From Williamsia faeni (GTDB lineage: Bacteria; Actinomycetota; Actinomycetes; Mycobacteriales; Mycobacteriaceae), in NCBI GenBank assembly GCA_003202005.1, contig QJJF01000001.1, positions 403,099-467,098 on the forward strand: a DNA stretch of 64,000 bases, in the 5' to 3' direction. Shown here piece after piece: positions 1 through 64,000 of the stretch. A program made the position numbers and the translations under genes. Position 1 is the stretch's first letter. Each line of letters begins with the position of its first letter. The notes under the pieces were generated by a model. The model was not told the origin of the DNA, did not search any database, and saw nothing but the letters and a program-made list of their open reading frames with translations.

Positions 1-1346
1 CGCTGGCCGATGCCACCGACGTCGACACCGCGGTGAAAGCCGCGCGGGCCGCATTCGATTCGGGCGTCTGGCGCAATACCTCGCCCGAAGACCGGGCTGC
101 CGTCATCGCCAAGGTCGCGGATCTGATCGACGAACGCGGCACCGAGATCGCAAACCTCGTCGCATCGGAGATGGGCGCTCCGCCACTCGCGGTGGCCACT
201 CTCCAACAACTCCCCGCCACCGGTGTCCTTCGCGAATACGCCAAAGCAGCAATCAATTACAGCTGGCTCGAGTATCGCGACGGATTGTTCGGCAAGTCGC
301 AGATCACCCGCGAACCGGTCGGTGTCGTCGGTGCGATCACGGCGTGGAACGTGCCACTGTTCCTGATCTGCAACAAGCTCGGCCCGGCGCTGGCCGCCGG
401 ATGTTCGGTGGTCCTCAAGCCCGCGCCCGAGACCCCGCTGTCGGCCAACTACATCGCCGAACTGTTCACCGAGGCCGGACTGCCCGAAGGTGTGTTGTCG
501 GTTGTCCCAGGCGGACCCGAGACCGGCAAAGCCCTTGTGGCCCACCCCGACGTCGACAAGATCACCTTCACCGGATCAACCGCGGCCGGCCGGGCGATCG
601 CTGCCGCCTGCGGTGAACAACTCAAGCGCTGCTCGCTCGAACTCGGCGGCAAGTCTGCTGCCATCGTGCTCGCGGACGCCAACCCCGCCGAGATCGCCGG
701 CATGCTCACCTTCACCGGCCTGATGAACACCGGCCAGGCGTGCGTCGCCCAGACCCGGGTGCTGGTCCCGAGTTCCAAGCGCGACGAGATCGTCGCCGCG
801 ATGGTCGAGGCTGCCAAACTGCTGAAGCCGGGCCTGCCCGACGACCCGGAAGCGCAACTCGGACCACTGATCACCGAAAAGCAGCGCACCAAGGTCGAGG
901 ACTACATCCAGAAGGGCAAGGACGCCGGTGCCACCGCCGTCCTCGAGAGCACTCGGCCGGAGGGGCTGGAATCGGGATACTTCCTCAGTCCCACAATCTT
1001 CACCGGTGTCACCAATGACATGGTCATCGCCCGCGAAGAGATCTTCGGCCCGGTCATCTCGGTGATCGACTACGAGACCGAGGACGAGGCGATCGCCATC
1101 GCCAACGACTCCGACTACGGTCTCGCCGGCACCGTGTGGACGGCCGATGTCGAACGTGGTCTCGAGATCGCCGCCCAGATCCGCACCGGAACCTACGGGG
1201 TCAACTGGTACGCAATCGATCCCGGTTCACCGTTCGGTGGTTACAAGAACTCCGGTATCGGCCGCGAGAACGGACCCGAGGGCCTCGAGTCCTACATCGA
1301 ACACAAGTCGGTCATCCTGCCGATGGGTTACGACCCCACCGCCTGA
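1..1346 (+). CDS. Aldehyde dehydrogenase (NAD(P)+-dependent), 5' end missing
   Basis: This is an aldehyde dehydrogenase superfamily protein that oxidises an aldehyde to the carboxylic acid. The frame stays open to the left edge of the window (reading LADATDVDTAVKAARAAF), so the N-terminus lies outside it. Visible family motifs are the cofactor-binding stretch GAITAWNVPLFL, the glutamate motif LELGGKSA, the catalytic cysteine motif MNTGQACVAQ, and EEIFGPV near the C-terminus. About 447 residues are present of a usual 480-490. It converges with the mce4 operon and a strong hairpin separates the two. The substrate cannot be read from the sequence. A role with sterol side-chain aldehydes is possible only because of the neighbourhood. 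Confidence 0.93.
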   Translation, partial: LADATDVDTAVKAARAAFDSGVWRNTSPEDRAAVIAKVADLIDERGTEIANLVASEMGAPPLAVATLQQLPATGVLREYAKAAINYSWLEYRDGLFGKSQITREPVGVVGAITAWNVPLFLICNKLGPALAAGCSVVLKPAPETPLSANYIAELFTEAGLPEGVLSVVPGGPETGKALVAHPDVDKITFTGSTAAGRAIAAACGEQLKRCSLELGGKSAAIVLADANPAEIAGMLTFTGLMNTGQACVAQTRVLVPSSKRDEIVAAMVEAAKLLKPGLPDDPEAQLGPLITEKQRTKVEDYIQKGKDAGATAVLESTRPEGLESGYFLSPTIFTGVTNDMVIAREEIFGPVISVIDYETEDEAIAIANDSDYGLAGTVWTADVERGLEIAAQIRTGTYGVNWYAIDPGSPFGGYKNSGIGRENGPEGLESYIEHKSVILPMGYDPTA

Positions 1347-1365
1347 CCCTCCACACGAGCCACCT

Positions 1366-1405
1366 ATACGAAGACGAGCCACATATTTGTGGCTCGTCTT
1401 CGTAT
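1366..1405. terminator. Bidirectional terminator hairpin between convergent genes
   Basis: An 18-bp perfect inverted repeat (ATACGAAGACGAGCCACA and its complement) with a 4-nt TATT loop lies 20 bp after the aldehyde dehydrogenase stop and 30 bp before the end of the minus-strand Mce-associated gene. The short TATTT after the right arm gives only a weak U tract. The same tail CGTCTTCGTATTT recurs in the hairpin near 37.6 kb. Confidence 0.85.
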
Positions 1406-1435
1406 TTCCGGCTCGCCTGCTGGGTGGGGCTGGGA

Positions 1436-2074
1436 TCAGGGGGTGGGCGCCGGTGCCGGGGTGGATGGCGCGGGAGCCGCTGGACCAGGCGTTGCCGAAC
1501 CTTCTGGTGCCGGGACCGGGACCGTGGATGCCCCGACCTTGTCGGCCTCGGTGGCAAGTCTGGCCTTCACCGAATCATCGGTCAGGATATCGATGTTCGA
1601 GACCAGCCACTTGTCCCCGGACTTCTCCATCGAATACTCCAGCCGACTGGCCTCGATCGATACCAGATCCTTGCCACCCTTGGTGACGGACTGGTTCATG
1701 AAGATCAGAAGCAGGGCTGTGTCCTGGGTGGAGTTGACAACCCCGGCCTCCTGGATGGTCACCTCTGATTTGACCTGCTGGTCTTTTACCGCGACAACAA
1801 GATTCGCGTTGGTGATGATCTCGTCGTATTCCTTTTGCGCCGCGCCGGTGAGCAGTGTTTTCGTCTGCTCCACCTGCTGCGCGACGTTGTCCGGCGCATA
1901 TCCGAACATCATTGTCGCCGCATGTGTTCCGGCTTCGAGCGACTCACCCCGGGCATCTTCGGTCAGCTTGGTGTCGCGGTAGTGCAGACCGGTAATTGTC
2001 GTGATGACCACGCCGGCAACAAGAATCACAACGGTCAGCACAGAGACCGTCCACCACCAGAATTTTCTCGACAT
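1436..2074 (-). CDS. mas4B: Mce-associated membrane protein (Rv3492c-like)
   Basis: This is a small accessory protein of the mce4 sterol import system. It has a short cytoplasmic N-terminus, one transmembrane helix (about residues 8-28, VSVLTVVILVAGVVITTITG) and an extracytoplasmic domain of the Mce-associated/VirB8-like type, followed by a Pro/Ala-rich tail. The chosen ATG lies two bases past the upstream stop and gives 212 residues with the helix close to the N-terminus. A longer reading frame exists upstream but would overlap the previous gene. It is the last gene of the operon, next to the terminator. Mce-associated proteins are thought to stabilise the Mce complex. The specific role here is inferred. 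Confidence 0.82.
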   Translation of the reverse strand: MSRKFWWWTVSVLTVVILVAGVVITTITGLHYRDTKLTEDARGESLEAGTHAATMMFGYAPDNVAQQVEQTKTLLTGAAQKEYDEIITNANLVVAVKDQQVKSEVTIQEAGVVNSTQDTALLLIFMNQSVTKGGKDLVSIEASRLEYSMEKSGDKWLVSNIDILTDDSVKARLATEADKVGASTVPVPAPEGSATPGPAAPAPSTPAPAPTP

Positions 2075-2076
2075 GT

Positions 2077-3078
2077 CTACGTCACCCACTCGAAGTTGGT
2101 CAGCTTGAGTTGCCCGTTGATCCGGGTGATCTCGAGCTTCCAACGGAAGGTCTGCAACACGGTTTGCTGCTCGGCGACGTTGGGCTGGTTCATCTCCCAG
2201 CTCGACACCAGGATCACCGTTCCGGCATTGGGATCACTTTCGGTGACGGCCTCCGAGATGACGGTGCCCTTGGTGGAGACGTTCTCGGACTTGATCATGT
2301 TGACCGTCTGCGCCATCGACTGACTGGTCTGCTCCATGGCCTTGCCGCTGGTGCTGTCCTGGAAGGTCTTGATGGCGCCGTCGATGTTCTCTGCGTTCAG
2401 AGTTGTCAGGTTGGTGATCATCTGACTCGCGAACGCCGAATACTCGGCACGGAGGTCGTTGGTCTCGTCGATCTCGTTGGTCCCCTTGATGAACAAGACG
2501 GAGGCGACGACCATGCCCGAGATCAGGCCGATGGAGACGACCGCCGCCAGGACGACGCCCAGTCCACGCAGGTTGCCCCGCGTGCGGGGCGACCGACTCG
2601 TATCTGCCGGATCCTTGTCCCCCGCGCTGCCCCGACGTTTCCTCTTCCTGCGCAGATCCGTCGTGCGCCCACCACCGCGCCGATCGCGATAAGACACCCC
2701 GCGCGACACCGACGCCGTACCGAACGACTCCACCGCGGTGTCGGAGTCGATCTCGCCGGTATCGCCGGCATCGGATGCGCCGACCTCCGGTTCGGGCTTG
2801 TCGAGCGTCACCGGTGGATCCACCGGCGCGACAGCGATCGCCTTCGGCTTCGGCTTGCGGCCCAGCGGAGCCGACTTCACCGGTGTGCCGGTGGCTTTGC
2901 GGGCCTTGCCACTCGGTGCGCTGATGCTCCCCGACGACTCGGACACAGGGGTTGCGCCTTCTTGCGGTGGGCCCGCCGGGCGGCTGGCCCGACGACGTTG
3001 CGGTTTCTGCGGTGTCGGTTTCTGGTCGGTAGGTGTCTGGGCCGTCACTGAACGGTCCCCGTGATCAGGCTCTGCCAT
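2077..3078 (-). CDS. mas4A: Mce-associated membrane protein with long disordered N-terminus (Rv3493c-like)
   Basis: This is the second Mce-associated protein of the operon. The first 170 or so residues are rich in Pro, Lys, Arg, Thr and Ser and probably disordered. A single transmembrane helix follows (LGVVLAAVVSIGLISGMVVA, about residues 175-195) and then a folded extracytoplasmic domain of about 130 residues. It overlaps the mceF stop. A GTG at 3048 would give the classic GTGA overlap and is a plausible alternative to the ATG at 3078, which is preceded by GGAAAG. Its domain layout resembles its smaller neighbour, which suggests the pair arose by duplication. A supporting role in the Mce4 importer is inferred from context. 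Confidence 0.8.
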   Translation of the reverse strand: MAEPDHGDRSVTAQTPTDQKPTPQKPQRRRASRPAGPPQEGATPVSESSGSISAPSGKARKATGTPVKSAPLGRKPKPKAIAVAPVDPPVTLDKPEPEVGASDAGDTGEIDSDTAVESFGTASVSRGVSYRDRRGGGRTTDLRRKRKRRGSAGDKDPADTSRSPRTRGNLRGLGVVLAAVVSIGLISGMVVASVLFIKGTNEIDETNDLRAEYSAFASQMITNLTTLNAENIDGAIKTFQDSTSGKAMEQTSQSMAQTVNMIKSENVSTKGTVISEAVTESDPNAGTVILVSSWEMNQPNVAEQQTVLQTFRWKLEITRINGQLKLTNFEWVT

Positions 3079-4490
3079 TGACTCTTGTCTTTCCTCTTTT
3101 CCCCGCTACCACCTGTACCAGATGTCCCGGATGACACCGCGGTTCCGGCGTTGTAGGTCTTGCCGTCCGGACCGATGTAGTCACCGCTGACAGGGTCGTA
3201 GCTGGTGGCGTAGACGGCGGGGCTTCCGTCGTCCGCGCCGGGTGTGCCGGACGTCAAAAAGCCTTGTGGCAGATCAACTCCCGGAAGCCCGTTCGGGAAG
3301 GGCACGTTCTCGCCTATCGGCACGTAGCCGGTTCGGCATTCGGCCGGGGTCGAAGCCCGGCGGCCCGGTATCTCCACGCACGGGAAGTTGCGGGTTCCAC
3401 GGACCGCGACGTTGGAGTCCTGCGGCACGCGGCACAACAAACCGGGTGGAAGATCGCGAGGGGTCTGTACATCCGCACCACGATCCGGTGTGAAGGGCAT
3501 GAAGCCGACGGTGCAGGTGCCCGGATCCTGGAACCCCAGCGCAAAGTCGACGTTGGCACCTTTGCGGTAGTCCTCGCTGTTGAGTGAGGTGATCAACGAC
3601 GCGATCAACCGTGGGTAGATCACCACGATCTGTTGCAGGTTCGGATGGTAGATCGCCAACGTCCGGGAAACGGTGTTCAGATTCGAAAATAGCAGCGGCA
3701 GTGACTGATTCATCGAGGCGAACAGCTCTTGGCTCTGCTGCGCGACCCCTGGCCCCTTGTCCAGGATCCCCTGGATCTGCGGATCGTTCGCCCGGAGCTG
3801 ATCGGTGACCTGGGCCAGATTTGCCGTCCAGGCCCGGATGTCGTCAACCGTCGCCGTCTGCGTCTCGAGCAGTGGGGCCGCCTGGTCGATGAGTTTGACG
3901 ATGGCCTCGGAGTTCTTGTTGGCATCACCCACGAGCAGTGTCACCGAATCGAAAAGTCGTTGCAGGTCTTCACCGGTGCCGTTGAACGCGTTGAATGCCT
4001 CATCCATCACGCGGCGCAACTTCGTGTCCTGGATCTGCGCGAGCAGCGCATCGGCCTGATTTAGCAGTGTCCCGATCTCGACGGGCACCGTCCCGTTCTC
4101 GACCACCGAACCGTCTTCCAGATTGCCGGTTGATGGCGTCCCGGGGTCGGGTGTGAACTCGACGTACTGCTCACCGACGGCGGAGACACTGCGGACCGCG
4201 GCAGTCGAATTGTTCGGGATCTTGGTGTCGCTGTTGATCGACAGGGTTGCCAGGACACCCGTTTCGGTCAGCGCCACCGACTCGACCTTGCCGACATCCA
4301 CACCGCGGAAGCTGACATTGCCGTTCTGATAGAGACCGCCGGTGCTGGGCAGATCCACCTTGACCGTGTACTCCCCGATCCCGACCATGCTGGGAACCCG
4401 GATATAGAAGACCGCCACGGCGACAATCGCGATGACCGTGATGATGGAAAAGATGATCAACTGCATGCGGACAAACGGTGTGATGCTCAT
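3045..4490 (-). CDS. mce4F: Mce family protein Mce4F
   Basis: This is the sixth substrate-binding/channel subunit of the Mce4 sterol importer. It has an N-terminal signal-anchor helix (about residues 10-32) and one MlaD/Mce domain (about 38-115, with the family-typical FRGVDVGKV). A long helical region follows to about residue 300, and then a Pro/Gly-rich tail that carries several cysteines. At 481 residues it is normal for MceF. Its start overlaps the mceE stop by four bases (ATGA), so the genes are translationally coupled. In mycobacteria Mce4 carries cholesterol across the envelope, and Mce4F is the last Mce subunit, as here. Confidence 0.93.
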   Translation of the reverse strand: MSITPFVRMQLIIFSIITVIAIVAVAVFYIRVPSMVGIGEYTVKVDLPSTGGLYQNGNVSFRGVDVGKVESVALTETGVLATLSINSDTKIPNNSTAAVRSVSAVGEQYVEFTPDPGTPSTGNLEDGSVVENGTVPVEIGTLLNQADALLAQIQDTKLRRVMDEAFNAFNGTGEDLQRLFDSVTLLVGDANKNSEAIVKLIDQAAPLLETQTATVDDIRAWTANLAQVTDQLRANDPQIQGILDKGPGVAQQSQELFASMNQSLPLLFSNLNTVSRTLAIYHPNLQQIVVIYPRLIASLITSLNSEDYRKGANVDFALGFQDPGTCTVGFMPFTPDRGADVQTPRDLPPGLLCRVPQDSNVAVRGTRNFPCVEIPGRRASTPAECRTGYVPIGENVPFPNGLPGVDLPQGFLTSGTPGADDGSPAVYATSYDPVSGDYIGPDGKTYNAGTAVSSGTSGTGGSGEKRKDKSQWQSLITGTVQ

Positions 4491-5749
4491 GAGCCTCCCT
4501 CCGCGTTCGGCATCGGTGAGGGCTGATTGGTGTCGATCGGTACATCGGACTGCAGGGGACCGGTGAACGGATCAGCACCCTGGCCCGCCGCGCCGGCCGG
4601 AGCCCCGAGAAGCCCTTCAGGGCCGTAGAGCTGACTCTGCCCACCGAGACTGGCCAGCGCACCACGCTGCAAACGTCCGAACGTGAGGTCGAGGTTGATC
4701 TCACCGTTGAGGTAGTCGCCGCGGACGACCTGCGGGATGACCTCCTCGGCGAACGGGAAAGTCAGCAGGATGCCCAGCGATTGGGTCAGGGCCGGCCCGG
4801 TGGATTGCAGTTGGTCGAGCACCGGGACCAAATTGCTGACAATCACCCTGATGTCTTCCGAATTCGCTTGCAGAATGTCATCGGTGGTGCGGCTGAGGGT
4901 GCTCAGCGACGCCAAGGCATCGGTGAACTGAACTCGTTGATCCACCAGCAATGTCAGGATCTTCGGGGCGTCGGCCAGCGCCTTCTCCACCACCGGCGTC
5001 TGCGCGTTGATGCTCGCGGTCAACCGGTCCAGACCTTCCATGGCGAGAATGATGTTGTCCCGCTGCCCGTTCAGCTCGGCGACCAACGTGTTGAGGCGCG
5101 GAATCAACTTTTGCAGCACGTCTTCGCGACCGGCCATCGAATTGTTGAGCTCTTTGACGATGTCGCCGACCTGAGCCAGTCCACCGCCGTTGAGCACCAC
5201 CGACAGCGAACTCAGTACCTGCTCGGTGGTCGGGTACGTGCACTCGGAAACCTGTTGTGCGGAGTTGATGTCGGGGATCGGCTCCTGGTTCTGCGGCTCC
5301 ACGATGTTCGTCTGCTCCGGGCAGCTGGCGGCCGGGATCTCATCGCCCGGCTGCAGGGTTCCCGCATCGGCGTTCTCCGGCTGCACGATCTCCAGGTGCA
5401 ACGACCCCAGCACACTGGTCATCCCGATCATCACATGCGAGCCGACCGGAACCTGTGTGCCCTTGTTGAGCCGCAGCGTCAACTGCGCTTTCCAGTCCTT
5501 CACCGAGATGGCGCCGACGCTGCCCACGGTGGCGTCGTCGATCATCACGGGAGCGTTCTGAACCAGGTTGGCGGCGTTGGGAATCGTGGTTGTCAATTCG
5601 TACGATCCGGGACCGGTCCCGTCGGCGCCGGGAATCGGCAACGAGTTGAGTCCATCGAATCCACAACCGGACGACAACAGCGCGGTGCTGATCGCGGCAG
5701 CGCCGATGATGTTGCGAGAAAAAGCCTTTCGCCTCGACGTGGTACTCAT
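4487..5749 (-). CDS. mce4E: Mce family lipoprotein Mce4E (LprN type)
   Basis: This is the lipoprotein subunit of the Mce4 complex. The N-terminus MSTTSRRKAFSRN is followed by a hydrophobic stretch and the lipobox LLSSGC, so Cys at about residue 29 should be lipidated. An Mce domain follows (about 45-125), then a helical stretch and a Gly/Pro-rich C-terminus. The length of 420 residues is normal. It overlaps both neighbours by start/stop fusion. In every mce operon the fifth Mce gene is the one with a lipobox, which fixes the assignment. Confidence 0.94.
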   Translation of the reverse strand: MSTTSRRKAFSRNIIGAAAISTALLSSGCGFDGLNSLPIPGADGTGPGSYELTTTIPNAANLVQNAPVMIDDATVGSVGAISVKDWKAQLTLRLNKGTQVPVGSHVMIGMTSVLGSLHLEIVQPENADAGTLQPGDEIPAASCPEQTNIVEPQNQEPIPDINSAQQVSECTYPTTEQVLSSLSVVLNGGGLAQVGDIVKELNNSMAGREDVLQKLIPRLNTLVAELNGQRDNIILAMEGLDRLTASINAQTPVVEKALADAPKILTLLVDQRVQFTDALASLSTLSRTTDDILQANSEDIRVIVSNLVPVLDQLQSTGPALTQSLGILLTFPFAEEVIPQVVRGDYLNGEINLDLTFGRLQRGALASLGGQSQLYGPEGLLGAPAGAAGQGADPFTGPLQSDVPIDTNQPSPMPNAEGGS

Positions 5750-7017
5750 CAGCCCTCGCCTCCGAACGGCACCAGCAGCTGCGCCAGACCAGGGTTGGCA
5801 TATTTGGCCCGGGTCGCGGCGTCCTGATCGCGAATACCCTGCTGCGCCCGGGCTTTCACACTCGGGTTCTGGTAGCTGATCTGGTCCGGGGTGGCGTTGA
5901 TGCCCGATACCGGGTTGCTCAGGAACGGCGGGTAGTTCATGCCGATCGTCCCGAAGATCGGGGCCAGGACATCAACGCAATGTTCGACCAAGTCTTCCTG
6001 TTTCGGACGGGCGGCGCCGGCCATGGTGCCGCAGAGCAGGCTGACGAGGTTGCCGCCCATACCGAGCCCGAAGATGCCCGACAACGAACCCTGCAGCGGG
6101 TTGTAGATGTTGTAGAAATTCGACAACTGGGTCGGACCGGAATGCAGCAGACCCCGGATCTCTTCGTCTTTCTGGGCAAGCACATTGGTGGCACTGGCAA
6201 GCTGCCCGACCGAGTCGCTGAGCGTTGCCCCGTTGGTGTTGATGAAGGTCTGGACGTCGGTCAGCGCGGTGTCGAGGTTTGTCAGCGCACCACCCAGACT
6301 GTCGGTGTTGTCGGCCAGGACCTGAGTCACCGACGCGATGCGGCCGTTGAACTGCACCAGTTGCTCGTGGCTGTTCGACAGCGCCTCAGTCAGTGTCTGA
6401 AGGTTGCGGATCGACCGGAAGAGATCGTCGCTGCCGTGGGCGAGGGTGCCCGAGACATCCGACAGTTGCTGGATGGCCTGCCGGATCGCCGTGCCGTTGC
6501 CGTCGAGGTTCTGGTCGGCGACATCGACCGCTCGCGCCACCGATCCGGGGTCGGCGCCCTTCGGCCCGACTGCCTCGGACAGCCGACTCAGCTCTGCCTT
6601 GATTTCATCCCATTCCACCGGAACAGCTGTGCGTTCCATGGGTATGTCCCCACCACCGCCGAGGGTCGGGCCCCCCTCATACACCGGGGTCAACTGGACG
6701 AACCGTCCCGAGACAAGGGACTGCGCAACCACGATCGCCTGGACATCGCCTGGGAGCTTCTGCTTCCGATCGATCTTCAGTTCGACGCGAACATCGTTGT
6801 CCCGCGGGGTGATCGACCCCACCGAGCCGACGTCGACCCCTAGGATCTTTACCGCATCACCCTCGTAAAGTGCGTTCACGCTCGGGAAGTACGCGGTGTA
6901 GGTCTTGTAGTTGACCTTCTGATAACCGTAGTAGACGGCCCCGATCGCAACCACGGCCACGACGATGATCGCGATGGCCTGCCAGAACCTCTTGCCCAGT
7001 TTTCCCATCGCCATCAC
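5749..7017 (-). CDS. mce4D: Mce family protein Mce4D
   Basis: This is the fourth Mce subunit, 422 residues long. It has a membrane-anchor helix (about residues 12-32, AIAIIVVAVVAIGAVYYGY), an Mce domain (about 38-118, with KILGVDVGSVGSI) and a long helical region to about residue 290. The C-terminal part carries two conserved-looking cysteines. It starts within the mceC stop (ATGATG), so the two genes are coupled. Its role, shared with the other Mce subunits, is to form the extracytoplasmic path for sterol between outer envelope and the YrbE permease. This comes from family knowledge. Confidence 0.93.
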   Translation of the reverse strand: MMAMGKLGKRFWQAIAIIVVAVVAIGAVYYGYQKVNYKTYTAYFPSVNALYEGDAVKILGVDVGSVGSITPRDNDVRVELKIDRKQKLPGDVQAIVVAQSLVSGRFVQLTPVYEGGPTLGGGGDIPMERTAVPVEWDEIKAELSRLSEAVGPKGADPGSVARAVDVADQNLDGNGTAIRQAIQQLSDVSGTLAHGSDDLFRSIRNLQTLTEALSNSHEQLVQFNGRIASVTQVLADNTDSLGGALTNLDTALTDVQTFINTNGATLSDSVGQLASATNVLAQKDEEIRGLLHSGPTQLSNFYNIYNPLQGSLSGIFGLGMGGNLVSLLCGTMAGAARPKQEDLVEHCVDVLAPIFGTIGMNYPPFLSNPVSGINATPDQISYQNPSVKARAQQGIRDQDAATRAKYANPGLAQLLVPFGGEG

Positions 7018-8207
7018 CCGGTCGGTCCGGTCGGATACGACGGAGCCGGCGCCGGCACGTTCGAGTCGGGTGAGTGCTCCATGTCGGGGCGCACGATGAT
7101 CGTCGGTGGGATCTTGAACGCGTACTTGGTGAACGCCTCGAAGGCTTCGGGATACTTTTGCTGGAAGATCCGCATGAAAATCGCGGTGTAGTCACCGAAC
7201 GTGGTGAGACCGACCAGCGACGAGAAGTACGGCCCGCTGGAGACCGCTTCACCCAACACGTTCGCATAGGGACCGAGTTCGTCCAGGGTCACGGCAAGGT
7301 TCTGCTGGTTGTCGTTCAGGATTGCGAGCACACCGTTCAGCTGATTGAGAACCGGTGTGAGCTGCGCATTGTTGTTGTTGATGAAAAGACTGATCTGCGC
7401 GGTGACGGCCTCGGTACCGGTGATCAACTGCCCCAATGCGACTCGGCGGGCCTGAACCTCTCCGAGCAGGGAGTTCGCGTCGACGAGCAAGGTGTTGATC
7501 TGTCCGCTGCGCTTGGCCACCACATCGGTGACGCTGCCCGCGCGGTCGAGCAATTGCGATAACGACTCGTCGCGATCGGCAATCGCCTTGGACAACCGGG
7601 CCACCCCGTCGACGGCCGATCGTACCGATTCCGGCGTGTGGGAGAAGGTGTCCGACAAGGTGTTGAGAGCGGCGTTGAGCTGATCGGTGTCGGTTTGCTC
7701 AATCGTGTCGGTGGCGCCTTCGAGAGCGTCGGTCAACGAGTAGGGCGCCACGGTCTGCGCCACCGTGTCCCCTGGCTTCAGCTTTCCGGTGCCCCCGGGA
7801 ACCAGTGTCAGGTTGCGGCGGCCCAGCACGGTCTCCGTCTTGATGATGGCCGTGCTGGCGTCTCCGACTCGGACCGTGTCTGCCATGTTGAAGGTGACCT
7901 TCGCCTTGGTGCCGTTGTCGGTGTCCGCCAGCGAGATTCCCTGAACGGTACCTACATTCACACCTGCGACAACCACGATGTCGCCGGTGGCCAGACCACC
8001 GGCATCGTCGAAGAGCGCGGTGTAGACACTGCCGTTGGACAGGAACGGGAGCTTGTCCATCTGCAGGGCCACGATCACCACCAGTGCAGCGATCACCACG
8101 CCGATGAAACCCACTCGGGCCCGGTCGGGTTCGCCGCGCTTGCGCCGCCTGGCCTCGTCGGCCTCGTCGCTCGCGGTGTGCTCACCCTTGAAAAGTGCAG
8201 CCATCAC
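7014..8207 (-). CDS. mce4C: Mce family protein Mce4C
   Basis: This is the third Mce subunit, 397 residues long. A charged N-terminus (DEADEARRRKRGE) precedes a membrane anchor at about residues 33-50. The Mce domain spans about 58-138 with VVVAGVNVGTVQGI, and a coiled, helix-rich region follows. The start is a GTG at 8207 overlapping the mceB stop, with an ATG one codon later at 8204. It sits in an unbroken, tightly coupled mce4 operon, so it is transcribed from the yrbE4A promoter with its KstR operators. Confidence 0.93.
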   Translation of the reverse strand: MMAALFKGEHTASDEADEARRRKRGEPDRARVGFIGVVIAALVVIVALQMDKLPFLSNGSVYTALFDDAGGLATGDIVVVAGVNVGTVQGISLADTDNGTKAKVTFNMADTVRVGDASTAIIKTETVLGRRNLTLVPGGTGKLKPGDTVAQTVAPYSLTDALEGATDTIEQTDTDQLNAALNTLSDTFSHTPESVRSAVDGVARLSKAIADRDESLSQLLDRAGSVTDVVAKRSGQINTLLVDANSLLGEVQARRVALGQLITGTEAVTAQISLFINNNNAQLTPVLNQLNGVLAILNDNQQNLAVTLDELGPYANVLGEAVSSGPYFSSLVGLTTFGDYTAIFMRIFQQKYPEAFEAFTKYAFKIPPTIIVRPDMEHSPDSNVPAPAPSYPTGPTG

Positions 8208-9265
8208 AGCGGATTACACCTCCCTCCGGGGTTGGTGTTCGGTCCGGTGGCATCGACCGACCGCCAGATGATCTCCTGCCCGTCGGGGCCGGTGAATATC
8301 AGGTTGACCTGGCAGAGCCAGATCTGCAGCCAGGCACCGTAACTGCCGAGGTTGGACAGCGCTTTGAAGTCCGACGGCAGACGGCCGAGCAGACCTCGTA
8401 CGTAGGACTCACTCTTGAGTACCTCTTGTGACACCTGCCCGGTGGCAGTGATGAGCGACTGCAGATCGGACTGGTTCTCGGACAGGACGTCGTTGAGGTC
8501 GTTGGTCAGTTCGGAGGTGTTGGTGATGGCGTCACCGATCACGCCTCGCTGCGAATCGAGTCCTGAGATCAGCTTCTGCAACTGATCGAGCGACGTGTCC
8601 AGCCCCTTGTCGTCGGCCTCGAGGGTGCCCAATGTGGTGTTGAGGTTGTCGATGACCTGCCCGATCAGCTGATCGCGGTCAGCCAGCGAATCCGTGAAAG
8701 TCGCTGTGTTCTGGAGCAATTCGTTCAACGCCGGACCCTGCCCCTGGAAGACCTTGATCAGGGATGCGGTGAGTTCGTTGATCTGTTTCGGATCGAGTGT
8801 CCGGAACAGCGGCTTGAAGCCACCGAGGAGGTTGTCCAGATCCAGCGCCGGTTCGGTCTGCGTGATCGGAATCGACCCGTTGTCCTTCATCATCTCCGTC
8901 GGGTCGCCGGTGCCCTCTTGGAGTTCGAGAAACCGGTCGCCGGTGAGGTTCTCGTACCGGATCAGCGCCTTCACAGAGGATGGCAGCCGGTATTTCTCAC
9001 TGACATCGAACTCGACGACTGCCTCGTTGTCGGGATTCAGGCCCACGGAACCGACTTTGCCGACCTCGACGCCGGCGATCCGAACCTTGCTGCCGGACTT
9101 CAATTGCGAGGCACTGGTGAACGTCGCTTTGTATCCGTAGCTCGAACCACTTCGGTACTGGCTGAACACGACCACCAGGCCGACGAAGATCAGCAGCATC
9201 ACCACGGCGAATGACCCGAGTTTGAAGACGGTGGCGCGAAACGCGCGCTCTCTCGACACTGCCAT
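8204..9265 (-). CDS. mce4B: Mce family protein Mce4B
   Basis: This is the second Mce subunit, 353 residues long. It has an N-terminal anchor helix (about residues 12-32, LGSFAVVMLLIFVGLVVVF), an Mce domain (about 40-118, with VRIAGVEVGKVGSV), a helical region and a short C-terminus with three cysteines. The ATG at 9265 is preceded by AGGTGTGAG. A 71-bp gap separates it from mceA, the only notable gap among the mce subunit genes, and I see no hairpin or operator in it. Confidence 0.93.
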   Translation of the reverse strand: MAVSRERAFRATVFKLGSFAVVMLLIFVGLVVVFSQYRSGSSYGYKATFTSASQLKSGSKVRIAGVEVGKVGSVGLNPDNEAVVEFDVSEKYRLPSSVKALIRYENLTGDRFLELQEGTGDPTEMMKDNGSIPITQTEPALDLDNLLGGFKPLFRTLDPKQINELTASLIKVFQGQGPALNELLQNTATFTDSLADRDQLIGQVIDNLNTTLGTLEADDKGLDTSLDQLQKLISGLDSQRGVIGDAITNTSELTNDLNDVLSENQSDLQSLITATGQVSQEVLKSESYVRGLLGRLPSDFKALSNLGSYGAWLQIWLCQVNLIFTGPDGQEIIWRSVDATGPNTNPGGRCNPL

Positions 9266-9336
9266 CTCACACCTCCCCTTCTCTACCTGTTTCCGGCGGC
9301 CGGCTTGTTACCCATCGACTGATCCACCGGTGTTCC

Positions 9337-10515
9337 CTATCCACGCGGCGCCGGCCCGAACATCACATCGAACAGTTTGGACGGATCCAGTTTCGGCGTG
9401 GTCCTCGGTTGATACGGAAATGCCGCGTTGTCACCGACATAAAACCCGGCGTGCTCACGCGAACTCGGATCGCTGAGCCCGTATTCACAGGTGGGGGGGC
9501 CGTCCACGTTCACCTTCGGTAGATCCTCGGGATAGCGATATGGCTCTTTACCCGGGAGCAACCCCGCGTTGAGATGCACACGGGCGTCATCGATACCGAA
9601 CACCGGAAGCGCCTTCTGTCCGGCACTGGCGGTGGCCGTGATGAAGCAGGCCAGACCCGGGGCCTGATAGCCGAGCAGTGCTGCGGTCGGGTTCAGATTC
9701 GCCAGGGTCGAGATGATGTCTGCCTTCGACGGTGCGATGACACCGTTGATGGTGTCGGCCATCCCGGTCACGTTCACCAGCAGCGCATCGAGATCGGACG
9801 ACTTGTCCACCAACGTATTACCGGTGGCCGTGAAGTTGTCGACGATCTTCAGCAGATCGGGCATCACGTCCGCGTAGACATTGGTGACCACCGCTGCCGC
9901 CTCGATGTCCCGGCTGAGTTCGTCGAGATGCGGATTGACCTTGCCCAGCAGGACCGACAGATCGGCAAAACCCTGGCCGATCTGATCACCCCGGCCGACC
10001 AAGGCGGTATGAATCGCACCGATCGTCGCGTTGAGCTTCTCGGGCTGGACCGCCGCCAGCACGTCGACCAGACGCTGATAGAGCGTGTTCAGTTCGACCA
10101 CAACGTGATCGGCCGCGATGGCCGACCCGCTGTGAAGCGTCTGGTCGCTGGGATCCTCGGGGATCTCGAGGTTGACCGATTTGGCACCGAAAACCGTGTT
10201 GGATTTGATATCTGCGTGAACGTTGGCCGGGATGTACTCGAGCTGGTCCGGATTCATGTTCAGGACCAGCTTCACACCGTCCGACGACTTGTTGATCTCC
10301 CCGACGCGACCGACCACGACACCACGCAACCGGACCTTGGCGTCCGGACTCATCACCAGTCCGGCCCGGTCTGCGGTCAGTGTCACCGGCACGGTGGTAC
10401 CGAAGGAGCCGAGGAACTGCAGGGATGCCAGCGCACACACCAGTACCAGCGACAACACCATCACGGTGGCCGCGATCTTCTTCGCCCAAGCGGGACGTTC
10501 GGTTCTCTGTGACAT
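9337..10515 (-). CDS. mce4A: Mce family protein Mce4A
   Basis: This is the first Mce subunit of the sterol importer, 392 residues long. The anchor helix is at about residues 14-34 (VMVLSLVLVCALASLQFLG). The Mce domain covers about 40-118 and includes VRLRGVVVGRVGEI. A helix-rich region runs to about 290, and the C-terminal part ends in a Pro-rich tail. It begins three bases after yrbE4B. In M. tuberculosis Mce4A binds cholesterol-like ligands and mce4 mutants lose cholesterol uptake. The same substrate is inferred here from the surrounding sterol genes and KstR sites. Confidence 0.93.
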   Translation of the reverse strand: MSQRTERPAWAKKIAATVMVLSLVLVCALASLQFLGSFGTTVPVTLTADRAGLVMSPDAKVRLRGVVVGRVGEINKSSDGVKLVLNMNPDQLEYIPANVHADIKSNTVFGAKSVNLEIPEDPSDQTLHSGSAIAADHVVVELNTLYQRLVDVLAAVQPEKLNATIGAIHTALVGRGDQIGQGFADLSVLLGKVNPHLDELSRDIEAAAVVTNVYADVMPDLLKIVDNFTATGNTLVDKSSDLDALLVNVTGMADTINGVIAPSKADIISTLANLNPTAALLGYQAPGLACFITATASAGQKALPVFGIDDARVHLNAGLLPGKEPYRYPEDLPKVNVDGPPTCEYGLSDPSSREHAGFYVGDNAAFPYQPRTTPKLDPSKLFDVMFGPAPRG

Positions 10516-10518
10516 GAC

Positions 10519-11370
10519 CTACCCCGAGAGGTTGAACTTTCCGTCGACGCCGTAAATGGCCAGTGAGAGCAGCAGCGTGATCACGACGACCACCACCAGT
10601 GAGGCCCGCACCGCGTTTCCGACGGCGATACCGACACCCACCGGACCGCCCGACGCGTTGAACCCGTAGTAGGTGTGAATCATCATCACCGCCACCGCCA
10701 TACAGATCGCCTGCACAAACGACCACAGGATGTCGGTGGGAATGAGGAACGTCGAGAAGTAGTGGTCGTACACACCTGGCGACTGACCGTAGATAAACGT
10801 CGTCGCGAAACGACTGGCAAGGAACGAGGCCACCGACGCGAGTGAGTACAGCGGGATGATCGCGATCAGACCCGCCACGATCCGGGTGCTGACGAGATAC
10901 GGAATCGACTTGATCGCCATCGCCTCGAGCGCGTCGATCTCTTCACTGACGCGCATTGCGCCGAGCTGTGCCGTCGCACCGGCACCAATGGTTGCCGCCA
11001 AGCCGATTCCGGCGATGACCGGCACCGCGATTCGAACGTTGATGAATGCCGCGAAGAATCCGGTGAGTGACTCGACACCGATGTTCGACAGCGAGCTGTA
11101 GCCCTGAACGGCGATGGTGCCGCCGGTGAAAAGGGTGAGGAAACCGACGACGACCACGGTGCCGCCGATCAAGGCAAGCGCTCCCGAACCCATACTGATC
11201 TCGGCGATCAGCCGCAGCGTTTCCTTCTTGTACGCCCGCATCGCGCGCGGGATGTTGATGAGGCTGTCCCAGTAGAAGAACGCCTGGTCACCGATGCGGT
11301 CCCAGCCTGAATTGGCGCGCCTCAACGCGGTGCGCGTTGCGCGCAGCCGGACCGTGTGCGGAAGGATCAT
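10519..11370 (-). CDS. yrbE4B: Mce4 permease subunit YrbE4B (MlaE family)
   Basis: This is one of two MlaE/YrbE-type integral membrane permeases that form the inner-membrane core of the Mce4 importer. The 283-residue protein has several hydrophobic segments (for example GALALIGGTVVVVGFLTLF and the C-terminal SLVVVVVITLLLSLAIYGV). It also has the family's conserved loop GAGATAQLGAMRVSEEIDAL, which contacts the ATPase. It lies six bases after yrbE4A. The cognate ATPase (MceG/Mkl) is not in the window, as in other Mycobacteriales where it is encoded elsewhere. Confidence 0.94.
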   Translation of the reverse strand: MILPHTVRLRATRTALRRANSGWDRIGDQAFFYWDSLINIPRAMRAYKKETLRLIAEISMGSGALALIGGTVVVVGFLTLFTGGTIAVQGYSSLSNIGVESLTGFFAAFINVRIAVPVIAGIGLAATIGAGATAQLGAMRVSEEIDALEAMAIKSIPYLVSTRIVAGLIAIIPLYSLASVASFLASRFATTFIYGQSPGVYDHYFSTFLIPTDILWSFVQAICMAVAVMMIHTYYGFNASGGPVGVGIAVGNAVRASLVVVVVITLLLSLAIYGVDGKFNLSG

Positions 11371-11376
11371 CAGCGC

Positions 11377-12141
11377 TTACCCTGCAGTCGCTTTGAGGCC
11401 GACCGCGGTGACCACGACATTCACGACGAACAGCGCCATGAACGAATAGACCACGGTCTCGTTGACGGCATCGCCCACGCCCTTGGCGCCACCGGCCACG
11501 TGTAGACCGCGGTAGCAGCCGACCAGGCCCGCGGCGAGGCCGAACAGTGCGGCCTTCACCATCGAGATCATCAGTTCCGGAAAGCCGGTCAGCAGAGTCA
11601 GGTTCGAGATGAACGCGCCCGGGTTCACGTCCTGCAGGTACACCGAGAACACGAAGCCACCACCGATACCGATGGTGCACACCAGGCTGTTGAGGAGGAT
11701 CGCGACAAGCGTCGAGGCGATGACCCGGGGTACCACCAGGCGGTGGATGGGATCGATGCCGAGGACCTGCAGGGCGTCGATCTCTTCACGGATGGTGCGG
11801 GCACCGAGGTCGGCACAGATGGCGGTCGCGCCGGCACCGGCAACGATCAGCACCGTGACGATCGGGCCGATCTGTGTGATCGTGCCCAACGCGGCGCCGG
11901 CACCCGAGAGGTCCTGGGCACCGAGCTCGCGCAGCAGGATGTTGAGCGTGAAGCTGACGAGGACCGTGAACGGAATGGCGACGAGGACGGTCGGGACCAT
12001 CGACACCCGCGCGATCGCCCACGACTGTTCGATGGTCTCTCGCCACTGAAACGGCGCCCGGAAGAGCTCGCGTGCGGCGCTGACGCTCATGGCGACAAAA
12101 TCTCCGACGCTCTCGAACGGGCCTGCCAGTCTGCGGTTCAC
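11377..12141 (-). CDS. yrbE4A: Mce4 permease subunit YrbE4A (MlaE family)
   Basis: This is the first gene of the mce4 operon and encodes a MlaE/YrbE permease. The ATPase-coupling loop GAGATAICADLGARTIREEI and several transmembrane segments are clear. I place the start at the GTG at 12141: it has a good ribosome site (GGAGAG, five bases upstream) and gives 254 residues, the same length as M. tuberculosis YrbE4A. An ATG at 12195 in the same frame would add 18 residues, but it has no ribosome site and lies inside the KstR operator at 12193-12206. Two KstR operators upstream imply induction by sterol metabolites. Confidence 0.93.
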   Translation of the reverse strand: MNRRLAGPFESVGDFVAMSVSAARELFRAPFQWRETIEQSWAIARVSMVPTVLVAIPFTVLVSFTLNILLRELGAQDLSGAGAALGTITQIGPIVTVLIVAGAGATAICADLGARTIREEIDALQVLGIDPIHRLVVPRVIASTLVAILLNSLVCTIGIGGGFVFSVYLQDVNPGAFISNLTLLTGFPELMISMVKAALFGLAAGLVGCYRGLHVAGGAKGVGDAVNETVVYSFMALFVVNVVVTAVGLKATAG

Positions 12142-12192
12142 CAACTCTCCTTCAGCAAAAGACTTTCCCCGGACCCGACTGAGCTGTCTGAT

Positions 12193-12206
12193 CATAACGT
12201 GTTCTA
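12193..12206. promoter_or_regulatory. KstR operator upstream of mce4 operon (proximal)
   Basis: CATAACGTGTTCTA matches the KstR consensus TnnAACnnGTTnnA except for the first base. It lies 52 bp before the preferred yrbE4A start and overlaps the alternative ATG at 12195. Confidence 0.75.
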
Positions 12207-12281
12207 GTTCTGAATTTGGCGATTCCCACTAGTTGCCAACAGGAACTTTCCACTTGAGACGCCCCCCTACAGATTCCATAT

Positions 12282-12295
12282 TGGAACACGTTCCA
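12282..12295. promoter_or_regulatory. KstR operator upstream of mce4 operon (distal)
   Basis: TGGAACACGTTCCA is a full match to TnnAACnnGTTnnA and a perfect palindrome. It lies in the 268-bp gap between the hsd4A stop and yrbE4A, about 75 bp upstream of the proximal site. No other gene candidate is supported in this gap. Confidence 0.8.
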
Positions 12296-12409
12296 CTTCT
12301 GGCCATGCCACTTCGCTCCCCACGGAGGCCTGCCAGTTTGACCGCGAACTTATCACACGTCCAGTTCACAAAATGGGCGGAATCGATGGACACACCGATG
12401 CCGAAATCG

Positions 12410-13339
12410 TTATCCGAACAGTGCTTTACCAGCAGAAAACGTGTCGGCGGGATCGCGGCCGACGAAGTATTCGGCCAGGCTCTTGGTGAGGTCGCCACGA
12501 TCCCAGGCATCACCGCCGGCAACGAAGTCCTGCTCCACCGTCGGCGGCGCCATCAAGGTCACCTTGGGTCCGTAGACCACGAACACCTGTCCGTTGACGC
12601 CATCGGACTCCGGACCCGCCAGGAACTGCACCAGGGTGACGACGTGATCGGTGGACAGCGGATCAACCGCACCCTCGGGGGCATCCCCGAAAGTGCCCTC
12701 GGTCATCGCCGTCCGGGCGCGCGGGCAGATCGCGTTCGAACGCACGCCATAGGCTGCCAGGCCGCGCGCCGCGGTCAACGTCAACGAGGTGATCCCCGCC
12801 TTGGCCGCTCCATAGTTCGCCTGACCCACCGGACCGGACAGCCCCGCCTCGCTGGACGTGTTGATCAACCGGCCGAACACCGGCCCGCCGGCGGCCTTCG
12901 ACTGCGACCGCCAGTACGCCGCCGCGTTGCGGCACATCAGGAAATGTCCGCGCAGATGAACCCGGATCACCAGGTCCCAATCGTCGTCGGACATGTTGAA
13001 AAGCATCTTGTCGCGGACCAGGCCCGCATTGTTCATCACCACATGCAGTCCGCCGTGTTGTTCGGTCGCGACTCGCATGATCTCGGTGGTTGTGGCCGCG
13101 TCGGAGATGTCGCCGGCCACGGGCACACCAACACCGCCGGCAGCCTCGATCTCGGCGAGCACATCGCTACGGTCGAGCGCACCGGCGAGGTCGTTGACGA
13201 TCACCGTGGCGCCGAGGGCGCCCAGGCCGATCGCCTCGGCCCGGCCGAGTCCCGCTCCGGCACCGCTAACCACTGCCACCCGGCCTGCCAGGTCGGCCCC
13301 GGCCCCCGGATCTTGCTCGACCTTCGAAATCGCGCTCAC
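12410..13339 (-). CDS. hsd4A: 3-hydroxyacyl-CoA / 17-beta-hydroxysteroid dehydrogenase Hsd4A (SDR)
   Basis: This is a short-chain dehydrogenase like Rv3502c. In sterol degraders it acts as the NAD-dependent 3-hydroxyacyl-CoA dehydrogenase of side-chain beta-oxidation, with 17-beta-hydroxysteroid dehydrogenase activity. It shows the Rossmann motif SGAGAGLGRAEAIG, the NNAG motif, the catalytic YGAAK and INTSS. The start is taken at the GTG at 13339, which has GGAGG seven bases upstream and gives 309 residues; the open frame extends 22 codons further. The central stretch LRDKMLFNMSDDDW is nearly repeated in the SDR at 43.1-44.0 kb, so the two are paralogues. A KstR operator lies about 70 bp upstream. 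Confidence 0.88.
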   Translation of the reverse strand: MSAISKVEQDPGAGADLAGRVAVVSGAGAGLGRAEAIGLGALGATVIVNDLAGALDRSDVLAEIEAAGGVGVPVAGDISDAATTTEIMRVATEQHGGLHVVMNNAGLVRDKMLFNMSDDDWDLVIRVHLRGHFLMCRNAAAYWRSQSKAAGGPVFGRLINTSSEAGLSGPVGQANYGAAKAGITSLTLTAARGLAAYGVRSNAICPRARTAMTEGTFGDAPEGAVDPLSTDHVVTLVQFLAGPESDGVNGQVFVVYGPKVTLMAPPTVEQDFVAGGDAWDRGDLTKSLAEYFVGRDPADTFSAGKALFG

Positions 13340-13407
13340 AGATCCTCCACTCGATGTCACCAAACCGGCGAGGCCTGGGGCCCACGCCGGGTGCGTCGAG
13401 TCCAATG

Positions 13408-13421
13408 TAGAACGTGTTCTC
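13408..13421. promoter_or_regulatory. KstR operator upstream of hsd4A
   Basis: TAGAACGTGTTCTC matches TnnAACnnGTTnnA except for the last base. It is placed in the hsd4A promoter region on the minus strand. Confidence 0.75.
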
Positions 13422-13458
13422 GATTTGGGGCAACTACGGGGTCTGCGAACTCAGGGTC

Positions 13459-13496
13459 CGATATCCGGTGCGCCGCACTCGGCACACCGGATATCG
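13459..13496 (-). terminator. Terminator hairpin after fdxD
   Basis: The arms CGATATCCGGTG and CACCGGATATCG pair perfectly, and an inner GCCG/CGGC stem closes on a CACT loop after one mismatch. It begins four bases beyond the fdxD stop. There is no clear U tract. Confidence 0.75.
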
Positions 13497-13500
13497 CACG

Positions 13501-13692
13501 TCACTCCTCGACGGACAATGCCGACTTGGGGCAACTGCTGACCACCTGACGCATCTCCTCGCGCCGCTCTTCAGGAACGTCCTCTTTCAATATGACCAGG
13601 TAGTCGTCGTCATCGAGATCGAAGACATCCGGTGCCATGCCCACGCAGACACCGTTGGACTCACACAGGTCGAAATCAGCCTTGATCTTCAT
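13501..13692 (-). CDS. fdxD: Ferredoxin FdxD (3Fe-4S type)
   Basis: This is a 63-residue acidic ferredoxin like Rv3503c. It shows the pattern CESNGVC followed much later by SCPKSAL. Only three cluster cysteines are present: the position that would hold the fourth ligand of a 4Fe-4S cluster is Asn, which is typical of 3Fe-4S ferredoxins that serve actinobacterial P450s. The ATG at 13692 has GGAAG upstream. The longer open frame (to 13749) would run into the KstR operator. It is divergent from fadE26. An electron-donor role, for example to Cyp125 or to the acyl-CoA dehydrogenases, is an inference. Confidence 0.87.
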   Translation of the reverse strand: MKIKADFDLCESNGVCVGMAPDVFDLDDDDYLVILKEDVPEERREEMRQVVSSCPKSALSVEE

Positions 13693-13748
13693 CGCCACGA
13701 GCTTCCTTCCCTTGCCGCCTGAGGCGGCCCCAGTATTGACGGACACCA

Positions 13749-13772
13749 ACCAACACGTTAGAACGTGTTATA
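13749..13772. promoter_or_regulatory. Two overlapping KstR operators in the fdxD/fadE26 divergent promoter
   Basis: TAGAACGTGTTATA (13759-13772) is a full match to the KstR consensus. ACCAACACGTTAGA (13749-13762) matches except for the first base and overlaps it by four bases. They lie between the divergent fdxD and fadE26 starts. Confidence 0.8.
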
Positions 13773-13835
13773 GAAGGGCTGCGACCGAAACCCCGGACAC
13801 AACCCCGTCATGCCACCCGAAACCCTGGAGCACCG

Positions 13836-15023
13836 ATGCGCATCGCTTACACGGACCAGCAGCAAGAGCTACGGCGCGAACTCCGGGCGTACTTCTCCCA
13901 TTTGATCACGCCGGAACGCCGATTGGCACTGTCTTCCACCAGTGGAGAGGTCGGCGAAGGCAACGTCTATCGCGAGGTCGTGAGTCAGATGGGCCGCGAC
14001 GGCTGGCTCGCACTCGGCTGGCCGAAAGAGTACGGCGGCCAGGAGCGGTCGATGATGGATCAGCTGATCTTCACCGACGAGGCAGCCATCGCCGGAGCAC
14101 CTGTCCCGTTCCTCACGATCAACTCGGTGGCGCCGACGATCATGCATTTCGGCACCGCGGCGCAGAAGGCAAAGTACTTGCCCGCCATCGCATCCGGTGA
14201 CGTCCACTTCGCGATCGGCTATTCCGAACCGGGTGCCGGCACCGACCTGGCGTCGCTGCGGACCTCCGCGGTCCGCGACGGCGACGACTTCGTCATCAAC
14301 GGCCAGAAGATGTGGACCAGTCTGATCCAGTACGCCGACTACATCTGGCTTGCCTGCCGCACCGATCAGGAGGCGAAGAAACACAAGGGCATCTCGATGC
14401 TGATCGTGCCCACCGACGTCGAGGGCTTCTCATATACGCCGGTGCACACGATGTCGAGCGTCGACACCAGCGCCACCTACTACCAGGACGTACGGGTGCC
14501 GGCCGATTCGTTGGTGGGTGAATTGAACGGCGGCTGGCCACTGGTCACCAACCAACTCAACAACGAACGCGTCTCGCTGTGTAGCGCCGCTCCGATCCAG
14601 ACCGCATTGCGCGAAACGATCGAGTGGGCCCAGAACACCAAGGATGCCCGCGGTGGGCGGGTCATCGATGCCGAATGGGTCCAGATGAATCTGGCCAGGG
14701 TCCACGCCAAGGTCGAGTTCCTGAAGTTGATCAACTGGAACATCGCCTCTGAAGCGACCGGCGGTGGGTCACCGTCGCCTGCCGATGCATCGGCAACCAA
14801 GGTGTTCGGCACCGAGTTCGCCACCGAGGCCTACCGGCTCCTGATGGAGGTCCTGGGACCGGCGGCCACCCTGCGGCCGGGCAGCCCGGGCGTCCACCTG
14901 CGGGGTCGTCTCGAACGCTTTCACCGATCATCGCTGATCCTGACCTTCGGCGGCGGTACCAACGAAGTCCAGCGGGACATCATTGCGATGCTCGCCCTGG
15001 GCCAACCCCCCGCCCGCCGCTGA
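13836..15023 (+). CDS. fadE26: Acyl-CoA dehydrogenase FadE26 (ChsE4), sterol side chain
   Basis: This is an acyl-CoA dehydrogenase of 395 residues like Rv3504. In M. tuberculosis FadE26 and FadE27 form a heterotetramer (ChsE4-ChsE5) that dehydrogenates 3-oxo-cholest-4-en-26-oyl-CoA in the first side-chain beta-oxidation cycle. It shows the flavin/substrate signature IGYSEPGAGTDLASL, the INGQKMWTS motif and the C-terminal FGGGTNEVQRDIIA. The start MRIAYTDQQQELRRELRAYF is typical of the family. Only 22 bases separate it from fadE27, so the two heteromer partners are co-transcribed from the KstR-controlled promoter. Confidence 0.92.
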   Translation: MRIAYTDQQQELRRELRAYFSHLITPERRLALSSTSGEVGEGNVYREVVSQMGRDGWLALGWPKEYGGQERSMMDQLIFTDEAAIAGAPVPFLTINSVAPTIMHFGTAAQKAKYLPAIASGDVHFAIGYSEPGAGTDLASLRTSAVRDGDDFVINGQKMWTSLIQYADYIWLACRTDQEAKKHKGISMLIVPTDVEGFSYTPVHTMSSVDTSATYYQDVRVPADSLVGELNGGWPLVTNQLNNERVSLCSAAPIQTALRETIEWAQNTKDARGGRVIDAEWVQMNLARVHAKVEFLKLINWNIASEATGGGSPSPADASATKVFGTEFATEAYRLLMEVLGPAATLRPGSPGVHLRGRLERFHRSSLILTFGGGTNEVQRDIIAMLALGQPPARR

Positions 15024-15045
15024 CTCGAGGACAAGGAACAACACC

Positions 15046-16167
15046 ATGGATTTCCATCGCAGCGAGCAGAGCGCAGACCTGGCCGGTCTCACCCGCGACA
15101 TCGCGACCAAGCTCGTCACCAGAGAACGACTCGAGACACTGGAACACCGCGGCAGCGCGCCCGGTGCCCACCAGGGCGACTTCGACCCTGACCTGTGGGC
15201 CCAGCTGGCCACCTCGGGACTCCTTGCCCTCGAACTCGAGGACGGCCTGACCGTCCTCGACAACACCGCTGTCGCAGAGGAATTGGGCCGGGCTCTGGCA
15301 CTGGTCCCCTTCGGTCCGGTCGCCTTCGCTGCGGTCCCGGCCATCGCCCGCTTCGGCACCGACACGATCAAGCAACGGTGGCTCCAGGGGTTGTCCGACG
15401 GCACCTCGATCATCACCGTCGGTCTCGACGAGGACATCGCCGACGACCCGCTGTCCCCGGTTGCAAGCGCCACCGTCGACAACGACACGTGGACACTGGC
15501 CGGCGCGAAACTGAATGTGCCGTATGCCGAATACGCCCACGCCATCATCGTGAACGTCGCGGGTCCGCAGGGTGTGGCGGTGTTCATCGTGCCGACCGAT
15601 CGCGACGGTCTGACCATCACCCCGACCCTGTCGACGGGTCAGGGACCCGGAGCTTTCGTCGAACTCGACGGCGTCCGCGTCACCGCCGACGACCGGCTCG
15701 GTGAGGTCGGGGCACCGGTGACCGAGTTCCTGCGCGACCGGATGACCCTCGCCCTGTGTGCCGAACAGACCGGCATCCTCGAACGAGCACTGGAACTGAC
15801 CGCCGAATACGGCCGTGAGCGTGAACAATTCGACCGCAAGATCGGTTCGTTCCAGGCCGTCGCGCAGCGCCTCGCCGACGCATACATCGACGTCCGGGGT
15901 CTCAAACTCACCACGTTGCAGGCGGCCTGGCTGTTGTCCGAAGGCCTCGACGCGGGCAAAGAGCTGGCCACCGCGAAGTTCTGGGCGGCCGACGCCGGCC
16001 ACCGGGTAGCGCACACCGCCGTCCACATCCACGGCGGCGTGGGCATCGATGTCGATCATCCGATTCATCGATACTTCCTGCGGGCCAAGCAGAACGAGTT
16101 CAACCTGGGGTCGGCACCGGTGCAGTTGCGGCGGATCGGTGCGGCCCTTGCCGCCGAACCCGCCTGA
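15046..16167 (+). CDS. fadE27: Acyl-CoA dehydrogenase FadE27 (ChsE5), sterol side chain
   Basis: This is the partner subunit of FadE26. The ATG at 15046 follows AAGGAAC and gives 373 residues. The protein keeps the acyl-CoA dehydrogenase fold (C-terminal helical part with AEYGREREQFDRKIGSFQAVAQ and HIHGGVGID). It lacks the clear YSEPGAGTD signature of its neighbour, as expected for the second subunit of alpha2beta2 sterol dehydrogenases, where the FAD sites form at the subunit interface. The open frame extends upstream into fadE26, but no start there is supported. Confidence 0.9.
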   Translation: MDFHRSEQSADLAGLTRDIATKLVTRERLETLEHRGSAPGAHQGDFDPDLWAQLATSGLLALELEDGLTVLDNTAVAEELGRALALVPFGPVAFAAVPAIARFGTDTIKQRWLQGLSDGTSIITVGLDEDIADDPLSPVASATVDNDTWTLAGAKLNVPYAEYAHAIIVNVAGPQGVAVFIVPTDRDGLTITPTLSTGQGPGAFVELDGVRVTADDRLGEVGAPVTEFLRDRMTLALCAEQTGILERALELTAEYGREREQFDRKIGSFQAVAQRLADAYIDVRGLKLTTLQAAWLLSEGLDAGKELATAKFWAADAGHRVAHTAVHIHGGVGIDVDHPIHRYFLRAKQNEFNLGSAPVQLRRIGAALAAEPA

Positions 16168-16171
16168 GGTG

Positions 16172-17767
16172 ATGAGTACACCGAATCATGGCCTCCCGGC
16201 ACCGGGGACGGTCGGCGCCTTGCTGGCACCGCTCCGCGAGACGACCGACTCCGGTCTCTACTTCGAAGACGAGTTCGTCTGCTGGCGTGACCATCTGAGG
16301 TTGTCGGCCACGCGGGCGGCGGCGCTGCGCGGGCTGATCGATCCGGACCGTCCGCGGCATGTGGCGCTGCTGCTCGAGAACATCCCCGAGTTCAGCTATC
16401 TGCTGGGGGCAGCCGTTCTGGGAGAGCTCGTCGTGGTCGGTCTGAACCCGACGCGCCGCGGTGCGGCTCTGGCCGCCGATATCGCCACCGCCGATTGCCA
16501 GGTCGTGATCGTCGAGAACTCCACGACGCATCTCCTCGACGACATCGACGGCGCTGACATCGAGATCTTCAATGTCGACGACCCGGGCTGGGAGCAGCTG
16601 CTCGCCCCGTACATCGATGTGGACCCCGAGTTCGGGTGCGGGAATCCCGAAGGGTTGCTGATGCTGATCTTCACCTCCGGTACCAGTGGCGACCCGAAGG
16701 CAGTCCAGTGCAGTCACCGGAAGCTCGCGGCGAGCGGGACGATGCTGTCGAAGCGGTTCGACCTGGGGCCCGAAGACGTTGTGTACCTGTCGATGCCGAT
16801 GTTCCACTCCAACGCGATCATCGCCGGATGGATGGTGGCGATCGCGGGCGGTTCCTCGGTGGCCCTGCGCAGGAAGTTCTCGGCGGGCGCCTTCATCGAT
16901 GACATCCGCCGATACCGCGCCACGTACGCAAATTATGTCGGCAAGCCGTTGTCGTATGTGCTGGCCACCCCGGCCCGTCCCGACGACACCGACAATCCAC
17001 TGCGGATCCTGTACGGAAATGAGGCATCCGCGGCCGACATCGCCGCCACCACAACCCGATTCGATGTCCGGGTGGTCGACGGCTTCGGTTCCACCGAGGG
17101 TGGTGTCGCCATTGCCCGGACCCCGGATACGCCGCCGGAGGCACTCGGTCCGCTGGTCCCACCGAATCAGGTACGCAATCCCGAGACCGGCGAGGTCTGC
17201 GCCGTCGCCCGCTTCGACGGGTCCGGGCGGCTCGTCAACGCCGACGAGGCCGTCGGGGAAATAGTCAACAGTTCCGGCGGTGGCCTGTTCACCGGCTACT
17301 ACCGCAATCCGCAGGCCGACGCCGAACGGATGCGGGGCGGCATCTACCACAGCGGCGATCTCGGCTACGTCGACGACCGGGGATACGTGTATTTCGCCGG
17401 GCGCCTGGGTGATTGGGTTCGGGTCGACGGCGAGAACATGGGCACCGGACCCATCGAGCGAGTGCTGCTTCGGCACCCGTCGATCACGATGGCAGCGGTC
17501 TACGGCGTCCGCGCCGACGTCGGCGACGAATTGGCCGCGGCTCTCGTCGCCCGCGACCTGAGCGCCGAACAGCTGACGAGTTTCCTGGCCGCACAACCGG
17601 ATCTGGGTCCCAAGCAGTGGCCCACTTCCATCCGGGTGGTCGCCGACCTGCCCCGAACCGACACGTTCAAGATCCTCAAACGCACCCTTGCCGCTGATAC
17701 CACCAGCCCGACCTGGGTCCGCCCCGACCGCACCCTGGAGTATGTCCCCGCCCCCAGCGTCCCCTGA
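16172..17767 (+). CDS. fadD17: Acyl-CoA synthetase FadD17 (steroid side-chain CoA ligase)
   Basis: This is an AMP-forming acyl-CoA ligase of 531 residues like Rv3506. Motifs in order are the P-loop FTSGTSGDPKAV, the A5 motif GFGSTEGG, the GDLGYVDDRGYVYFAGR hinge region and the C-terminal catalytic lysine region DTFKILKRTL. The start is the ATG at 16172, five bases after the fadE27 stop; an in-frame GTG at 16169 is the alternative. In M. tuberculosis FadD17 and FadD19 activate the C26 carboxylate of sterol side chains, and the operon with fadE26/27 supports the same role here. Confidence 0.88.
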   Translation: MSTPNHGLPAPGTVGALLAPLRETTDSGLYFEDEFVCWRDHLRLSATRAAALRGLIDPDRPRHVALLLENIPEFSYLLGAAVLGELVVVGLNPTRRGAALAADIATADCQVVIVENSTTHLLDDIDGADIEIFNVDDPGWEQLLAPYIDVDPEFGCGNPEGLLMLIFTSGTSGDPKAVQCSHRKLAASGTMLSKRFDLGPEDVVYLSMPMFHSNAIIAGWMVAIAGGSSVALRRKFSAGAFIDDIRRYRATYANYVGKPLSYVLATPARPDDTDNPLRILYGNEASAADIAATTTRFDVRVVDGFGSTEGGVAIARTPDTPPEALGPLVPPNQVRNPETGEVCAVARFDGSGRLVNADEAVGEIVNSSGGGLFTGYYRNPQADAERMRGGIYHSGDLGYVDDRGYVYFAGRLGDWVRVDGENMGTGPIERVLLRHPSITMAAVYGVRADVGDELAAALVARDLSAEQLTSFLAAQPDLGPKQWPTSIRVVADLPRTDTFKILKRTLAADTTSPTWVRPDRTLEYVPAPSVP

Positions 17768-17774
17768 CTGCCCG

Positions 17775-17845
17775 AACCCGATGATGTGCCCTTATTGCGT
17801 TGCTCACCTGGGCTTTTGTTCGCAAGAAGGGCACATCATCGGGTT
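17775..17845. terminator. Long bidirectional hairpin between fadD17 and an SDR gene
   Basis: The 19-bp perfect arms AACCCGATGATGTGCCCTT (17775-17793) and its complement (17827-17845) enclose 33 bases that themselves pair partly (TTGCG with CGCAA). The hairpin lies exactly between the two convergent stops. Confidence 0.82.
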
Positions 17846-17851
17846 TGGGGG

Positions 17852-18718
17852 TCAGCTTCGGTTGACCCGGGCCAGATATTTGGCGCGTTCGGCTTCGTCG
17901 AACTCCATGAACATGGTGTCGAAGGCGAAGTATTTGCCGTACAGGTTCTTCATGAACCGCGGTGTCACCATCCAGCCGAGGACGGACATGCTCTGGCGCG
18001 GGATCACCACGCGGTCACGGTTCAGTTCGATGCTCCGGACGATCTCGCGCGCAACGTCATCGGGCTCGATGGGCGGCATCATCTTGGTGGTCTGGAGCCC
18101 ATCGATGAGTCCGGTCTTGGTGAAGTTCGGCATCACCGCGAGCACGCGCACACCGCTGGGCTTCAGTTCACCGTCCAGCGCCTCTGAAAACGCGATCACG
18201 CCGGCCTTGGCGGCACTGTAGATGCTCAGTCCGGGAAGGGGAACGAGTCCGGCGACCGACGAGACGTTCAGGATCTGGCCGGAACCCCGGGCCACCATGC
18301 GCCGGGCGGCAAGTCGAGTGCCCCGCACCACCGCGAGCAGATCGATCTCGAAGTTGCGGGCGATGACCGCATCGGAGAAGTCGAGGAACGGGCCGGTCGG
18401 CATGATCCCCGCGTTGTTGATCAGCACGTCGAACTTGCCGAACTCGGCATCGACGCGATCGAGGAAGGCAGCAAAGGATTCGTCGCTGGTGACGTCGAGC
18501 GGATAGCCTTCGCACCCCAGATTGGCCGCAGCCTTGGCAACAACCTCTTCATCGATGTCACCGAGCACCACCTTCGCGCCCTTGCCGTGCAGCTTGGCCG
18601 CCGTTGCCAGCCCGATACCGCGTGCACCACCGGTGATCACAATGACCTTGTCCTGCAACGAGATCGCGGTACCCCTACGGCTCCGAACCACTGCTCTGAA
18701 GTTTCCAGCCGTCCCCAT
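17852..18718 (-). CDS. Short-chain dehydrogenase/reductase
   Basis: This is a classical SDR of 288 residues with the NAD(P) motif TGGARGIGLATA, the NNAG motif, NVSSVAG and the catalytic YSAAK. The ATG at 18718 has GAGGG six bases upstream. A GTG at 18730, overlapping the stop of the upstream gene, is an alternative. The C-terminal region runs long, with ITPRFMKNLYGKY-type residues seen in membrane-associated actinobacterial SDRs. It is downstream of an enoyl-CoA hydratase-like gene and probably co-transcribed with it. A substrate among steroid or fatty acyl intermediates is likely but not shown. Confidence 0.8.
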   Translation of the reverse strand: MGTAGNFRAVVRSRRGTAISLQDKVIVITGGARGIGLATAAKLHGKGAKVVLGDIDEEVVAKAAANLGCEGYPLDVTSDESFAAFLDRVDAEFGKFDVLINNAGIMPTGPFLDFSDAVIARNFEIDLLAVVRGTRLAARRMVARGSGQILNVSSVAGLVPLPGLSIYSAAKAGVIAFSEALDGELKPSGVRVLAVMPNFTKTGLIDGLQTTKMMPPIEPDDVAREIVRSIELNRDRVVIPRQSMSVLGWMVTPRFMKNLYGKYFAFDTMFMEFDEAERAKYLARVNRS

Positions 18719-18726
18719 TTGATCCC

Positions 18727-19521
18727 TCACTTCATCTGCTTGCGGCCACGATCGATGACCGATTCACGCGCCTGCGCCACCGAGGCCGGATCGAACTGCG
18801 CCATCCAGGCGGCGGAATGCGTTGCCTCGACGTCGAGTTCCGGTCCGAGCCCCTGCTGTTGGGCCTCACGATAGGAGGTGAGCAATGCGGAGACGGCCTT
18901 CGTGTTGTTGCCGCCGATGTCGGCGGCCAGAGCCAGCGCGGTCGGCAGGAGTTCTTCGTGGGCGACGACCTCGGTCACCAAACCGACCCGCAGCGCGGTC
19001 TGGGCGTCAACGAAGTTGCCGCTCATACTCATCCGCCGGGCAAAGCCCCAACCGACCGCGGCCGGCAGGCGTCCGGTCAGACCCCAGGCCGGGACCATCC
19101 CCACGCGCGCATGGGTGTCGGCGAAGCGGGCCCGATCCGAGGCGATGAGGAAGTCGCAGGCCAGTGCGAGTTCCAGACCGCCGGTGACCGTGGCCCCGTT
19201 GATCGCACCGATGACCGGTTTTCTCAGCGGGACCCAGGGGTAGCCGGTGGGCGGACCCGCGACGCTGATATCGTCCCAGCCGCCTTCGGAACCGAGCGCC
19301 TTCAGGTCGACACCGGCCGAGAAAGCCGGGTCCGAACCGGTCAGCACCACCGCGCCCACCGAATCGTCGGCATCCGCGTCCGCCAGTGCGGCGCGCAGCT
19401 GCGTGATGACCCCTCTGGTCAAGGCATTCCGTGCTTCCGGACGGTGGAGTGTGACCACTGCGGTGGCACCCGCGTCGGTCTCGATCCGCGCCCTGAGCAC
19501 CACATCTTCACGATCGGTCAT
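18727..19521 (-). CDS. Enoyl-CoA hydratase/isomerase family protein (crotonase fold)
   Basis: This is a crotonase-fold protein of 264 residues. It has [10 protein letters not shown] near the N-terminus, the oxyanion-hole stretch FSAGVDLKALG, and GGLELALACDF, which carries the first catalytic glutamate. At the second glutamate position the sequence reads FADTHARVGMVP, so the residue found in true hydratases (as in QPEI) is replaced. It may therefore be an isomerase, a hydrolase or a hydratase of altered chemistry. It lies in a two-gene minus-strand unit with the SDR that follows. No KstR site was seen upstream. Confidence 0.82.
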   Translation of the reverse strand: MTDREDVVLRARIETDAGATAVVTLHRPEARNALTRGVITQLRAALADADADDSVGAVVLTGSDPAFSAGVDLKALGSEGGWDDISVAGPPTGYPWVPLRKPVIGAINGATVTGGLELALACDFLIASDRARFADTHARVGMVPAWGLTGRLPAAVGWGFARRMSMSGNFVDAQTALRVGLVTEVVAHEELLPTALALAADIGGNNTKAVSALLTSYREAQQQGLGPELDVEATHSAAWMAQFDPASVAQARESVIDRGRKQMK

Positions 19522-19550
19522 ACCCCGTACCTCCTACGCCCCGAAATCCC

Positions 19551-19586
19551 CCGACGGCTGTGACCATATCTGATCACAGCCGTCGG
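19551..19586. terminator. Hairpin between the flavin oxidoreductase and crotonase genes
   Basis: The 13-bp perfect arms CCGACGGCTGTGA and TCACAGCCGTCGG are separated by 10 bases. It lies just downstream of the minus-strand flavin oxidoreductase stop and upstream of the crotonase start, so it probably ends the fadD19 transcript. Confidence 0.7.
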
Positions 19587-19606
19587 CAAAAAGGGTTGAC
19601 GGGTCC

Positions 19607-20734
19607 CTATCGGGCCTTCTGCATCCGCTCCACGGCCACGTCGTACTCACTGACCAGGTCGTCGATCAGGTCCGCGGTGGGAGTGATGGCGTTCATCCGC
19701 CCGACGATCTGCCCGGCCGGCATCGCCACGACCCCCGGATCGTCGGCAGCCGAGATCCGGGCGTGGGCCTCGGCTACCAGGATGTTCTGCAACGGCATCG
19801 GCAACGCCTCGGGAGCGCCGGGGGCGTCCCACGCATCGGTCCACTTGGTCTTGAGCAGCCGGGCCGGCTTACCCGAATAGATCCGTCGCCGTACGGTGTC
19901 CCGCGAGGTGGCGTTCAGGATCGCCTGCTGTATCACCGACGGACCGGCACCCCGGACACCGAGCTGGTATTCGGCGGCGGTGAGCCAGTAGGTACCCATC
20001 CAGACCCCGCTGGTGCCCATGGCCAGTGCGGCAGCGATCTGACGACCGCTGCCGACCCCTCCGGCCGCCAGCACATGCGCGGAATCCCCCACCGCATCAA
20101 CAATTTCCGGCCACAGGATCATCGACGTGACCTCACCGGTGTGACCGCCGGCCTCGTAACCCTGCGCGATCACCAGGTCGACACCGGCGGCAACATGGCG
20201 CAGCGCATGTTCTTTGGCGCCGGCCAAGGCCGCGACCTTCACTCCGTGCGAGTGGACGTTGGCGATCACGTCATCCGGCGGCGAACCGAGCGCGTTGGCG
20301 ATGAGTTTGATCTGACCGTACTTGTCGGCGTGGGTCATCGACACATCGACGTGGGATCGGGCCACCGAATGCAGCCATCCCAGAACACCGGCGTTGACCC
20401 GATCGCCGTCGGGCAGCGGCGGTACACCGAGATCGTCGAGGGTGCGCTCGACGAATGCACGGTGTTCCGGCGGGATCATCGCGTCGAGGTCGATCTGCGA
20501 GCCCTCGGTCGGGATCTTCGCGGGCATCACCACATCCACGCCGAACGGTTTGCCGTCGGTGTTCTCGCGCATCCAGTCGAGGGTGGCGTCGAGTTCCTCC
20601 GCCTCGTTGAACCGGACGCAGCCCAGGACACCGAGACCACCGGCCCGGCTGATCGCCGCGGCCACATGCTCGGAGGGGGTGAACCCGAATATCGGGTATT
20701 GGATTCCGAACTCGTCGGACAGTGAAGTACGCAC
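19607..20734 (-). CDS. NAD(P)H-dependent flavin oxidoreductase (nitronate monooxygenase family)
   Basis: This is an FMN-binding TIM-barrel protein of the 2-nitropropane dioxygenase/nitronate monooxygenase family, 375 residues. The N-terminus shows YPIFGFTPSEHVAAAISRAGGLGVLGCVRF. The flavin-binding QGYEAGGHTGEV and the phosphate-binding AAGGVGSGRQIAAALAMG are clear. It begins six bases after fadD19 and is co-transcribed with it. Distant members in sterol clusters (IpdC) act as CoA-thioester reductases or oxidases, so a steroid or acyl-CoA substrate is as likely as nitronate detoxification. Confidence 0.82.
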   Translation of the reverse strand: MRTSLSDEFGIQYPIFGFTPSEHVAAAISRAGGLGVLGCVRFNEAEELDATLDWMRENTDGKPFGVDVVMPAKIPTEGSQIDLDAMIPPEHRAFVERTLDDLGVPPLPDGDRVNAGVLGWLHSVARSHVDVSMTHADKYGQIKLIANALGSPPDDVIANVHSHGVKVAALAGAKEHALRHVAAGVDLVIAQGYEAGGHTGEVTSMILWPEIVDAVGDSAHVLAAGGVGSGRQIAAALAMGTSGVWMGTYWLTAAEYQLGVRGAGPSVIQQAILNATSRDTVRRRIYSGKPARLLKTKWTDAWDAPGAPEALPMPLQNILVAEAHARISAADDPGVVAMPAGQIVGRMNAITPTADLIDDLVSEYDVAVERMQKAR

Positions 20735-20739
20735 TGGCG

Positions 20740-22377
20740 TCAGGCCTTTCGTGAGCTGGTTGTCAGGTTTTCATCGGCGGGCCGGGAAGCCGCGATCTCT
20801 GCGCCCCATCGGTAATTCGGTTTGCCCGCCGGCGAGCGCTTGATCTCGTCGACAAACCACACCGACCGCGGGCACTTGTAGCCGGCGATGTCGCGGCGGG
20901 CGACCTCGTTGATGTCGGCGAGTAGCGGCCGGGCTCCGTCGCGGGTGGCTATCACAGCGGCAACCCGCTGGCCGTACCGCTCGTCGGGGACTCCGACCAC
21001 CACGGTGTCGAAGACGTCCGGGTGTCCTTTGAGCGCGGACTCGACCTCTTCGGGGTGGATCTTCTCGCCACCGGAGTTGATGCACACCGACCCGCGGCCG
21101 AGCATGGTCACGGTGCCGTCGTCCTCGACCCGCGCCTGGTCACCGGGGATCGAGTAACGAATTCCGTTGAACTCCCTGAAGGTTTTGTCGGTCTTGACCG
21201 GATCGTTGTAGTACCGCAGTGGGATGTTGCCGGTCCGGGCCAGGATGCCCACCTCACCGGAACCGGGTTCGATGATCGAACCATCCTCGCGCAGAACAAC
21301 TGTGGATCGATCCTTGTTGACCCGCGGGCCGCCGCCGGTATGCGCGGCGCCCTTGGAGATCACGCCCATTCCCGAGAAGCCCGTCTCCGACGAACCGATG
21401 GCGTCGATGATGACCGCGTTCGGGAACTTCTCGACGAACTGGTCTTTCACGCTGGCCGAGAACAACGCGGCGGAGGACGCCACCGAGTACACCGAACCGA
21501 GGTCGTAGTCCTTCTCCTGCAACGCGTCGATCATCGGGCGCCCCATGGCATCTCCGGTGATGAAGATGACGTTCACCTGGTGCCGCTCGACGATCTCCCA
21601 GGTCTGATGAGCCCCGAACTCGGGATAGACGATGGCCTTGCCCCCGGCGAACAGTGCCTGGAACACCGCCCACTGCGAGCCGCCGTGGATGAACGGGGGA
21701 ATCGGGAACCGAACCAGCTGACCGCCCTCGGCCCCGCTCTTGGCGAGCTGCCACTCATCGGACAGGGGTTCCCCGGTGTTGAAGTCGATGCCGCCACCGA
21801 GGACCCGGAACACGTCCTCCTGCCGCCACACCACACCTTTCGGATTCCCGGTGGTGCCGCCGGTGTAGAGCATGTAGACGTCGTCATCGGAGCGCGGTCC
21901 GAAGTCGCGCTGCGTGCCGCCGTCGGCGACCGCCTCTTCGTAGGGCACCCCGTTGATACCGGAGGAGTCCAGATCCGAGCCGTCCTCGATGACGATCACC
22001 GACTGCAGCTTGGGTGCTTTCGGTAACACGTTCGCGACCTTGTCGACGTACTGCCGCTCGACGATCAGTGCGACCATGTCCGAATCGGTGAAGATGTGTT
22101 CGAGTTCGCTCTCGACGTAGCGGAAGTTGACGTTGACCATCACGGCACGGGCCTTGAAGATCGCCACCATCGATTCGACGGCCTCAATACCGTTTCTGCT
22201 GTACAGACCGACCGAGTCACCTGGCGCGACCCCCAGCTTCCGCAGTGTGTGCGCCAGGCCGTTGGCCCGTTGGTCGAGTTCGGTGTAGGTCTCGCTGCGC
22301 CCGTCTGTTTCCAGCGCCACCCGGTCGCCCATCAAGTCGACGGCGTGCTCGATGAGATCGGCAATGTTGTAAGCCAT
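20740..22377 (-). CDS. fadD19: Acyl-CoA synthetase FadD19 (sterol side-chain CoA ligase)
   Basis: This is an AMP-forming acyl-CoA ligase of 545 residues like Rv3515c. It contains the P-loop YTGGTTGNPKGVVWR, the A5 motif DAIGSSETGFSG, the GRGSVCINSGGEKIHPEEVE hinge and the C-terminal lysine in SPAGKPNYRWG. The ATG at 22377 has no clear ribosome site and lies 12 bases from a KstR operator, so the transcript may be leaderless; a GTG at 22383 is an alternative. In Rhodococcus FadD19 is essential for degrading C-24-branched sterol side chains. It is divergent from echA19. Confidence 0.9.
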   Translation of the reverse strand: MAYNIADLIEHAVDLMGDRVALETDGRSETYTELDQRANGLAHTLRKLGVAPGDSVGLYSRNGIEAVESMVAIFKARAVMVNVNFRYVESELEHIFTDSDMVALIVERQYVDKVANVLPKAPKLQSVIVIEDGSDLDSSGINGVPYEEAVADGGTQRDFGPRSDDDVYMLYTGGTTGNPKGVVWRQEDVFRVLGGGIDFNTGEPLSDEWQLAKSGAEGGQLVRFPIPPFIHGGSQWAVFQALFAGGKAIVYPEFGAHQTWEIVERHQVNVIFITGDAMGRPMIDALQEKDYDLGSVYSVASSAALFSASVKDQFVEKFPNAVIIDAIGSSETGFSGMGVISKGAAHTGGGPRVNKDRSTVVLREDGSIIEPGSGEVGILARTGNIPLRYYNDPVKTDKTFREFNGIRYSIPGDQARVEDDGTVTMLGRGSVCINSGGEKIHPEEVESALKGHPDVFDTVVVGVPDERYGQRVAAVIATRDGARPLLADINEVARRDIAGYKCPRSVWFVDEIKRSPAGKPNYRWGAEIAASRPADENLTTSSRKA

Positions 22378-22388
22378 ACCCACAAAAC

Positions 22389-22402
22389 TAGAACGTGTTA
22401 CC
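22389..22402. promoter_or_regulatory. KstR operator between fadD19 and echA19
   Basis: TAGAACGTGTTACC matches TnnAACnnGTTnnA except for the last base. It can control both divergent genes. Confidence 0.76.
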
Positions 22403-22481
22403 GTTTGATGGCAAGGCCCCCAGAGATACAGGTCACAGGCGCCCGCGGGCGCCCTGCCATGCGAGAAATCAGGAGCACATC

Positions 22482-23276
22482 ATGTCGGACGCTGCCCCCC
22501 ACTGTCTTGTCGAGAAGCGCGGGCACACGTTGATCGTGACGATGAATCGTCCCGAGGCACGCAACGCCCTCTCGAGCGACATGCTCGCGATCATGAACCA
22601 GGCCTGGGATCAGGTCGATTCGGATCCCGACATCCGCGTGGCGATCCTCACCGGCGCCGGCGGCTACTTCTGCGCGGGCGCCGACCTGAAGAGCATGAAC
22701 AAAAAGGCTCCCGGCGACTCCTTCAAGAAGGGCGGCTTCGACCCGACGATGCTCGACGCCCTCCTCAAGGGCCGCCGCCTGACCAAGCCCCTGATCGCCG
22801 CCGTGGAGGGACCTGCCATCGCCGGCGGTACCGAGATCTTGCAGGGCACCGACATCCGGGTTGCCGGTCAGAGTGCGAAATTCGGTGTGTCCGAGGCCAA
22901 GTGGGGGCTGTACCCACTGGGCGGATCGGCCGTCCGGCTGGTTCGCCAGATCCCGTACACCGTCGCCGCCGACATCCTGCTCACCGGACGCCACATCACC
23001 GCAGCCGAAGCGCTCGATTACGGCCTCATCGGGCACGTGGTCGCCGACGGGACAGCCCTGGACAAGGCGCTCGAGCTCGCCGATCAGATCTCGGCGAATG
23101 GTCCGATCGCGGTCCAGGCGATCCTCAAGACCATCCGGGACACCGAGGGCATGCACGAGCAGGACGCATTCAAGATCGACGCCGACCAAGGCATCAAGGT
23201 CTTCGTCAGCGACGACGCCAAGATCGGTCCAAAAGCCTTTGCGGAGAAGCAGACCCCCGAGTTCACCGGCAAATAG
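22482..23276 (+). CDS. echA19: Enoyl-CoA hydratase EchA19
   Basis: This is a crotonase-fold enoyl-CoA hydratase of 264 residues like Rv3516. The start ATG at 22482 follows AGGAGC. It shows RPEARNALS, the oxyanion-hole segment [21 protein letters not shown] with the first catalytic glutamate, and [12 protein letters not shown] with the second, so both catalytic acids are kept. EchA19 hydrates enoyl-CoA intermediates of the cholesterol side chain in M. tuberculosis. The open frame reaches 29 codons upstream, but the sequence there is the promoter. It converges with a TetR gene 11 bases downstream, with no hairpin between them. Confidence 0.9.
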
Positions 23277-23287
23277 GACAGCGACCT

Positions 23288-23914
23288 TCAGGCCATGGGC
23301 GTGCCGTAACACAGAAATCCGGCCACGGTCTCGACGGTCGCCTCCACATCGAGCTCGGCGGTGTTGTCGAGCATCCGTGGCAGGACGGCGCCGAGGAGGC
23401 ACGACACCATCGCCTCTCCGGCGAACTCGATGTCGAGGTCCTCGCGGAGGTAGCCGTCCGCGATTCCTTGCCGGAAATACTGTCCACACAACTGACCGAA
23501 TCGAACGTAGCCCTCGGTCAGCAACCCGAGCGATGCGTCGTCGACACCGGGGGCTTCCATCACCACGAACGCCAGCACATCGGGGCGCTCGTTGACGTGG
23601 TCGACGAGCCTGCGGACCAGTGACTCCATCGCGCCGGCGAACTCAGTCGCGTCGCTTGGGCCCGGGCGATGCAACTCGGCGAGGGCGGTGAGCTCGGCGA
23701 GTTCGCGTTCGAGAACTGCAACGAGCGCATCCCGCTTGTTGTCGAAGTAGTTGTAGAACGTGCCGTGGCTGCATCCGATCCGGGCCACGATCTCGGCGAC
23801 TCCCACAGCGCTGTAACCATTTTCGATGAACGTCTGCAGAGCGGCATCCAGCAGCTGGCCACGGCGGATCCGGGTCCGCCGGGTGTCCGAGCGAGTTGTT
23901 GGCTGGCCCATCAC
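23288..23914 (-). CDS. TetR family transcriptional regulator
   Basis: This is a 208-residue TetR repressor. The N-terminal helix-turn-helix spans about residues 15-60, with RIGCSHGTFYNYFDNKRDAL as the recognition region. The C-terminal ligand domain is not assignable. It is the last gene of a minus-strand run (monooxygenase, small membrane protein, TetR, TetR) and starts three bases after the other TetR gene. It has little similarity to its neighbour beyond the HTH, so it is not a recent duplicate. The ligand and target are unknown. Control of the monooxygenase operon is the simplest guess. Confidence 0.85.
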   Translation of the reverse strand: MMGQPTTRSDTRRTRIRRGQLLDAALQTFIENGYSAVGVAEIVARIGCSHGTFYNYFDNKRDALVAVLERELAELTALAELHRPGPSDATEFAGAMESLVRRLVDHVNERPDVLAFVVMEAPGVDDASLGLLTEGYVRFGQLCGQYFRQGIADGYLREDLDIEFAGEAMVSCLLGAVLPRMLDNTAELDVEATVETVAGFLCYGTPMA

Positions 23915-23917
23915 TCC

Positions 23918-24589
23918 CTATCGTTTCCCGGCAGGACGCTTCATCGTTCCATGGAACGCCAGGTCCATTGCCCCGCCGACGAAGCGCGCGCGTTTCTCCG
24001 GATCGTTCTCTCCGCGCAGCGCCATGACGAGTCCGGGCAGCACCAGCATCATGAGCAGGCGGGCAACGATCTGCCGTTGTGGCTCGCCCAGCGCGCACCA
24101 TTCCTTCTCCACCGCCCGTTCCAGCGCCTTGACCATGAGCGAATTGATCAGGGACTCGATCCCGACCACCCGCGCCTTGAGCTGTTTGTCAATTGCACTG
24201 GACTGGACACCGATCAGCTTGAGCATCGCCGGGTCATCGTCGACCAGGCGATTGAGCCGGTCGCCGATGACCCGGACGTGCGCCGCCATCTCCGGCGGCG
24301 TCGCGGGGTCGGCGGCCAGCAATTCGTAGGGATCGATCGTGGCGAATATCCGCTCGACCGCCCAGTCGAAGACCAAATCGAGCAGTTCCCGCTTGCTGTT
24401 CACATAGCGGTAGACGGTGCCCTGACCCATCCCTGCCCGTTGCGCGATCTCCGCGATACTCGTTCCGTCGTAACCCTTTTCCGTGAGCACATCGAAGGCG
24501 GCCTCGACGATCTGGGTACGGCGTTGATCGGCAAGCCCCACAACCTTGGGGCGTCCACGACCTCGGTGTACGGGAACGTCGGAGGTCAT
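23918..24589 (-). CDS. TetR family transcriptional regulator
   Basis: This is a TetR repressor of about 223 residues. A basic N-terminal tail (HRGRGRPKVVG) precedes the HTH region, which contains IAQRAGMGQGTVYRYVNSKREL. The C-terminal domain is large and helical. I use the ATG at 24589; a GTG at 24616 would add nine residues and overlap the upstream gene by 11 bases. It is sandwiched between the small membrane protein and the second TetR gene in one operon. Two adjacent TetR genes at the end of a monooxygenase operon suggest layered, effector-dependent control, which is inferred. Confidence 0.83.
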   Translation of the reverse strand: MTSDVPVHRGRGRPKVVGLADQRRTQIVEAAFDVLTEKGYDGTSIAEIAQRAGMGQGTVYRYVNSKRELLDLVFDWAVERIFATIDPYELLAADPATPPEMAAHVRVIGDRLNRLVDDDPAMLKLIGVQSSAIDKQLKARVVGIESLINSLMVKALERAVEKEWCALGEPQRQIVARLLMMLVLPGLVMALRGENDPEKRARFVGGAMDLAFHGTMKRPAGKR

Positions 24590-24605
24590 TGCCGGATGAT
24601 CACCC

Positions 24606-24914
24606 TCAAATGACACGGCTGGCGAGGAAACCCAGGTACCCCACCAGACCGATGTAGCCGAATCTGCGGGTCCGCTTGTTCGCGATTGCCAGGCCGATCA
24701 GGGTCTCGGATGCACCATTCGTATAGGTCCAGCGGGTGGTGTTCTCCGGAAACGCCGGCTTGGTGATCGGCTCGAACAGCTTGGGGCTGACGAAGTGCGC
24801 AATCCCGGTCGCTGCAAGCCCGAGCCCTGCCACTGTCAGCAGGACCCCCTCACGTGGCGCGGCCTCAGTGCGTGGCGCGGCGGCAACGACATCTTGTTCC
24901 AGAGCGTTTGACAT
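24606..24914 (-). CDS. Small membrane protein, DoxX-like
   Basis: This is a 102-residue protein with hydrophobic segments at about residues 25-45 (LLTVAGLGLAATGIAHF), a weaker one near 70-80 and a C-terminal one (FGYIGLVGYLGFLASRVI). The pattern of short helices with HFVSPKLFEPI between them resembles DoxX-type small membrane proteins, but I cannot place it firmly. It lies four bases after the monooxygenase gene and overlaps the TetR region, so it is part of that operon. The function is unknown. Confidence 0.7.
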   Translation of the reverse strand: MSNALEQDVVAAAPRTEAAPREGVLLTVAGLGLAATGIAHFVSPKLFEPITKPAFPENTTRWTYTNGASETLIGLAIANKRTRRFGYIGLVGYLGFLASRVI

Positions 24915-24917
24915 TCT

Positions 24918-26522
24918 TCACCTTTCGTTGGGTCCAACACTATCGAAGCCTTTGCCCGAGCGAACTCTGTCCGAGTCAGGGATTCTCGATTCGCCCGGCA
25001 ATCCGATTGGCGCACTCCGGAATTCGTAGTCGCCCAGGCAGACGTTGCGACTCTCCCGGCGGGCCTCGAACAGGCTGGTCGGCCGGATATACGGCATGTC
25101 GCCCTGGGAGTTCACGTAGTAGGTGCGCAAATTCTTGTTCAACGTGCCGAAGTAGTACGCGATATTCGCCCCCTGCTCGCGCACTTTTCTGTGATATCTC
25201 TCGTGGGCCAGTTGCGACACCTCGGCGACGACGTACCCTGACCGGCGTGCATGATCGATCACATTGACCGCATGACCTGACGAAATCTCCACCAACTCAT
25301 GCCATCCGGTGCCGATCCACGAATACGGACCGACGAGCATCCACCGGTTCGGCAGTTTCGGCACCGCCACGGACTGGTATGCCTGCAGGCGCTGCGTGTT
25401 GTAGAAGTCGGCGAGGTCGAAGTGGTCGCGGCCGACAACCGCACCCCGGCGGTAGCTCTCGGGGTCGGAAAAGAGTTCGTATCCGGTCGCCAGGACAATC
25501 GCATCGACATCCCGCTCGACTCCGTCCGCGGTTCGGATCCCGTGCGGTGTCACCCCGGTGATGGCACTGGTGACCAATTCAACGTTGTCCCGATTGAAGT
25601 TCGCGACGTAGTCGTTCGAGAGGGTCGGACGTTTCCCGAACACCCCATACGCCGGCGCCAACCGCGACCGCGTCTGTTTGTCCCTCACGATCGCTCGGAG
25701 ATATGTCCGGTATAGCGCCCGTCCGAGCACATCGAAAACCCTTGCACCAGGCCGGAACAGCGCCCTCGGTGTCTGGTAGACGATGCGCAGCAAGGTCTCG
25801 ATGACGACGTTTGAGAAGAACGCAAGTGAGGCCCCGACACCGGGCATCCGCAAACCCCGCTGCATCCACGGCTTCATCGGCATATCCGGTTTCGGCAGAC
25901 ACCAGACGGGCGTGCGCTGAAACACCCAAAGGTGCTGTACCACCGGCGCTATCGACGGCGAGATCTGCACCGAACTCGCGCCGGTGCCGATCACCGCCAC
26001 CCGCTTGCCGGACAGGTCGTAGTCATGATTCCAGTTGTCGGGCCGCAGGATCTCGCCCCGGAAATCACCGAGACCGTCGATACCGGGATCGGCCTTTGCC
26101 TGGATGTACGCGCCGATGGCGGAGATGACAAACCGACCGGTGATCACCCCATGACCGTCGGTGTGGATCTCCCACCAGTTGTTCGTCTCATCCCAGACCT
26201 CGCGGACGACACGCACCCCGAACCGGGTCCGCGAACCGAGTTGAAATTCGGCTGCGACATCCCGGTGGTAGGCCAGCACCTCGGCACCTCGGGGGAACAT
26301 CCGACTCCAGTCGGGGTTCTTCCGGAACGAGTACTGGTAGCAAAACCCCGGAACATCCACACCCAGCCCCGGATAGTGATTGTCGCGCCAGCTTCCCCCG
26401 AAACCGTCACCTCGATCGAGGATCTGAAAGTCCTCGATTCCGCGCTTGACCAGCTGAGCTCCGGCGCAGATACCACCTGGACCTGCGCCGATGATGATCA
26501 CTTCATAGTCGGGCCGATTCAT
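24918..26522 (-). CDS. Flavin-containing monooxygenase, Baeyer-Villiger-like
   Basis: This is a 534-residue FAD/NADPH monooxygenase. The N-terminal FAD motif is IIIGAGPGGICAG, followed by DRGDGFGGSWRDNHYPG, which is typical of Baeyer-Villiger and related enzymes. The second nucleotide motif is AVIGTGASSVQ. The Baeyer-Villiger fingerprint FxGxxxHxxxW appears as FRGEILRPDNW, with Arg in place of His. ATGYEL near residue 370 is also conserved. The ATG at 26522 gives the usual length. It leads an operon with a small membrane protein and two TetR genes. Ketone or steroid oxygenation is possible, but the substrate is unknown. Confidence 0.85.
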   Translation of the reverse strand: MNRPDYEVIIIGAGPGGICAGAQLVKRGIEDFQILDRGDGFGGSWRDNHYPGLGVDVPGFCYQYSFRKNPDWSRMFPRGAEVLAYHRDVAAEFQLGSRTRFGVRVVREVWDETNNWWEIHTDGHGVITGRFVISAIGAYIQAKADPGIDGLGDFRGEILRPDNWNHDYDLSGKRVAVIGTGASSVQISPSIAPVVQHLWVFQRTPVWCLPKPDMPMKPWMQRGLRMPGVGASLAFFSNVVIETLLRIVYQTPRALFRPGARVFDVLGRALYRTYLRAIVRDKQTRSRLAPAYGVFGKRPTLSNDYVANFNRDNVELVTSAITGVTPHGIRTADGVERDVDAIVLATGYELFSDPESYRRGAVVGRDHFDLADFYNTQRLQAYQSVAVPKLPNRWMLVGPYSWIGTGWHELVEISSGHAVNVIDHARRSGYVVAEVSQLAHERYHRKVREQGANIAYYFGTLNKNLRTYYVNSQGDMPYIRPTSLFEARRESRNVCLGDYEFRSAPIGLPGESRIPDSDRVRSGKGFDSVGPNER

Positions 26523-26555
26523 GCCCACCCCTCCGTCACATCCCCTATTTAATAG

Positions 26556-26569
26556 ACTGACACATCAGT
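26556..26569. promoter_or_regulatory. Candidate TetR operator upstream of the monooxygenase
   Basis: The inverted repeat ACTGACACATCAGT (5-bp arms, 4-bp spacer) lies 34 bp before the monooxygenase start. Its form is typical of TetR-family operators, and two TetR genes lie in the same operon. Confidence 0.5.
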
Positions 26570-26614
26570 TTTGTGAAGTCGAGAGGTATCCGGGCGGCCG
26601 CGGACCGCGACGAC

Positions 26615-26692
26615 ACCCCTGAAATCTGTTCAATAGGCGGCTGCCGAGGGCAAATAGCCCTCTGCGGCCGCCTACCGAACAGGTTTCAGGGT
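26615..26692 (-). terminator. Large imperfect hairpin downstream of the F420-type oxidoreductase
   Basis: Two arms of about 37 bases pair with a few mismatches. The left arm contains CCTGAAATCTGTTC and TAGGCGGC; the right contains GCCGCCTA and GAACAGGTTTCAGG. They close on an AAAT loop near 26653. It begins 38 bases past the minus-strand stop at 26730 and likely ends that transcript. The rest of 26523-26729 holds the TetR-type site and one KstR-like site; no gene is supported there. Confidence 0.7.
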
Positions 26693-26714
26693 GCGTCAGG
26701 CGCAGGCCCAGATT

Positions 26715-26728
26715 TAGAACACGTTCGC
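26715..26728. promoter_or_regulatory. KstR-like operator with no obvious adjacent promoter
   Basis: TAGAACACGTTCGC matches TnnAACnnGTTnnA except for the last base. It sits immediately after the minus-strand stop at 26730 and about 190 bp before the monooxygenase start, with a large hairpin in between. Confidence 0.55.
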
Positions 26729-26729
26729 C

Positions 26730-27767
26730 CTAGACCAGGGCACCGAGCCGGGTGATCTGATCGGGGTTCCGGTTGGTCACCATCAGCATGGTGACCCCGG
26801 CCTGCTCCCACCGTTTGATCTGGCGTCGCACCTCGTCCTCGTCGCCCACGATCATGGTCTCCAGGACCATCTCGTCGGGTACCGCCGCAACGGCTTCCTC
26901 TTTGCGCCCCGACAGGAACTTCTCACCGATCTCGCGAACCACGTCGCCGTACCCCATCCGGGTGTAGACCTCCGCGTGGAAGTTCTGGCCCTTCGCACCC
27001 ATCCCGCCGACATAGAGGGCCGTCGACGGACGGTAGGCGTCGACGACCGAGGCGACGTTGTCGGTGATCTCGACCTGAACCGTCGCAGCCACCTCGAAGG
27101 TGTCGCGAGTACGCCGCGCCCCCGGCCGGGCGAAGCCTTCGGCGAGCCACGATTCGTACATATCCGCGAGCCGCGGCGTGTAGTAGATCGCCAGCCATCC
27201 GTCGGCGATCTCGGCGGTCAGCGCGACGTTCTTCGGGCCCTCCGCACCGAGCCAGATGGGCAGGTCAGCGCGGAGCGGATGGGTGATCGGCTTGAGCGAT
27301 TTGCCGAGCCCGGTCGACCCGGCGGCGTCCTGCGGATAGGGCAACGGATAGTGCTGGCCGGCGTTCGCCACCCGCTCTTCGCGGGCCAGCACATCCCGGA
27401 TCACCTGAACGTATTCGCGGGTCCGCGCGAGCGGCTTGGCAAACGGCTGGCCGTACCAGCCCTCGACGACCTGAGGGCCCGATACCCCCAGCCCGAGAAT
27501 GTGCCGGCCGCCGGACAGATGGTCGAGGGTCAGTGCCGCCATCGCCGCCGATGTCGGGGGCCGCGCCGACAGCTGCGCGATACCGGTCCCGAGCTTGATC
27601 GTCGACGTCTGCGACCCCCACCACGCCAGTGGCGTGTAGGCGTCGGACCCCCACGATTCGGCGGTGAACACGGCCTCGTACCCCGCGGCTTCGGCGGCGG
27701 CGATCAAAGCCGGCGCATCGGGGATCGGTGAAGCGCCCCAGTACCCCAATTGCAGACCGAGCTTCAT
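26730..27767 (-). CDS. LLM-class F420-dependent oxidoreductase (Rv3520c-like)
   Basis: This is a luciferase-like TIM-barrel oxidoreductase of 345 residues. It begins MKLGLQLGYWG, typical of the F420-dependent class. It also shows LGTGIAQLSARPP and LGLGVSGPQVVEGWYG, the phosphate/F420-binding region of the family. The ATG at 27767 is chosen because the 69 codons of open frame upstream run through the KstR operator and into the divergent gene. In M. tuberculosis Rv3520c holds the same position, divergent from the DUF35-ltp4-ltp3 genes and under KstR control. The steroid step it catalyses is not known. Confidence 0.88.
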   Translation of the reverse strand: MKLGLQLGYWGASPIPDAPALIAAAEAAGYEAVFTAESWGSDAYTPLAWWGSQTSTIKLGTGIAQLSARPPTSAAMAALTLDHLSGGRHILGLGVSGPQVVEGWYGQPFAKPLARTREYVQVIRDVLAREERVANAGQHYPLPYPQDAAGSTGLGKSLKPITHPLRADLPIWLGAEGPKNVALTAEIADGWLAIYYTPRLADMYESWLAEGFARPGARRTRDTFEVAATVQVEITDNVASVVDAYRPSTALYVGGMGAKGQNFHAEVYTRMGYGDVVREIGEKFLSGRKEEAVAAVPDEMVLETMIVGDEDEVRRQIKRWEQAGVTMLMVTNRNPDQITRLGALV

Positions 27768-27809
27768 GCCTGACGACCTCCCGTTCGAGCTAGTCCTTGC
27801 GCGACAATC

Positions 27810-27823
27810 TAGAACCTGTTCTA
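27810..27823. promoter_or_regulatory. KstR operator between the F420-type oxidoreductase and the DUF35 gene
   Basis: TAGAACCTGTTCTA is a full match to TnnAACnnGTTnnA. It lies 9 bp before the GTG start of the plus-strand operon and 42 bp before the divergent gene. The short leader suggests a leaderless or near-leaderless plus-strand mRNA. Confidence 0.82.
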
Positions 27824-27832
27824 CTCGATTCT

Positions 27833-28852
27833 GTGAGCGTGAGCCAGATATCCGCAGGATTTGCCGCCGTAGTCGCACCGATCGAGAACCCCGACGACCC
27901 AGTTCTGTCCGCACCATTGCACAACGCCTTCGATTACACCCGCTCGCTCGGGCCGGTCCTGGGACGTTTTGCACTGGGGCTTCTGGACGGCAAAGTCATC
28001 GGGGGCCGAAGTGCCGACGGAACCGTCTACGTCCCCCCGGTCGAGTTCGACCCCGTCACCCGCAGTCAGATCGACGACTTCGTGGAGGTGTCATCCGTCG
28101 GCACCGTCACGTCGTGGACCTGGATGGCACAGCCCATCGAGGGACAACCACTGTCGACGCCGTTCGCGTGGGCCCTGATCAAGCTGGACGGCGCTGACAC
28201 CGCGCTGCTGCACGCCGTCGCGGCGGACGGGCCGGGCGATCTGAGCACCGGAGCCCGCGTGCACGCGGTGTGGAAGTCCGAGCGCACCGGCCGGATCGAC
28301 GACATCGACCACTTCGCACTCGGTGATACGCCGGAACCGGCGTCTCCCAACAGCGCCGAGCCGTCGGACAAACACGGCGTGATGATCACCACGCCGATCG
28401 AGTTGACCATCGACCACACCGCGTCCATCGAGGAGACCTGGTATCTCCAGGGCCTCAAGGAGGGCAAGCTCTACGGCGGACGCACCGGTGCGGGTGCGCC
28501 GGTGTATTTCCCGCCCCGCGGTGCCGACCCAACCAATGGCCATCCGACCGGAGAGAAGGTCGAACTCTCCGACAAGGGCGTGGTGACCACGTTCTGCATC
28601 GTCAACGTCCCGTTCCTCGGGCAGCAGATCAAACCGCCGTATGTGGCGGCCTATGTCCTGCTCGACGGCTCCGACATCCCGTTCCTGCACCTCATCCTCG
28701 AAACAGAGGCGGCCGACGTGCACATGGGAATGCGGGTCGAGGCCGTCTGGCGCCCCCGCGAGGAGTGGGACCACACATTACGCAACATCAGCCATTTCCG
28801 TCCGTCGGGTGAGCCCGACGCCGACTACGACTCCTACAAGGATCACCTGTGA
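27833..28852 (+). CDS. Tandem DUF35 OB-fold protein (Rv3521-like), aldolase partner
   Basis: This is a 339-residue protein made of two related DUF35-type halves. Each half has a motif of the form GGRxxxxxVYxPP (about residue 55: GGRSADGTVYVPP; about residue 215: GGRTGAGAPVYFPP), followed by an OB-fold-like beta region. DUF35 proteins bind thiolase-like aldolases and help carry acyl-CoA substrates, as ChsH2 does for Ltp2. The start is the GTG at 27833; a second GTG at 27839 is possible. Its stop overlaps the ltp4 start (GTGA), which ties it to the lipid-transfer/aldolase genes. Involvement in C-24-branched side-chain cleavage is inferred from that operon. Confidence 0.82.
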   Translation: MSVSQISAGFAAVVAPIENPDDPVLSAPLHNAFDYTRSLGPVLGRFALGLLDGKVIGGRSADGTVYVPPVEFDPVTRSQIDDFVEVSSVGTVTSWTWMAQPIEGQPLSTPFAWALIKLDGADTALLHAVAADGPGDLSTGARVHAVWKSERTGRIDDIDHFALGDTPEPASPNSAEPSDKHGVMITTPIELTIDHTASIEETWYLQGLKEGKLYGGRTGAGAPVYFPPRGADPTNGHPTGEKVELSDKGVVTTFCIVNVPFLGQQIKPPYVAAYVLLDGSDIPFLHLILETEAADVHMGMRVEAVWRPREEWDHTLRNISHFRPSGEPDADYDSYKDHL

Positions 28853-29916
28853 CCAGCACCTATCAGCAGTTGCCGCCGATCGCTGTCATCGGCTTTGCGC
28901 ACAGCCCCCATGTTGACGAGACCTTTGGCACCACCAACGGCGTCGAGATGTTGGTGCCCTGCTTCCAGAAGCTCTACGCCGACCTCGGGATCAGCCGCAC
29001 CGACATCGACTTCTGGTGCTCGGGGTCCTCGGATTACCTTGCCGGGCGCGCCTTTTCGTTCATCTCGGCGATCGACTCCATCGGGGCGGTGCCTCCGATC
29101 AACGAATCGCATGTCGAGATGGATGCCGCCTGGGCGCTCTACGAGGCCTGGGTGAAGATCGCCACCGGCGAGGTGGACGTTGCACTCGCCTACGGGTTCG
29201 GAAAGCCGTCGGCCTCCAACACCGATCAGGTGCTGGCCCTGCAGACCGATCCGCACACCGTCGCCCCGCTGTGGCCCGACGCCCGGTCGCTGGCCGCGCT
29301 GCAGGCCCGGGCCGGCCTCGACTCCGGCGCGTGGACCGAAGCCGACATGGCAGCGGTCGCCGCCCGGCATACGGGCGCCTCGGTCGATGAACTGCTCAAG
29401 TCCGACTACGTCGCCGATCCCCTTCGCGCCCATGATGTCTGCCGCTACACCGACGGTGCCGCCGCGATCATCCTGGCCAGCGAACACCGGGCCCGGCAGC
29501 TGGTCGCTCGGCCGGCGTGGATCACCGGTTGGGACCATCGCATCGACACCCCCAACTTCGGCGCCCGCGATCTGACGAAGTCCCCGTCGACGAGGCTGGC
29601 CGGTGACACCGTGCTCGGCAACAATCGCAAGGTCGACGTCGCCGAGCTCCACGCGCCGTACAGCCATCAGGAACTGATCCTGAAGTCCGAACTCGGACTG
29701 GATGATTCGGTGATCATCAATCCCTCCGGCGGAGCGCTGGCGGCCAATCCGCTGTTCTCGGCCGGACTCGAACGCATCGGCTTCGCCGCCACCACCATTC
29801 TGGGCGGAAATGCCGACACCGCACTGGCACATGCCACCAGCGGTCCGCTGTTACAGCAGAACATGATCGTCAGCCTCGCCGGAGGCGATCCTCGTTCATT
29901 GAAAGGCGAAAACTGA
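28849..29916 (+). CDS. ltp4: Thiolase-like lipid transfer protein / aldolase Ltp4
   Basis: This is a thiolase-superfamily protein of 355 residues like Rv3522. The thiolase nucleophile cysteine is missing (the equivalent region reads INESHVEMDAAW), and the GHP motif is changed (NPSGGALAANPLFSAG), so it cannot be a normal thiolase. In Rhodococcus Ltp3 and Ltp4 are needed to degrade C-24-branched sterol side chains and are regarded as aldolases. The GTG start at 28849 overlaps the previous stop, and its own stop overlaps ltp3, so the three genes are tightly coupled. Confidence 0.86.
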   Translation: MTSTYQQLPPIAVIGFAHSPHVDETFGTTNGVEMLVPCFQKLYADLGISRTDIDFWCSGSSDYLAGRAFSFISAIDSIGAVPPINESHVEMDAAWALYEAWVKIATGEVDVALAYGFGKPSASNTDQVLALQTDPHTVAPLWPDARSLAALQARAGLDSGAWTEADMAAVAARHTGASVDELLKSDYVADPLRAHDVCRYTDGAAAIILASEHRARQLVARPAWITGWDHRIDTPNFGARDLTKSPSTRLAGDTVLGNNRKVDVAELHAPYSHQELILKSELGLDDSVIINPSGGALAANPLFSAGLERIGFAATTILGGNADTALAHATSGPLLQQNMIVSLAGGDPRSLKGEN

Positions 29917-31091
29917 TGGGGCGCTATCGTGCTGCGGTGCTCGGCACCGGGCAGACCAAATACGTTGCCAAACGCCATGACGTGTCGATGGCCGGCCTCT
30001 GCCGGGAAGCCATCGACAAAGCGCTGGCAGATGCCCAGGTGTCGATGGACGACATCGACGCCATCGTGATCGGCAAGGCACCCGACCTGTTCGAGGGCAC
30101 GATGATGCCCGAACTCGCGCTCGCGCAATCGATCGGCGCCGAGGGCAAGCGGCTGATCCGGGTCCACACGGCCGGATCCGTAGGTGGTTCGACCGCAAAC
30201 GTCGGGGCCTCGCTGGTCACCTCCGGCGTGCACCGCCGCGTGCTGGCGATCGCATGGGAGAAGCAGTCGGAGTCGAATGCCATGTGGGCGTTGTCGATTC
30301 CGGTTCCCTTCACGATGCCGGTCGGCGCCGGCGCCGGTGGCTTCTTCGCCCCGCACATCCGCTCGTACATCCGCCGTTCCGGCGCCCCCGACCACATCGG
30401 CGCCATCGTCGCCGCCAAGGATCGTCAGAACGGCGCCCGCAATCCCCTCGCGCATCTCCACCAGCCCGACCTCACCGTCGAAAAGGTGATGAGCTCGCAG
30501 ATGTTGTGGGATCCCATCCGCTACGACGAGACCTGCCCGTCGTCGGACGGCGCCTGCGCGGTGGTCATCGGCGACGAGGAGACCGCTGACAACGCAGTGG
30601 CCCAGGGCATTCCGGTGGCATGGATCCACGCCTCGGCGATGCGCACCGAACCGCTGTCCTACTCCCACCGCGACACCGTCAGCCCTCAGGCCGGGCGGGA
30701 TGCCGCCGCGGCGCTGTGGAAGGCCGGTGGGATCTCCAATCCGCTCGAAGAGATCGATGTCGCCGAGATCTACGTGCCCTTCTCGTGGTTCGAACCGATG
30801 TGGCTCGAGAACCTGGGCTTCACACCCGAAGGCGAGGGCTGGAAGCTGACCGAGTCCGGGGGCACCGCCATCGGCGGGAAACTGCCGGTCAATCCGTCCG
30901 GCGGAGTGTTGTCGTCGAATCCGATCGGCGCCTCCGGCATGATCCGATTCGCCGAGGCCGCCATCCAGGTCCAGGGCAAAGCCGGCGATCACCAGGTGCC
31001 CGGCGCGCGCAAGGCGCTCGGTCACGCATACGGTGGAGGTTCGCAGTACTTTTCGATGTGGCTTGTCGGCTCCGACAAGCCCACGCACTGA
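29916..31091 (+). CDS. ltp3: Thiolase-like lipid transfer protein / aldolase Ltp3
   Basis: This is a thiolase-superfamily protein of 391 residues like Rv3523. It starts MGRYRAAVLGTGQTKY and has the scaffold motif VHTAGSVGGSTANVGASLV, where a thiolase would have its cysteine, and NPSGGVLSSNPIGASG, where it would have GHP. The absent cysteine and histidine point to retro-aldol rather than thiolytic chemistry, as known for Ltp2-type proteins. It is coupled to ltp4 by an ATGA overlap. Together with the DUF35 protein it probably forms a complex that cleaves the hydroxylated C-24-branched side chain. Confidence 0.86.
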   Translation: MGRYRAAVLGTGQTKYVAKRHDVSMAGLCREAIDKALADAQVSMDDIDAIVIGKAPDLFEGTMMPELALAQSIGAEGKRLIRVHTAGSVGGSTANVGASLVTSGVHRRVLAIAWEKQSESNAMWALSIPVPFTMPVGAGAGGFFAPHIRSYIRRSGAPDHIGAIVAAKDRQNGARNPLAHLHQPDLTVEKVMSSQMLWDPIRYDETCPSSDGACAVVIGDEETADNAVAQGIPVAWIHASAMRTEPLSYSHRDTVSPQAGRDAAAALWKAGGISNPLEEIDVAEIYVPFSWFEPMWLENLGFTPEGEGWKLTESGGTAIGGKLPVNPSGGVLSSNPIGASGMIRFAEAAIQVQGKAGDHQVPGARKALGHAYGGGSQYFSMWLVGSDKPTH

Positions 31092-31145
31092 TACAACCAT
31101 CGTGACAACCACGGAGACGATGCTGACTCACATGACGGAGACATC

Positions 31146-31589
31146 ATGACCAAGGCAGAACCGGCCTACATGAATATCGACCGCGCCAACAATCCCGCAG
31201 TGGTCGCGGGCCGGCTGTCCCGCGAATACGTGGGCTCCCGAAACAAGGCGGCGTGGGTGAACCTATTCGCCGAAGACGGGATCGTTCAAGACCCGGTCGG
31301 CCCCTCGATGTTCGACGAAGAAGGCATCGGCTTCACCGGCCACGATCGCATCGGCCAGTTCTGGGACATGTCGATCGCTGCCACCGAACAGATCGAGTTC
31401 ATCTTCGACGAAGAGGTCATCTGCGGCAACGAGGTCGCGTACATCGGAAAAATCGTCTCCCACATCTCGGGCCACGTATCCGAGGCCCGGGGTGTCTTCA
31501 CCTACCGCGCCAATCCTGACGGCAAACTTGCTGCGCTACGGGCGTTCTGGGAAGTCGAGAAGACGATCAACTCGATGCGCAAAGCCTGA
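31146..31589 (+). CDS. SnoaL/NTF2-like protein, probable small-molecule isomerase or hydratase fold
   Basis: This is a 147-residue protein of the NTF2/ketosteroid-isomerase-like fold. After an N-terminal helix it has WVNLFAEDGIVQDPVGPS, then GHDRIGQFWDMSIA, and ends in a beta region with YIGKIVSHISGH. This pattern is shared by SnoaL-like and ketosteroid isomerase-like proteins. The ATG follows GGAGAC. It lies 54 bases after ltp3 and is probably co-transcribed. A catalytic or binding role on steroid intermediates is plausible from fold and context, but no catalytic residue can be assigned with confidence. Confidence 0.75.
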   Translation: MTKAEPAYMNIDRANNPAVVAGRLSREYVGSRNKAAWVNLFAEDGIVQDPVGPSMFDEEGIGFTGHDRIGQFWDMSIAATEQIEFIFDEEVICGNEVAYIGKIVSHISGHVSEARGVFTYRANPDGKLAALRAFWEVEKTINSMRKA

Positions 31590-31599
31590 CCCACCCTCC

Positions 31600-31869
31600 G
31601 TCGAGCGTGCCGAAACCGCCGCCCAGCGTGCCGAAACCGCCGCCGTCGAGCGTGCCCATATCGCCGTTGACCGTGCCGAAGTTGCTCTCACAGTATAGCT
31701 TTCGGCACGGTCAATGGTCGTTTCGGCACGCTCGGCGGTGATATTGGCACGTTCGGCGGTGGTGATCGGCGGTGGTTTCGGCACGCTGGGCGGTGATATG
31801 GGCACGCTCGACGAAGGCGGCTGGCTGGTTTGGCACGCTGGGCGGTGATATCGGCACGCTCGACGGTGA
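31600..31869. repeat. Inverted array of ~21-bp GC-rich units between convergent genes
   Basis: The 332-bp gap between the SnoaL-like gene and cyp125 holds no supported gene. It holds about four copies of a unit like CGAGCGTGCCGAAACCGCCG reading rightwards, then a turn, then about six copies of the inverse unit (CGGTGATATCGGCACGCTCG) reading the other way. The centre is a perfect 14-bp arm pair, TTGACCGTGCCGAA and TTCGGCACGGTCAA (31667-31680 and 31700-31713). The unit length, a multiple of three, makes both strands read as heptad-like peptide in places, which looks incidental. Confidence 0.85.
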
Positions 31870-31870
31870 C

Positions 31871-31913
31871 AGCAGTGTGGCCCCACCCTTTCAAAGGATG
31901 GGGCCACACTGCT
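31871..31913 (-). terminator. Strong terminator hairpin after cyp125
   Basis: The arms AGCAGTGTGGCCCCACCCTTT and AAAGGATGGGGCCACACTGCT pair over 21 positions with one mismatch. The hairpin lies eight bases past the cyp125 stop. There is no U tract on the minus strand. Confidence 0.85.
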
Positions 31914-31921
31914 GGTTGTGA

Positions 31922-34533
<2,612 letters not shown>

Positions 34534-34539
34534 GGTCTC

Positions 34540-35019
34540 GTGCTCCCGCAAGAAACACCCAAGGCCCTCAATTCCAAGGCCGTCAGCACCGCGATCAAGC
34601 TCGGGTCCCGTCTCAATACCCGGGTCTACAAGATGAGCGGGGGCCGGTTCGCGTCGAAGTGGCGGGTCGCCGCCGGCTTCAAGAAGCCGGTACCGATCGT
34701 CCTGCTGACAACGATCGGCCGTAAATCCGGGAAAGCCCGCACCGTCCCACTGATCTACCTGCGCGACGGCGCCGACGTCGTGGTGGTCGCCTCGCAGGGC
34801 GGCTTGGCATCGAATCCGGCCTGGTATCTGAACCTGACCGCCAATCCTGACGTCACCATCCAGGAGGGTGCCACGACAACGGTGATGCGGGCCCGTGAGG
34901 CGACCGACCTCGAGCGGCAGCGGCTGTGGCCGCAGCTGGTCGAGCTCTACGCCGATTTCGACACCTACCGGGGCTGGACCGACCGCAAGATCCCGGTGAT
35001 CATCTGCCAACCGAAATGA
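34540..35019 (+). CDS. Deazaflavin (F420)-dependent nitroreductase family protein (Rv3547/Ddn-like)
   Basis: This is a 159-residue protein of the split-barrel F420-dependent quinone reductase/nitroreductase family that includes Ddn of M. tuberculosis. The core LLTTIGRKSGKARTVPLIYL and VASQGGLASNPAWYLNLTANPDVTI is diagnostic; the KSGK region contacts the deazaflavin. The GTG start at 34540 is six bases after fadA5. Ddn reduces menaquinone in mycobacteria and activates nitroimidazoles. Gene order equals Rv3546-Rv3547. The natural substrate in this organism is not shown. Confidence 0.88.
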   Translation: MLPQETPKALNSKAVSTAIKLGSRLNTRVYKMSGGRFASKWRVAAGFKKPVPIVLLTTIGRKSGKARTVPLIYLRDGADVVVVASQGGLASNPAWYLNLTANPDVTIQEGATTTVMRAREATDLERQRLWPQLVELYADFDTYRGWTDRKIPVIICQPK

Positions 35020-35145
35020 GCTGATCACCCCGGCCCGCAGGGGGTCCAAACCGCCAAGAGTTCATCGGCGCGTCGACGAGAATTCTTTGCGAAGGTCATC
35101 AGACGGTATCGCCGGGGCGGTCAGGTATGCCAGGATTTGTCGGCC

Positions 35146-36849
35146 ATGACAAGAACCTCAGATTCCCAGCCCCCAGCCCCGAACACCGGCTGGGCTCAGC
35201 CGTCACGTCGCACGTTTCTCGGCGGAGCCGCCGCCGGGACCGTCGGCGTCCTCGGGACGGTCTATGCCGGACGCGCCACCGCCGGTGGTCAGGCACCCGG
35301 TGCCGTGTTCCGGCACGGCGTCGCGTCGGGTGATCCGTTGCCGGATCGCGTCATCCTGTGGACCCGCATCACGCCCACGGACGACGCGACACCGGGCTCG
35401 GGGCGCGGCAGCGCCACCTCCGTGGCCTGGGAAGTGGCAACCGATCCCGGATTTGCTGCGGTGGTCTCCTCGGGAACGGCCGCTACGAGTCCCGCATCCG
35501 ATCTGACCGTCAAGGTCGACGCCGGCGGGCTGGCTCCAAATACCCTGTATCACTACCGTTTCCGTGTGGTCAGCGGTTCGGCGGCCGGCGCCGTTTCCCC
35601 GACCGGTCAGACAAAAACCGCTCCTGCAACCGCCGCGGACGTGGCGCGGGTGCGATTTGGTGTCGTCTCCTGTGCCAACTGGGAAGCCGGGTACTTCAGC
35701 GCCTACCGCCATCTGGCCGCACAACCCGACCTCGACGCGATCGTCCACCTCGGCGACTACATCTACGAATACGGCGTCGGTGAATACGGCGGCCACGACG
35801 GAACGGTGCGAGCGCATCAGCCGGCCCACGACATCGTCTCACTCGCCGACTACCGAATCCGTCACGGCCAGTACAAATCTGATTCCGACCTGCAGAGTGC
35901 ACACCTGAATGTGCCGTGGATCTGCACCTGGGACGATCACGAGTCGGCCAACGACTCCTACGCGTCGGGCGCCGAGAATCACACCGCCGCCGAAGGTGAT
36001 TGGTTTGTGCGCAAGGCGAACTCCGAACAGGCCTACTTCGAGTGGATGCCGGTGAGGCCCGAGTCCGATGCCTCCGGGCGCCACATCTATCGGCGTCTGC
36101 GCTTCGGCAATCTGCTGGAGTTGTCCATGCTGGATCTGCGGACATACCGCAGCAAACAGCAGTCGATGACGTCCGCGAAAACCGATGACCCGTCCGCGAC
36201 CATCGCCGGCGCGGCGCAGATGTCCTGGTTGACCAACGGCATCGTCTCGTCGCCGACCACGTGGCAGATCATCGGCAACCCGGTGATGATCAGTCCCATC
36301 CTGATCCCGCCGCTCGAGCCCGGGACCACCGCGGCACTCACCGAACTGCTCGGTGTTCCGAACGCCGGGATCCCGCTGAACTCCGATGCCTGGGACGGCT
36401 ACACCGCCGACCGCAAACGGCTCTACCAAGCGCTACACGACAACAACGTCGAAAACGCGGTATTCATCACCGGTGACATCCACATGTCTTTCGCCTGCGA
36501 CCTCCCGGTCGACGCCGCGAACTATCCCGGCGCCGGCACCGTGGGGACCGAACTGGTGGTGACGTCCGTCACCTCCAACAACGTCGATGACATCGTCGGG
36601 GTACCCGAATACACCGCCGGCGCGGCCGCTGCCGGCGCCCTGACCACGATCAACCACCATCTGCGCTGGGTGGACACCGACGCCCACGGCTACGCGGTTC
36701 TCACCGTGACCCCTGCTGCCACCCAGATGGATTGGTTCTTCATCACGAGCCGGGAGGATCCGGGTTCAGGTCAGCGATATGCCCAGTCCTGGCGGGTACC
36801 CAATGGTGCCCGGCACGTCCAGCCCGCCCCGGGTCCGGCGCTCACGTAG
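35146..36849 (+). CDS. phoD: PhoD-like alkaline phosphatase/phosphodiesterase, Tat-exported
   Basis: This is a secreted metallophosphatase of 567 residues. The N-terminus has a twin-arginine signal (PSRRTFLGGAAAGTVGVLG, about residues 20-40) followed by an Ala-rich cleavage region. The PhoD N-terminal Ig-like domain precedes a catalytic domain with GDYIYEYG, TWDDHESANDSYA and ITGDIHMSF, which carry the metal-binding Asp, Asn and His residues. The ATG at 35146 is chosen over a TTG three codons earlier. It is not part of the sterol locus in M. tuberculosis. PhoD enzymes are usually induced by phosphate starvation, but no Pho box was identified. Confidence 0.88.
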   Translation: MTRTSDSQPPAPNTGWAQPSRRTFLGGAAAGTVGVLGTVYAGRATAGGQAPGAVFRHGVASGDPLPDRVILWTRITPTDDATPGSGRGSATSVAWEVATDPGFAAVVSSGTAATSPASDLTVKVDAGGLAPNTLYHYRFRVVSGSAAGAVSPTGQTKTAPATAADVARVRFGVVSCANWEAGYFSAYRHLAAQPDLDAIVHLGDYIYEYGVGEYGGHDGTVRAHQPAHDIVSLADYRIRHGQYKSDSDLQSAHLNVPWICTWDDHESANDSYASGAENHTAAEGDWFVRKANSEQAYFEWMPVRPESDASGRHIYRRLRFGNLLELSMLDLRTYRSKQQSMTSAKTDDPSATIAGAAQMSWLTNGIVSSPTTWQIIGNPVMISPILIPPLEPGTTAALTELLGVPNAGIPLNSDAWDGYTADRKRLYQALHDNNVENAVFITGDIHMSFACDLPVDAANYPGAGTVGTELVVTSVTSNNVDDIVGVPEYTAGAAAAGALTTINHHLRWVDTDAHGYAVLTVTPAATQMDWFFITSREDPGSGQRYAQSWRVPNGARHVQPAPGPALT

Positions 36850-36893
36850 GTGCTCCACATGCCCTGCCGCACGATCACGAATAGGATCGACCC

Positions 36894-37547
36894 ATGACTG
36901 ATCCAGACCGCGCCGCCATTCGCCGCGACATCACCGCCGCTCTCGAAGCCGCGTTCGAACAACGCCACGCCGTCCTCGATGCGATCGTCGAAGCCGAAGA
37001 CCGCCCGGCTGCCGTCGCAGCCATCGCCGAACTTCTCTCGGTGCCTGCGATCGGCGCGGAAGCCGTCCTCGGAATGGCGTTCGATCGACTGACGGTGACG
37101 GCACGACGAGCCAATGCCGCCGAACTCGAAGACCTCAACAGCAAGCTGACGTTCACCCAGACCGATCGGCCGGCCGCGACCGCCGAGACGCTCACCCTGC
37201 GGCCGTTCAACGAGAGCGACGCAGACTTGTTCGCCGCCCGAACCGCCGATGTGGGTGCGGCCGGCGACGGCAGCGGAACCCCCGCCGACGACATCAGCAA
37301 AGAAATCTCTTGGGCCAACAGCCGGATGGACAACGAGGAAGCCGTGTGGCTCGTTGCCCTCGAAGGCGGCTCAAAGGTCGGCATAGTCTTCGGCGAATTG
37401 TCGGGCGGAGAGGTCGACGTCCGGATCTGGATCGCGCCCGAGCACCGCAAGCACGGCTACGGAACCGCGGCGTTGCGGCGCAGCCGCTCCGAACTCGCCG
37501 CGTACTTCCCCGGTGTCCCGATGGTCGTCCGCGCCCCCAGTTCATAA
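36894..37547 (+). CDS. GNAT-like acetyltransferase with GyrA-like N-terminal helical segment
   Basis: This is a 217-residue protein. The C-terminal half (about residues 95-217) resembles a GNAT acetyltransferase: LTLRPFNESDADLF at its start and IWIAPEHRKHGYGTAALRRSRSELA, which fits the acetyl-CoA-binding R/Q-x-x-G-x-G/A region. The first 85 residues read HAVLDAIVEAEDRPAAVAAI and then VLGMAFDRLTVTARRANAAELEDL. This recalls the helical tower segment of DNA gyrase subunit A (compare the AxxILxxxLxxLT pattern), though it is much shorter. The acceptor substrate is unknown. It follows phoD by 44 bases and converges with a LysR gene. Confidence 0.72.
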   Translation: MTDPDRAAIRRDITAALEAAFEQRHAVLDAIVEAEDRPAAVAAIAELLSVPAIGAEAVLGMAFDRLTVTARRANAAELEDLNSKLTFTQTDRPAATAETLTLRPFNESDADLFAARTADVGAAGDGSGTPADDISKEISWANSRMDNEEAVWLVALEGGSKVGIVFGELSGGEVDVRIWIAPEHRKHGYGTAALRRSRSELAAYFPGVPMVVRAPSS

Positions 37548-37564
37548 CCGATAGACACTTCGTC

Positions 37565-37606
37565 TATGAAGATGCTCCACAAGACTTCTTGTGGGGCGTC
37601 TTCGTA
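37565..37606. terminator. Bidirectional hairpin between GNAT and LysR genes
   Basis: The arms TATGAAGATGCTCCACAAGA and TCTTGTGGGGCGTCTTCGTA pair along their whole length with three G-U wobbles and a two-base loop. The TATTT that follows and the CGTCTTCGTATTT tail are shared with the hairpin at 1366-1405. Confidence 0.8.
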
Positions 37607-37692
37607 TTTGTGGAGCAGGCCGCCACCGAACCCGGTCCCGCCATACCGGCGTTGAATGGCCGTGGCACACCTCGATCGTGGCCCCGATTCGA

Positions 37693-38676
37693 TCATTGAG
37701 GAGGATGCGGACGGAGGCTTCCGTCCGCCTCCTCACGCCACTGCCGAACCGGAACCGCGCGCGCCGACGGCCAACTGCCCGAGCTGATCAGCCGAGCCAC
37801 TTCGTCCGAGATGATCTCCCCGATCTTGATGGCGAGACCCCGGGGGAGTTCCAGATGCGCGGTTGCCGCCATACCGAGCTGTTGGGTCAGCACCGGAGCG
37901 ACGAGCGGGGCATAGATCAGACGCCCGGCCTCGACTTCGCCCCGGCACGCCGAGAGGGGCAGGATTCCGTATCCGTGGCCGGCGACGATGAGTTCTTTCG
38001 TCACATCGAGCGAGTCCGTCACAAATTTGGCCCGAAGCCTCATCTCGTGTCGCAGGGCCGTGTTCGACAGCGTGTTCCCGATCCCGGTTTGCGAACTCGG
38101 CAAGACCAGAGGGTGGTCAGCGAGTTCGCTGAACAGCACGGGCCGGGCGGGATCCAGGGTCGAGGACAGGCCACCCACCACAAAAAGCTCCTCTGCCAGC
38201 AGGTCGCTGTAGAAGATCCGGTCATCTGTCACGGGGTTCATGATCGCGAGGTCGACAGAGCCTTTGAGCAAATCACCTAACAGCTGGTCTGTATTGGCAA
38301 CTGCCACATGGAAAGTGACGCGGGGAAAGGCAGAACTCAAACTCCCCAGAAGCGGCACCGACAACACCTCGGCCGCCGTTGCCGGCAACCCCAGGAACAG
38401 GCCCCGCTCGATACGCGCCAACGGAGAACCCGCGTATGTGATGGCCCGCTCGAGTTGCCGCAGAGGCACAGCGGTCGCTGAGCGCAGCCGTTCGCCCTCC
38501 TCGGTCAGCACCACGCCGCGCGACGTTCGACGGAACAGAGTGACGCCGAGGTCCTCCTCGAGCAGCCGTATCTGACGACTTAGCGCAGGTTGGGCGATCC
38601 CCGCCACATTCGCGGCCCGCGTCACCGAGCCCTCCTCCGCGACCTGCAGGAAATATTTGAGCCGGTGAGTGTCCAT
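37693..38676 (-). CDS. LysR family transcriptional regulator
   Basis: This is a LysR-type regulator of 327 residues. The N-terminal winged helix spans about residues 1-60 with LKYFLQVAEEGSVTRAANVA and QPALSRQIRLLEEDLGVTLF. The C-terminal two-lobed substrate-binding domain contains GLPATAAEVLSVPLLG and HPLVLPSSQTGIGN. The ATG at 38676 is chosen for homology to the usual MDxxRLKYF start; 28 upstream codons are rejected. It is divergent from a sulfotransferase gene, the usual LysR arrangement, and a T-N11-A palindrome lies between the two. It probably controls the sulfotransferase operon in response to an unknown ligand. Confidence 0.9.
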   Translation of the reverse strand: MDTHRLKYFLQVAEEGSVTRAANVAGIAQPALSRQIRLLEEDLGVTLFRRTSRGVVLTEEGERLRSATAVPLRQLERAITYAGSPLARIERGLFLGLPATAAEVLSVPLLGSLSSAFPRVTFHVAVANTDQLLGDLLKGSVDLAIMNPVTDDRIFYSDLLAEELFVVGGLSSTLDPARPVLFSELADHPLVLPSSQTGIGNTLSNTALRHEMRLRAKFVTDSLDVTKELIVAGHGYGILPLSACRGEVEAGRLIYAPLVAPVLTQQLGMAATAHLELPRGLAIKIGEIISDEVARLISSGSWPSARAVPVRQWREEADGSLRPHPPQ

Positions 38677-38698
38677 AACGTGTCCAGATGTACCAGCC

Positions 38699-38713
38699 AT
38701 GCCAAATCGGCAT
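38699..38713. promoter_or_regulatory. Candidate LysR binding site
   Basis: ATGCCAAATCGGCAT has 5-bp perfect arms and contains the LysR-type T-N11-A core. It lies 23 bp upstream of the LysR start in the 183-bp divergent gap before the sulfotransferase. Confidence 0.55.
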
Positions 38714-38859
38714 GACTGAATGGCGAGATTGATATTGGCGCGCGGTGTGATGGCCGTCATAGCCTTCCTCTAAGGCACACCCATACGGATCCGCGAATGC
38801 AGATGATCTTCATCACTCATCACCACCCATCCGGGGCCGACAGACAGCAGAGGTCAACG

Positions 38860-39987
38860 ATGACTGAAACCGATCAACTACTGGATGTCGCGGTGACGCG
38901 TACCGGGCTCACCGATTTCGGAGACGATTCGTTCCGCGACGGTCTCGATGTCCTGGTCACCTCGCTCCGCGACGAGGCACAGCTCAATGATCTCGGCGAG
39001 AAGGTCATCTACGACCGGATCATCGGGCACCTGGCCCAGCGCCTGCAGGTCGAGGACTGGTACCGCCGCCATCCCGAAATCGACGATGAAATGATCAAGG
39101 ACCCACTGATCGGGATCGGATTGCCGCGCACCGGATCGACCGCGCTTTCGATCCTGCTGGCCCAGGACCCGTCTGTGCGGTACCTGCGCCGATGGGAATC
39201 CGCCACACCGTGTCCGCCGCCGTCGACCATCACCGGAGACGACCCCCGCATACCCAAGGGGATGGACTTCAAAGTCGGATCGCGCCACCATGTTCCGGCC
39301 GACATCCATGGACCGATGGAATGTCTCGAGCTGATGTCGCTGGACTTCAAATCGAGCCTCTTCCAGTCCTTCGCCCAAATACCCACGTATTCGGACTGGT
39401 TTGCGAACACGGCCGATCTGACCACCACGTTCGAGTACCAAAAGCGGGTGATGAAACTCCTCCAATGGGGTGAACCGCAGCGCCCTTGGCGTCTCAAGTG
39501 TCCATCACACGTCCTGTTCCTCGACGAAATCACCAAGGTTTTTCCGGATGCACGGTTTGTCATGACCCACCGTGATCCCACAGACGTGATTCTCTCGGTG
39601 GCCGACCTGTACCGCGACATCATTTCGTCATTCACGGACAAGGTCGACTTGCACTACATCGGGAGGCTGAACGTCGAGCAGTGGTCGCTGGGCATGGATC
39701 GGACACTCGCGTTTCGCGCAGCAGGTGCCGAGGACCGGTTCTATGACATCGATTTCGCCGCTATGCAGAACAATCCCATCGGTGAGGTCGAAGGACTCTA
39801 TCGATGGTTGGGCGAACCCGTCAGCGAACAGTTCAACAGTCAGATGCGCAACTGGTGGACCGAAGCAGCCGCCGTACGCGAACCGAGTTCGCGCGCGGAT
39901 CCGGCGGAATTCGCCATCGACCTCGACCAGCTTCGACCCCGGTTCGCAGAGTATGTCGAGGCAGCACGCCTCTGGACGAAGCACTGA
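38860..39987 (+). CDS. Sulfotransferase family protein (PAPS-dependent)
   Basis: This is a 375-residue sulfotransferase. The 5'-phosphosulfate-binding loop is seen as IGLPRTGSTALSILLAQ (about residues 85-101), and the 3'-phosphate-binding region as FVMTHRDPTDVILSVADLY (about 230-248). Members transfer sulfate from PAPS to hydroxyl groups of small molecules, lipids or steroids. The ATG at 38860 follows AGAGG. It is the first gene of an accessory plus-strand group with a protein of unknown function, divergent from LysR. A hydroxysteroid acceptor would suit the location but is only a guess. Confidence 0.87.
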   Translation: MTETDQLLDVAVTRTGLTDFGDDSFRDGLDVLVTSLRDEAQLNDLGEKVIYDRIIGHLAQRLQVEDWYRRHPEIDDEMIKDPLIGIGLPRTGSTALSILLAQDPSVRYLRRWESATPCPPPSTITGDDPRIPKGMDFKVGSRHHVPADIHGPMECLELMSLDFKSSLFQSFAQIPTYSDWFANTADLTTTFEYQKRVMKLLQWGEPQRPWRLKCPSHVLFLDEITKVFPDARFVMTHRDPTDVILSVADLYRDIISSFTDKVDLHYIGRLNVEQWSLGMDRTLAFRAAGAEDRFYDIDFAAMQNNPIGEVEGLYRWLGEPVSEQFNSQMRNWWTEAAAVREPSSRADPAEFAIDLDQLRPRFAEYVEAARLWTKH

Positions 39988-40013
39988 ATCCCCCAACGTA
40001 GAAAGAGAAATCA

Positions 40014-41081
40014 ATGACTGTTGATCTCACCGGCCGCATCGATCCCGCCCGCGAGAACGTCTTCGCCGTCAAGCCCGAAAACCCGGAAATGCGCGATTCG
40101 GTTAGCTTCTGGGTGCTGGACGACCGCGGTGAAGTGGCATTGCCCCGAATCGGGGTCGAGGCGGTGTCCAACAACTGGGACAACCACGATCTCCAGGTCA
40201 ACGTGGCGCTCGCCGACGGACGCGTCTACCGGCTCCGCGACGGTGGGCCCTCTTGGCCGGTCGAGGACTCCGAGGGTCGCCCGCGGGTGCTCGGTGCGGG
40301 TGGCCTGGGGTTCCAGTGCGTCGATCCGTTCAACAAGTGGACGATGACCTACGAGGGGAAGGCGGTACAAACCACATCCGCCGGTCTGCTGGAGGGCAAG
40401 ATCGACGGCCCCCTAGTCAATGTGAGTTTCCGGGTCGTGGGGAGAATGGCTGCGCCACCGTGGATTCAGGGCTCGCTGCAGGCTGAAGCCGCCGACAAAC
40501 TGAAAGACTCGGTCGAAGGTGGCCTCATGGGAGGCGATCGCTACGAACAGCTGTTCCGCGCCAGTGGCGAACTGACCATCGATAACGAAGAGACACATAC
40601 CTTTTCGGGCAATGGACTCCGCATCCGACGACAGGGCGTCCGCCAGCTCGCAGGTTTCTGGGGCCATTGCTGGCAGTCGGCGGTGTTCCCCAGCGGGCGA
40701 GCCTTTGGATACATCGCGTATCCACCCCGAGCCGACGGGCAGCCGACCTTCAACGAAGGATTCATCTTCTTGGGCGACGGAAAGCTGATCCCGGCACGAA
40801 TCACAAAGGCTCCGTGGCTGTCTCGACTGCGAACCAGGGGTGAAGACGTTTCGCTCACTCTGGAGACCGCCGACGGTGTCTACGAGATCGCCGGCGAGAC
40901 CGCGATCTCGACGCACGATGTGCACCACAGCGACAAGACCAACTCGATGAAGGCGCTCAAGGCAGAGATGCCGGACTTCCCGGTGCTACAACAGGCTTCA
41001 GTTCGCTACACGTGGGACAACGAGCAGACCTACGGGATGCTCGAGCGTTCGATTCCGCGTGAAAAGCTCGAGAGCGACTGA
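40014..41081 (+). CDS. Conserved hypothetical protein, beta-rich, after sulfotransferase
   Basis: This is a 355-residue protein with no signal peptide or membrane segment. It is rich in predicted beta strands with many Trp, Tyr and Gly residues (SFWVLDDRGEVALPRIGVEAVSNNW; WGHCWQSAVFPSGRAFGYIAYPP). The overall pattern recalls lipocalin-like or carotenoid-hydratase/DUF7064-type proteins that handle hydrophobic substrates, but I cannot assign a family firmly. It lies 26 bases after the sulfotransferase gene and is almost certainly co-transcribed with it. It may bind or process the same substrate. Function unknown. Confidence 0.72.
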   Translation: MTVDLTGRIDPARENVFAVKPENPEMRDSVSFWVLDDRGEVALPRIGVEAVSNNWDNHDLQVNVALADGRVYRLRDGGPSWPVEDSEGRPRVLGAGGLGFQCVDPFNKWTMTYEGKAVQTTSAGLLEGKIDGPLVNVSFRVVGRMAAPPWIQGSLQAEAADKLKDSVEGGLMGGDRYEQLFRASGELTIDNEETHTFSGNGLRIRRQGVRQLAGFWGHCWQSAVFPSGRAFGYIAYPPRADGQPTFNEGFIFLGDGKLIPARITKAPWLSRLRTRGEDVSLTLETADGVYEIAGETAISTHDVHHSDKTNSMKALKAEMPDFPVLQQASVRYTWDNEQTYGMLERSIPREKLESD

Positions 41082-41218
41082 CAATCCACACACCAGAGAC
41101 GAACTGAGTCACCGGAGCCTCGACCGAAGTCGCCCTGATTCTCATCGATGGGCGCAAGGGCGTGCTCGAACAGACGCGCCGTCGGACAGAGCAAGGTCCT
41201 CCATTTGGGGTACTCACT

Positions 41219-41237
41219 TTCAGGTCGATTGCCTGAA
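41219..41237. promoter_or_regulatory. Candidate operator upstream of broken TetR gene
   Basis: TTCAGG and CCTGAA form a 6-bp inverted repeat with a 7-bp spacer, 48 bp before the TetR start. The surrounding 41082-41284 is AT-richer than the neighbourhood and holds no supported gene. Confidence 0.35.
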
Positions 41238-41284
41238 TGTTAAGTCCTTCGACTTCACTTTGTCCTGCATGGTTTCATTGTTAG

Positions 41285-41785
41285 ATGTCAATACCCCCAA
41301 TCGGTCGGTCCGCCAAACAGCAACTGGTCCTCACCGCTGAGCGCCTTTTCGCAGTCCACGGCATCGATGGGGTTCCACTACGCCAGATCGGGACCGCTGC
41401 AGGGATGGCCAACAAGTCGGCCGTTCAGTACCACTTCGGCTCAAAAGAAGGCCTGGTCGAGGCCATCCTGGTCAACCGTCTCGACGACCTGGACCGTCGG
41501 CGAGCGCTCCTCCAGGCGCGAACCTCCGCCGACGACCTGCGCGGAGTAGTCGAAGCCCACCATCTACCGCTGATCGAACTGGCCGAAGAACCACAACTGC
41601 GACGCCCAAAAGGAATGGCCACTCGTTGCCGAAAGTTGGCCCCGCGGGCGATTTACACCGGCCCCTGAGTATGACGAGTTCAGCAGGTCATCGCCGACAG
41701 AGCCGCACCTCCGTCACCCAAACCGAATCTCTGGTCAAACAACACCAGACGCCTGGCGCGCCGGCTGACGCTGGGCGTCCACTGA
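41285..41785 (+). pseudogene. TetR family regulator, frameshifted
   Basis: The first 105 or so codons encode a good TetR DNA-binding domain (IGTAAGMANKSAVQYHFGSKE) and the first helices of the ligand domain. The frame then ends at 41666-41668. In the +1 frame the text EWPLVAESWPRGRFTPAPEYDEFS (read in two pieces) continues the protein from about 41610 to 41680. A second shift back to the original frame gives QQVIADRAAPPSP and LWSNNTRRLARRLTLGVH, ending at 41783-41785. Two frameshifts are needed to restore a protein, which would still be short for TetR. It is either a decaying gene or carries sequencing errors. If translated as is, it yields a 127-residue DNA-binding fragment. Confidence 0.75.
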
Positions 41786-41824
41786 AATCACATCCCGAAT
41801 CTGAACCAGAAAGAAGGTAACGAG

Positions 41825-42655
41825 ATGGAATCCCTTACGAAGCGGACCGTGGTCATCACGGGCGCAGCCAGCGGCATCGGCCGCAGCACTGCAATGTCAG
41901 CGGCGAGAAAAGGCGCAAACGTCGTTGTCGCCGACTGTGACCATCGCGGAGCAGAAGCGGTCGCCACAAGCATTCGCGCAACTGGCGCGGGAGCAATATC
42001 CGTACAGATCGACGTGGGCGACGACGCTGCATTCGAAGTACTTCGGGATGCGACGCTTGCGGAGTTCGGAAGCGTGGACGTCATCATGAATAATGCCGGT
42101 GTGCTCACCAAAGGGCTCCCGGAATACATTCCGGTGGCGGAATGGGAACGCGTAATCAATATAAACTTGATGTCCGTGGTCCGCAGCAACTCCGTGTTCC
42201 TGCCTCTTCTCCTTGAACAGGGAACCGGCCATATGGTGAACACGGCGTCATTCGCCGGCCTGTTCGGTTACTCATTCGACCGCCTCCCCTATTCCGCTTC
42301 GAAGGCCGCGATCATCCAACTCTCCGAAGGACTCGCTTTCTATTTGAAACCCAAGGGCATTGGTGTCACGGTCTTATGTCCGGGACCGGTTGCGACAAAC
42401 ATTGCTTCAACGATCAAGTCTTTTGGCCCCGACACCGGCACCCGAGGACCGGGTGCCCAGTTCAAGGTCAAATCAGCGGACGAGGTCGGAGAGATGGTTG
42501 TGGACGCCATACTCTGCAATCGCTTCATGCTTCAAACCGATGACCAGGTTGTTCCTATTTTGCAGAGTCGAGCAAGCGACTGGGATTCTTTCATCGATAC
42601 AACAATTTCCTCATGGGATACCCAATCGACCAAACCGACAGGAACAGGTAAATGA
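41825..42655 (+). CDS. Short-chain dehydrogenase/reductase (accessory)
   Basis: This is a classical SDR of 276 residues with TGAASGIGRSTAMSA, DVIMNNAGVL, MVNTASFAGLFG and the catalytic YSASKAA. The ATG is preceded by AGAAAGAAGGTAACG. The gene is visibly less GC-rich than the sterol genes around it (for example AATCAATATAAACTTGATG), which suggests separate ancestry. The closest functional idea is oxidation of a hydroxyl group on a steroid or other lipid. It ends the accessory block and is convergent with the conserved minus-strand genes. The hairpin arms GTGCTCG/CGAGCAC (42659-42693) separate them. Confidence 0.83.
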   Translation: MESLTKRTVVITGAASGIGRSTAMSAARKGANVVVADCDHRGAEAVATSIRATGAGAISVQIDVGDDAAFEVLRDATLAEFGSVDVIMNNAGVLTKGLPEYIPVAEWERVININLMSVVRSNSVFLPLLLEQGTGHMVNTASFAGLFGYSFDRLPYSASKAAIIQLSEGLAFYLKPKGIGVTVLCPGPVATNIASTIKSFGPDTGTRGPGAQFKVKSADEVGEMVVDAILCNRFMLQTDDQVVPILQSRASDWDSFIDTTISSWDTQSTKPTGTGK

Positions 42656-42658
42656 CCA

Positions 42659-42693
42659 GTGCTCGCGTCTAGGCCTCCGCATCTTCCGAGCAC
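42659..42693. terminator. Weak hairpin between convergent genes
   Basis: The 7-bp arms GTGCTCG and CGAGCAC are separated by 21 bases, between the accessory SDR stop and the minus-strand NTF2-like stop. Confidence 0.4.
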
Positions 42694-42698
42694 CACGC

Positions 42699-43082
42699 TT
42701 ATGTACCGCGTGTCTGGTGCCGCCGCGGAATTCCAAACCTCGCGACGATCTTGAGGATCCGGCCAGTCTCGTCGAACTCGATACTCTCGGTCACCAAAGC
42801 GCTCAGCCGCAACGGCTTCGGATGCACGTGCACATAGAACGTGCTGTGGACGACACCGTCGGTGACTGTTGCGGTGAAGTCACCGATGGTGTGGATCAAA
42901 CGGAATTGCGGTCCACGAGCCAGACCGCGCCGCAAGTGGTTTCCGTTGCGACCGGTTTTGAGGCCCATCTCGATACGGACGCAGTCGGGATGGAACGGCA
43001 CCCCCGACGGATCATGACTGACCAGCGCATCGACGTACGACTTCGCCGCTGCGATCAGCTGATCATCGGTGGGTGCCGTCAT
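42699..43082 (-). CDS. NTF2-like / DUF8021-type protein
   Basis: This is a 127-residue protein of NTF2-like layout: an N-terminal helix (TDDQLIAAAKSYVDALVSHD), a central loop with FHPDCVRIEMGLKTGRN and a curved beta sheet (FRLIHTIGDFTATVTDGVVHSTFYVHV). It starts inside the stop of the SDR gene (ATGA overlap), so the two are translationally coupled. Proteins of this fold next to SDRs in steroid clusters may act as isomerases, dehydratases or binding partners. No catalytic acid can be assigned. The function is unknown. Confidence 0.75.
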   Translation of the reverse strand: MTAPTDDQLIAAAKSYVDALVSHDPSGVPFHPDCVRIEMGLKTGRNGNHLRRGLARGPQFRLIHTIGDFTATVTDGVVHSTFYVHVHPKPLRLSALVTESIEFDETGRILKIVARFGIPRRHQTRGT

Positions 43083-43999
43083 CGTGCCCCGTAGACCGGC
43101 ATCGGTGTCGGTGCCTGCTCCAGGATGTCCTTCACCACCGGGCCCAACTCTGCCGGATCCCAGCGAGACCCCTTGTCACGCTTGATACTTCGCTGCCAGC
43201 CATCGCTGACCGAGATGGTGCCGCCCTCGACCTCGAAGACCCGTCCACTGACCTGAGCCGACTCCTCGGACCCCAGCCAGACCACCAGTGGTGACACATT
43301 GGCCGGGTCCATCGTGTCGAACGAGCCGTCTTCGGGTACCGCCATCTGCGCGGCCATGGCGTCACCGGAACCAGTCGTCATCCGCGTCCGGGCAGACGGC
43401 GCAATGGCATTCACCGTGACCCCGTAGCCGGCCATCTCGGCTGCCGCCTGGATGGTCAGTTCGGCGATCGCGGCCTTGGCCGCGGAGTAGTTGCCCTGTC
43501 CGACAGAGCCGTACAGCCCGGCACCCGACGAGGTGTTGATGACACGAGCCGCCCGCGCCCGGCCGGCCTTCGACTCGGCCCGCCAGTACGCCGCGGCATG
43601 ACGCAGCATCGCGAAGTGCCCCTTGAGGTGGACCCGGATGACGTTGTCCCAGTCTTCTTCACTCATCATCACGAGCATCTTGTCGCGCAGGAACCCGGCG
43701 TTGTTGACCAGCACGTCGAGTCCACCGAACTCCCCGATCGCGGTGTTCACGACATTCTGGGCGCCGGCCCAATCGGCCACATCGTCGCCATTGACGACGG
43801 CTTGCCCACCCGCAGCGACGATCTCGGCGACCACCTGTTCGGCCGGAGACTCTCCGGTGGCCGTTCCGTCGAGGCCGGCACCGATGTCGTTGACCACCAC
43901 CTTTGCGCCCTCTCGGGCAAAGGCCAAGGCGTGCTCGCGGCCGATCCCCCGGCCCGCACCGGTCACGATGACAACGCGTCCGGCAACAATTCCACTCAT
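43079..43999 (-). CDS. Short-chain dehydrogenase/reductase (Rv3548c-like)
   Basis: This is an SDR of 306 residues with the motifs TGAGRGIGREHALAFAREG, VLVNNAGFLRDKML, INTSSGAGLYGSVGQ and the catalytic YSAAKAA. Long stretches match Hsd4A at 12.4-13.3 kb (for example WDNVIRVHLKGHFAMLRHAA against WDLVIRVHLRGHFLMCRNAA), so the two are paralogues, probably acting on similar hydroxyacyl-CoA steroids. Its place between the Rv3549c-like gene and the NTF2-like gene on the minus strand equals Rv3548c in M. tuberculosis. The exact step is not established. Confidence 0.85.
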   Translation of the reverse strand: MSGIVAGRVVIVTGAGRGIGREHALAFAREGAKVVVNDIGAGLDGTATGESPAEQVVAEIVAAGGQAVVNGDDVADWAGAQNVVNTAIGEFGGLDVLVNNAGFLRDKMLVMMSEEDWDNVIRVHLKGHFAMLRHAAAYWRAESKAGRARAARVINTSSGAGLYGSVGQGNYSAAKAAIAELTIQAAAEMAGYGVTVNAIAPSARTRMTTGSGDAMAAQMAVPEDGSFDTMDPANVSPLVVWLGSEESAQVSGRVFEVEGGTISVSDGWQRSIKRDKGSRWDPAELGPVVKDILEQAPTPMPVYGAR

Positions 44000-44033
44000 C
44001 AGTTGGCTCCTCAGTCAGTTCAGGTAGTGATGT

Positions 44034-44813
44034 TCAGGTGGTGATGGGGGTGACGGAGTTCGCGGCGGTGGCGGCGTCCAGGAACGCCAGCCTCTCGCCG
44101 CCACCGTGCACGGTCAGGGTCGAACCGGTGACGTAGGACGCCAACGGGGACAACAGGAATGCGACGGCGTTGCCCACATCTTCGGGTGATGCCAGGCGAC
44201 CCATCGGGATGGTCTTGCCCACGGCATCCACCCCGGCCGCGTCTCCGTAGTGCAGTTCGGCCAACTCGGTACGTACCGCACCGGCGACCACCGAATTGAT
44301 CCGGACGATCGGCGCCCATTCGGCGGCCAGCGATCCCGTCAATGAGTCGAGGCCGGCCTTCGCCGCACCGTAGGCCGCGGTACCCGGCGACGGACGATGA
44401 CCGCTCATGCTCGACACGTTCACGATCGATCCTCCGCCGGTCTGATCCCGCATCACCTTTTGCGCAGCCTGCGCAACGATCAGCGGCGCGAGCATGTTCA
44501 GTTCGACGATCTTCGAGTGGTACCGCGGCGACACGTCGGCGGCGAGGGCAAACGGCGCGCCTCCCGCGTTGTTGACCAGCCCGCCCAGGCTGCCGTGACG
44601 TTCGACGATGCCGGTCACCATCTCGGCGACCGCGTCGGCATCACGGATATCGCACACCACGAAGTCGATGCGCGGATCGGCCGCTTCCGCCGGCCGCCGC
44701 GCGCAGGCCACCACGGTGGCACCCAGGTCGGCGAGTACGGCACTGATTCCGGCACCGACCCCACGTACGCCACCGGTCACCAGTACCACCTGGCCTTGCA
44801 AGCCGAGGTCCAT
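44034..44813 (-). CDS. Short-chain dehydrogenase/reductase (Rv3549c-like)
   Basis: This is an SDR of 259 residues with the NAD(P) motif VTGGVRGVGAGISAVLA, LVNNAGGAPFALAAD, NVSSMSGHRPSP and the catalytic YGAAKAG. The start is the ATG at 44813; the open frame continues 100 codons through the promoter into the divergent gene and is rejected. It leads a three-gene minus-strand unit. An 18-bp palindrome of KstR2 type lies 40 bp upstream, shared with echA20. The gene belongs to the KstR2 (ring C/D) group by context. The reaction is not known. Confidence 0.86.
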   Translation of the reverse strand: MDLGLQGQVVLVTGGVRGVGAGISAVLADLGATVVACARRPAEAADPRIDFVVCDIRDADAVAEMVTGIVERHGSLGGLVNNAGGAPFALAADVSPRYHSKIVELNMLAPLIVAQAAQKVMRDQTGGGSIVNVSSMSGHRPSPGTAAYGAAKAGLDSLTGSLAAEWAPIVRINSVVAGAVRTELAELHYGDAAGVDAVGKTIPMGRLASPEDVGNAVAFLLSPLASYVTGSTLTVHGGGERLAFLDAATAANSVTPITT

Positions 44814-44852
44814 CCACGCTCCGTTCCGAGTCCGCACTATGAGTGTTAAGGT

Positions 44853-44870
44853 ACCAAGCAATTGCTTGGT
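44853..44870. promoter_or_regulatory. KstR2-type operator between Rv3549c-like gene and echA20
   Basis: ACCAAGCAATTGCTTGGT is an 18-bp perfect palindrome. Two overlapping 14-mers in and next to it each match AnCAAGnnCTTGnT with one mismatch. It sits in the divergent promoter of the ring C/D genes. Confidence 0.72.
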
Positions 44871-44904
44871 TGGTCTACACCAGGACAGTACGCGAGGAGC
44901 ATTG

Positions 44905-45678
44905 ATGCCGATCACCACATCTACGGTCGAACCCGGGATTGTCACGGTTACCGTCGACTTTCCGCCGGTCAACGCCCTGCCTTCGGCGGCATGGTTTGAA
45001 CTCGGGGACGCAATAATCGCCGCCGGACAACGTCTCGACACCCACGTGGTGATCCTGCGAGCCGAGGGCCGGGGGTTCAATGCCGGCGTCGACATCAAGG
45101 AAATGCAGGCCACCGAGGGCTACGACGCCCTGATCGCCGCCAACCGCGGCTGCGCGGCCGCCTTTGCCGCGGTGTACGACTGCGCGGTCCCGGTGATCGT
45201 CGCCGTGAACGGATTCTGTGTGGGCGGCGGCATCGGCCTCGTCGGCAACGCGGATGTGATCGTCGCCTCCGACGATGCGGTCTTCGGGCTGCCCGAAGTC
45301 GACCGCGGAGCCCTCGGCGCCGCCACCCATCTGGCCCGGCTCGTGCCTCAGCACACGATGCGCACCCTGTACTTCACCGCGCAGAACGTCACCGCGCAAC
45401 AACTCCTGCACTTCGGATCGGTTCAGCGGGTGGTGCCGCGCGATCAACTCGACGAGGCCGCGCTGGAGATCGCCCGCAAGATCTCCGCGAAGGACACCCG
45501 CGTGATCCGGGCGGCCAAGGAGGCCATCAACGGCATCGATCCGGTGGATGTGAAGACCAGCTACCGGCTCGAACAGGGTTACACCTTCGAACTGAATCTT
45601 GCCGGTGTCGCCGACGAACACCGCGACGCCTTCGTCGAAACCGGCAAGCCGAAATCCGCAACAACCAAGGGGGCTTGA
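44905..45678 (+). CDS. echA20: EchA20, crotonase-fold ring D hydrolase
   Basis: This is a crotonase-fold protein of 257 residues like Rv3550. In M. tuberculosis EchA20 hydrolyses ring D of the HIEC-CoA intermediate. Here the oxyanion-hole region reads FNAGVDIKEMQ. The first hydratase glutamate is absent (GGGIGLVGNADV), while the second is kept (LPEVDRGALG), which fits a hydrolase rather than a hydratase. The ATG at 44905 follows GAGGAGC. It starts the plus-strand operon echA20-ipdA-ipdB-ipdC, with six bases to ipdA, under the KstR2-type palindrome. Confidence 0.9.
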   Translation: MPITTSTVEPGIVTVTVDFPPVNALPSAAWFELGDAIIAAGQRLDTHVVILRAEGRGFNAGVDIKEMQATEGYDALIAANRGCAAAFAAVYDCAVPVIVAVNGFCVGGGIGLVGNADVIVASDDAVFGLPEVDRGALGAATHLARLVPQHTMRTLYFTAQNVTAQQLLHFGSVQRVVPRDQLDEAALEIARKISAKDTRVIRAAKEAINGIDPVDVKTSYRLEQGYTFELNLAGVADEHRDAFVETGKPKSATTKGA

Positions 45679-45684
45679 GCCCAG

Positions 45685-46575
45685 ATGGCAACCGACAAGA
45701 CCAGCAGCCTCGACGACATCATCGGCGAGATCAGCAGCGGCATGACCATCGGCATCGGCGGCTGGGGTTCGCGCCGTAAACCGATGGCCCTGGTGCGAGC
45801 ACTCGCGCGCTCCTCCGTCACCGACCTCACGATCGTCACCTACGGCGGTCCCGACCTCGGATTGCTCTGCGCGGCAGGCAAAGTCAGCAAGGCCTACTAC
45901 GGGTTCGTCTCACTGGACTCACCGCCGTTCTACGATCCCTGGTTTGCCAAGGCCCGGACCACCGGCGCGATCACCGTGCGCGAGATGGACGAAGGCATGG
46001 TCAAGTGTGGTCTCGAGGCCGCCGCCGCCCGCCTGCCGTTCCTGCCGATCCGGGCCGGCCTCGGCTCCGACGTCCCCAACTTCTGGGACGGAGAACTGCG
46101 CACCGTCACCTCGCCCTACCCCGACGACGACGGGCGCCATCAGACGCTGATCGCCATGCCCGCACTGCAACTCGATGCGGCATTCGTCCACCTCGACCTC
46201 GCCGACCGTCATGGCAACGCCGCATACACCGGCATCGACCCCTACTTCGACGACCTCTACTGCGCCGCGGCCACGCGACGCTACCTCGAAACCGACCGCC
46301 TGGTCACCACCGAGGAGCTGGTGGAAAAGGTTCCGGTACAACGTCTTCTGCTCAACCGGCTGAACGTCGACCGCGTGGTCCACACGCCGAACGGCGCGCA
46401 TTTCACGTTTGCCGGCGAGTACGGCCGCGACGAAGCCTTCCAGCAGTTCTACGCCGAGTCGGCCAAAACCCCCGAAGCCTGGCAAGCGTTTTCCGATCGG
46501 TTCCTGACCGTGCCCGAAGACGTCTATCAGACCGAGGTCGACAAGTGGAACGCCGAACGAGAGGACGCACAGTGA
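45685..46575 (+). CDS. ipdA: IpdA, subunit of the COCHEA-CoA hydrolase
   Basis: This is a class I CoA-transferase-like alpha subunit of 296 residues like Rv3551. IpdA and IpdB form the hydrolase that opens the last steroid ring (COCHEA-CoA) rather than transferring CoA. It has the glycine-rich MTIGIGGWGSRRKPMALV near the N-terminus and long matches to the family through VHLDLADRHGNAAYTGIDPYFDDLY. Its stop overlaps the GTG start of ipdB, which suits an obligate heteromer. It is second in the KstR2-controlled operon. Confidence 0.9.
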   Translation: MATDKTSSLDDIIGEISSGMTIGIGGWGSRRKPMALVRALARSSVTDLTIVTYGGPDLGLLCAAGKVSKAYYGFVSLDSPPFYDPWFAKARTTGAITVREMDEGMVKCGLEAAAARLPFLPIRAGLGSDVPNFWDGELRTVTSPYPDDDGRHQTLIAMPALQLDAAFVHLDLADRHGNAAYTGIDPYFDDLYCAAATRRYLETDRLVTTEELVEKVPVQRLLLNRLNVDRVVHTPNGAHFTFAGEYGRDEAFQQFYAESAKTPEAWQAFSDRFLTVPEDVYQTEVDKWNAEREDAQ

Positions 46576-47378
46576 CAACAGGACACGCAGGGAGCACCCC
46601 CGACACCTCGGCAGATGTGACCCGCGCCGAGTACTGCGTGATCGCCTGCGCCGAAATCTTCTCCGGCGCAGGAGAAACCATGGCGTCCCCGATGGCGACG
46701 ACCCCGTTGATCGGTGCCCGGCTGGCACGACTGACAACCGAGCCCGATCTGCTGATCACCGATGGCGAGGCACTGATCTTCGCCGACACCCCGGCCGTCG
46801 GGAAGTCCGGCCCCATCGAGGGATGGATGCCGTTCCGCAAGGTCTTCGACGTCGTCGCCTCCGGGCGGCGCCATGTTGTGATGGGCGCCAACCAGATCGA
46901 CCGGTACGGCAATCAGAACCTCTCCGCATTCGGTCCGCTCCAACATCCGACGCGACAGATGTTCGGCTCCCGTGGGGCTCCGGGCAATACGATCAATCAC
47001 CCGACCAGTTACTGGGTCGCCAAACACTCGGCCCGGGTCTTCGGCGACGTCGACGTGGTCTCCGGAGTCGGTTACGACAAGATCGACGCCGACAACCCGG
47101 CCTTCAAATACCTGAACATTCCCCGGGTGGTCACCAACCTCGGCGTCTTCGATTTCGAAGGGCCCGACCACACCATGCGTGCGGTCTCGCTGCACCCCGG
47201 CGTCGACGCCGCAGAGGTCGCGGAGAACACGGGCTTCGAGGTCGCAGGCTTGGCCGATGCCGGGGTCACCCGCGCACCGAACGCCGAAGAGTTGCGTCTG
47301 ATCCGCGAGGTCATCGACCCGAAGGGCCTGCGGGAGAAGGAAGTCAAGCCGGTATCGACCATCAGGACAGCACGATGA
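46572..47378 (+). CDS. ipdB: IpdB, subunit of the COCHEA-CoA hydrolase
   Basis: This is the beta subunit of the IpdAB ring hydrolase, 268 residues like Rv3552. It has the CoA-transferase beta fold with CAEIFSGAGETMASPMATTP, EALIFADTPAVGKSGPIEGWM and FGSRGAPGNTINHPTSYWV. The start is the GTG at 46572 that overlaps the ipdA stop; the much longer open frame upstream is a shadow of ipdA. The next gene starts inside its stop (ATGA), so three genes are coupled. Confidence 0.9.
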   Translation: MTTGHAGSTPDTSADVTRAEYCVIACAEIFSGAGETMASPMATTPLIGARLARLTTEPDLLITDGEALIFADTPAVGKSGPIEGWMPFRKVFDVVASGRRHVVMGANQIDRYGNQNLSAFGPLQHPTRQMFGSRGAPGNTINHPTSYWVAKHSARVFGDVDVVSGVGYDKIDADNPAFKYLNIPRVVTNLGVFDFEGPDHTMRAVSLHPGVDAAEVAENTGFEVAGLADAGVTRAPNAEELRLIREVIDPKGLREKEVKPVSTIRTAR

Positions 47379-48445
47379 CTGCTGCGCCTATTGCCACCCG
47401 GTTCACCGAACTGGTCGGCGTCGACTACCCGATCGTCCAGACCGGCATGGGCTGGGTGTCGGGACCATCGCTGACGTCGGCGACGTCCAACGCAGGTGGA
47501 CTCGGGATCCTCGCATCGGCAACGATGACCTACCCCGAACTCGAAGCAGCCATCGCCAAGACAAAATCCCTGACCACCAAGCCGTTCGGCGTCAACCTGC
47601 GGGCCGATGCGACCGATGCACCCGAGCGGATCGACCTGCTCATCCGTGAAAAGGTCAAGGTCGCGTCGTTTGCGTTGGCGCCCAAACCCGACCTGATCGC
47701 GAAGCTGAAAGACCATGGGATCGTGGTCATCCCGTCGATCGGTGCCGCCAAGCACGCCGTGAAGGTCGCCTCGTGGGGTGCCGATGCGGTGATCGTCCAG
47801 GGTGGTGAGGGCGGCGGGCACACCGGCCCGGTCGCAACAACCCTGTTGCTGCCGAGCGTGCTCGATGCGCTGGGCCCCGACGGGATCCCGGTGGTCGCGG
47901 CCGGTGGATTCTTCGACGGTCGCGGACTCGTCGCGGCGCTGTCCTACGGCGCCGAGGGAGTCGCGATGGGAACCCGCTTCCTGCTGACCTCCGACAGTGC
48001 CGTGCCGGACGCGGTCAAGGCTCAGTATCTCGAGCGGGGCCTCGGCGACACCGTCGTCTCGACGAAGGTCGACGGCATGCCCCACCGGGTCCTGCGCACC
48101 GAGTTGGTCGACAAGCTCGAATCCGGCAACGGCGCAACCGCTCTGGCGGCAGCGGCCAAGAACGCCAACAGGTTCAAGCGGATGACCGGGATGAAGTGGT
48201 CGACGATGCTCAAGGACGGCCGCACGATGCGCAAGTCGGGCGAACGGACGTGGCAACAGGTGATCATGGCCGGCAACACCCCGATGTTGTTGCGCGCCGG
48301 GCTCGTCGAGGGCAATACCGAAGCCGGGGTCCTGGCGTCAGGTCAGGTGGTCGGCATGATCAACGACCTGCCCAGCTGCGACGAACTCATCCAGCAGATC
48401 ATGACCCAGGCCCGCGACCGCCTCGACCAGCTCGGCAAGTTCTAG
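47375..48445 (+). CDS. ipdC: IpdC, flavin-dependent CoA-thioester oxidoreductase
   Basis: This is an FMN TIM-barrel protein of the nitronate-monooxygenase/enoyl reductase-like family, 356 residues, like Rv3553. IpdC acts on hydroxylated indane-CoA intermediates late in ring C/D degradation. Visible motifs are YPIVQTGMGWVSGPSLTSATSNAGGLGILA, the flavin-binding QGGEGGGHTGPVAT and the phosphate site AAGGFFDGRGLVAALSYGAEGVAMG. The ATG at 47375 overlaps the ipdB stop. It ends the operon and runs to within four bases of the convergent DUF389 gene, leaving no room for a separate terminator. Confidence 0.9.
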   Translation: MTAAPIATRFTELVGVDYPIVQTGMGWVSGPSLTSATSNAGGLGILASATMTYPELEAAIAKTKSLTTKPFGVNLRADATDAPERIDLLIREKVKVASFALAPKPDLIAKLKDHGIVVIPSIGAAKHAVKVASWGADAVIVQGGEGGGHTGPVATTLLLPSVLDALGPDGIPVVAAGGFFDGRGLVAALSYGAEGVAMGTRFLLTSDSAVPDAVKAQYLERGLGDTVVSTKVDGMPHRVLRTELVDKLESGNGATALAAAAKNANRFKRMTGMKWSTMLKDGRTMRKSGERTWQQVIMAGNTPMLLRAGLVEGNTEAGVLASGQVVGMINDLPSCDELIQQIMTQARDRLDQLGKF

Positions 48446-48449
48446 CCGC

Positions 48450-49430
48450 TCACGGTTCGCGTTGCCACCGGTGGCCGGGCTCCCGTCCGGCCAGCAAGCG
48501 GGCGCGATACGCCGACACCCTCGTCCAGACCACCTGTTGCACGGCCAGCGTCATCCAGCCTGCGACTGCCATCCCGGACAGGTTGACCACCAGCTGGAGA
48601 GTACTCCCGACGATCTCCTCGCGGACTCCGAAGGCCAGGCCCAGCGCGACGTTTCCGGCTGCCGGAATGGTGGTCACCGAGATGAAGACGCCTGACAGAC
48701 CACCGAGTCGGGACGACGTCAGCGACAGTACCCCGGCGACCCCGGCGACCACCGCGACGATGAATGACCACTTGTCCGGGGTGTAGATGAATGCAGTATC
48801 CGGCCGGGCCTCGGTCACGTCGGTCTCCGTCACCCAGCCGAGCCCGCGCGCGATCAGGGCCGCGATGGTCGTGGCCACGATGCTGAGCGTAAATCCACCG
48901 ACGAGTGTCGCCAGTGCACGCCCGAGCAGCGTCATCCGCCGCCGTACCAGCGCGACTCCGAGCGCCGCGACAGCCCCGAACTCGGGCCCGAGGACCATCG
49001 CACCGATGAGCAGGATGCTCGAATCAAGGACGATGGCGATCGCAGCCAACAGCGTCGCCAGAACCATGAAACTGGCGAAGATCCAGTTGAATTCGGAATC
49101 GTCGTATGCCTTTTGGGTCACCTCGGCCCAGACGACAGCATCGGCGCTCGCCCCGGGCGTGGCCCGCTCTGCTTCCAGCCCCTTCTCAGATATCCAGGTG
49201 GGTACCTGGGCCAGGTGGATGGTGCCGAAGCGATGGATATCCAGTACACGGAGTGCATCGATGACCTCGTTCGCGCCCTCGCGCGCGATATCGGCCTCGA
49301 TCACATCGCCTTCGGGTTTCATCGACGCGCCACGATAGACGGTCACGTTGCTGACCGCGGGGTCCTCACAGAGGAGTTCTGAGATGCGGTCGGAGAATTC
49401 ACCCGGAGCGATGACCCGTATCTGCAGCAT
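48450..49430 (-). CDS. DUF389 family membrane protein
   Basis: This is a 326-residue integral membrane protein of the DUF389 (TIGR00341-type) family. The N-terminal soluble part (about residues 1-105) begins MLQIRVIAPGEFSDRISELL. It is followed by about six hydrophobic segments, starting with WIFASFMVLATLLAAIAIVLDSSILLIGAMVLGPEFGAVAAL, split here by a break near residue 140. The start is the ATG at 49430, with GGAAG upstream. It has no known place in sterol catabolism and is absent from this position in M. tuberculosis. The function is unknown. Confidence 0.85.
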   Translation of the reverse strand: MLQIRVIAPGEFSDRISELLCEDPAVSNVTVYRGASMKPEGDVIEADIAREGANEVIDALRVLDIHRFGTIHLAQVPTWISEKGLEAERATPGASADAVVWAEVTQKAYDDSEFNWIFASFMVLATLLAAIAIVLDSSILLIGAMVLGPEFGAVAALGVALVRRRMTLLGRALATLVGGFTLSIVATTIAALIARGLGWVTETDVTEARPDTAFIYTPDKWSFIVAVVAGVAGVLSLTSSRLGGLSGVFISVTTIPAAGNVALGLAFGVREEIVGSTLQLVVNLSGMAVAGWMTLAVQQVVWTRVSAYRARLLAGREPGHRWQREP

Positions 49431-49474
49431 TCCGACAGCTTCCCACGCCACGCCACGCCAACACCGTCACTCGA

Positions 49475-50071
49475 TCAGCGTGGCACGATCCCGTCGAGCA
49501 CCACGCTCAAGTACTGCTCGGCGACCTGGCGGGCCGTCCGATCGCCACCGGGCCGGTACCAGCGCACCGCGACCCAGACCGTATCGCGCATGAAGCGGTA
49601 CACAAGTTCGGTGTCGAGGTCGGGGCGGAAACTTCCGTCGGCCATGCCCTTGGTCAGCACATCGCTCCACAGGGTGCGGAACTCGACGTTGCGATCCTGG
49701 ATGTACGAGAACCGATCCTGGCTCGCGAGCCGCTTCGCCTCGTCCTGATAGATGGCCACGGCCGAATGGTCGCGGTCGATACTCTCGAACGACGCAATCA
49801 CCAAGCCGGTCAGCGTCTCTCGTGCGGGCAGCCCCGCCTCGACCACCTGGTGGTACGTATCGAAGAGCGAATCCAGGAACGACCTCAGGATCTCGTCGAC
49901 CATCGACTCCTTGGAGTCGAAATGGTGATACAGACTCCCCGACAGGATGCCGGCCGAATCGGCGATGTCACGAACCGTCGTGGTGCGGACCCCGCGCTCG
50001 GCGAACAACCCACTCGCCACCGCCAGCAACTCATCGCGCCGCGTCACCCGGGTACGCTCACCCGAGGTCAT
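49475..50071 (-). CDS. kstR2: KstR2, TetR-type repressor of ring C/D catabolism
   Basis: This is a TetR repressor of 198 residues that closely follows M. tuberculosis KstR2 (Rv3557c), including FAERGVRTTTVRDIADSAGI, GSLYHHFDSKESMVDEIL, IYQDEAKRLASQDRFSYIQDRN and VRWYRPGG. KstR2 releases DNA when it binds HIP-CoA, the product of FadD3. The ATG at 50071 gives the N-terminal length of the mycobacterial protein; a GTG at 50092 is an alternative. A perfect KstR2 operator lies 33 bp upstream, so the gene is probably autoregulated. Confidence 0.92.
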   Translation of the reverse strand: MTSGERTRVTRRDELLAVASGLFAERGVRTTTVRDIADSAGILSGSLYHHFDSKESMVDEILRSFLDSLFDTYHQVVEAGLPARETLTGLVIASFESIDRDHSAVAIYQDEAKRLASQDRFSYIQDRNVEFRTLWSDVLTKGMADGSFRPDLDTELVYRFMRDTVWVAVRWYRPGGDRTARQVAEQYLSVVLDGIVPR

Positions 50072-50103
50072 CTCACTTCGTCTCGCTGCCACCCGCTCAG
50101 CCT

Positions 50104-50117
50104 AGCAAGCGCTTGGT
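50104..50117. promoter_or_regulatory. KstR2 operator upstream of kstR2
   Basis: AGCAAGCGCTTGGT is a full match to AnCAAGnnCTTGnT, placed in the kstR2 promoter (autoregulation). Confidence 0.85.
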
Positions 50118-50206
50118 TGCTAAGCCCGCTTGCCGCCCGAGCTCACACGCACCCGCCGCCTCCGACTGCCGGCATCGGAGGCGGCGGGTGGCGCCGAGAG
50201 TGAGCC

Positions 50207-51718
50207 CTACTTGTGGCCGAGCTTCTTACGAGCGCGATTGTTGAAGAACTTCCACAGCTTCAGCTGCATGTTGGTGTTCTTGGTGTCTTTCGCCGTGAAC
50301 GGTGCCGACATCATCTCCGACACCGAGACCTTCAGGGTCGAGAACGCCACCGCGCGGGTGTGCGAGAACGTGTCAAATCCGTATTTGCCGTGGTAGCCGC
50401 CCATCCCGCTCTTGCCGACGCCACCGAAGGGCAGGTCCGGACCGAACATGTTGATGGCGAAGTCGTTGCCGTTTATCGAACCCGACTGAGTCGAATCTGC
50501 GAGCTTGTAGAAGCGCTCGTTGCGGTCGCCGTGCCAGTACATCGTCAAAGGATGCGGGTGGCTGGTGATGTGCGTGATCGCCTCGTCGAGTTCGCGGTAC
50601 GGGTAGACGGTCAGCACCGGACCGAAGACCTCGTCCTCTTCGATCTTCATCCCGGCCTTGACCCCGGTGAGCAGCGTCGGCGGAATCTTGCGGACGTCGG
50701 CGTCGGGCAGCTTCTCTCCGGCAGGGATCACCTGATGCTTGGTGGCGCCCAGTGATTCGGCATCGTCGATGAGATCGACGATCCGCAGGAAGTTCTTCTC
50801 GTTGATGGTCGAGGTGTACTGCGGGTTGTCTTTGATCGACGGCAGGTTGGTGCGCCAGCGGGCCAACACCCGGTCGGTGAACTCACCGAGCTTGGCCTCG
50901 GGCACCCACACGTAGTCGGGGCACAGGCACACCTGACCGCCGTTGACGAGGCGGGCGTCGGCAATCCGGGTGGCCGCCTTCGCGATGTCGGCATCGACGT
51001 CGACGACAACCGGGTTCTTGCCACCGAGTTCGAGGGTGACCGGGACCAGGTTCTTCGCGGCCTCGGTGGCCACCGAGGCACCCACCTCGGGAGAGCCGGT
51101 GAAGAACATGTGGTCGACCTTGAGCTTCGCGAAATCCGAGCCGCCACCATGGGCACTGGTCAGCACGGCGAGCTCTTCGAGATCGAAGTAGCGGGGAGCA
51201 TGCTTTGCCAGGACCGCAGTGGTTTTCGCGGTGACCGACGACGGACGGATCAGCACCCGGTTACCGGCGGCGAACGCCGATCCGGCCGGAACGATCGTCA
51301 GGTTCAGCGGGAAGTTCCACGGACCCATGATGCCGACGACACCCTTGGGGTCGTGGCGGACCTCCTGGCGGAAACCCGCACGGGCCAGCACCTTGCCCGG
51401 CGTCGAGGTCTCCATCCACTTGGTGACGTGCTTTTTCTGGTGCGCCAGGTCGACCATGCAACCGGCGATGTCGGCGGCGATCGACAGCTCGCGCGGACGT
51501 GATCCGAAGTCCGCGGCGAGCGCCTCTGCGAGTTCCTCTGCGTTGTCGAGGAGCAGCGCTTGCAGGCGGACGATCCGATCGATGCGGGTCTGGGCATCAG
51601 GGATTCCGTCGCGCAAGAACGCCGCGCGCTGCAGTTCTAGCAACGCCTGCAAAGTCAGAGTGTCCGCCGATTTCTCCTCTCGGACCTGCTTCTTTGCCAC
51701 ATCTGCCGGGTTTGTCAT
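50207..51718 (-). CDS. Aldehyde dehydrogenase, coniferyl-aldehyde-type
   Basis: This is an aldehyde dehydrogenase of 503 residues in the class that includes coniferyl and long-chain aldehyde dehydrogenases (shorter N-terminus and a hydrophobic C-terminal region). It shows GPWNFPLNLTIVPAGSAFAAGN, FFTGSPEVGASV, the glutamate motif LELGGKNPVVVD and the catalytic cysteine motif LVNGGQVCLCPDYVWVPE. The ATG at 51718 is chosen; 58 more codons of open frame lie in the intergenic region. It lies between kstR2 and fadA6, where M. tuberculosis has other genes. Propionaldehyde or a steroid-derived aldehyde is possible but unproven. Confidence 0.88.
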   Translation of the reverse strand: MTNPADVAKKQVREEKSADTLTLQALLELQRAAFLRDGIPDAQTRIDRIVRLQALLLDNAEELAEALAADFGSRPRELSIAADIAGCMVDLAHQKKHVTKWMETSTPGKVLARAGFRQEVRHDPKGVVGIMGPWNFPLNLTIVPAGSAFAAGNRVLIRPSSVTAKTTAVLAKHAPRYFDLEELAVLTSAHGGGSDFAKLKVDHMFFTGSPEVGASVATEAAKNLVPVTLELGGKNPVVVDVDADIAKAATRIADARLVNGGQVCLCPDYVWVPEAKLGEFTDRVLARWRTNLPSIKDNPQYTSTINEKNFLRIVDLIDDAESLGATKHQVIPAGEKLPDADVRKIPPTLLTGVKAGMKIEEDEVFGPVLTVYPYRELDEAITHITSHPHPLTMYWHGDRNERFYKLADSTQSGSINGNDFAINMFGPDLPFGGVGKSGMGGYHGKYGFDTFSHTRAVAFSTLKVSVSEMMSAPFTAKDTKNTNMQLKLWKFFNNRARKKLGHK

Positions 51719-51850
51719 TGCGCGAACCTCCACGAGCCGTTGGCCATTTGCGGGACTTTGGAACGAAAATCCAAGTCTGTCGCAAACCAGTATGCGCCAA
51801 CTCACACCGGGCGCGCCACTGCCATCCTCCAACACACGCCGAAGCCACCA

Positions 51851-51896
51851 GAATTTGCGCCGCCCCCCGGCAATTGCAGGTGGGCGGCGCAAATTC
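51851..51896 (-). terminator. Terminator-like hairpin after fadA6
   Basis: The 15-bp perfect arms GAATTTGCGCCGCCC and GGGCGGCGCAAATTC are separated by 16 bases and lie 18 bp past the fadA6 stop on the minus strand. The rest of 51719-51850 shows no gene or operator that I can support. Confidence 0.75.
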
Positions 51897-51913
51897 GAGT
51901 GGATGGTGGCGGG

Positions 51914-53068
51914 TTAGAGCCGTTCGATGATCGTGACGTTGGCGGTGCCGCCGCCCTCGCACATCGTCTGGAGGCCGTAGCGGCCGCCGGTGCGTTCGAG
52001 TTCATGCAGCAGTGTCGCGAAGAGTTTTGCGCCGGTGGCGCCGAGTGGATGTCCGAGCGCGATGCCGCCGCCGTTGGGATTGACCTTGGCCGGGTCGGCG
52101 CCGGTCTCCTTGAGCCAGGCCAGGACGACCGGGGCGAAGGCCTCGTTGATCTCGACGACGTCGATGTCGTCGATGCTCAGGCCGGCCTTGGCGAGGGCGT
52201 ATTTGGTGGCGGGGATGGGCGCCGACAACATCATCACCGGGTCGTCGCCGCGCACCGAGATGTGGTGGATCCGGGCGCGAGGGGTCAGGCCGTATTCCTT
52301 GAGTGCTGATTCCGAGACGACCAGCGACGCGGATGCGCCGTCGCAGATCTGGGAGGCGACCGCCGCGGTCAGCGACGACCCTTCCGCCAGCACCTTGAGA
52401 CCGGCCATCTTTTCCAGCGACGTCTCGCGCGGGCATTCGTCGACCAGGCAGTCACCCAGGGGCACGGTCTCGGCGGCGAACCGGCCTTCGGTGATTGCCC
52501 CCAGTGCCCGCTGATGCGACTGCAGGGCCCACTGCTCCATGTCTTCGCGGCTGATGTCCCACTTCTTGGCCATCATGTCGGCACCGACGAACTGGGAGAT
52601 CTCGGCGTCTCCGAACCTCTCGTCCCATCCCACCGACCCGGCGAAGGGGCTGGTGAATCCGTACTCGGCGCCGGCGATCATCGCCGCCGAGATCGGGATG
52701 GCACTCATGTTCTGAACCCCACCGGCGACAATCACATCCTGCGTACCGCTCATCACGGCTTGTGCCGCGAAATGGATTGCCTGCTGCGATGATCCGCACT
52801 GACGGTCGATCGTGGTGCCCGGGACGCCGAGAGGCAACCCGGCGGCGAGCCACGCCGTCCGGGCGATGTTGCCGGCCTGCGGGCCCACGGTGTCGACGCA
52901 GCCGAAGATCACGTCGTCGACCACGTTCGGGTCGATGCCGTTGCGCTCGATGACGGCCTTGATGACATGGGCGCCCATGTCAGCCGGGTGCACCTTGGCC
53001 AGCGATCCGTTGCGCTTGCCCACCGGGGTCCGCAGGGCGTCGACGATATAGGCCTGGGGTGAAGACAT
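51914..53068 (-). CDS. fadA6: Thiolase FadA6 (steroid ring C/D pathway)
   Basis: This is a thiolase of 384 residues like Rv3556c, which acts late in degradation of the ring C/D remnant. The nucleophile cysteine is in IDRQCGSSQQAIH (about residue 91), the histidine in GIALGHPLGATGAKL and the second cysteine in TMCEGGGTANV, so the full catalytic set is present. The ATG follows AAGGAGC. It is third in the minus-strand unit fadE30-ipdF-fadA6, 27 bases after ipdF. The operon is read from the KstR2-controlled promoter near 55.2 kb. Confidence 0.9.
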   Translation of the reverse strand: MSSPQAYIVDALRTPVGKRNGSLAKVHPADMGAHVIKAVIERNGIDPNVVDDVIFGCVDTVGPQAGNIARTAWLAAGLPLGVPGTTIDRQCGSSQQAIHFAAQAVMSGTQDVIVAGGVQNMSAIPISAAMIAGAEYGFTSPFAGSVGWDERFGDAEISQFVGADMMAKKWDISREDMEQWALQSHQRALGAITEGRFAAETVPLGDCLVDECPRETSLEKMAGLKVLAEGSSLTAAVASQICDGASASLVVSESALKEYGLTPRARIHHISVRGDDPVMMLSAPIPATKYALAKAGLSIDDIDVVEINEAFAPVVLAWLKETGADPAKVNPNGGGIALGHPLGATGAKLFATLLHELERTGGRYGLQTMCEGGGTANVTIIERL

Positions 53069-53095
53069 GTTGTGCTCCTTGAAATATGAAGGGTG

Positions 53096-53908
53096 TCAGG
53101 CGTGTTGGCTGGAGATCGAGACGACCTCGCCGGTCAGGTAGGTGGTGTAGTCGCTGGCGAGCATGGCGATGGTGGCGGCGATCTCCCAGACCTCCGCGGC
53201 CCGGCCGTACGCCTCGCGAGATGCCAGGTCCGTCAGCAACTCTTCGCTGGTGACCTTGGCCAGGAACGGATGCCTCGCGATGGACGGGGCCACCGCATTG
53301 ATCCGGACCCCGTATTCGGCGGCTTCGATCGCGGCGCAGCGGGTCAACGCCATGACACCGGCTTTGGCTGCCGCGTAATGGGATTGGCTGTGCTGCGCCC
53401 GCCAGCCCAGCACCGAGGCGTTGTTGACGATGACCCCACCGTGCGGCACATCCCGGAAGTACCGCAATGCCGCGCGGGTAGCCCGGAAAGTCCCGTTGAG
53501 GGTGATGTCGATGACCCGGTCCCATTCGTCGTCGTCCATGTCGACCACGGGTGTCTCACCACCGAGTCCGGCATTGTTGACGAGGATGTCGATCCGGCCC
53601 AGTTCGCTTGCGGCAGAGTCGATCAGCGCATTCACCGCGGACGTCTCCTGCACATTGCACACGACCTGCGCGACGGTCTGGTCGCCGAACTCGGCACGCA
53701 ACTTGTCCGCGGTCTCCCCCAGTCGGCGTTCATGCCAGTCGCTGACCACCACGTCGGCACCTTCGAGCAACGCGCGCCGGGCGGTGGCGAATCCGATTCC
53801 GGTCCCGGCTGCCGCTGTGACAACAACTTTCCGTCCGGCCAGGAGTCCGTGGCCGGGAATCTCCTCCGGAACGGCGGCCAGCGGACTGGGGCGATGTTCA
53901 ACTGTCAC
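53096..53908 (-). CDS. ipdF: IpdF, steroid ring C/D hydroxyl dehydrogenase (SDR)
   Basis: This is an SDR of 270 residues like Rv3559c. IpdF oxidises the 5-hydroxyl group of the hydroxylated HIP-CoA intermediate. It has the NAD(P) motif VTAAAGTGIGFATARRAL, ILVNNAGLGGETPVVDMDDDEWD, VIVNNASVLGWRAQ and the catalytic YAAAKAG. The GTG start at 53908 overlaps the fadE30 stop, so the genes are coupled. Its order between fadE30 and fadA6 matches M. tuberculosis, except that kstR2 and others are placed differently. Confidence 0.9.
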   Translation of the reverse strand: MTVEHRPSPLAAVPEEIPGHGLLAGRKVVVTAAAGTGIGFATARRALLEGADVVVSDWHERRLGETADKLRAEFGDQTVAQVVCNVQETSAVNALIDSAASELGRIDILVNNAGLGGETPVVDMDDDEWDRVIDITLNGTFRATRAALRYFRDVPHGGVIVNNASVLGWRAQHSQSHYAAAKAGVMALTRCAAIEAAEYGVRINAVAPSIARHPFLAKVTSEELLTDLASREAYGRAAEVWEIAATIAMLASDYTTYLTGEVVSISSQHA

Positions 53909-55158
53909 GATCGAGCCTCTCGAGGTAGTCCGAGCACACGCTCGGCAATGATGTTGCGCTGCACTTCATTCGACCCGCCGTAGATCGTGTCGGCCCGGGT
54001 GAACAGGTACAGACGCTGCCACCTGTCGAGTTCGACATTTCCGGGATCGAAGATGTTGTTCGGCGCGCCCTCGCTGGTGGCGTCCGGAGCGATCAGAGAT
54101 GGCGCGCCCTGGACCGCGACAGCGAGTTCACCGAGATTCCGATGCCAGTTGGCCCACAACAGTTTTGCCACCGAGGCCTCACCGCCGGACCCACCGGTGT
54201 CGACTGTTGCGAGTGTGCGTTGCACGTGGGCCCGCATCACCCGGAGTTCGAGCCAGGCGCGGGCAATCCGCTCACGGATCACCGGGTCACCGGCCGCACC
54301 GTTCGACTTCGCCATCTCCACGATCTCGCTCAGCTCGCGCGAGAATCCGACCTGCTGACCCAGCGTGGACACGCCGCGCTCGAACTGCAGCAGTCCCATC
54401 GCAACCTTCCAGCCGTCGCCCGGCTGCCCGACGACCAGGGAGGCGTCGGTGGTGGCGTTGTCGAAGAAGACCTCATTGAACTCCGACGTTCCGGTGAGCT
54501 GCTGGATGGGGCGCACTGTCACACCTGGTTGATCGAGTGGGACCAGCAGAAAGCTCAGTCCGCTGTGACGTGTCGAACCGGGTTCGCTGCGGCACACGAC
54601 GAACGCCCACTGCGCGACGTGGGCCAGGGACGTCCAGATCTTCTGGCCGTTGATGATCCACTTGTCGCCCTCGAGCCGGGCTGTGGTCGAGATGTTGGCC
54701 AGGTCCGAACCCGCACCGGGCTCGGAATAGCCCTGCGCCCAGAGTTCGTCGACTGTCGTGATCGGCGGCAGGAACCGTTCCTTCTGCTCCTGGGTCCCGA
54801 AGGCGATGAGCGTGGGACCGAGGAGTTCCTCGCCGACGTGACTCACCCGCGCCGGCGCTCCGGAGCGTGCGTACTCCTGATGGAATGCAATCCGCTGCTC
54901 GATGGTGGCCCCTCGGCCACCGAACTCGGTGGGCCAGCCCAGGCAGGTCCAGCCAGCCTTCGCCAGCAGCCGATCCCACGCCAGCCGGGGGCCGAAGAAC
55001 TCATGTTCGCTGCCGGGGCCACCCCGCGACTTCAGATGCTCGAACTCACCCGTCAGGTGCTCGTCGAGCCAGGACCGTACGGCGCCCGAGAACTCGGCCG
55101 CCGATCCGTCCCATCGTCCCAGGTCCACGCCTCGGTCAGCGAGGTTGATCGACGTCAT
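53905..55158 (-). CDS. fadE30: Acyl-CoA dehydrogenase FadE30
   Basis: This is an acyl-CoA dehydrogenase of 417 residues like Rv3560c, which dehydrogenates the propionate side chain of 5-hydroxy-HIP-CoA. It has the signature QGYSEPGAGSDLANI, INGQKIWTSLAHVAQW and the C-terminal YGGSNEVQRNIIAERVLGLPRE. The ATG at 55158 is the first gene of the minus-strand KstR2 operon, with the paired operators 18-60 bp upstream. It is divergent from fadD3. Confidence 0.92.
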   Translation of the reverse strand: MTSINLADRGVDLGRWDGSAAEFSGAVRSWLDEHLTGEFEHLKSRGGPGSEHEFFGPRLAWDRLLAKAGWTCLGWPTEFGGRGATIEQRIAFHQEYARSGAPARVSHVGEELLGPTLIAFGTQEQKERFLPPITTVDELWAQGYSEPGAGSDLANISTTARLEGDKWIINGQKIWTSLAHVAQWAFVVCRSEPGSTRHSGLSFLLVPLDQPGVTVRPIQQLTGTSEFNEVFFDNATTDASLVVGQPGDGWKVAMGLLQFERGVSTLGQQVGFSRELSEIVEMAKSNGAAGDPVIRERIARAWLELRVMRAHVQRTLATVDTGGSGGEASVAKLLWANWHRNLGELAVAVQGAPSLIAPDATSEGAPNNIFDPGNVELDRWQRLYLFTRADTIYGGSNEVQRNIIAERVLGLPREARS

Positions 55159-55175
55159 GCGAACCAGACTAGCCG

Positions 55176-55218
55176 ACCAAGCACTTGCTTGGGTACGTCA
55201 CCCAAGCAAGTGCTAGGT
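55176..55218. promoter_or_regulatory. Paired KstR2 operators in the fadE30/fadD3 divergent promoter
   Basis: ACCAAGCACTTGCT (55176-55189) is a full match to AnCAAGnnCTTGnT. AGCAAGTGCTAGGT (55205-55218) has one mismatch. The two sites lie in mirror image, and the inner 15-bp arms AGCACTTGCTTGGGT and ACCCAAGCAAGTGCT (55180-55194 and 55200-55214) form a perfect inverted repeat with a 5-bp spacer. Confidence 0.87.
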
Positions 55219-55291
55219 TTTTGTCGATGAGGCCTGTTGCCCCGGCACAGGTATTAGCCTTTTTAAGCAGGTCAGAGCACCAGGAGGAATT

Positions 55292-56890
55292 GTGTCGGTG
55301 ACACCGGAACAGTCAGCAGGCTCCGAGTTCGACGAAGTGACAACCACACCCCAGGCATTGATCCGCGCCGCCCGACTCTGGCCCGATCAGCCCGCCATCA
55401 TCGACGATCAATGGGGCGAGACCGTCACCCTCACCTGGTCCGGACTACTCGCCGCGGTCCGCACCGCTGCCACGGCCCTGATCGAGCAGGGTGTCGATGC
55501 CGGTGACCGCGTGGCGATCTGGGCACCCAACAGCTACCACTGGCCGATCGCGGCACTCGGGGTGCACTTCGCGGGCGCCACGCTGGTCCCACTCAACACC
55601 CGGTACACCGCGGCCGAAGCCCTCGAGATCATCCAGCGAACCCGGGCCACCGCATTGGTGATCGCCGGAACGTTCCTGGGTGCCGATCGCCTGGCCGAAC
55701 TCACCGCACAGGCCGGCGGTGACCTCACCGCCGACACCGACCTCCTTGCCACCCTCCGGATCCGGCTGGACCCCGATGACACGCGCACCGGCGGCGGCAT
55801 CGACTGGGACGATGCCCTCGACTCCGCCGCGGACCTCGACCACAGCGAGGCAGATCGGCGCGCCGCATCGGTCGCCCCCACTGACATCTCCGATGTCTTG
55901 TTCACCTCCGGCACCACCGGGAAGTCGAAAGGCGCGCTCGCCGAGCATCAGCAGTCCATCGCCGGCGCCGCAGCCTGGGCCGGCAACGGCGGACTGGGTC
56001 CGGACGACACGTACGTGATGGTCAATCCCTACTTCCACACGTTCGGATACAAGGCCGGCATCCTCGCCTGCACGCTCACCGGGACCACCATGGTGCCGTT
56101 GGCGGTCTACTCCCCCGACAACGCCATGCGGCTCGTCTCGCAGCGCCGCGCAACTGTCTTCCCCGGCGCCCCCACCATCTTCCAGACACTGCTGGACGCA
56201 CCTCGCCGCGCCGAGTTCGATCTGTCCTCGCTTCGCCTGGCCGTGACCGGCGCCGCGATCGTCCCCGTCGTCCTTGTCGAACGCATGCAGCACGACCTGG
56301 GCATCGATACGGTCATCACCGCCTACGGGCTGACGGAGGCGAGTGGATTCGTCACCACATGCACGCCGGACGACGACGACACCACCGTCGCCAACACGTG
56401 TGGACGGCCATTTCGGGGCATGGAGATCCGGCTGTCCGACGACGGCGAGGTTCTGGCCAGGGGAAAGATGGTCATGTCCGGATATCTCGACGACCCGGCC
56501 GCCACCGCGGAAGCCATCGACGCCGACGGATGGCTCCACACCGGCGATATCGGGACCATCGATGCAGCCGGCAACCTGACCATCACCGATCGTTTGAAGG
56601 ATATGTACATCTGCGGCGGATTCAATGTCTATCCCGCCGAAGTCGAACAAGTGTTGTCCCGAATCCCCGGGGTGACCGAAGTTGCGGTGGTCGGGGTTGC
56701 CGATGAACGCCTCGGAGAAGTCGGCCGCGCCTATCTGACAATCGCGCCGGGGGCTGATATGGACGAATCCTCAGTTCTGTCACACGCCCGCGCGAACCTG
56801 GCAAACTTTAAGATCCCACGTTCTGTGGAGTTCATCAAAGATTTCCCGCGCAATGCCGCCGGGAAGATCCTCAAGCGCGAACTCGACTGA
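55292..56890 (+). CDS. fadD3: FadD3, HIP-CoA ligase
   Basis: This is an AMP-forming CoA ligase of 532 residues like Rv3561. FadD3 activates 3aH-4-(3'-propanoate)-7a-methylhexahydro-1,5-indanedione (HIP), the first step of ring C/D degradation, and thereby makes the KstR2 inducer. Motifs are LFTSGTTGKSKGALAEH, TAYGLTEASGF, GDIGTIDAAGNLTITDR, DMYICGGFNVYPAEVE and the C-terminal lysine NAAGKILKREL. The GTG start at 55292 has AGGAGG seven bases upstream. It is alone on its strand before the lsr2 region. Confidence 0.92.
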   Translation: MSVTPEQSAGSEFDEVTTTPQALIRAARLWPDQPAIIDDQWGETVTLTWSGLLAAVRTAATALIEQGVDAGDRVAIWAPNSYHWPIAALGVHFAGATLVPLNTRYTAAEALEIIQRTRATALVIAGTFLGADRLAELTAQAGGDLTADTDLLATLRIRLDPDDTRTGGGIDWDDALDSAADLDHSEADRRAASVAPTDISDVLFTSGTTGKSKGALAEHQQSIAGAAAWAGNGGLGPDDTYVMVNPYFHTFGYKAGILACTLTGTTMVPLAVYSPDNAMRLVSQRRATVFPGAPTIFQTLLDAPRRAEFDLSSLRLAVTGAAIVPVVLVERMQHDLGIDTVITAYGLTEASGFVTTCTPDDDDTTVANTCGRPFRGMEIRLSDDGEVLARGKMVMSGYLDDPAATAEAIDADGWLHTGDIGTIDAAGNLTITDRLKDMYICGGFNVYPAEVEQVLSRIPGVTEVAVVGVADERLGEVGRAYLTIAPGADMDESSVLSHARANLANFKIPRSVEFIKDFPRNAAGKILKRELD

Positions 56891-57084
56891 CAATCCATCG
56901 CATTTGCGAGGGTTTCAGCATTTCAACCAGATGCTTCAAATCGAATAAGGCGACGGGCTCGAATCAATTGTTGCCAGACGCTCAGAAGTACTGCCTAAAG
57001 TGCAAAAGTGATCGCCACGATCATTTTTGTTAAGTGTTTACTGAGAAATCGTTCAAGCAATGCTCCCGGGGAAGCGGGCCAACA

Positions 57085-57124
57085 AAAAGGCGGGCGGTCC
57101 GGTTACCCGGGCAGCCCGCCTTTT
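57085..57124 (-). terminator. Rho-independent terminator after lsr2
   Basis: The arms AAAAGGCGGGC and GCCCGCCTTTT (11 bp) enclose 18 bases. On the minus strand the stem is followed by TTTTTG, giving a true U tract. It lies 29 bp past the lsr2 stop. The remaining bases from 56891 to 57084, after fadD3, are AT-richer and show no gene. Confidence 0.85.
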
Positions 57125-57153
57125 CAGACAGTTCTCGAAAATAACTCGAAGCG

Positions 57154-57492
57154 TCAGTGCGCCTCGTTGTAGGCATCCACCACACCAGCCGCTATACGGC
57201 CGCGAGCCGACACCGGGTGTCCGTTACGGCGCGCCCAGTCACGAATCGCTGCGGTCTGCTCACGGTCCACTGTGGGCTTACCTGCGACGCTGAGGCCCTT
57301 GGCACGCTTACGGCCTCCCACCCGACGGGCATGTTCTGCCCACCGTGCAACATCGTCACGCAGTTTGTCTGCATTCTTGGTGGACAGATCGATTTCATAG
57401 GTGACACCGTCGACACCGAACTCGACAGTCTCATCCGCAGTTTTACTATCGTCAACATCGTCGACCAGCGTGACTGTAACCTTCTTTGCCAT
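57154..57492 (-). CDS. lsr2: Nucleoid-associated protein Lsr2
   Basis: This is the H-NS-like nucleoid protein of Actinobacteria, 112 residues. The N-terminal dimerisation domain ([29 protein letters not shown]) is followed by a basic linker (GGRKRAKG). The C-terminal DNA-binding domain has the RGR AT-hook-like motif ([21 protein letters not shown]). Lsr2 binds AT-rich, often acquired DNA and silences it. GGAG lies before the ATG. It is followed by a true U-tract terminator. The neighbours lysS, coaX, panD and panC match the Rv3597c block. Confidence 0.95.
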
Positions 57493-57641
57493 AATGCTCC
57501 ATTCTTGATGGCTCCCCGACCAAGACGGTTCTCAGAACACAACTCGTAACGAGCCATATTCGTGGTGGCCGCCTATTGGCCGCCAGCATAGCGCGAATAT
57601 CTAGTTCGCGCTAATAACTCGCTTATGTGTTTAGAAGGTTT

Positions 57642-59177
57642 TCAATGCTGCGGTTTCACGAGTGGAAAGAGGATCGTTTCCCTAATCCCTAGACCGGTAA
57701 GTGCCATGAGAAGTCGGTCAATCCCCATTCCGGTGCCCGTGGTCGGAGGCATCCCCTGCTCCATGGCGGCGAGAAACTCTTCGTCGAGGACCATTGCCTC
57801 GTCATCGCCGGCGCGCGCAAGCCTGGCCTGATCCACGAACCGCTCCCGCTGAATGATCGGGTCGACCAGTTCCGAATAGCCGGTCGCCAATTCGAAACCG
57901 CGAACATAGAGGTCCCATTTCTCGCTGACACCCCGCACGGTCCGGTGCTCGCGGACGAGTGGTGAGGTCTCCACCGGGAAGTCCCGGACGAATACCGGCC
58001 CGGACAGCGTCTCACCGACTTGGTGCTCCCACAGCTCTTCGACGAGCTTCCCGTGGCCGTAGCCTTTGCCCTCCGGGATCTCGAGGCCGACGCGGGCGGC
58101 GACCGACAACAGGTACTCCACGGTGGTGTCGGGTGTGATGTCCTCCCCGAGTGCCTTCGACAGCGACGGATACATCTCGACCGAGGTCCACTCGCCGCTC
58201 AGGTCGTTGATCGTTCCGTCTGCCATCTCCAGCTGCAGGGTGCCCATCGCACCGAGCGCAACCTCTTGGATGATCTCCCGGATCATTGTGGCCGAGTCGT
58301 CGTACGTGCCGTAGGCCTCGTAGGTCTCGAGCATCGCGAACTCCGGCGAGTGAGTGGAATCCGCGCCCTCGTTACGGAAGTTCCGGTTGATCTCGAAGAC
58401 CTTCTCGATCCCGCCGACCACCGCGCGCTTGAGGAACAGCTCCGGCGCGATGCGCAGGAAGAGGTCCATGTCCAAGGCATTGGAGTGCGTCACGAAGGGT
58501 CGGGCCGCCGCGCCACCATGCAGCGTCTGCAGCATCGGCGTCTCGACCTCGAGGAATCCGCGACGTTCGAGCGCGCCACGCAACTCACGCATGACCGCAA
58601 CACGAGTCCGGGCCATCGCCCGGGCCTCCGGCCGGATGATGAGATCGAGGTAACGCTGCCGCACCCGGGCCTCTTCGCTCATGTCCTTGTGTGCCACCGG
58701 GAGCGGGCGCAGTGCCTTCGACGCCATCTGCCACGTGTCCGCGAGAACACTGAGCTCGCCGCGGCGGGAGCTGATGACTTCACCGTGAACAAAGACGAAG
58801 TCGCCGAGATCGACGTCGGTCTTCCACGCCGCGAGGGACTCCTCACCCACACCGTTCAGGCTGATCATGGCCTGCAACTGGGTGCCGTCACCCTCCTGCA
58901 ACGTGGCAAAACACAGCTTGCCGGTGTTGCGGACGAAAATGACGCGGCCGGCGACACCGACCTGGTCGCCCGTCGCGGTGTCGGTCTCGAGGTCGGGATA
59001 TTTTGCCCGGACCTCTGCCAGTGAATGGGTTCGCGCCACCGAAACCGGGTAGGGCTCGATCCCTGCGGAAAGCATTCGATCACGTTTTTCGCGACGGATA
59101 CGCAACTGTTCCGGCGTCTGATCTTCGACGGTGTCGGCATCTGTTTTGGTGCGGCCCTGGCCACGGACTTCGTTCAC
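57642..59177 (-). CDS. lysS: Lysyl-tRNA synthetase (class II)
   Basis: This is a class II lysyl-tRNA synthetase of about 511 residues. The N-terminal anticodon-binding OB fold contains [22 protein letters not shown]. Motif 2 is seen around [18 protein letters not shown] and motif 3 as [16 protein letters not shown]. It aligns end to end with M. tuberculosis LysS (Rv3598c). The GTG at 59177 is preferred because it gives a length near the family norm; the open frame reaches 17 codons further. It is essential for translation. It lies 149 bases upstream of lsr2, a gap that holds the lsr2 promoter. Confidence 0.94.
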
Positions 59178-59274
59178 GCCAAGAACCCTATCGGCCGGAG
59201 CGCCGCGCGATCCATTCGCCAAGGCCAAGCGGCATCAGATAGTCACAAACCACGGGTCGCGCGAGTGCCTCGGA

Positions 59275-59715
59275 TCAGTGCGCGATGTACGCGCTCACCT
59301 CGCGCCGGGTGTGCTCGCCGAGCAACCCTGGCGTGGCGTTGCGAGACAGTGCCCGCTGACCGCCCGCGACAAAACGTGTGCCGGTGATGCCCCGGGCCTG
59401 CAGATGCCAGGTCAGCATCTCGGCGTCATGACCGTCGGCCCCGACCAGGACCCAGCGCTGGGCAACCGAGGCGCTCGACAGGGACTGATCGGATCCCGGA
59501 GTCAACCGGTCGAGTACGTTCCTGGCCGGAATCGCCAACGCTCCTAAGAGGATTCCTTCGTCATCACGGACGCGCTGGCTGCGGATGTCGACGGCGATGG
59601 CACCGGCTTGCAGAGCCGGACCGTACTGATCGGCCGAGATGGACAGGGGCGCCGCCGCCGGAGCGGACACGGGAGCAGCGGTCGAAAACGAGATGGGTGC
59701 TGTGAGCACAGACAT
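59275..59715 (-). CDS. Rhodanese-like domain protein without catalytic cysteine
   Basis: This is a 146-residue protein with an Ala/Pro/Ser-rich N-terminus and one rhodanese-like domain. The domain is recognisable from AIAVDIRSQRVRDDEGILLGALAIPARNVLDRL and the end LQARGITGTRFVAGGQRAL. At the active-site loop the sequence is WVLVGADGHDAEML, so the cysteine that carries the persulfide is absent. It is therefore probably a regulatory or binding domain, not a sulfurtransferase. It lies between coaX and lysS with gaps of 176 and 97 bases. The role is unknown. Confidence 0.72.
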   Translation of the reverse strand: MSVLTAPISFSTAAPVSAPAAAPLSISADQYGPALQAGAIAVDIRSQRVRDDEGILLGALAIPARNVLDRLTPGSDQSLSSASVAQRWVLVGADGHDAEMLTWHLQARGITGTRFVAGGQRALSRNATPGLLGEHTRREVSAYIAH

Positions 59716-59891
59716 GATGGTGGCTTTCGAGAATGATCGGCGACAGAGCGCCGGAATCGGGCGTAGGGGTCATCGAGAGGCGTTTAGCCCCGACAACACT
59801 CCTGACAGCTCCGGTTCATCACGGTCGCGATTCTGCCACATCAATCCGGCTTGCACCAGTGGCGATGATCACCGAACCGGTCGCCGGCGGC

Positions 59892-60707
59892 TCAGTGATC
59901 TGTCCGCGACTTGCTCCGACTGTCCCGCTGCCGCTCGAAGACCAGCCGCAAACCGTCCAGCGTCAGTGTCGGCTGATGGTGATGCAACGTCTCACATTCG
60001 TCGAACACCAGCGGAGCAAGATAGCCCGTGGCGACCACCGCGACATCGTCCTGCGGACCGAATCCCCGAATCTCCCGCCGCACCCGCGTCACCAGCCCGT
60101 CGACCTGGCCGGCGAATCCGTAGAGGATGCCCGACTGCAGCGCCTCGATCGTGTTCTTGCCGACCACGCTGCGCGGCGGCAACAACTCCACCTTGCGCAA
60201 CGTCACCGTCGCGGTGGCCAGGGCCTCCACGGCCAGATCGATACCGGGAGCGATGGCGCCACCGAGGAACTCGCCCTTCGCCGAGACCACGTCAACCAAC
60301 GTGGTGGTCCCGAAATCGACGATGATGCAGGCGCGCCGGTACGCCGTGTACGCCGCGAGCGCGTTGGCCACCCGGTCGGTGCCGACTTCCTTCGGGTTGT
60401 CCACCAACAGTGGGACACCGGTCCGCACACCGGGTTCGAGCAGAACATGCGGTCCGATGCCGTAATACTTCCCGACCATCACCCGCATCTCCCGCAGCAA
60501 CGACGGCACCGTGGACAGCCCCACCACCGAGGTGACCTGATCGATGTCCGGGCCGAGGAGACCGCGGATGGTCAGTGCGAGTTCGTCCGCGGTCATCCGC
60601 GGCTCGGTCCGCATCCGCCAATCCCGGATCAGGCGGGCGTGGTCACCACGCCCCGAATAGACACCCAGGTGGATGTTGGTGTTGCCGACGTCCAGGGCGA
60701 GCAGCAT
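59892..60707 (-). CDS. coaX: Type III pantothenate kinase
   Basis: This is pantothenate kinase of the CoaX type, 271 residues, which phosphorylates pantothenate in the first step of CoA synthesis. It shows the ASKHA-fold phosphate motifs LALDVGNTNIHLG (phosphate 1) and IIVDFGTTTLVDVV (phosphate 2), plus GTDRVANALAAY and GGAIAPGID. It is the third gene of the panC-panD-coaX unit, starting two bases after panD, so pantothenate production and use are co-transcribed. A high CoA demand fits the many CoA ligases in the window. Confidence 0.93.
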   Translation of the reverse strand: MLLALDVGNTNIHLGVYSGRGDHARLIRDWRMRTEPRMTADELALTIRGLLGPDIDQVTSVVGLSTVPSLLREMRVMVGKYYGIGPHVLLEPGVRTGVPLLVDNPKEVGTDRVANALAAYTAYRRACIIVDFGTTTLVDVVSAKGEFLGGAIAPGIDLAVEALATATVTLRKVELLPPRSVVGKNTIEALQSGILYGFAGQVDGLVTRVRREIRGFGPQDDVAVVATGYLAPLVFDECETLHHHQPTLTLDGLRLVFERQRDSRSKSRTDH

Positions 60708-60709
60708 GG

Positions 60710-61171
60710 TCAGGCCATGCTGGAAGAGAATTCGGGGCTGGAAGTGAATTCAGGGCTGGAGGTCAATTCGCGCGGATCCAGGAGCCCGCTGCCTTCCGGA
60801 GCATGTGCCGGGTCGTCACCGAGCTCGAGGATCTTGTTGTCGCCGTCCACGAACACCACCCGCGGGCTGTACTCGAGCAGCTCGCGCTCATCGAGGCCAC
60901 CGTAGGCGATCAGGATGACCAGATCTCCGGGATGCACGAGATGTGCTGCGGCACCGTTGATCCCGAGGACACCCGAACCTCGTTCCCCGGCAATCGTGTA
61001 CGTCTCCAGACGTGCCCCGTTGGTGATGTCGACGATCGACACCTTCTCGCCTTCGAGCAAACCCGCGGCGTCGAGAAGATCCTGGTCGACGGTCACCGAA
61101 CCGACGTAGTGCAGATCGGCCTGCGTCACGGTGGCGCGGTGGATCTTCGACGTCATCATCGTACGAATCAT
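60710..61171 (-). CDS. panD: Aspartate 1-decarboxylase
   Basis: This is the pyruvoyl enzyme that makes beta-alanine from aspartate for pantothenate, 153 residues. The proenzyme self-cleaves at Gly-Ser in [10 protein letters not shown] (about residue 30 in this frame). The motifs [17 protein letters not shown] and [17 protein letters not shown] are typical. The C-terminus carries an extra Ser-Pro-Glu-Phe repeat tail encoded by three 18-bp repeats. A start at the second or third Met would remove a few residues. It overlaps panC by four bases (ATGA). Confidence 0.93.
60720..60773. repeat. Three 18-bp tandem repeats in the 3' end of panD
   Basis: The units CTGGAAGAGAATTCGGGG, CTGGAAGTGAATTCAGGG and CTGGAGGTCAATTCGCGC lie end to end and encode the repeated tail (S/T)SPEF of PanD. 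Confidence 0.85.
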
Positions 61172-62085
61172 GGTGTGTTCTCTCCTCTTTCGACGAATCC
61201 CGTACCGATCGCGACACCCACGTTGTCGATCAGCCTGGTGCTGCCGATCCGGGCCGCGATCAAAAGCCTGCCGTCGCCCTTGTCCGGCGCCGGTTCCAGA
61301 CCCGGACCACGCACTTCGAGGTAGTCGACCTCGATCTCCGGGTGCAGCGCCAGCACCTGCCGGGCGGTGTCGAGAATGATCTGCGCGCCGTCCGCCGCCG
61401 CGTAGGCGCCGGCGACCAGGGCCGCAGACAGCGTGGTGGCCAGCTCACGCTGTGCCGGATCCAGGTACCGGTTTCGCGAGGACATCGCCAGCCCATCGGA
61501 CTCGCGCACGGTCGGCACCCCGACGATGCGGATGTCGAGGTCGAGGTCGCGCACCATCTGCCGGATCAATGTCAGCTGCTGGTAGTCCTTTTCACCGAAG
61601 TACGCCTCCATCGGTGCCGCGATGTTGAGCAGCTTGAGGACGACGGTCAGCATCCCGGCGAAGTGGGTCGGCCGCGATGTCCCTTCAAGCTCGGCGCCGA
61701 GCGGGCCCGGGTGCACCGTGGTCCGGGGCCCGTTCGGGTACATGTCGGAGACCCGCGGCGCGAAGACCAGCTCGACCCCGGCAGCGCGCAGCAGATCGCA
61801 GTCCGCATCGAATGTCCGCGGGTAGGCGTCGAGGTCCTCGTCGGCCGAGAACTGCAGTGGGTTCACGAAAATCGACGTGATGACGACGGCGTCACCTTTG
61901 CGCTTGGCGGCCCGGATCAGTTCCAGGTGACCGGCGTGCAGAGCACCCATCGTCGGCACCAGCACCACCCGTTTGCCGGTCGACCGCAACGCCCGGCTGA
62001 TCTTGTTCAGCATCGACGGATCGCGGTGGACGGTCAATTTCCCTGCCGTGTAGGGCTTTTCAGATGCAATGTCGACATTCGACAT
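61168..62085 (-). CDS. panC: Pantothenate synthetase
   Basis: This is pantoate-beta-alanine ligase, 305 residues, which joins pantoate and beta-alanine using ATP. It has the nucleotidyl-transferase motif [54 protein letters not shown] and the [10 protein letters not shown] loop. It starts inside the stop of the DUF2520 gene (62085), giving a coupled run of four genes DUF2520-panC-panD-coaX. This order is the same as Rv3603c-Rv3600c. Confidence 0.95.
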
Positions 62086-62975
62086 CAGCGGTCACCTCCG
62101 AGGAGCTCGATCAGTTCTTGAGGCGGATTGGTGTAGGCGGCAGCACGCCGGGCCATTGCGAGGTATCCGTCGGCGATCCCCGGATCAGCTTCGGTCAGGG
62201 CTGCGAGATGGCGGGCAACAGCAGCGGCGTCGCCGCGCTTGACCGGCCCCGTCAGCGCCGCCGGACCCGACTGGAGGGTGTTGTCGAGGGCGGCGGTCAA
62301 CAGCGGGCCCAAAAGCCGCTGCGGCCGGACGTCTTGTCCCTCGAGCACGGTGGCGAGCGCAGCCGCGGCGTCGCACACCAGGGCGACGAGATGGTTGGCA
62401 CCGTGCGCCAGAGCCGCGTGATAGAGCGTCCGGTGGTCTTCACGGATGTGGACGGGTTCCCCACCCATTTCCAGCACCAGGGATTGTCCGATCGCCAGAC
62501 CGATCTCATCGGCGGCAGTGACCCCGAAGCAGCAGTTGTTCAGCCGGTCGGTGTCTTCTCGGGTACCGATGAACGTCATCGCCGGGTGAAGCGCCAGCGG
62601 AAGTGCGCCGGCGTCGGTGAGGGGGTCGAGAATGCGGACGCCCTGCGCGCCGGCGGTGTGCGCGACGATCGTGCCCGGCCGAACCGAGCCCGCCGCGGAC
62701 AGCTCTGCGATGACCAGCGGAAGTTTGTCGTCGGGTACGGCCAAGATCAGCAGTTCACACCGCGCGGCAACCTCGTGCGGGGTGAGGATCTCTGATTCCG
62801 GCAACCGTTCGGCGGCCCGGCGCCGGGACTGGGATGACGAAGCTGCGACCGCTCCGACCACGTGCTCTGCACGTTCGAGCGCCTCACCGATGGTGGTGCC
62901 CACACGGCCCGCCGACACGATGCCCACCGTCAGGCGGGCAGGCGCGGGCCAGTTGGTAATCCCGGTCGAGGTCAC
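62085..62975 (-). CDS. Rossmann-fold / DUF2520 domain protein (Rv3603c-like)
   Basis: This is a 296-residue protein with an N-terminal Rossmann-like NAD(P) domain ([20 protein letters not shown], about residues 14-33) and a C-terminal helical DUF2520 domain (from about residue 135, with LHPAMTFIG and [15 protein letters not shown]). The layout resembles ketopantoate reductase-like dehydrogenases. Its fixed position upstream of panC makes a role in pantothenate supply, for example ketopantoate reduction, an attractive but untested idea. It is first in the panC operon. Confidence 0.85.
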
Positions 62976-63115
62976 CGATGTCCTCCATCATTCGTTCCAG
63001 TCCCACCAACCCTCCGACCGATGCAAGATCACAGTCGAATGAGTCGGATCCGGGTACCAGACGTCTCGCAGCGAGGATAGATCGCGCGGCGACAAAACCG
63101 CCAACCGCTGTGACC

Positions 63116-63133
63116 GGCCTCACTGAAATGAGG
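63116..63133 (-). terminator. Small hairpin after the DUF6779-like gene
   Basis: GCCTCA and TGAGGC pair over a 6-bp loop, 33 bp past the minus-strand stop at 63166. The 190-bp gap 62976-63165 contains nothing else I can support. Confidence 0.35.
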
Positions 63134-63165
63134 CGATTTACGGAGTCCGAATCGCTGCGACCGGC

Positions 63166-64000
63166 TCAGCTGCGCCGGCGACGACGACCTGAGCTCGGGG
63201 CCGAAGACGGAAATCCCTGGAGTAGCTCCGACACCGAACGACCGGACGCATGTGCGCCGGGGTGATCGGGCGAACCCTCACCCTCGGCCAGCAGGGCATC
63301 GGGGATGCCGCCCTCGGGCGGTGCGATGACCTCCCACTCGTCGGTCGGGGTGTCATCCACGAATCCCTCGGGTGCCGGAGCATCCGCGGTGGGCTCGTCG
63401 GCGCGGCGACGGCCACCACCGATGTGCCTTCCCGCAGCCTGGGTCGCAGCACCCGCGGTCGGGGCAGACTCCTCGCCCGGCTCGTCGACCAACTCGGCGA
63501 CGAGCTCCTGGGCTTCGGCCGGCTCGGGTGTGGCCGGCTCCGGATCGGCAGCCAGAGGCTCTTCGGCGGCGATCACGGGGATGACCTCGGTCATGCCCTC
63601 GGGCTCTGGCGAAGCGTCGCCGGTCGGCGGCGCGGTGGAAGCGAAATCTTGTTCGGCGACGGCTCCGTCGTCGACGAGGCCGGCGGGATACTCCGCAAAA
63701 CCGGAGGCGTACGCGGCGTCGGGCCGATTGAGCCAGGTCGAACGGTTCTCGAGCTCGGGCAGTTTCTCCCGAAACAGTGCGATCCGGTCTTCCGGCAGTT
63801 CTCCGAGAATCTGTTCCAGGCTCTCGCGAAGCGCCTGCAGCTCGGTTTTCAGAGCCGCGAGCTCGGATCCCGATTCGGCGCTGACCTCGCGGCGAACCTG
63901 GCTCTCCACGCCGAGTTCGTACTGGCGGCGGGCGGTGATCTCGCGCTCGAGCTGCAACTCGTAGACCAGCCGCAGATCGCGGGCCTTGGCGTCGGCGGAA
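63166..64000 (-). CDS. DUF6779-like protein, Pro/Ala/Glu-rich, 5' end outside window
   Basis: The frame stays open to the right edge of the window (…SADAKARDLRLVYEL before the first listed start-like TTG), so the gene begins beyond it. The visible part starts with a probable coiled coil (REITARRQYELGVESQVRRE and ALKTELQALRESLEQIL). It continues with a long disordered, acidic, Pro/Ala/Glu-rich region and ends in a basic tail (SSGRRRRRS). Position next to the DUF2520-panC block matches Rv3604c, a membrane-anchored protein of unknown function. The expected transmembrane helices would lie in the missing part. Confidence 0.75.
   Translation of the reverse strand, partial: SADAKARDLRLVYELQLEREITARRQYELGVESQVRREVSAESGSELAALKTELQALRESLEQILGELPEDRIALFREKLPELENRSTWLNRPDAAYASGFAEYPAGLVDDGAVAEQDFASTAPPTGDASPEPEGMTEVIPVIAAEEPLAADPEPATPEPAEAQELVAELVDEPGEESAPTAGAATQAAGRHIGGGRRRADEPTADAPAPEGFVDDTPTDEWEVIAPPEGGIPDALLAEGEGSPDHPGAHASGRSVSELLQGFPSSAPSSGRRRRRS

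Follow-up and report, generated by a model that had tools for sequence, protein, structure and literature searches.

The sulfotransferase gene STF and the adjacent gene for a beta-rich protein, BETA, form a conserved pair in a widespread family of self-regulated cassettes. One such cassette lies, within a block of inserted genes, in the sterol region of the window, i.e., the whole stretch of 64,000 nucleotides analysed here. The block is well supported as an acquired, lineage-specific insertion, and the pairing of its two central genes is found from Mycobacterium to Steroidobacter.

Insertion site and composition of the block

Gene content and order given in the preliminary description (LysR, sulfotransferase, beta-rich protein, broken TetR and SDR) agreed with the gene coordinates and domain matches in Table 1. 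The claimed interruption of the known gene order was also borne out by synteny comparison within the genus. In all eight other genus genomes compared, the order fadA5-ddn-phoD-GNAT-orf127-Rv3548c was found without the block, leaving an empty site. The distance from GNAT to orf127, taken between aligned ends, was 5,151 bp in the window and 21-101 bp in the eight congeners, and the insert spans from approximately 37617 to approximately 42700. The genes phoD and GNAT had been regarded as additions as well, but both were present at the same place in 8/8 congeners and are therefore not additions within the genus. On the right, orf127 is followed by an Rv3548c-like SDR, an Rv3549c-like SDR and an EchA20-like enoyl-CoA hydratase; the Rv labels of the flanking genes are tentative and follow gene order.

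The block sits in a convergent gap between two transcription units, and a hairpin equivalent to the one at the end of the GNAT gene was seen, as judged by eye, in seven of the eight GNAT/orf127 gaps of the congeners. Convergent genes and hairpin rule out the splitting of an operon, and the block does not belong to the conserved sterol locus, since the congeners all lack it at this place. No recombinase was found among the genes of the insert, and no long direct repeats flank it, the only candidate being a 15-nt pair, 87% alike, with one copy inside LysR. Searches of STF, BETA and orf127 against NCBIfam returned nothing informative.

Table 1. Features of the block and of its flanks; positions are those of the window.
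Feature	Position	Strand	Evidence and remarks
fadA5	33181-34533		Steroid 3-ketoacyl-CoA thiolase NF005889, 2.3e-212; left flank
KstR-like site upstream of fadA5	33228-33247	+	Score 21.7; last before the insert; a weaker one at 33306
ddn-like F420 protein	34540-35019		PF04075; left flank
Hairpin at GNAT gene end	37568-37603		Inverted repeat; left limit of the insertion just beyond, ~37617
LysR, regulator of the cassette	37693-38676	-	PF00126 9.4e-24, PF03466 3.6e-30; longer start at 38760 possible
Operator-like element between LysR and STF	38691-38739		Common to other LysR-type cassettes
STF, PAPS-type sulfotransferase	38860-39987	+	PF13469 6.8e-40; alternative start 38797
BETA, proposed sulfate-ester lyase	40014-41081	+	DUF7064-like; AttH / 25-phosphosteroid-lyase fold
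TetR, N-terminal half, decayed gene	41285-41668	+	PF00440 2.6e-10
SDR oxidoreductase, compositionally foreign	41825-42655	+	PF00106 9e-47
orf127	42699-43082	-	Conserved right neighbour, outside the insert; directly after GNAT in 8/8 congeners
KstR2-like site between Rv3549c- and echA20-like genes	44852-44875	-	Score 31.8; first after the insert

The block is composite, with a LysR-STF-BETA core of mildly atypical composition and a second piece, the decayed TetR and the foreign SDR, which is strongly atypical. GC3 of the SDR was 0.618 against a mean of 0.807 (sd 0.033) for a chosen subset of 27 other window genes, which confirms the earlier remark that the SDR is less GC-rich than its neighbours. 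The first 127 aa of the TetR are open and the remaining TetR-like sequence is out of frame; the nearest relative found has 229 aa, and over 98 aa the fragment shares 80% identity with a TetR adjoining an SDR relative in another genome (G214). The SDR is not the usual one of the cassette; its local identity to those of relatives' loci does not exceed 40%. Matches to it at E <= 1e-60 occurred in at least 8 of 251 family genomes, with the window genome counted, which is a lower bound with ten candidates scored per genome. In 23 of 24 LysR-type loci an SDR lies between LysR and STF; it is missing in the window and in locus L036 (G. amarae), and the usual SDR after BETA was not found in the window locus either. 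With these SDRs missing, the cassette of the window may be incomplete or dying.

The STF-BETA pair and its partners

Eighty named relatives' BETA loci, out of 98 confirmed BETA relatives, made up the main sample. STF and BETA were adjacent and on the same strand in 63 of them, STF being first in 60 pairs and BETA in three, and the pairing thus survives a change of gene order. In five further loci STF was separated from BETA or placed on the opposite strand, so that STF was found anywhere in the locus in 68/80. No STF was detected in the examined stretch of the other 12 (L047, L057, L072, L073, L074, L078, L085-L090), with an STF fragment appearing in L057 at a looser cut-off. A second, partly independent sample of 28 loci, which is fewer than all matches and does not count the window's own locus and G099, gave adjacent pairs in 22/28, and in 16/22 among loci of different DNA from the 80; STF was not found within 1.5 kb of BETA in four of the 28. 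The window was placed in the same 28-member clade in the STF and BETA trees (supports 0.96 and 0.79), from which two of the 68 STF loci were left out for the shortness of their best aligned piece. Distances of the two trees correlate with r 0.95, partly reflecting shared ancestry.

A LysR is present in 23 of the 27 named members of this clade, and 54 of the 80 relatives' loci have a LysR or TetR of their own. The distribution is patchy, with cassettes in 2/121 family genomes and 23/394 class genomes (own counted in both). None of the 80 loci had close sterol-locus flanks. In annotated loci the pair is flanked by SDRs and LLM-type oxidoreductases, and by an aldehyde dehydrogenase in two Steroidobacter loci. 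The literature searched, mostly open-access, gave no account of a sulfotransferase that is paired with the protein family of BETA.

The window has the divergent LysR and the shared operator-like element by which LysR-type cassettes are recognized, and 24/80 relatives' loci have a LysR of at least 54% identity, which in one locus is split into two pieces. The element is on average 71% identical (55-78%) to 23 aligned rows, L036 being left out and L010 and L016 being the same DNA, compared with 39-40% on either side. A 17-bp palindrome at 38698-38714 resembles a LysR site but is absent from the 24 other LysR rows, and it is the longer element that is shared.

STF covers positions 1-215 of 216 in the PF13469 profile, a full-length domain match. 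The closest solved structure is 2z6v (5.2e-61), which we take to be Stf9 of Mycobacterium avium, and 2zq5 (3.2e-46) is presumably Stf1. Among 67 STF sequences, that of the window included, at least 97% share the segments GLPRTGS (87-93) and THRD (236-239); GLPRTG (87-92), K213 and H237-R238, which we assume to bind PAPS, are conserved at the same level and also in the 2zq5-like outgroup. A sulfation step by STF appears well supported.

Two models of BETA, from different family members, had a pLDDT of 94. The first-ranked structural match in both, among the matches listed, was 25-phosphosteroid lyase (25-PSL), with a lead over AttH (2ich) of 1.1 and 0.5 Z units in the two models; 25-PSL was not among the first 50 matches of Foldseek. 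The fold is alike, but the structural alignment to 25-PSL has 18% identity, and family profiles A3 and A4 gave no sequence match to 25-PSL chains at E <= 10. The AttH / CrtC-like enzymes which also have this fold (2ich, Fsa2, CghA, Phm7 and kievitone hydratase) are 9-16% identical to BETA and have other reactions or, as 2ich, no known function. Since cyclases and hydratases use it as well, elimination by BETA is not dictated by the fold. Seven arginines (45, 176, 203, 206, 210, 239 and 345) are invariant in 41 BETA sequences and would suit an anionic ester. Of 30 family members, including that of the window, 24 matched DUF7064 (PF23212) at E <= 1, best 8.9e-07; L081 scored 23.2 bits, below the gathering cut-off of 24.7, and the window's BETA had no Pfam match at 0.001. 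An hhalign comparison with the Rv3531c-like protein encoded next to the Stf1-like gene, with one sequence on that side, gave a probability of 0.8% and did not support that BETA is related to it. A search of a viral fold library gave one clear match, a giant-virus protein of unknown function.

In some loci of Nocardia, Gordonia, Rhodococcus and Frankiaceae the pair is followed by the PAPS-making genes CysD and CysNC. Both occur in 6/80 loci, and at least one of CysD, CysNC and CysQ in 9/80; CysD lies downstream in 11/28 loci of the second sample (10/22 among the new ones). Loci L161 and L162 retain BETA-CysD-CysNC with a sulfotransferase only 25-26% identical to STF. In the ten genomes with CysD after the BETA locus, APS-kinase matches number from two to seven per genome if fragments and weak matches are included, consistent with additional, dedicated copies. 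Most cassettes, that of the window among them, have no adjoining PAPS genes. Arrival of the genome's own PAPS genes with the block was ruled out: all eight congeners have two APS-kinase matches, and the window genome has the same two and a third, weak one.

Proposed role and alternative explanations

The preliminary description raised the possibility of sulfated sterol intermediates, and this stands only in part. With a PAPS-type STF (PF13469 and 2z6v matches), PAPS genes in some relatives and a partner best matching a steroid C-O lyase, it is likely that an intermediate is sulfated, and the substrate may be steroid-like. That STF adds a step to the cholesterol pathway of this organism is, on the other hand, improbable. 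The location between fadA5 and the Rv3548c-like genes, the steroid-lyase fold of BETA and the presence of Steroidobacter among the hosts speak for it, but the block is missing in 8/8 congeners with the same sterol locus, the cassettes of the 80 relatives lie outside sterol loci, and the cassette has its own LysR and operator-like element. Nor does the block carry a KstR- or KstR2-like site, which a scan of the window with matrices from 10 published KstR sites (PMC1995591) and seven KstR2 sites (PMC3068626) ruled out: with uncalibrated cut-offs, its best scores were 11.8 and 7.9. Outside the block, each group of sites in the window had a top score of 14.7-25.8 for KstR and 18.8-31.8 for KstR2, and a stray match at 11443, not at a promoter, scored 12.7. 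Moreover, a sulfotransferase is already on record next to cholesterol genes: Rv3529c is listed as a conserved hypothetical protein in a table of mycobacterial cholesterol genes in PMC6429209, and is called sulfotransferase Stf1 in PMC8882603. Like STF, Stf1 of M. tuberculosis is a PF13469-type sulfotransferase, and it lies near ring-degradation genes, but STF is only 30-32% identical to this type and has other neighbours. The window genome has a separate 2zq5-like gene (4.2e-164) near kshA, HsaA-like and HsaC-like genes on another contig. A place inside the sterol locus should not be taken to indicate that a gene takes part in sterol catabolism.

We give about even chances to the explanation that the block brought in a PAPS-dependent dehydration cassette working by sulfation and elimination, which was inserted into the convergent GNAT/orf127 gap and hitchhikes in the sterol region. 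LysR would sense the substrate or an intermediate and turn on STF-BETA from the operator-like element. STF would then move sulfate from PAPS onto a hydroxyl of a bulky hydrophobic, steroid- or terpenoid-like substrate, and BETA would take the sulfate ester and eliminate the sulfate to an alkene, completing a two-step dehydration. SDRs, and in other hosts LLM-type oxidoreductases too, may act before and after. Sulfate elimination by BETA, the steroid-like substrate and LysR as activator are what we infer here. Sulfate would play the part of phosphate in the tandem of 25-hydroxysteroid kinase and 25-PSL of Sterolibacterium denitrificans (PMC8449060, PMC11061730; PDB 9fzn, 9g4c and 9g2i by title), which uses a kinase and ATP in place of a sulfotransferase and PAPS. 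The 2021 paper on that system reported no lyase candidate near the kinase gene, whereas STF-BETA is a tight gene pair. A precedent for sulfation creating a leaving group is found in curacin biosynthesis (PMC5577590). In the curacin/haliamide chain termination by sulfotransferase and thioesterase a hydroxyl is sulfated and an olefin follows, as proposed for STF-BETA, but a PKS domain pair with decarboxylation does this there, and separate proteins with another elimination partner here.

It is rather unlikely, though worth weighing, that the sulfate stays on the end product, STF making a kept or exported sulfated lipid, terpenoid or quinone from a scaffold prepared by BETA as cyclase, hydratase or carrier. 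Sulfated mycobacterial lipids and menaquinones exist, the fold family holds Diels-Alderases and kievitone hydratase, and a dozen BETA loci are without detected STF; the first-ranked match of BETA is, however, a lyase of an activated ester, and the flanking genes are SDRs, LLM-type oxidoreductases and the aldehyde dehydrogenase. Less probable is a decaying composite island without a present role. The TetR is broken, the usual SDRs are missing and the one present is foreign in composition, but LysR, STF and BETA have intact open frames, the operator-like element persists, and STF and BETA retain the residues conserved in their families. We also doubt, slightly more strongly, that the cassette serves detoxification, with LysR controlling the sulfonation by STF of toxic alcohols or phenols that are then exported, BETA acting as a binding protein and the place in the sterol region being due to chance: the frequent own regulators and the patchy distribution agree with this, but a partner of enzyme fold with many invariant polar residues, and adjoining PAPS-making genes in some hosts, suggest pathway flux.

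Beyond the window, the sulfate-then-eliminate reading is held more tentatively. STF-BETA may represent a widespread PAPS-dependent system of dehydration (or deoxygenation), as yet undescribed, that has spread by gene transfer. In it, the sulfotransferase would activate an unreactive hydroxyl of a steroid or terpenoid, and a lyase of the AttH/25-PSL fold would expel the sulfate and leave an alkene; in high-flux hosts PAPS would be recycled by a dedicated CysD-CysNC-CysQ set. The system would be a sulfur counterpart of the kinase/25-PSL tandem. Dehydration of unactivated alcohols is a hard step in the breakdown of steroids and terpenoids. If the proposal is true, a two-enzyme route by sulfation and elimination would explain why a sulfotransferase and a DUF7064-like protein are paired in various environmental bacteria, some with extra PAPS-making genes; it would also assign a function to a family that so far has none, and provide a simple alkene-making biocatalyst.

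An insertion within the sterol region

The region around the Rv3548c-like gene was compared with that of the eight other genomes of the genus. The preliminary description had a block of accessory genes interrupting a conserved gene order, and this was borne out: all eight congeners carry fadA5-ddn-phoD-GNAT-orf127-Rv3548c-Rv3549c-echA20-ipdA in the same order, with no block at this locus, and the gap between the aligned ends of GNAT and orf127 (the conserved right-hand neighbour) is 21-101 bp in them versus 5,151 bp in the window. phoD (named by inspection of its sequence, not by domain scan) and the GNAT gene had been taken for additions as well, which does not hold within the genus, since both are found at the same place in all eight. 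The insert extends from just 3' of a hairpin, also present in seven of the eight congeners, to the tail of orf127. Copies of the hairpin, 79-86% similar, were matched at four further sites of the genome; two of these matches overlap, on opposite strands. A long direct repeat flanking the insert was looked for and none was found, and there is no recombinase among the genes of the insert. The block is an insertion, and an ordinary one, in an unremarkable gap.

Also the lower GC content reported for the SDR part was confirmed: its GC3 is 0.618, whereas 27 further window genes, chosen by hand, average 0.807 (sd 0.033) with a minimum of 0.730. LysR, STF (sulfotransferase) and BETA (beta-rich protein), with 0.74-0.76, stay just within the lower limit of the normal range, so the SDR and the TetR piece (0.675) are the only block genes beyond it. 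Over 98 aa, the TetR piece shares 80% identity with a TetR of genome G214, where the frame is 229 aa long and sits near a relative of the SDR (59%). Because of the atypical GC3 and the closeness of the two relatives in G214, TetR-SDR looks like a second piece, acquired separately from LysR-STF-BETA.

Features of the window and of related loci
Feature	Location	Content or score
Gene order of the window		fadA5/ddn-like genes, phoD, GNAT, LysR (-), STF, BETA, TetR fragment, SDR, orf127 (-), Rv3548c-like SDR
Hairpin after GNAT	window 37565-37616	
LysR-STF intergenic element	window 38691-38739	
KstR-like sites	window 12191, 12280, 13406, 13757, 22387, 27808, 33228, 33306	best scores 14.7-25.8
KstR2-like sites	window 44852, 50099, 55171, 55200	scores 18.8-31.8
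Second, classical cholesterol-region piece, own genome	G000:C4:106400-126300 (L108)	DmpG-like, KshA, HsaA-like, HsaC-like, 415-aa ORF, SDR, 2zq5-like sulfotransferase, MFS, TetR
Rhodococcus sp. JCM 9791 locus	L037:7866-9741	STF in several pieces; SDR between STF and BETA
Steroidobacter agaridevorans locus	L067:11896-16916	STF-BETA operon, extended by two LLM-type oxidoreductases and a radical-SAM protein

The STF-BETA family

STF was assigned to the PF13469 sulfotransferases by Pfam scan (6.8e-40), and its nearest solved structure is 2z6v (5.2e-61). BETA of the window itself matched nothing in Pfam or NCBIfam at 0.001; DUF7064 was matched by 24 of 30 members of its family at E <= 1 (best 8.9e-07). 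BETA was found in one of nine genomes of the genus, the window's own. With this one counted, it turned up in 2 of the 121 family genomes sampled and in 23 of 394 genomes of the class. Relatives were collected by a profile-seeded scan of genome contigs, and of the 98 that were confirmed the best 80 were considered. Among these 80 loci an STF relative is present at 68, directly adjoining BETA on the same strand in 63 (STF first in 60, BETA first in three) and separated or on the opposite strand in five; at 12 none was found in the stretch examined. LysR occurs at 24 of the 80, with an SDR between LysR and STF in 23, and at 30 a TetR of another kind stands in its place. Trees of STF and BETA from 66 loci plus the window placed the latter in the same 28-member clade (support 0.96 and 0.79, respectively), and 23 of the 27 named members have LysR. 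The LysR-STF intergenic element had a mean identity of 71% to 23 rows of LysR-type cassettes (L010 and L016 being the same DNA), versus 39-40% on its sides; L036, with its LysR located elsewhere, was not used. LysR-type and TetR-type cassettes were observed on different contigs of one genome in L034/L035, L013/L057 and L020/L062. The CysNC of Rhodococcus sp. JCM 9791 likewise reads as fragments, and the radical-SAM protein of S. agaridevorans has a CofH C-terminal region, F420 chromophore synthase-like.

PAPS supply

Downstream of STF-BETA, Gordonia amarae (L036) carries an LLM-type oxidoreductase, a PF01507 protein and a GTPase-APS kinase (CysNC), and Nocardia vinacea (L063) has an SDR, a PF01507 protein, CysNC and then a PF00459 (inositol-phosphatase family) protein. 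The PF01507 protein is read as a putative CysD because it lies directly upstream of CysNC, and by family and order the PF00459 protein would be CysQ. Among the best 80 of 98 loci, CysD with CysNC was found at six and any of the three at nine. In a class-wide sample of 28 loci with 1.5 kb flanks, excluding the window's own and G099, STF adjoins BETA in 22 and CysD is downstream in 11, with no STF within the flanks in four; 22 of the 28 differ in DNA from all 80, and among these STF is adjacent in 16 and CysD downstream in 10. Two loci of this sample (L161, L162) keep BETA-CysD-CysNC, with a sulfotransferase just 25-26% identical to STF and an SDR in between, a possible swap of the sulfating enzyme. 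Thirteen genomes from the family of Frankia sp. EI5c gave 1 to 7 APS-kinase matches each, fragments and weak matches counted, and the 10 genomes with CysD after the BETA locus have at least two each (in G511 one full and a fragment). The window's own cassette has no PAPS gene next to it. Two CysNC-type genes lie elsewhere in its genome, likewise in all eight congeners, so PAPS can be supplied in trans.

Sulfation and the cholesterol pathway

Operators were scanned with matrices from 10 KstR sites published in PMC1995591 and seven KstR2 sites in PMC3068626. No KstR- or KstR2-like site was found in the block, the top scores being 11.8 and 7.9, respectively, on uncalibrated cut-offs (a stray match at 11443 scores 12.7). 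As far as predicted operators go, the block would lie outside the cholesterol regulons. Well-formed KstR-like sites stop at fadA5 and KstR2-like ones start at the echA20-like gene; the insert is located at the border between the two regulons (12191-33306 and 44852-55200). In the best 80 of 98 relatives' loci, PhoD, GNAT, orf127 and IpdA baits had no match, FadA5 and EchA20 gave nothing above 38% identity and Ddn nothing above 42%, while the Rv3548c-like bait exceeded 37% only at L071 (53%, ~6.5 kb away). This locus, from Mycolicibacterium arenosum, holds the sole Rv3548c-like SDR of >40% identity within 10 kb among these 80.

The sulfotransferase had been taken to hint at possible sulfated sterol intermediates in this pathway. 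Membership of the block in the cholesterol pathway is not supported: it has no KstR/KstR2-like site, is absent in all eight congeners, and the 80 relatives' loci considered are without close sterol-locus flanks. A sulfotransferase among cholesterol genes is moreover already on record, not new, as Rv3529c is included in a table of cholesterol genes in PMC6429209 and named sulfotransferase Stf1 in PMC8882603. The window's genome has a 2zq5-like sulfotransferase gene (4.2e-164) near KshA, HsaA-like and HsaC-like genes; the 415-aa ORF of that piece, without a match, is Rv3531c-like by position. What stands of the proposal is the sulfated intermediate, which is likely. STF-BETA is far from an ordinary enzyme pair, and its proposed chemistry, in which STF would sulfate a hydroxyl and BETA would eliminate the sulfate, appears akin to the already known activate-then-eliminate dehydration.
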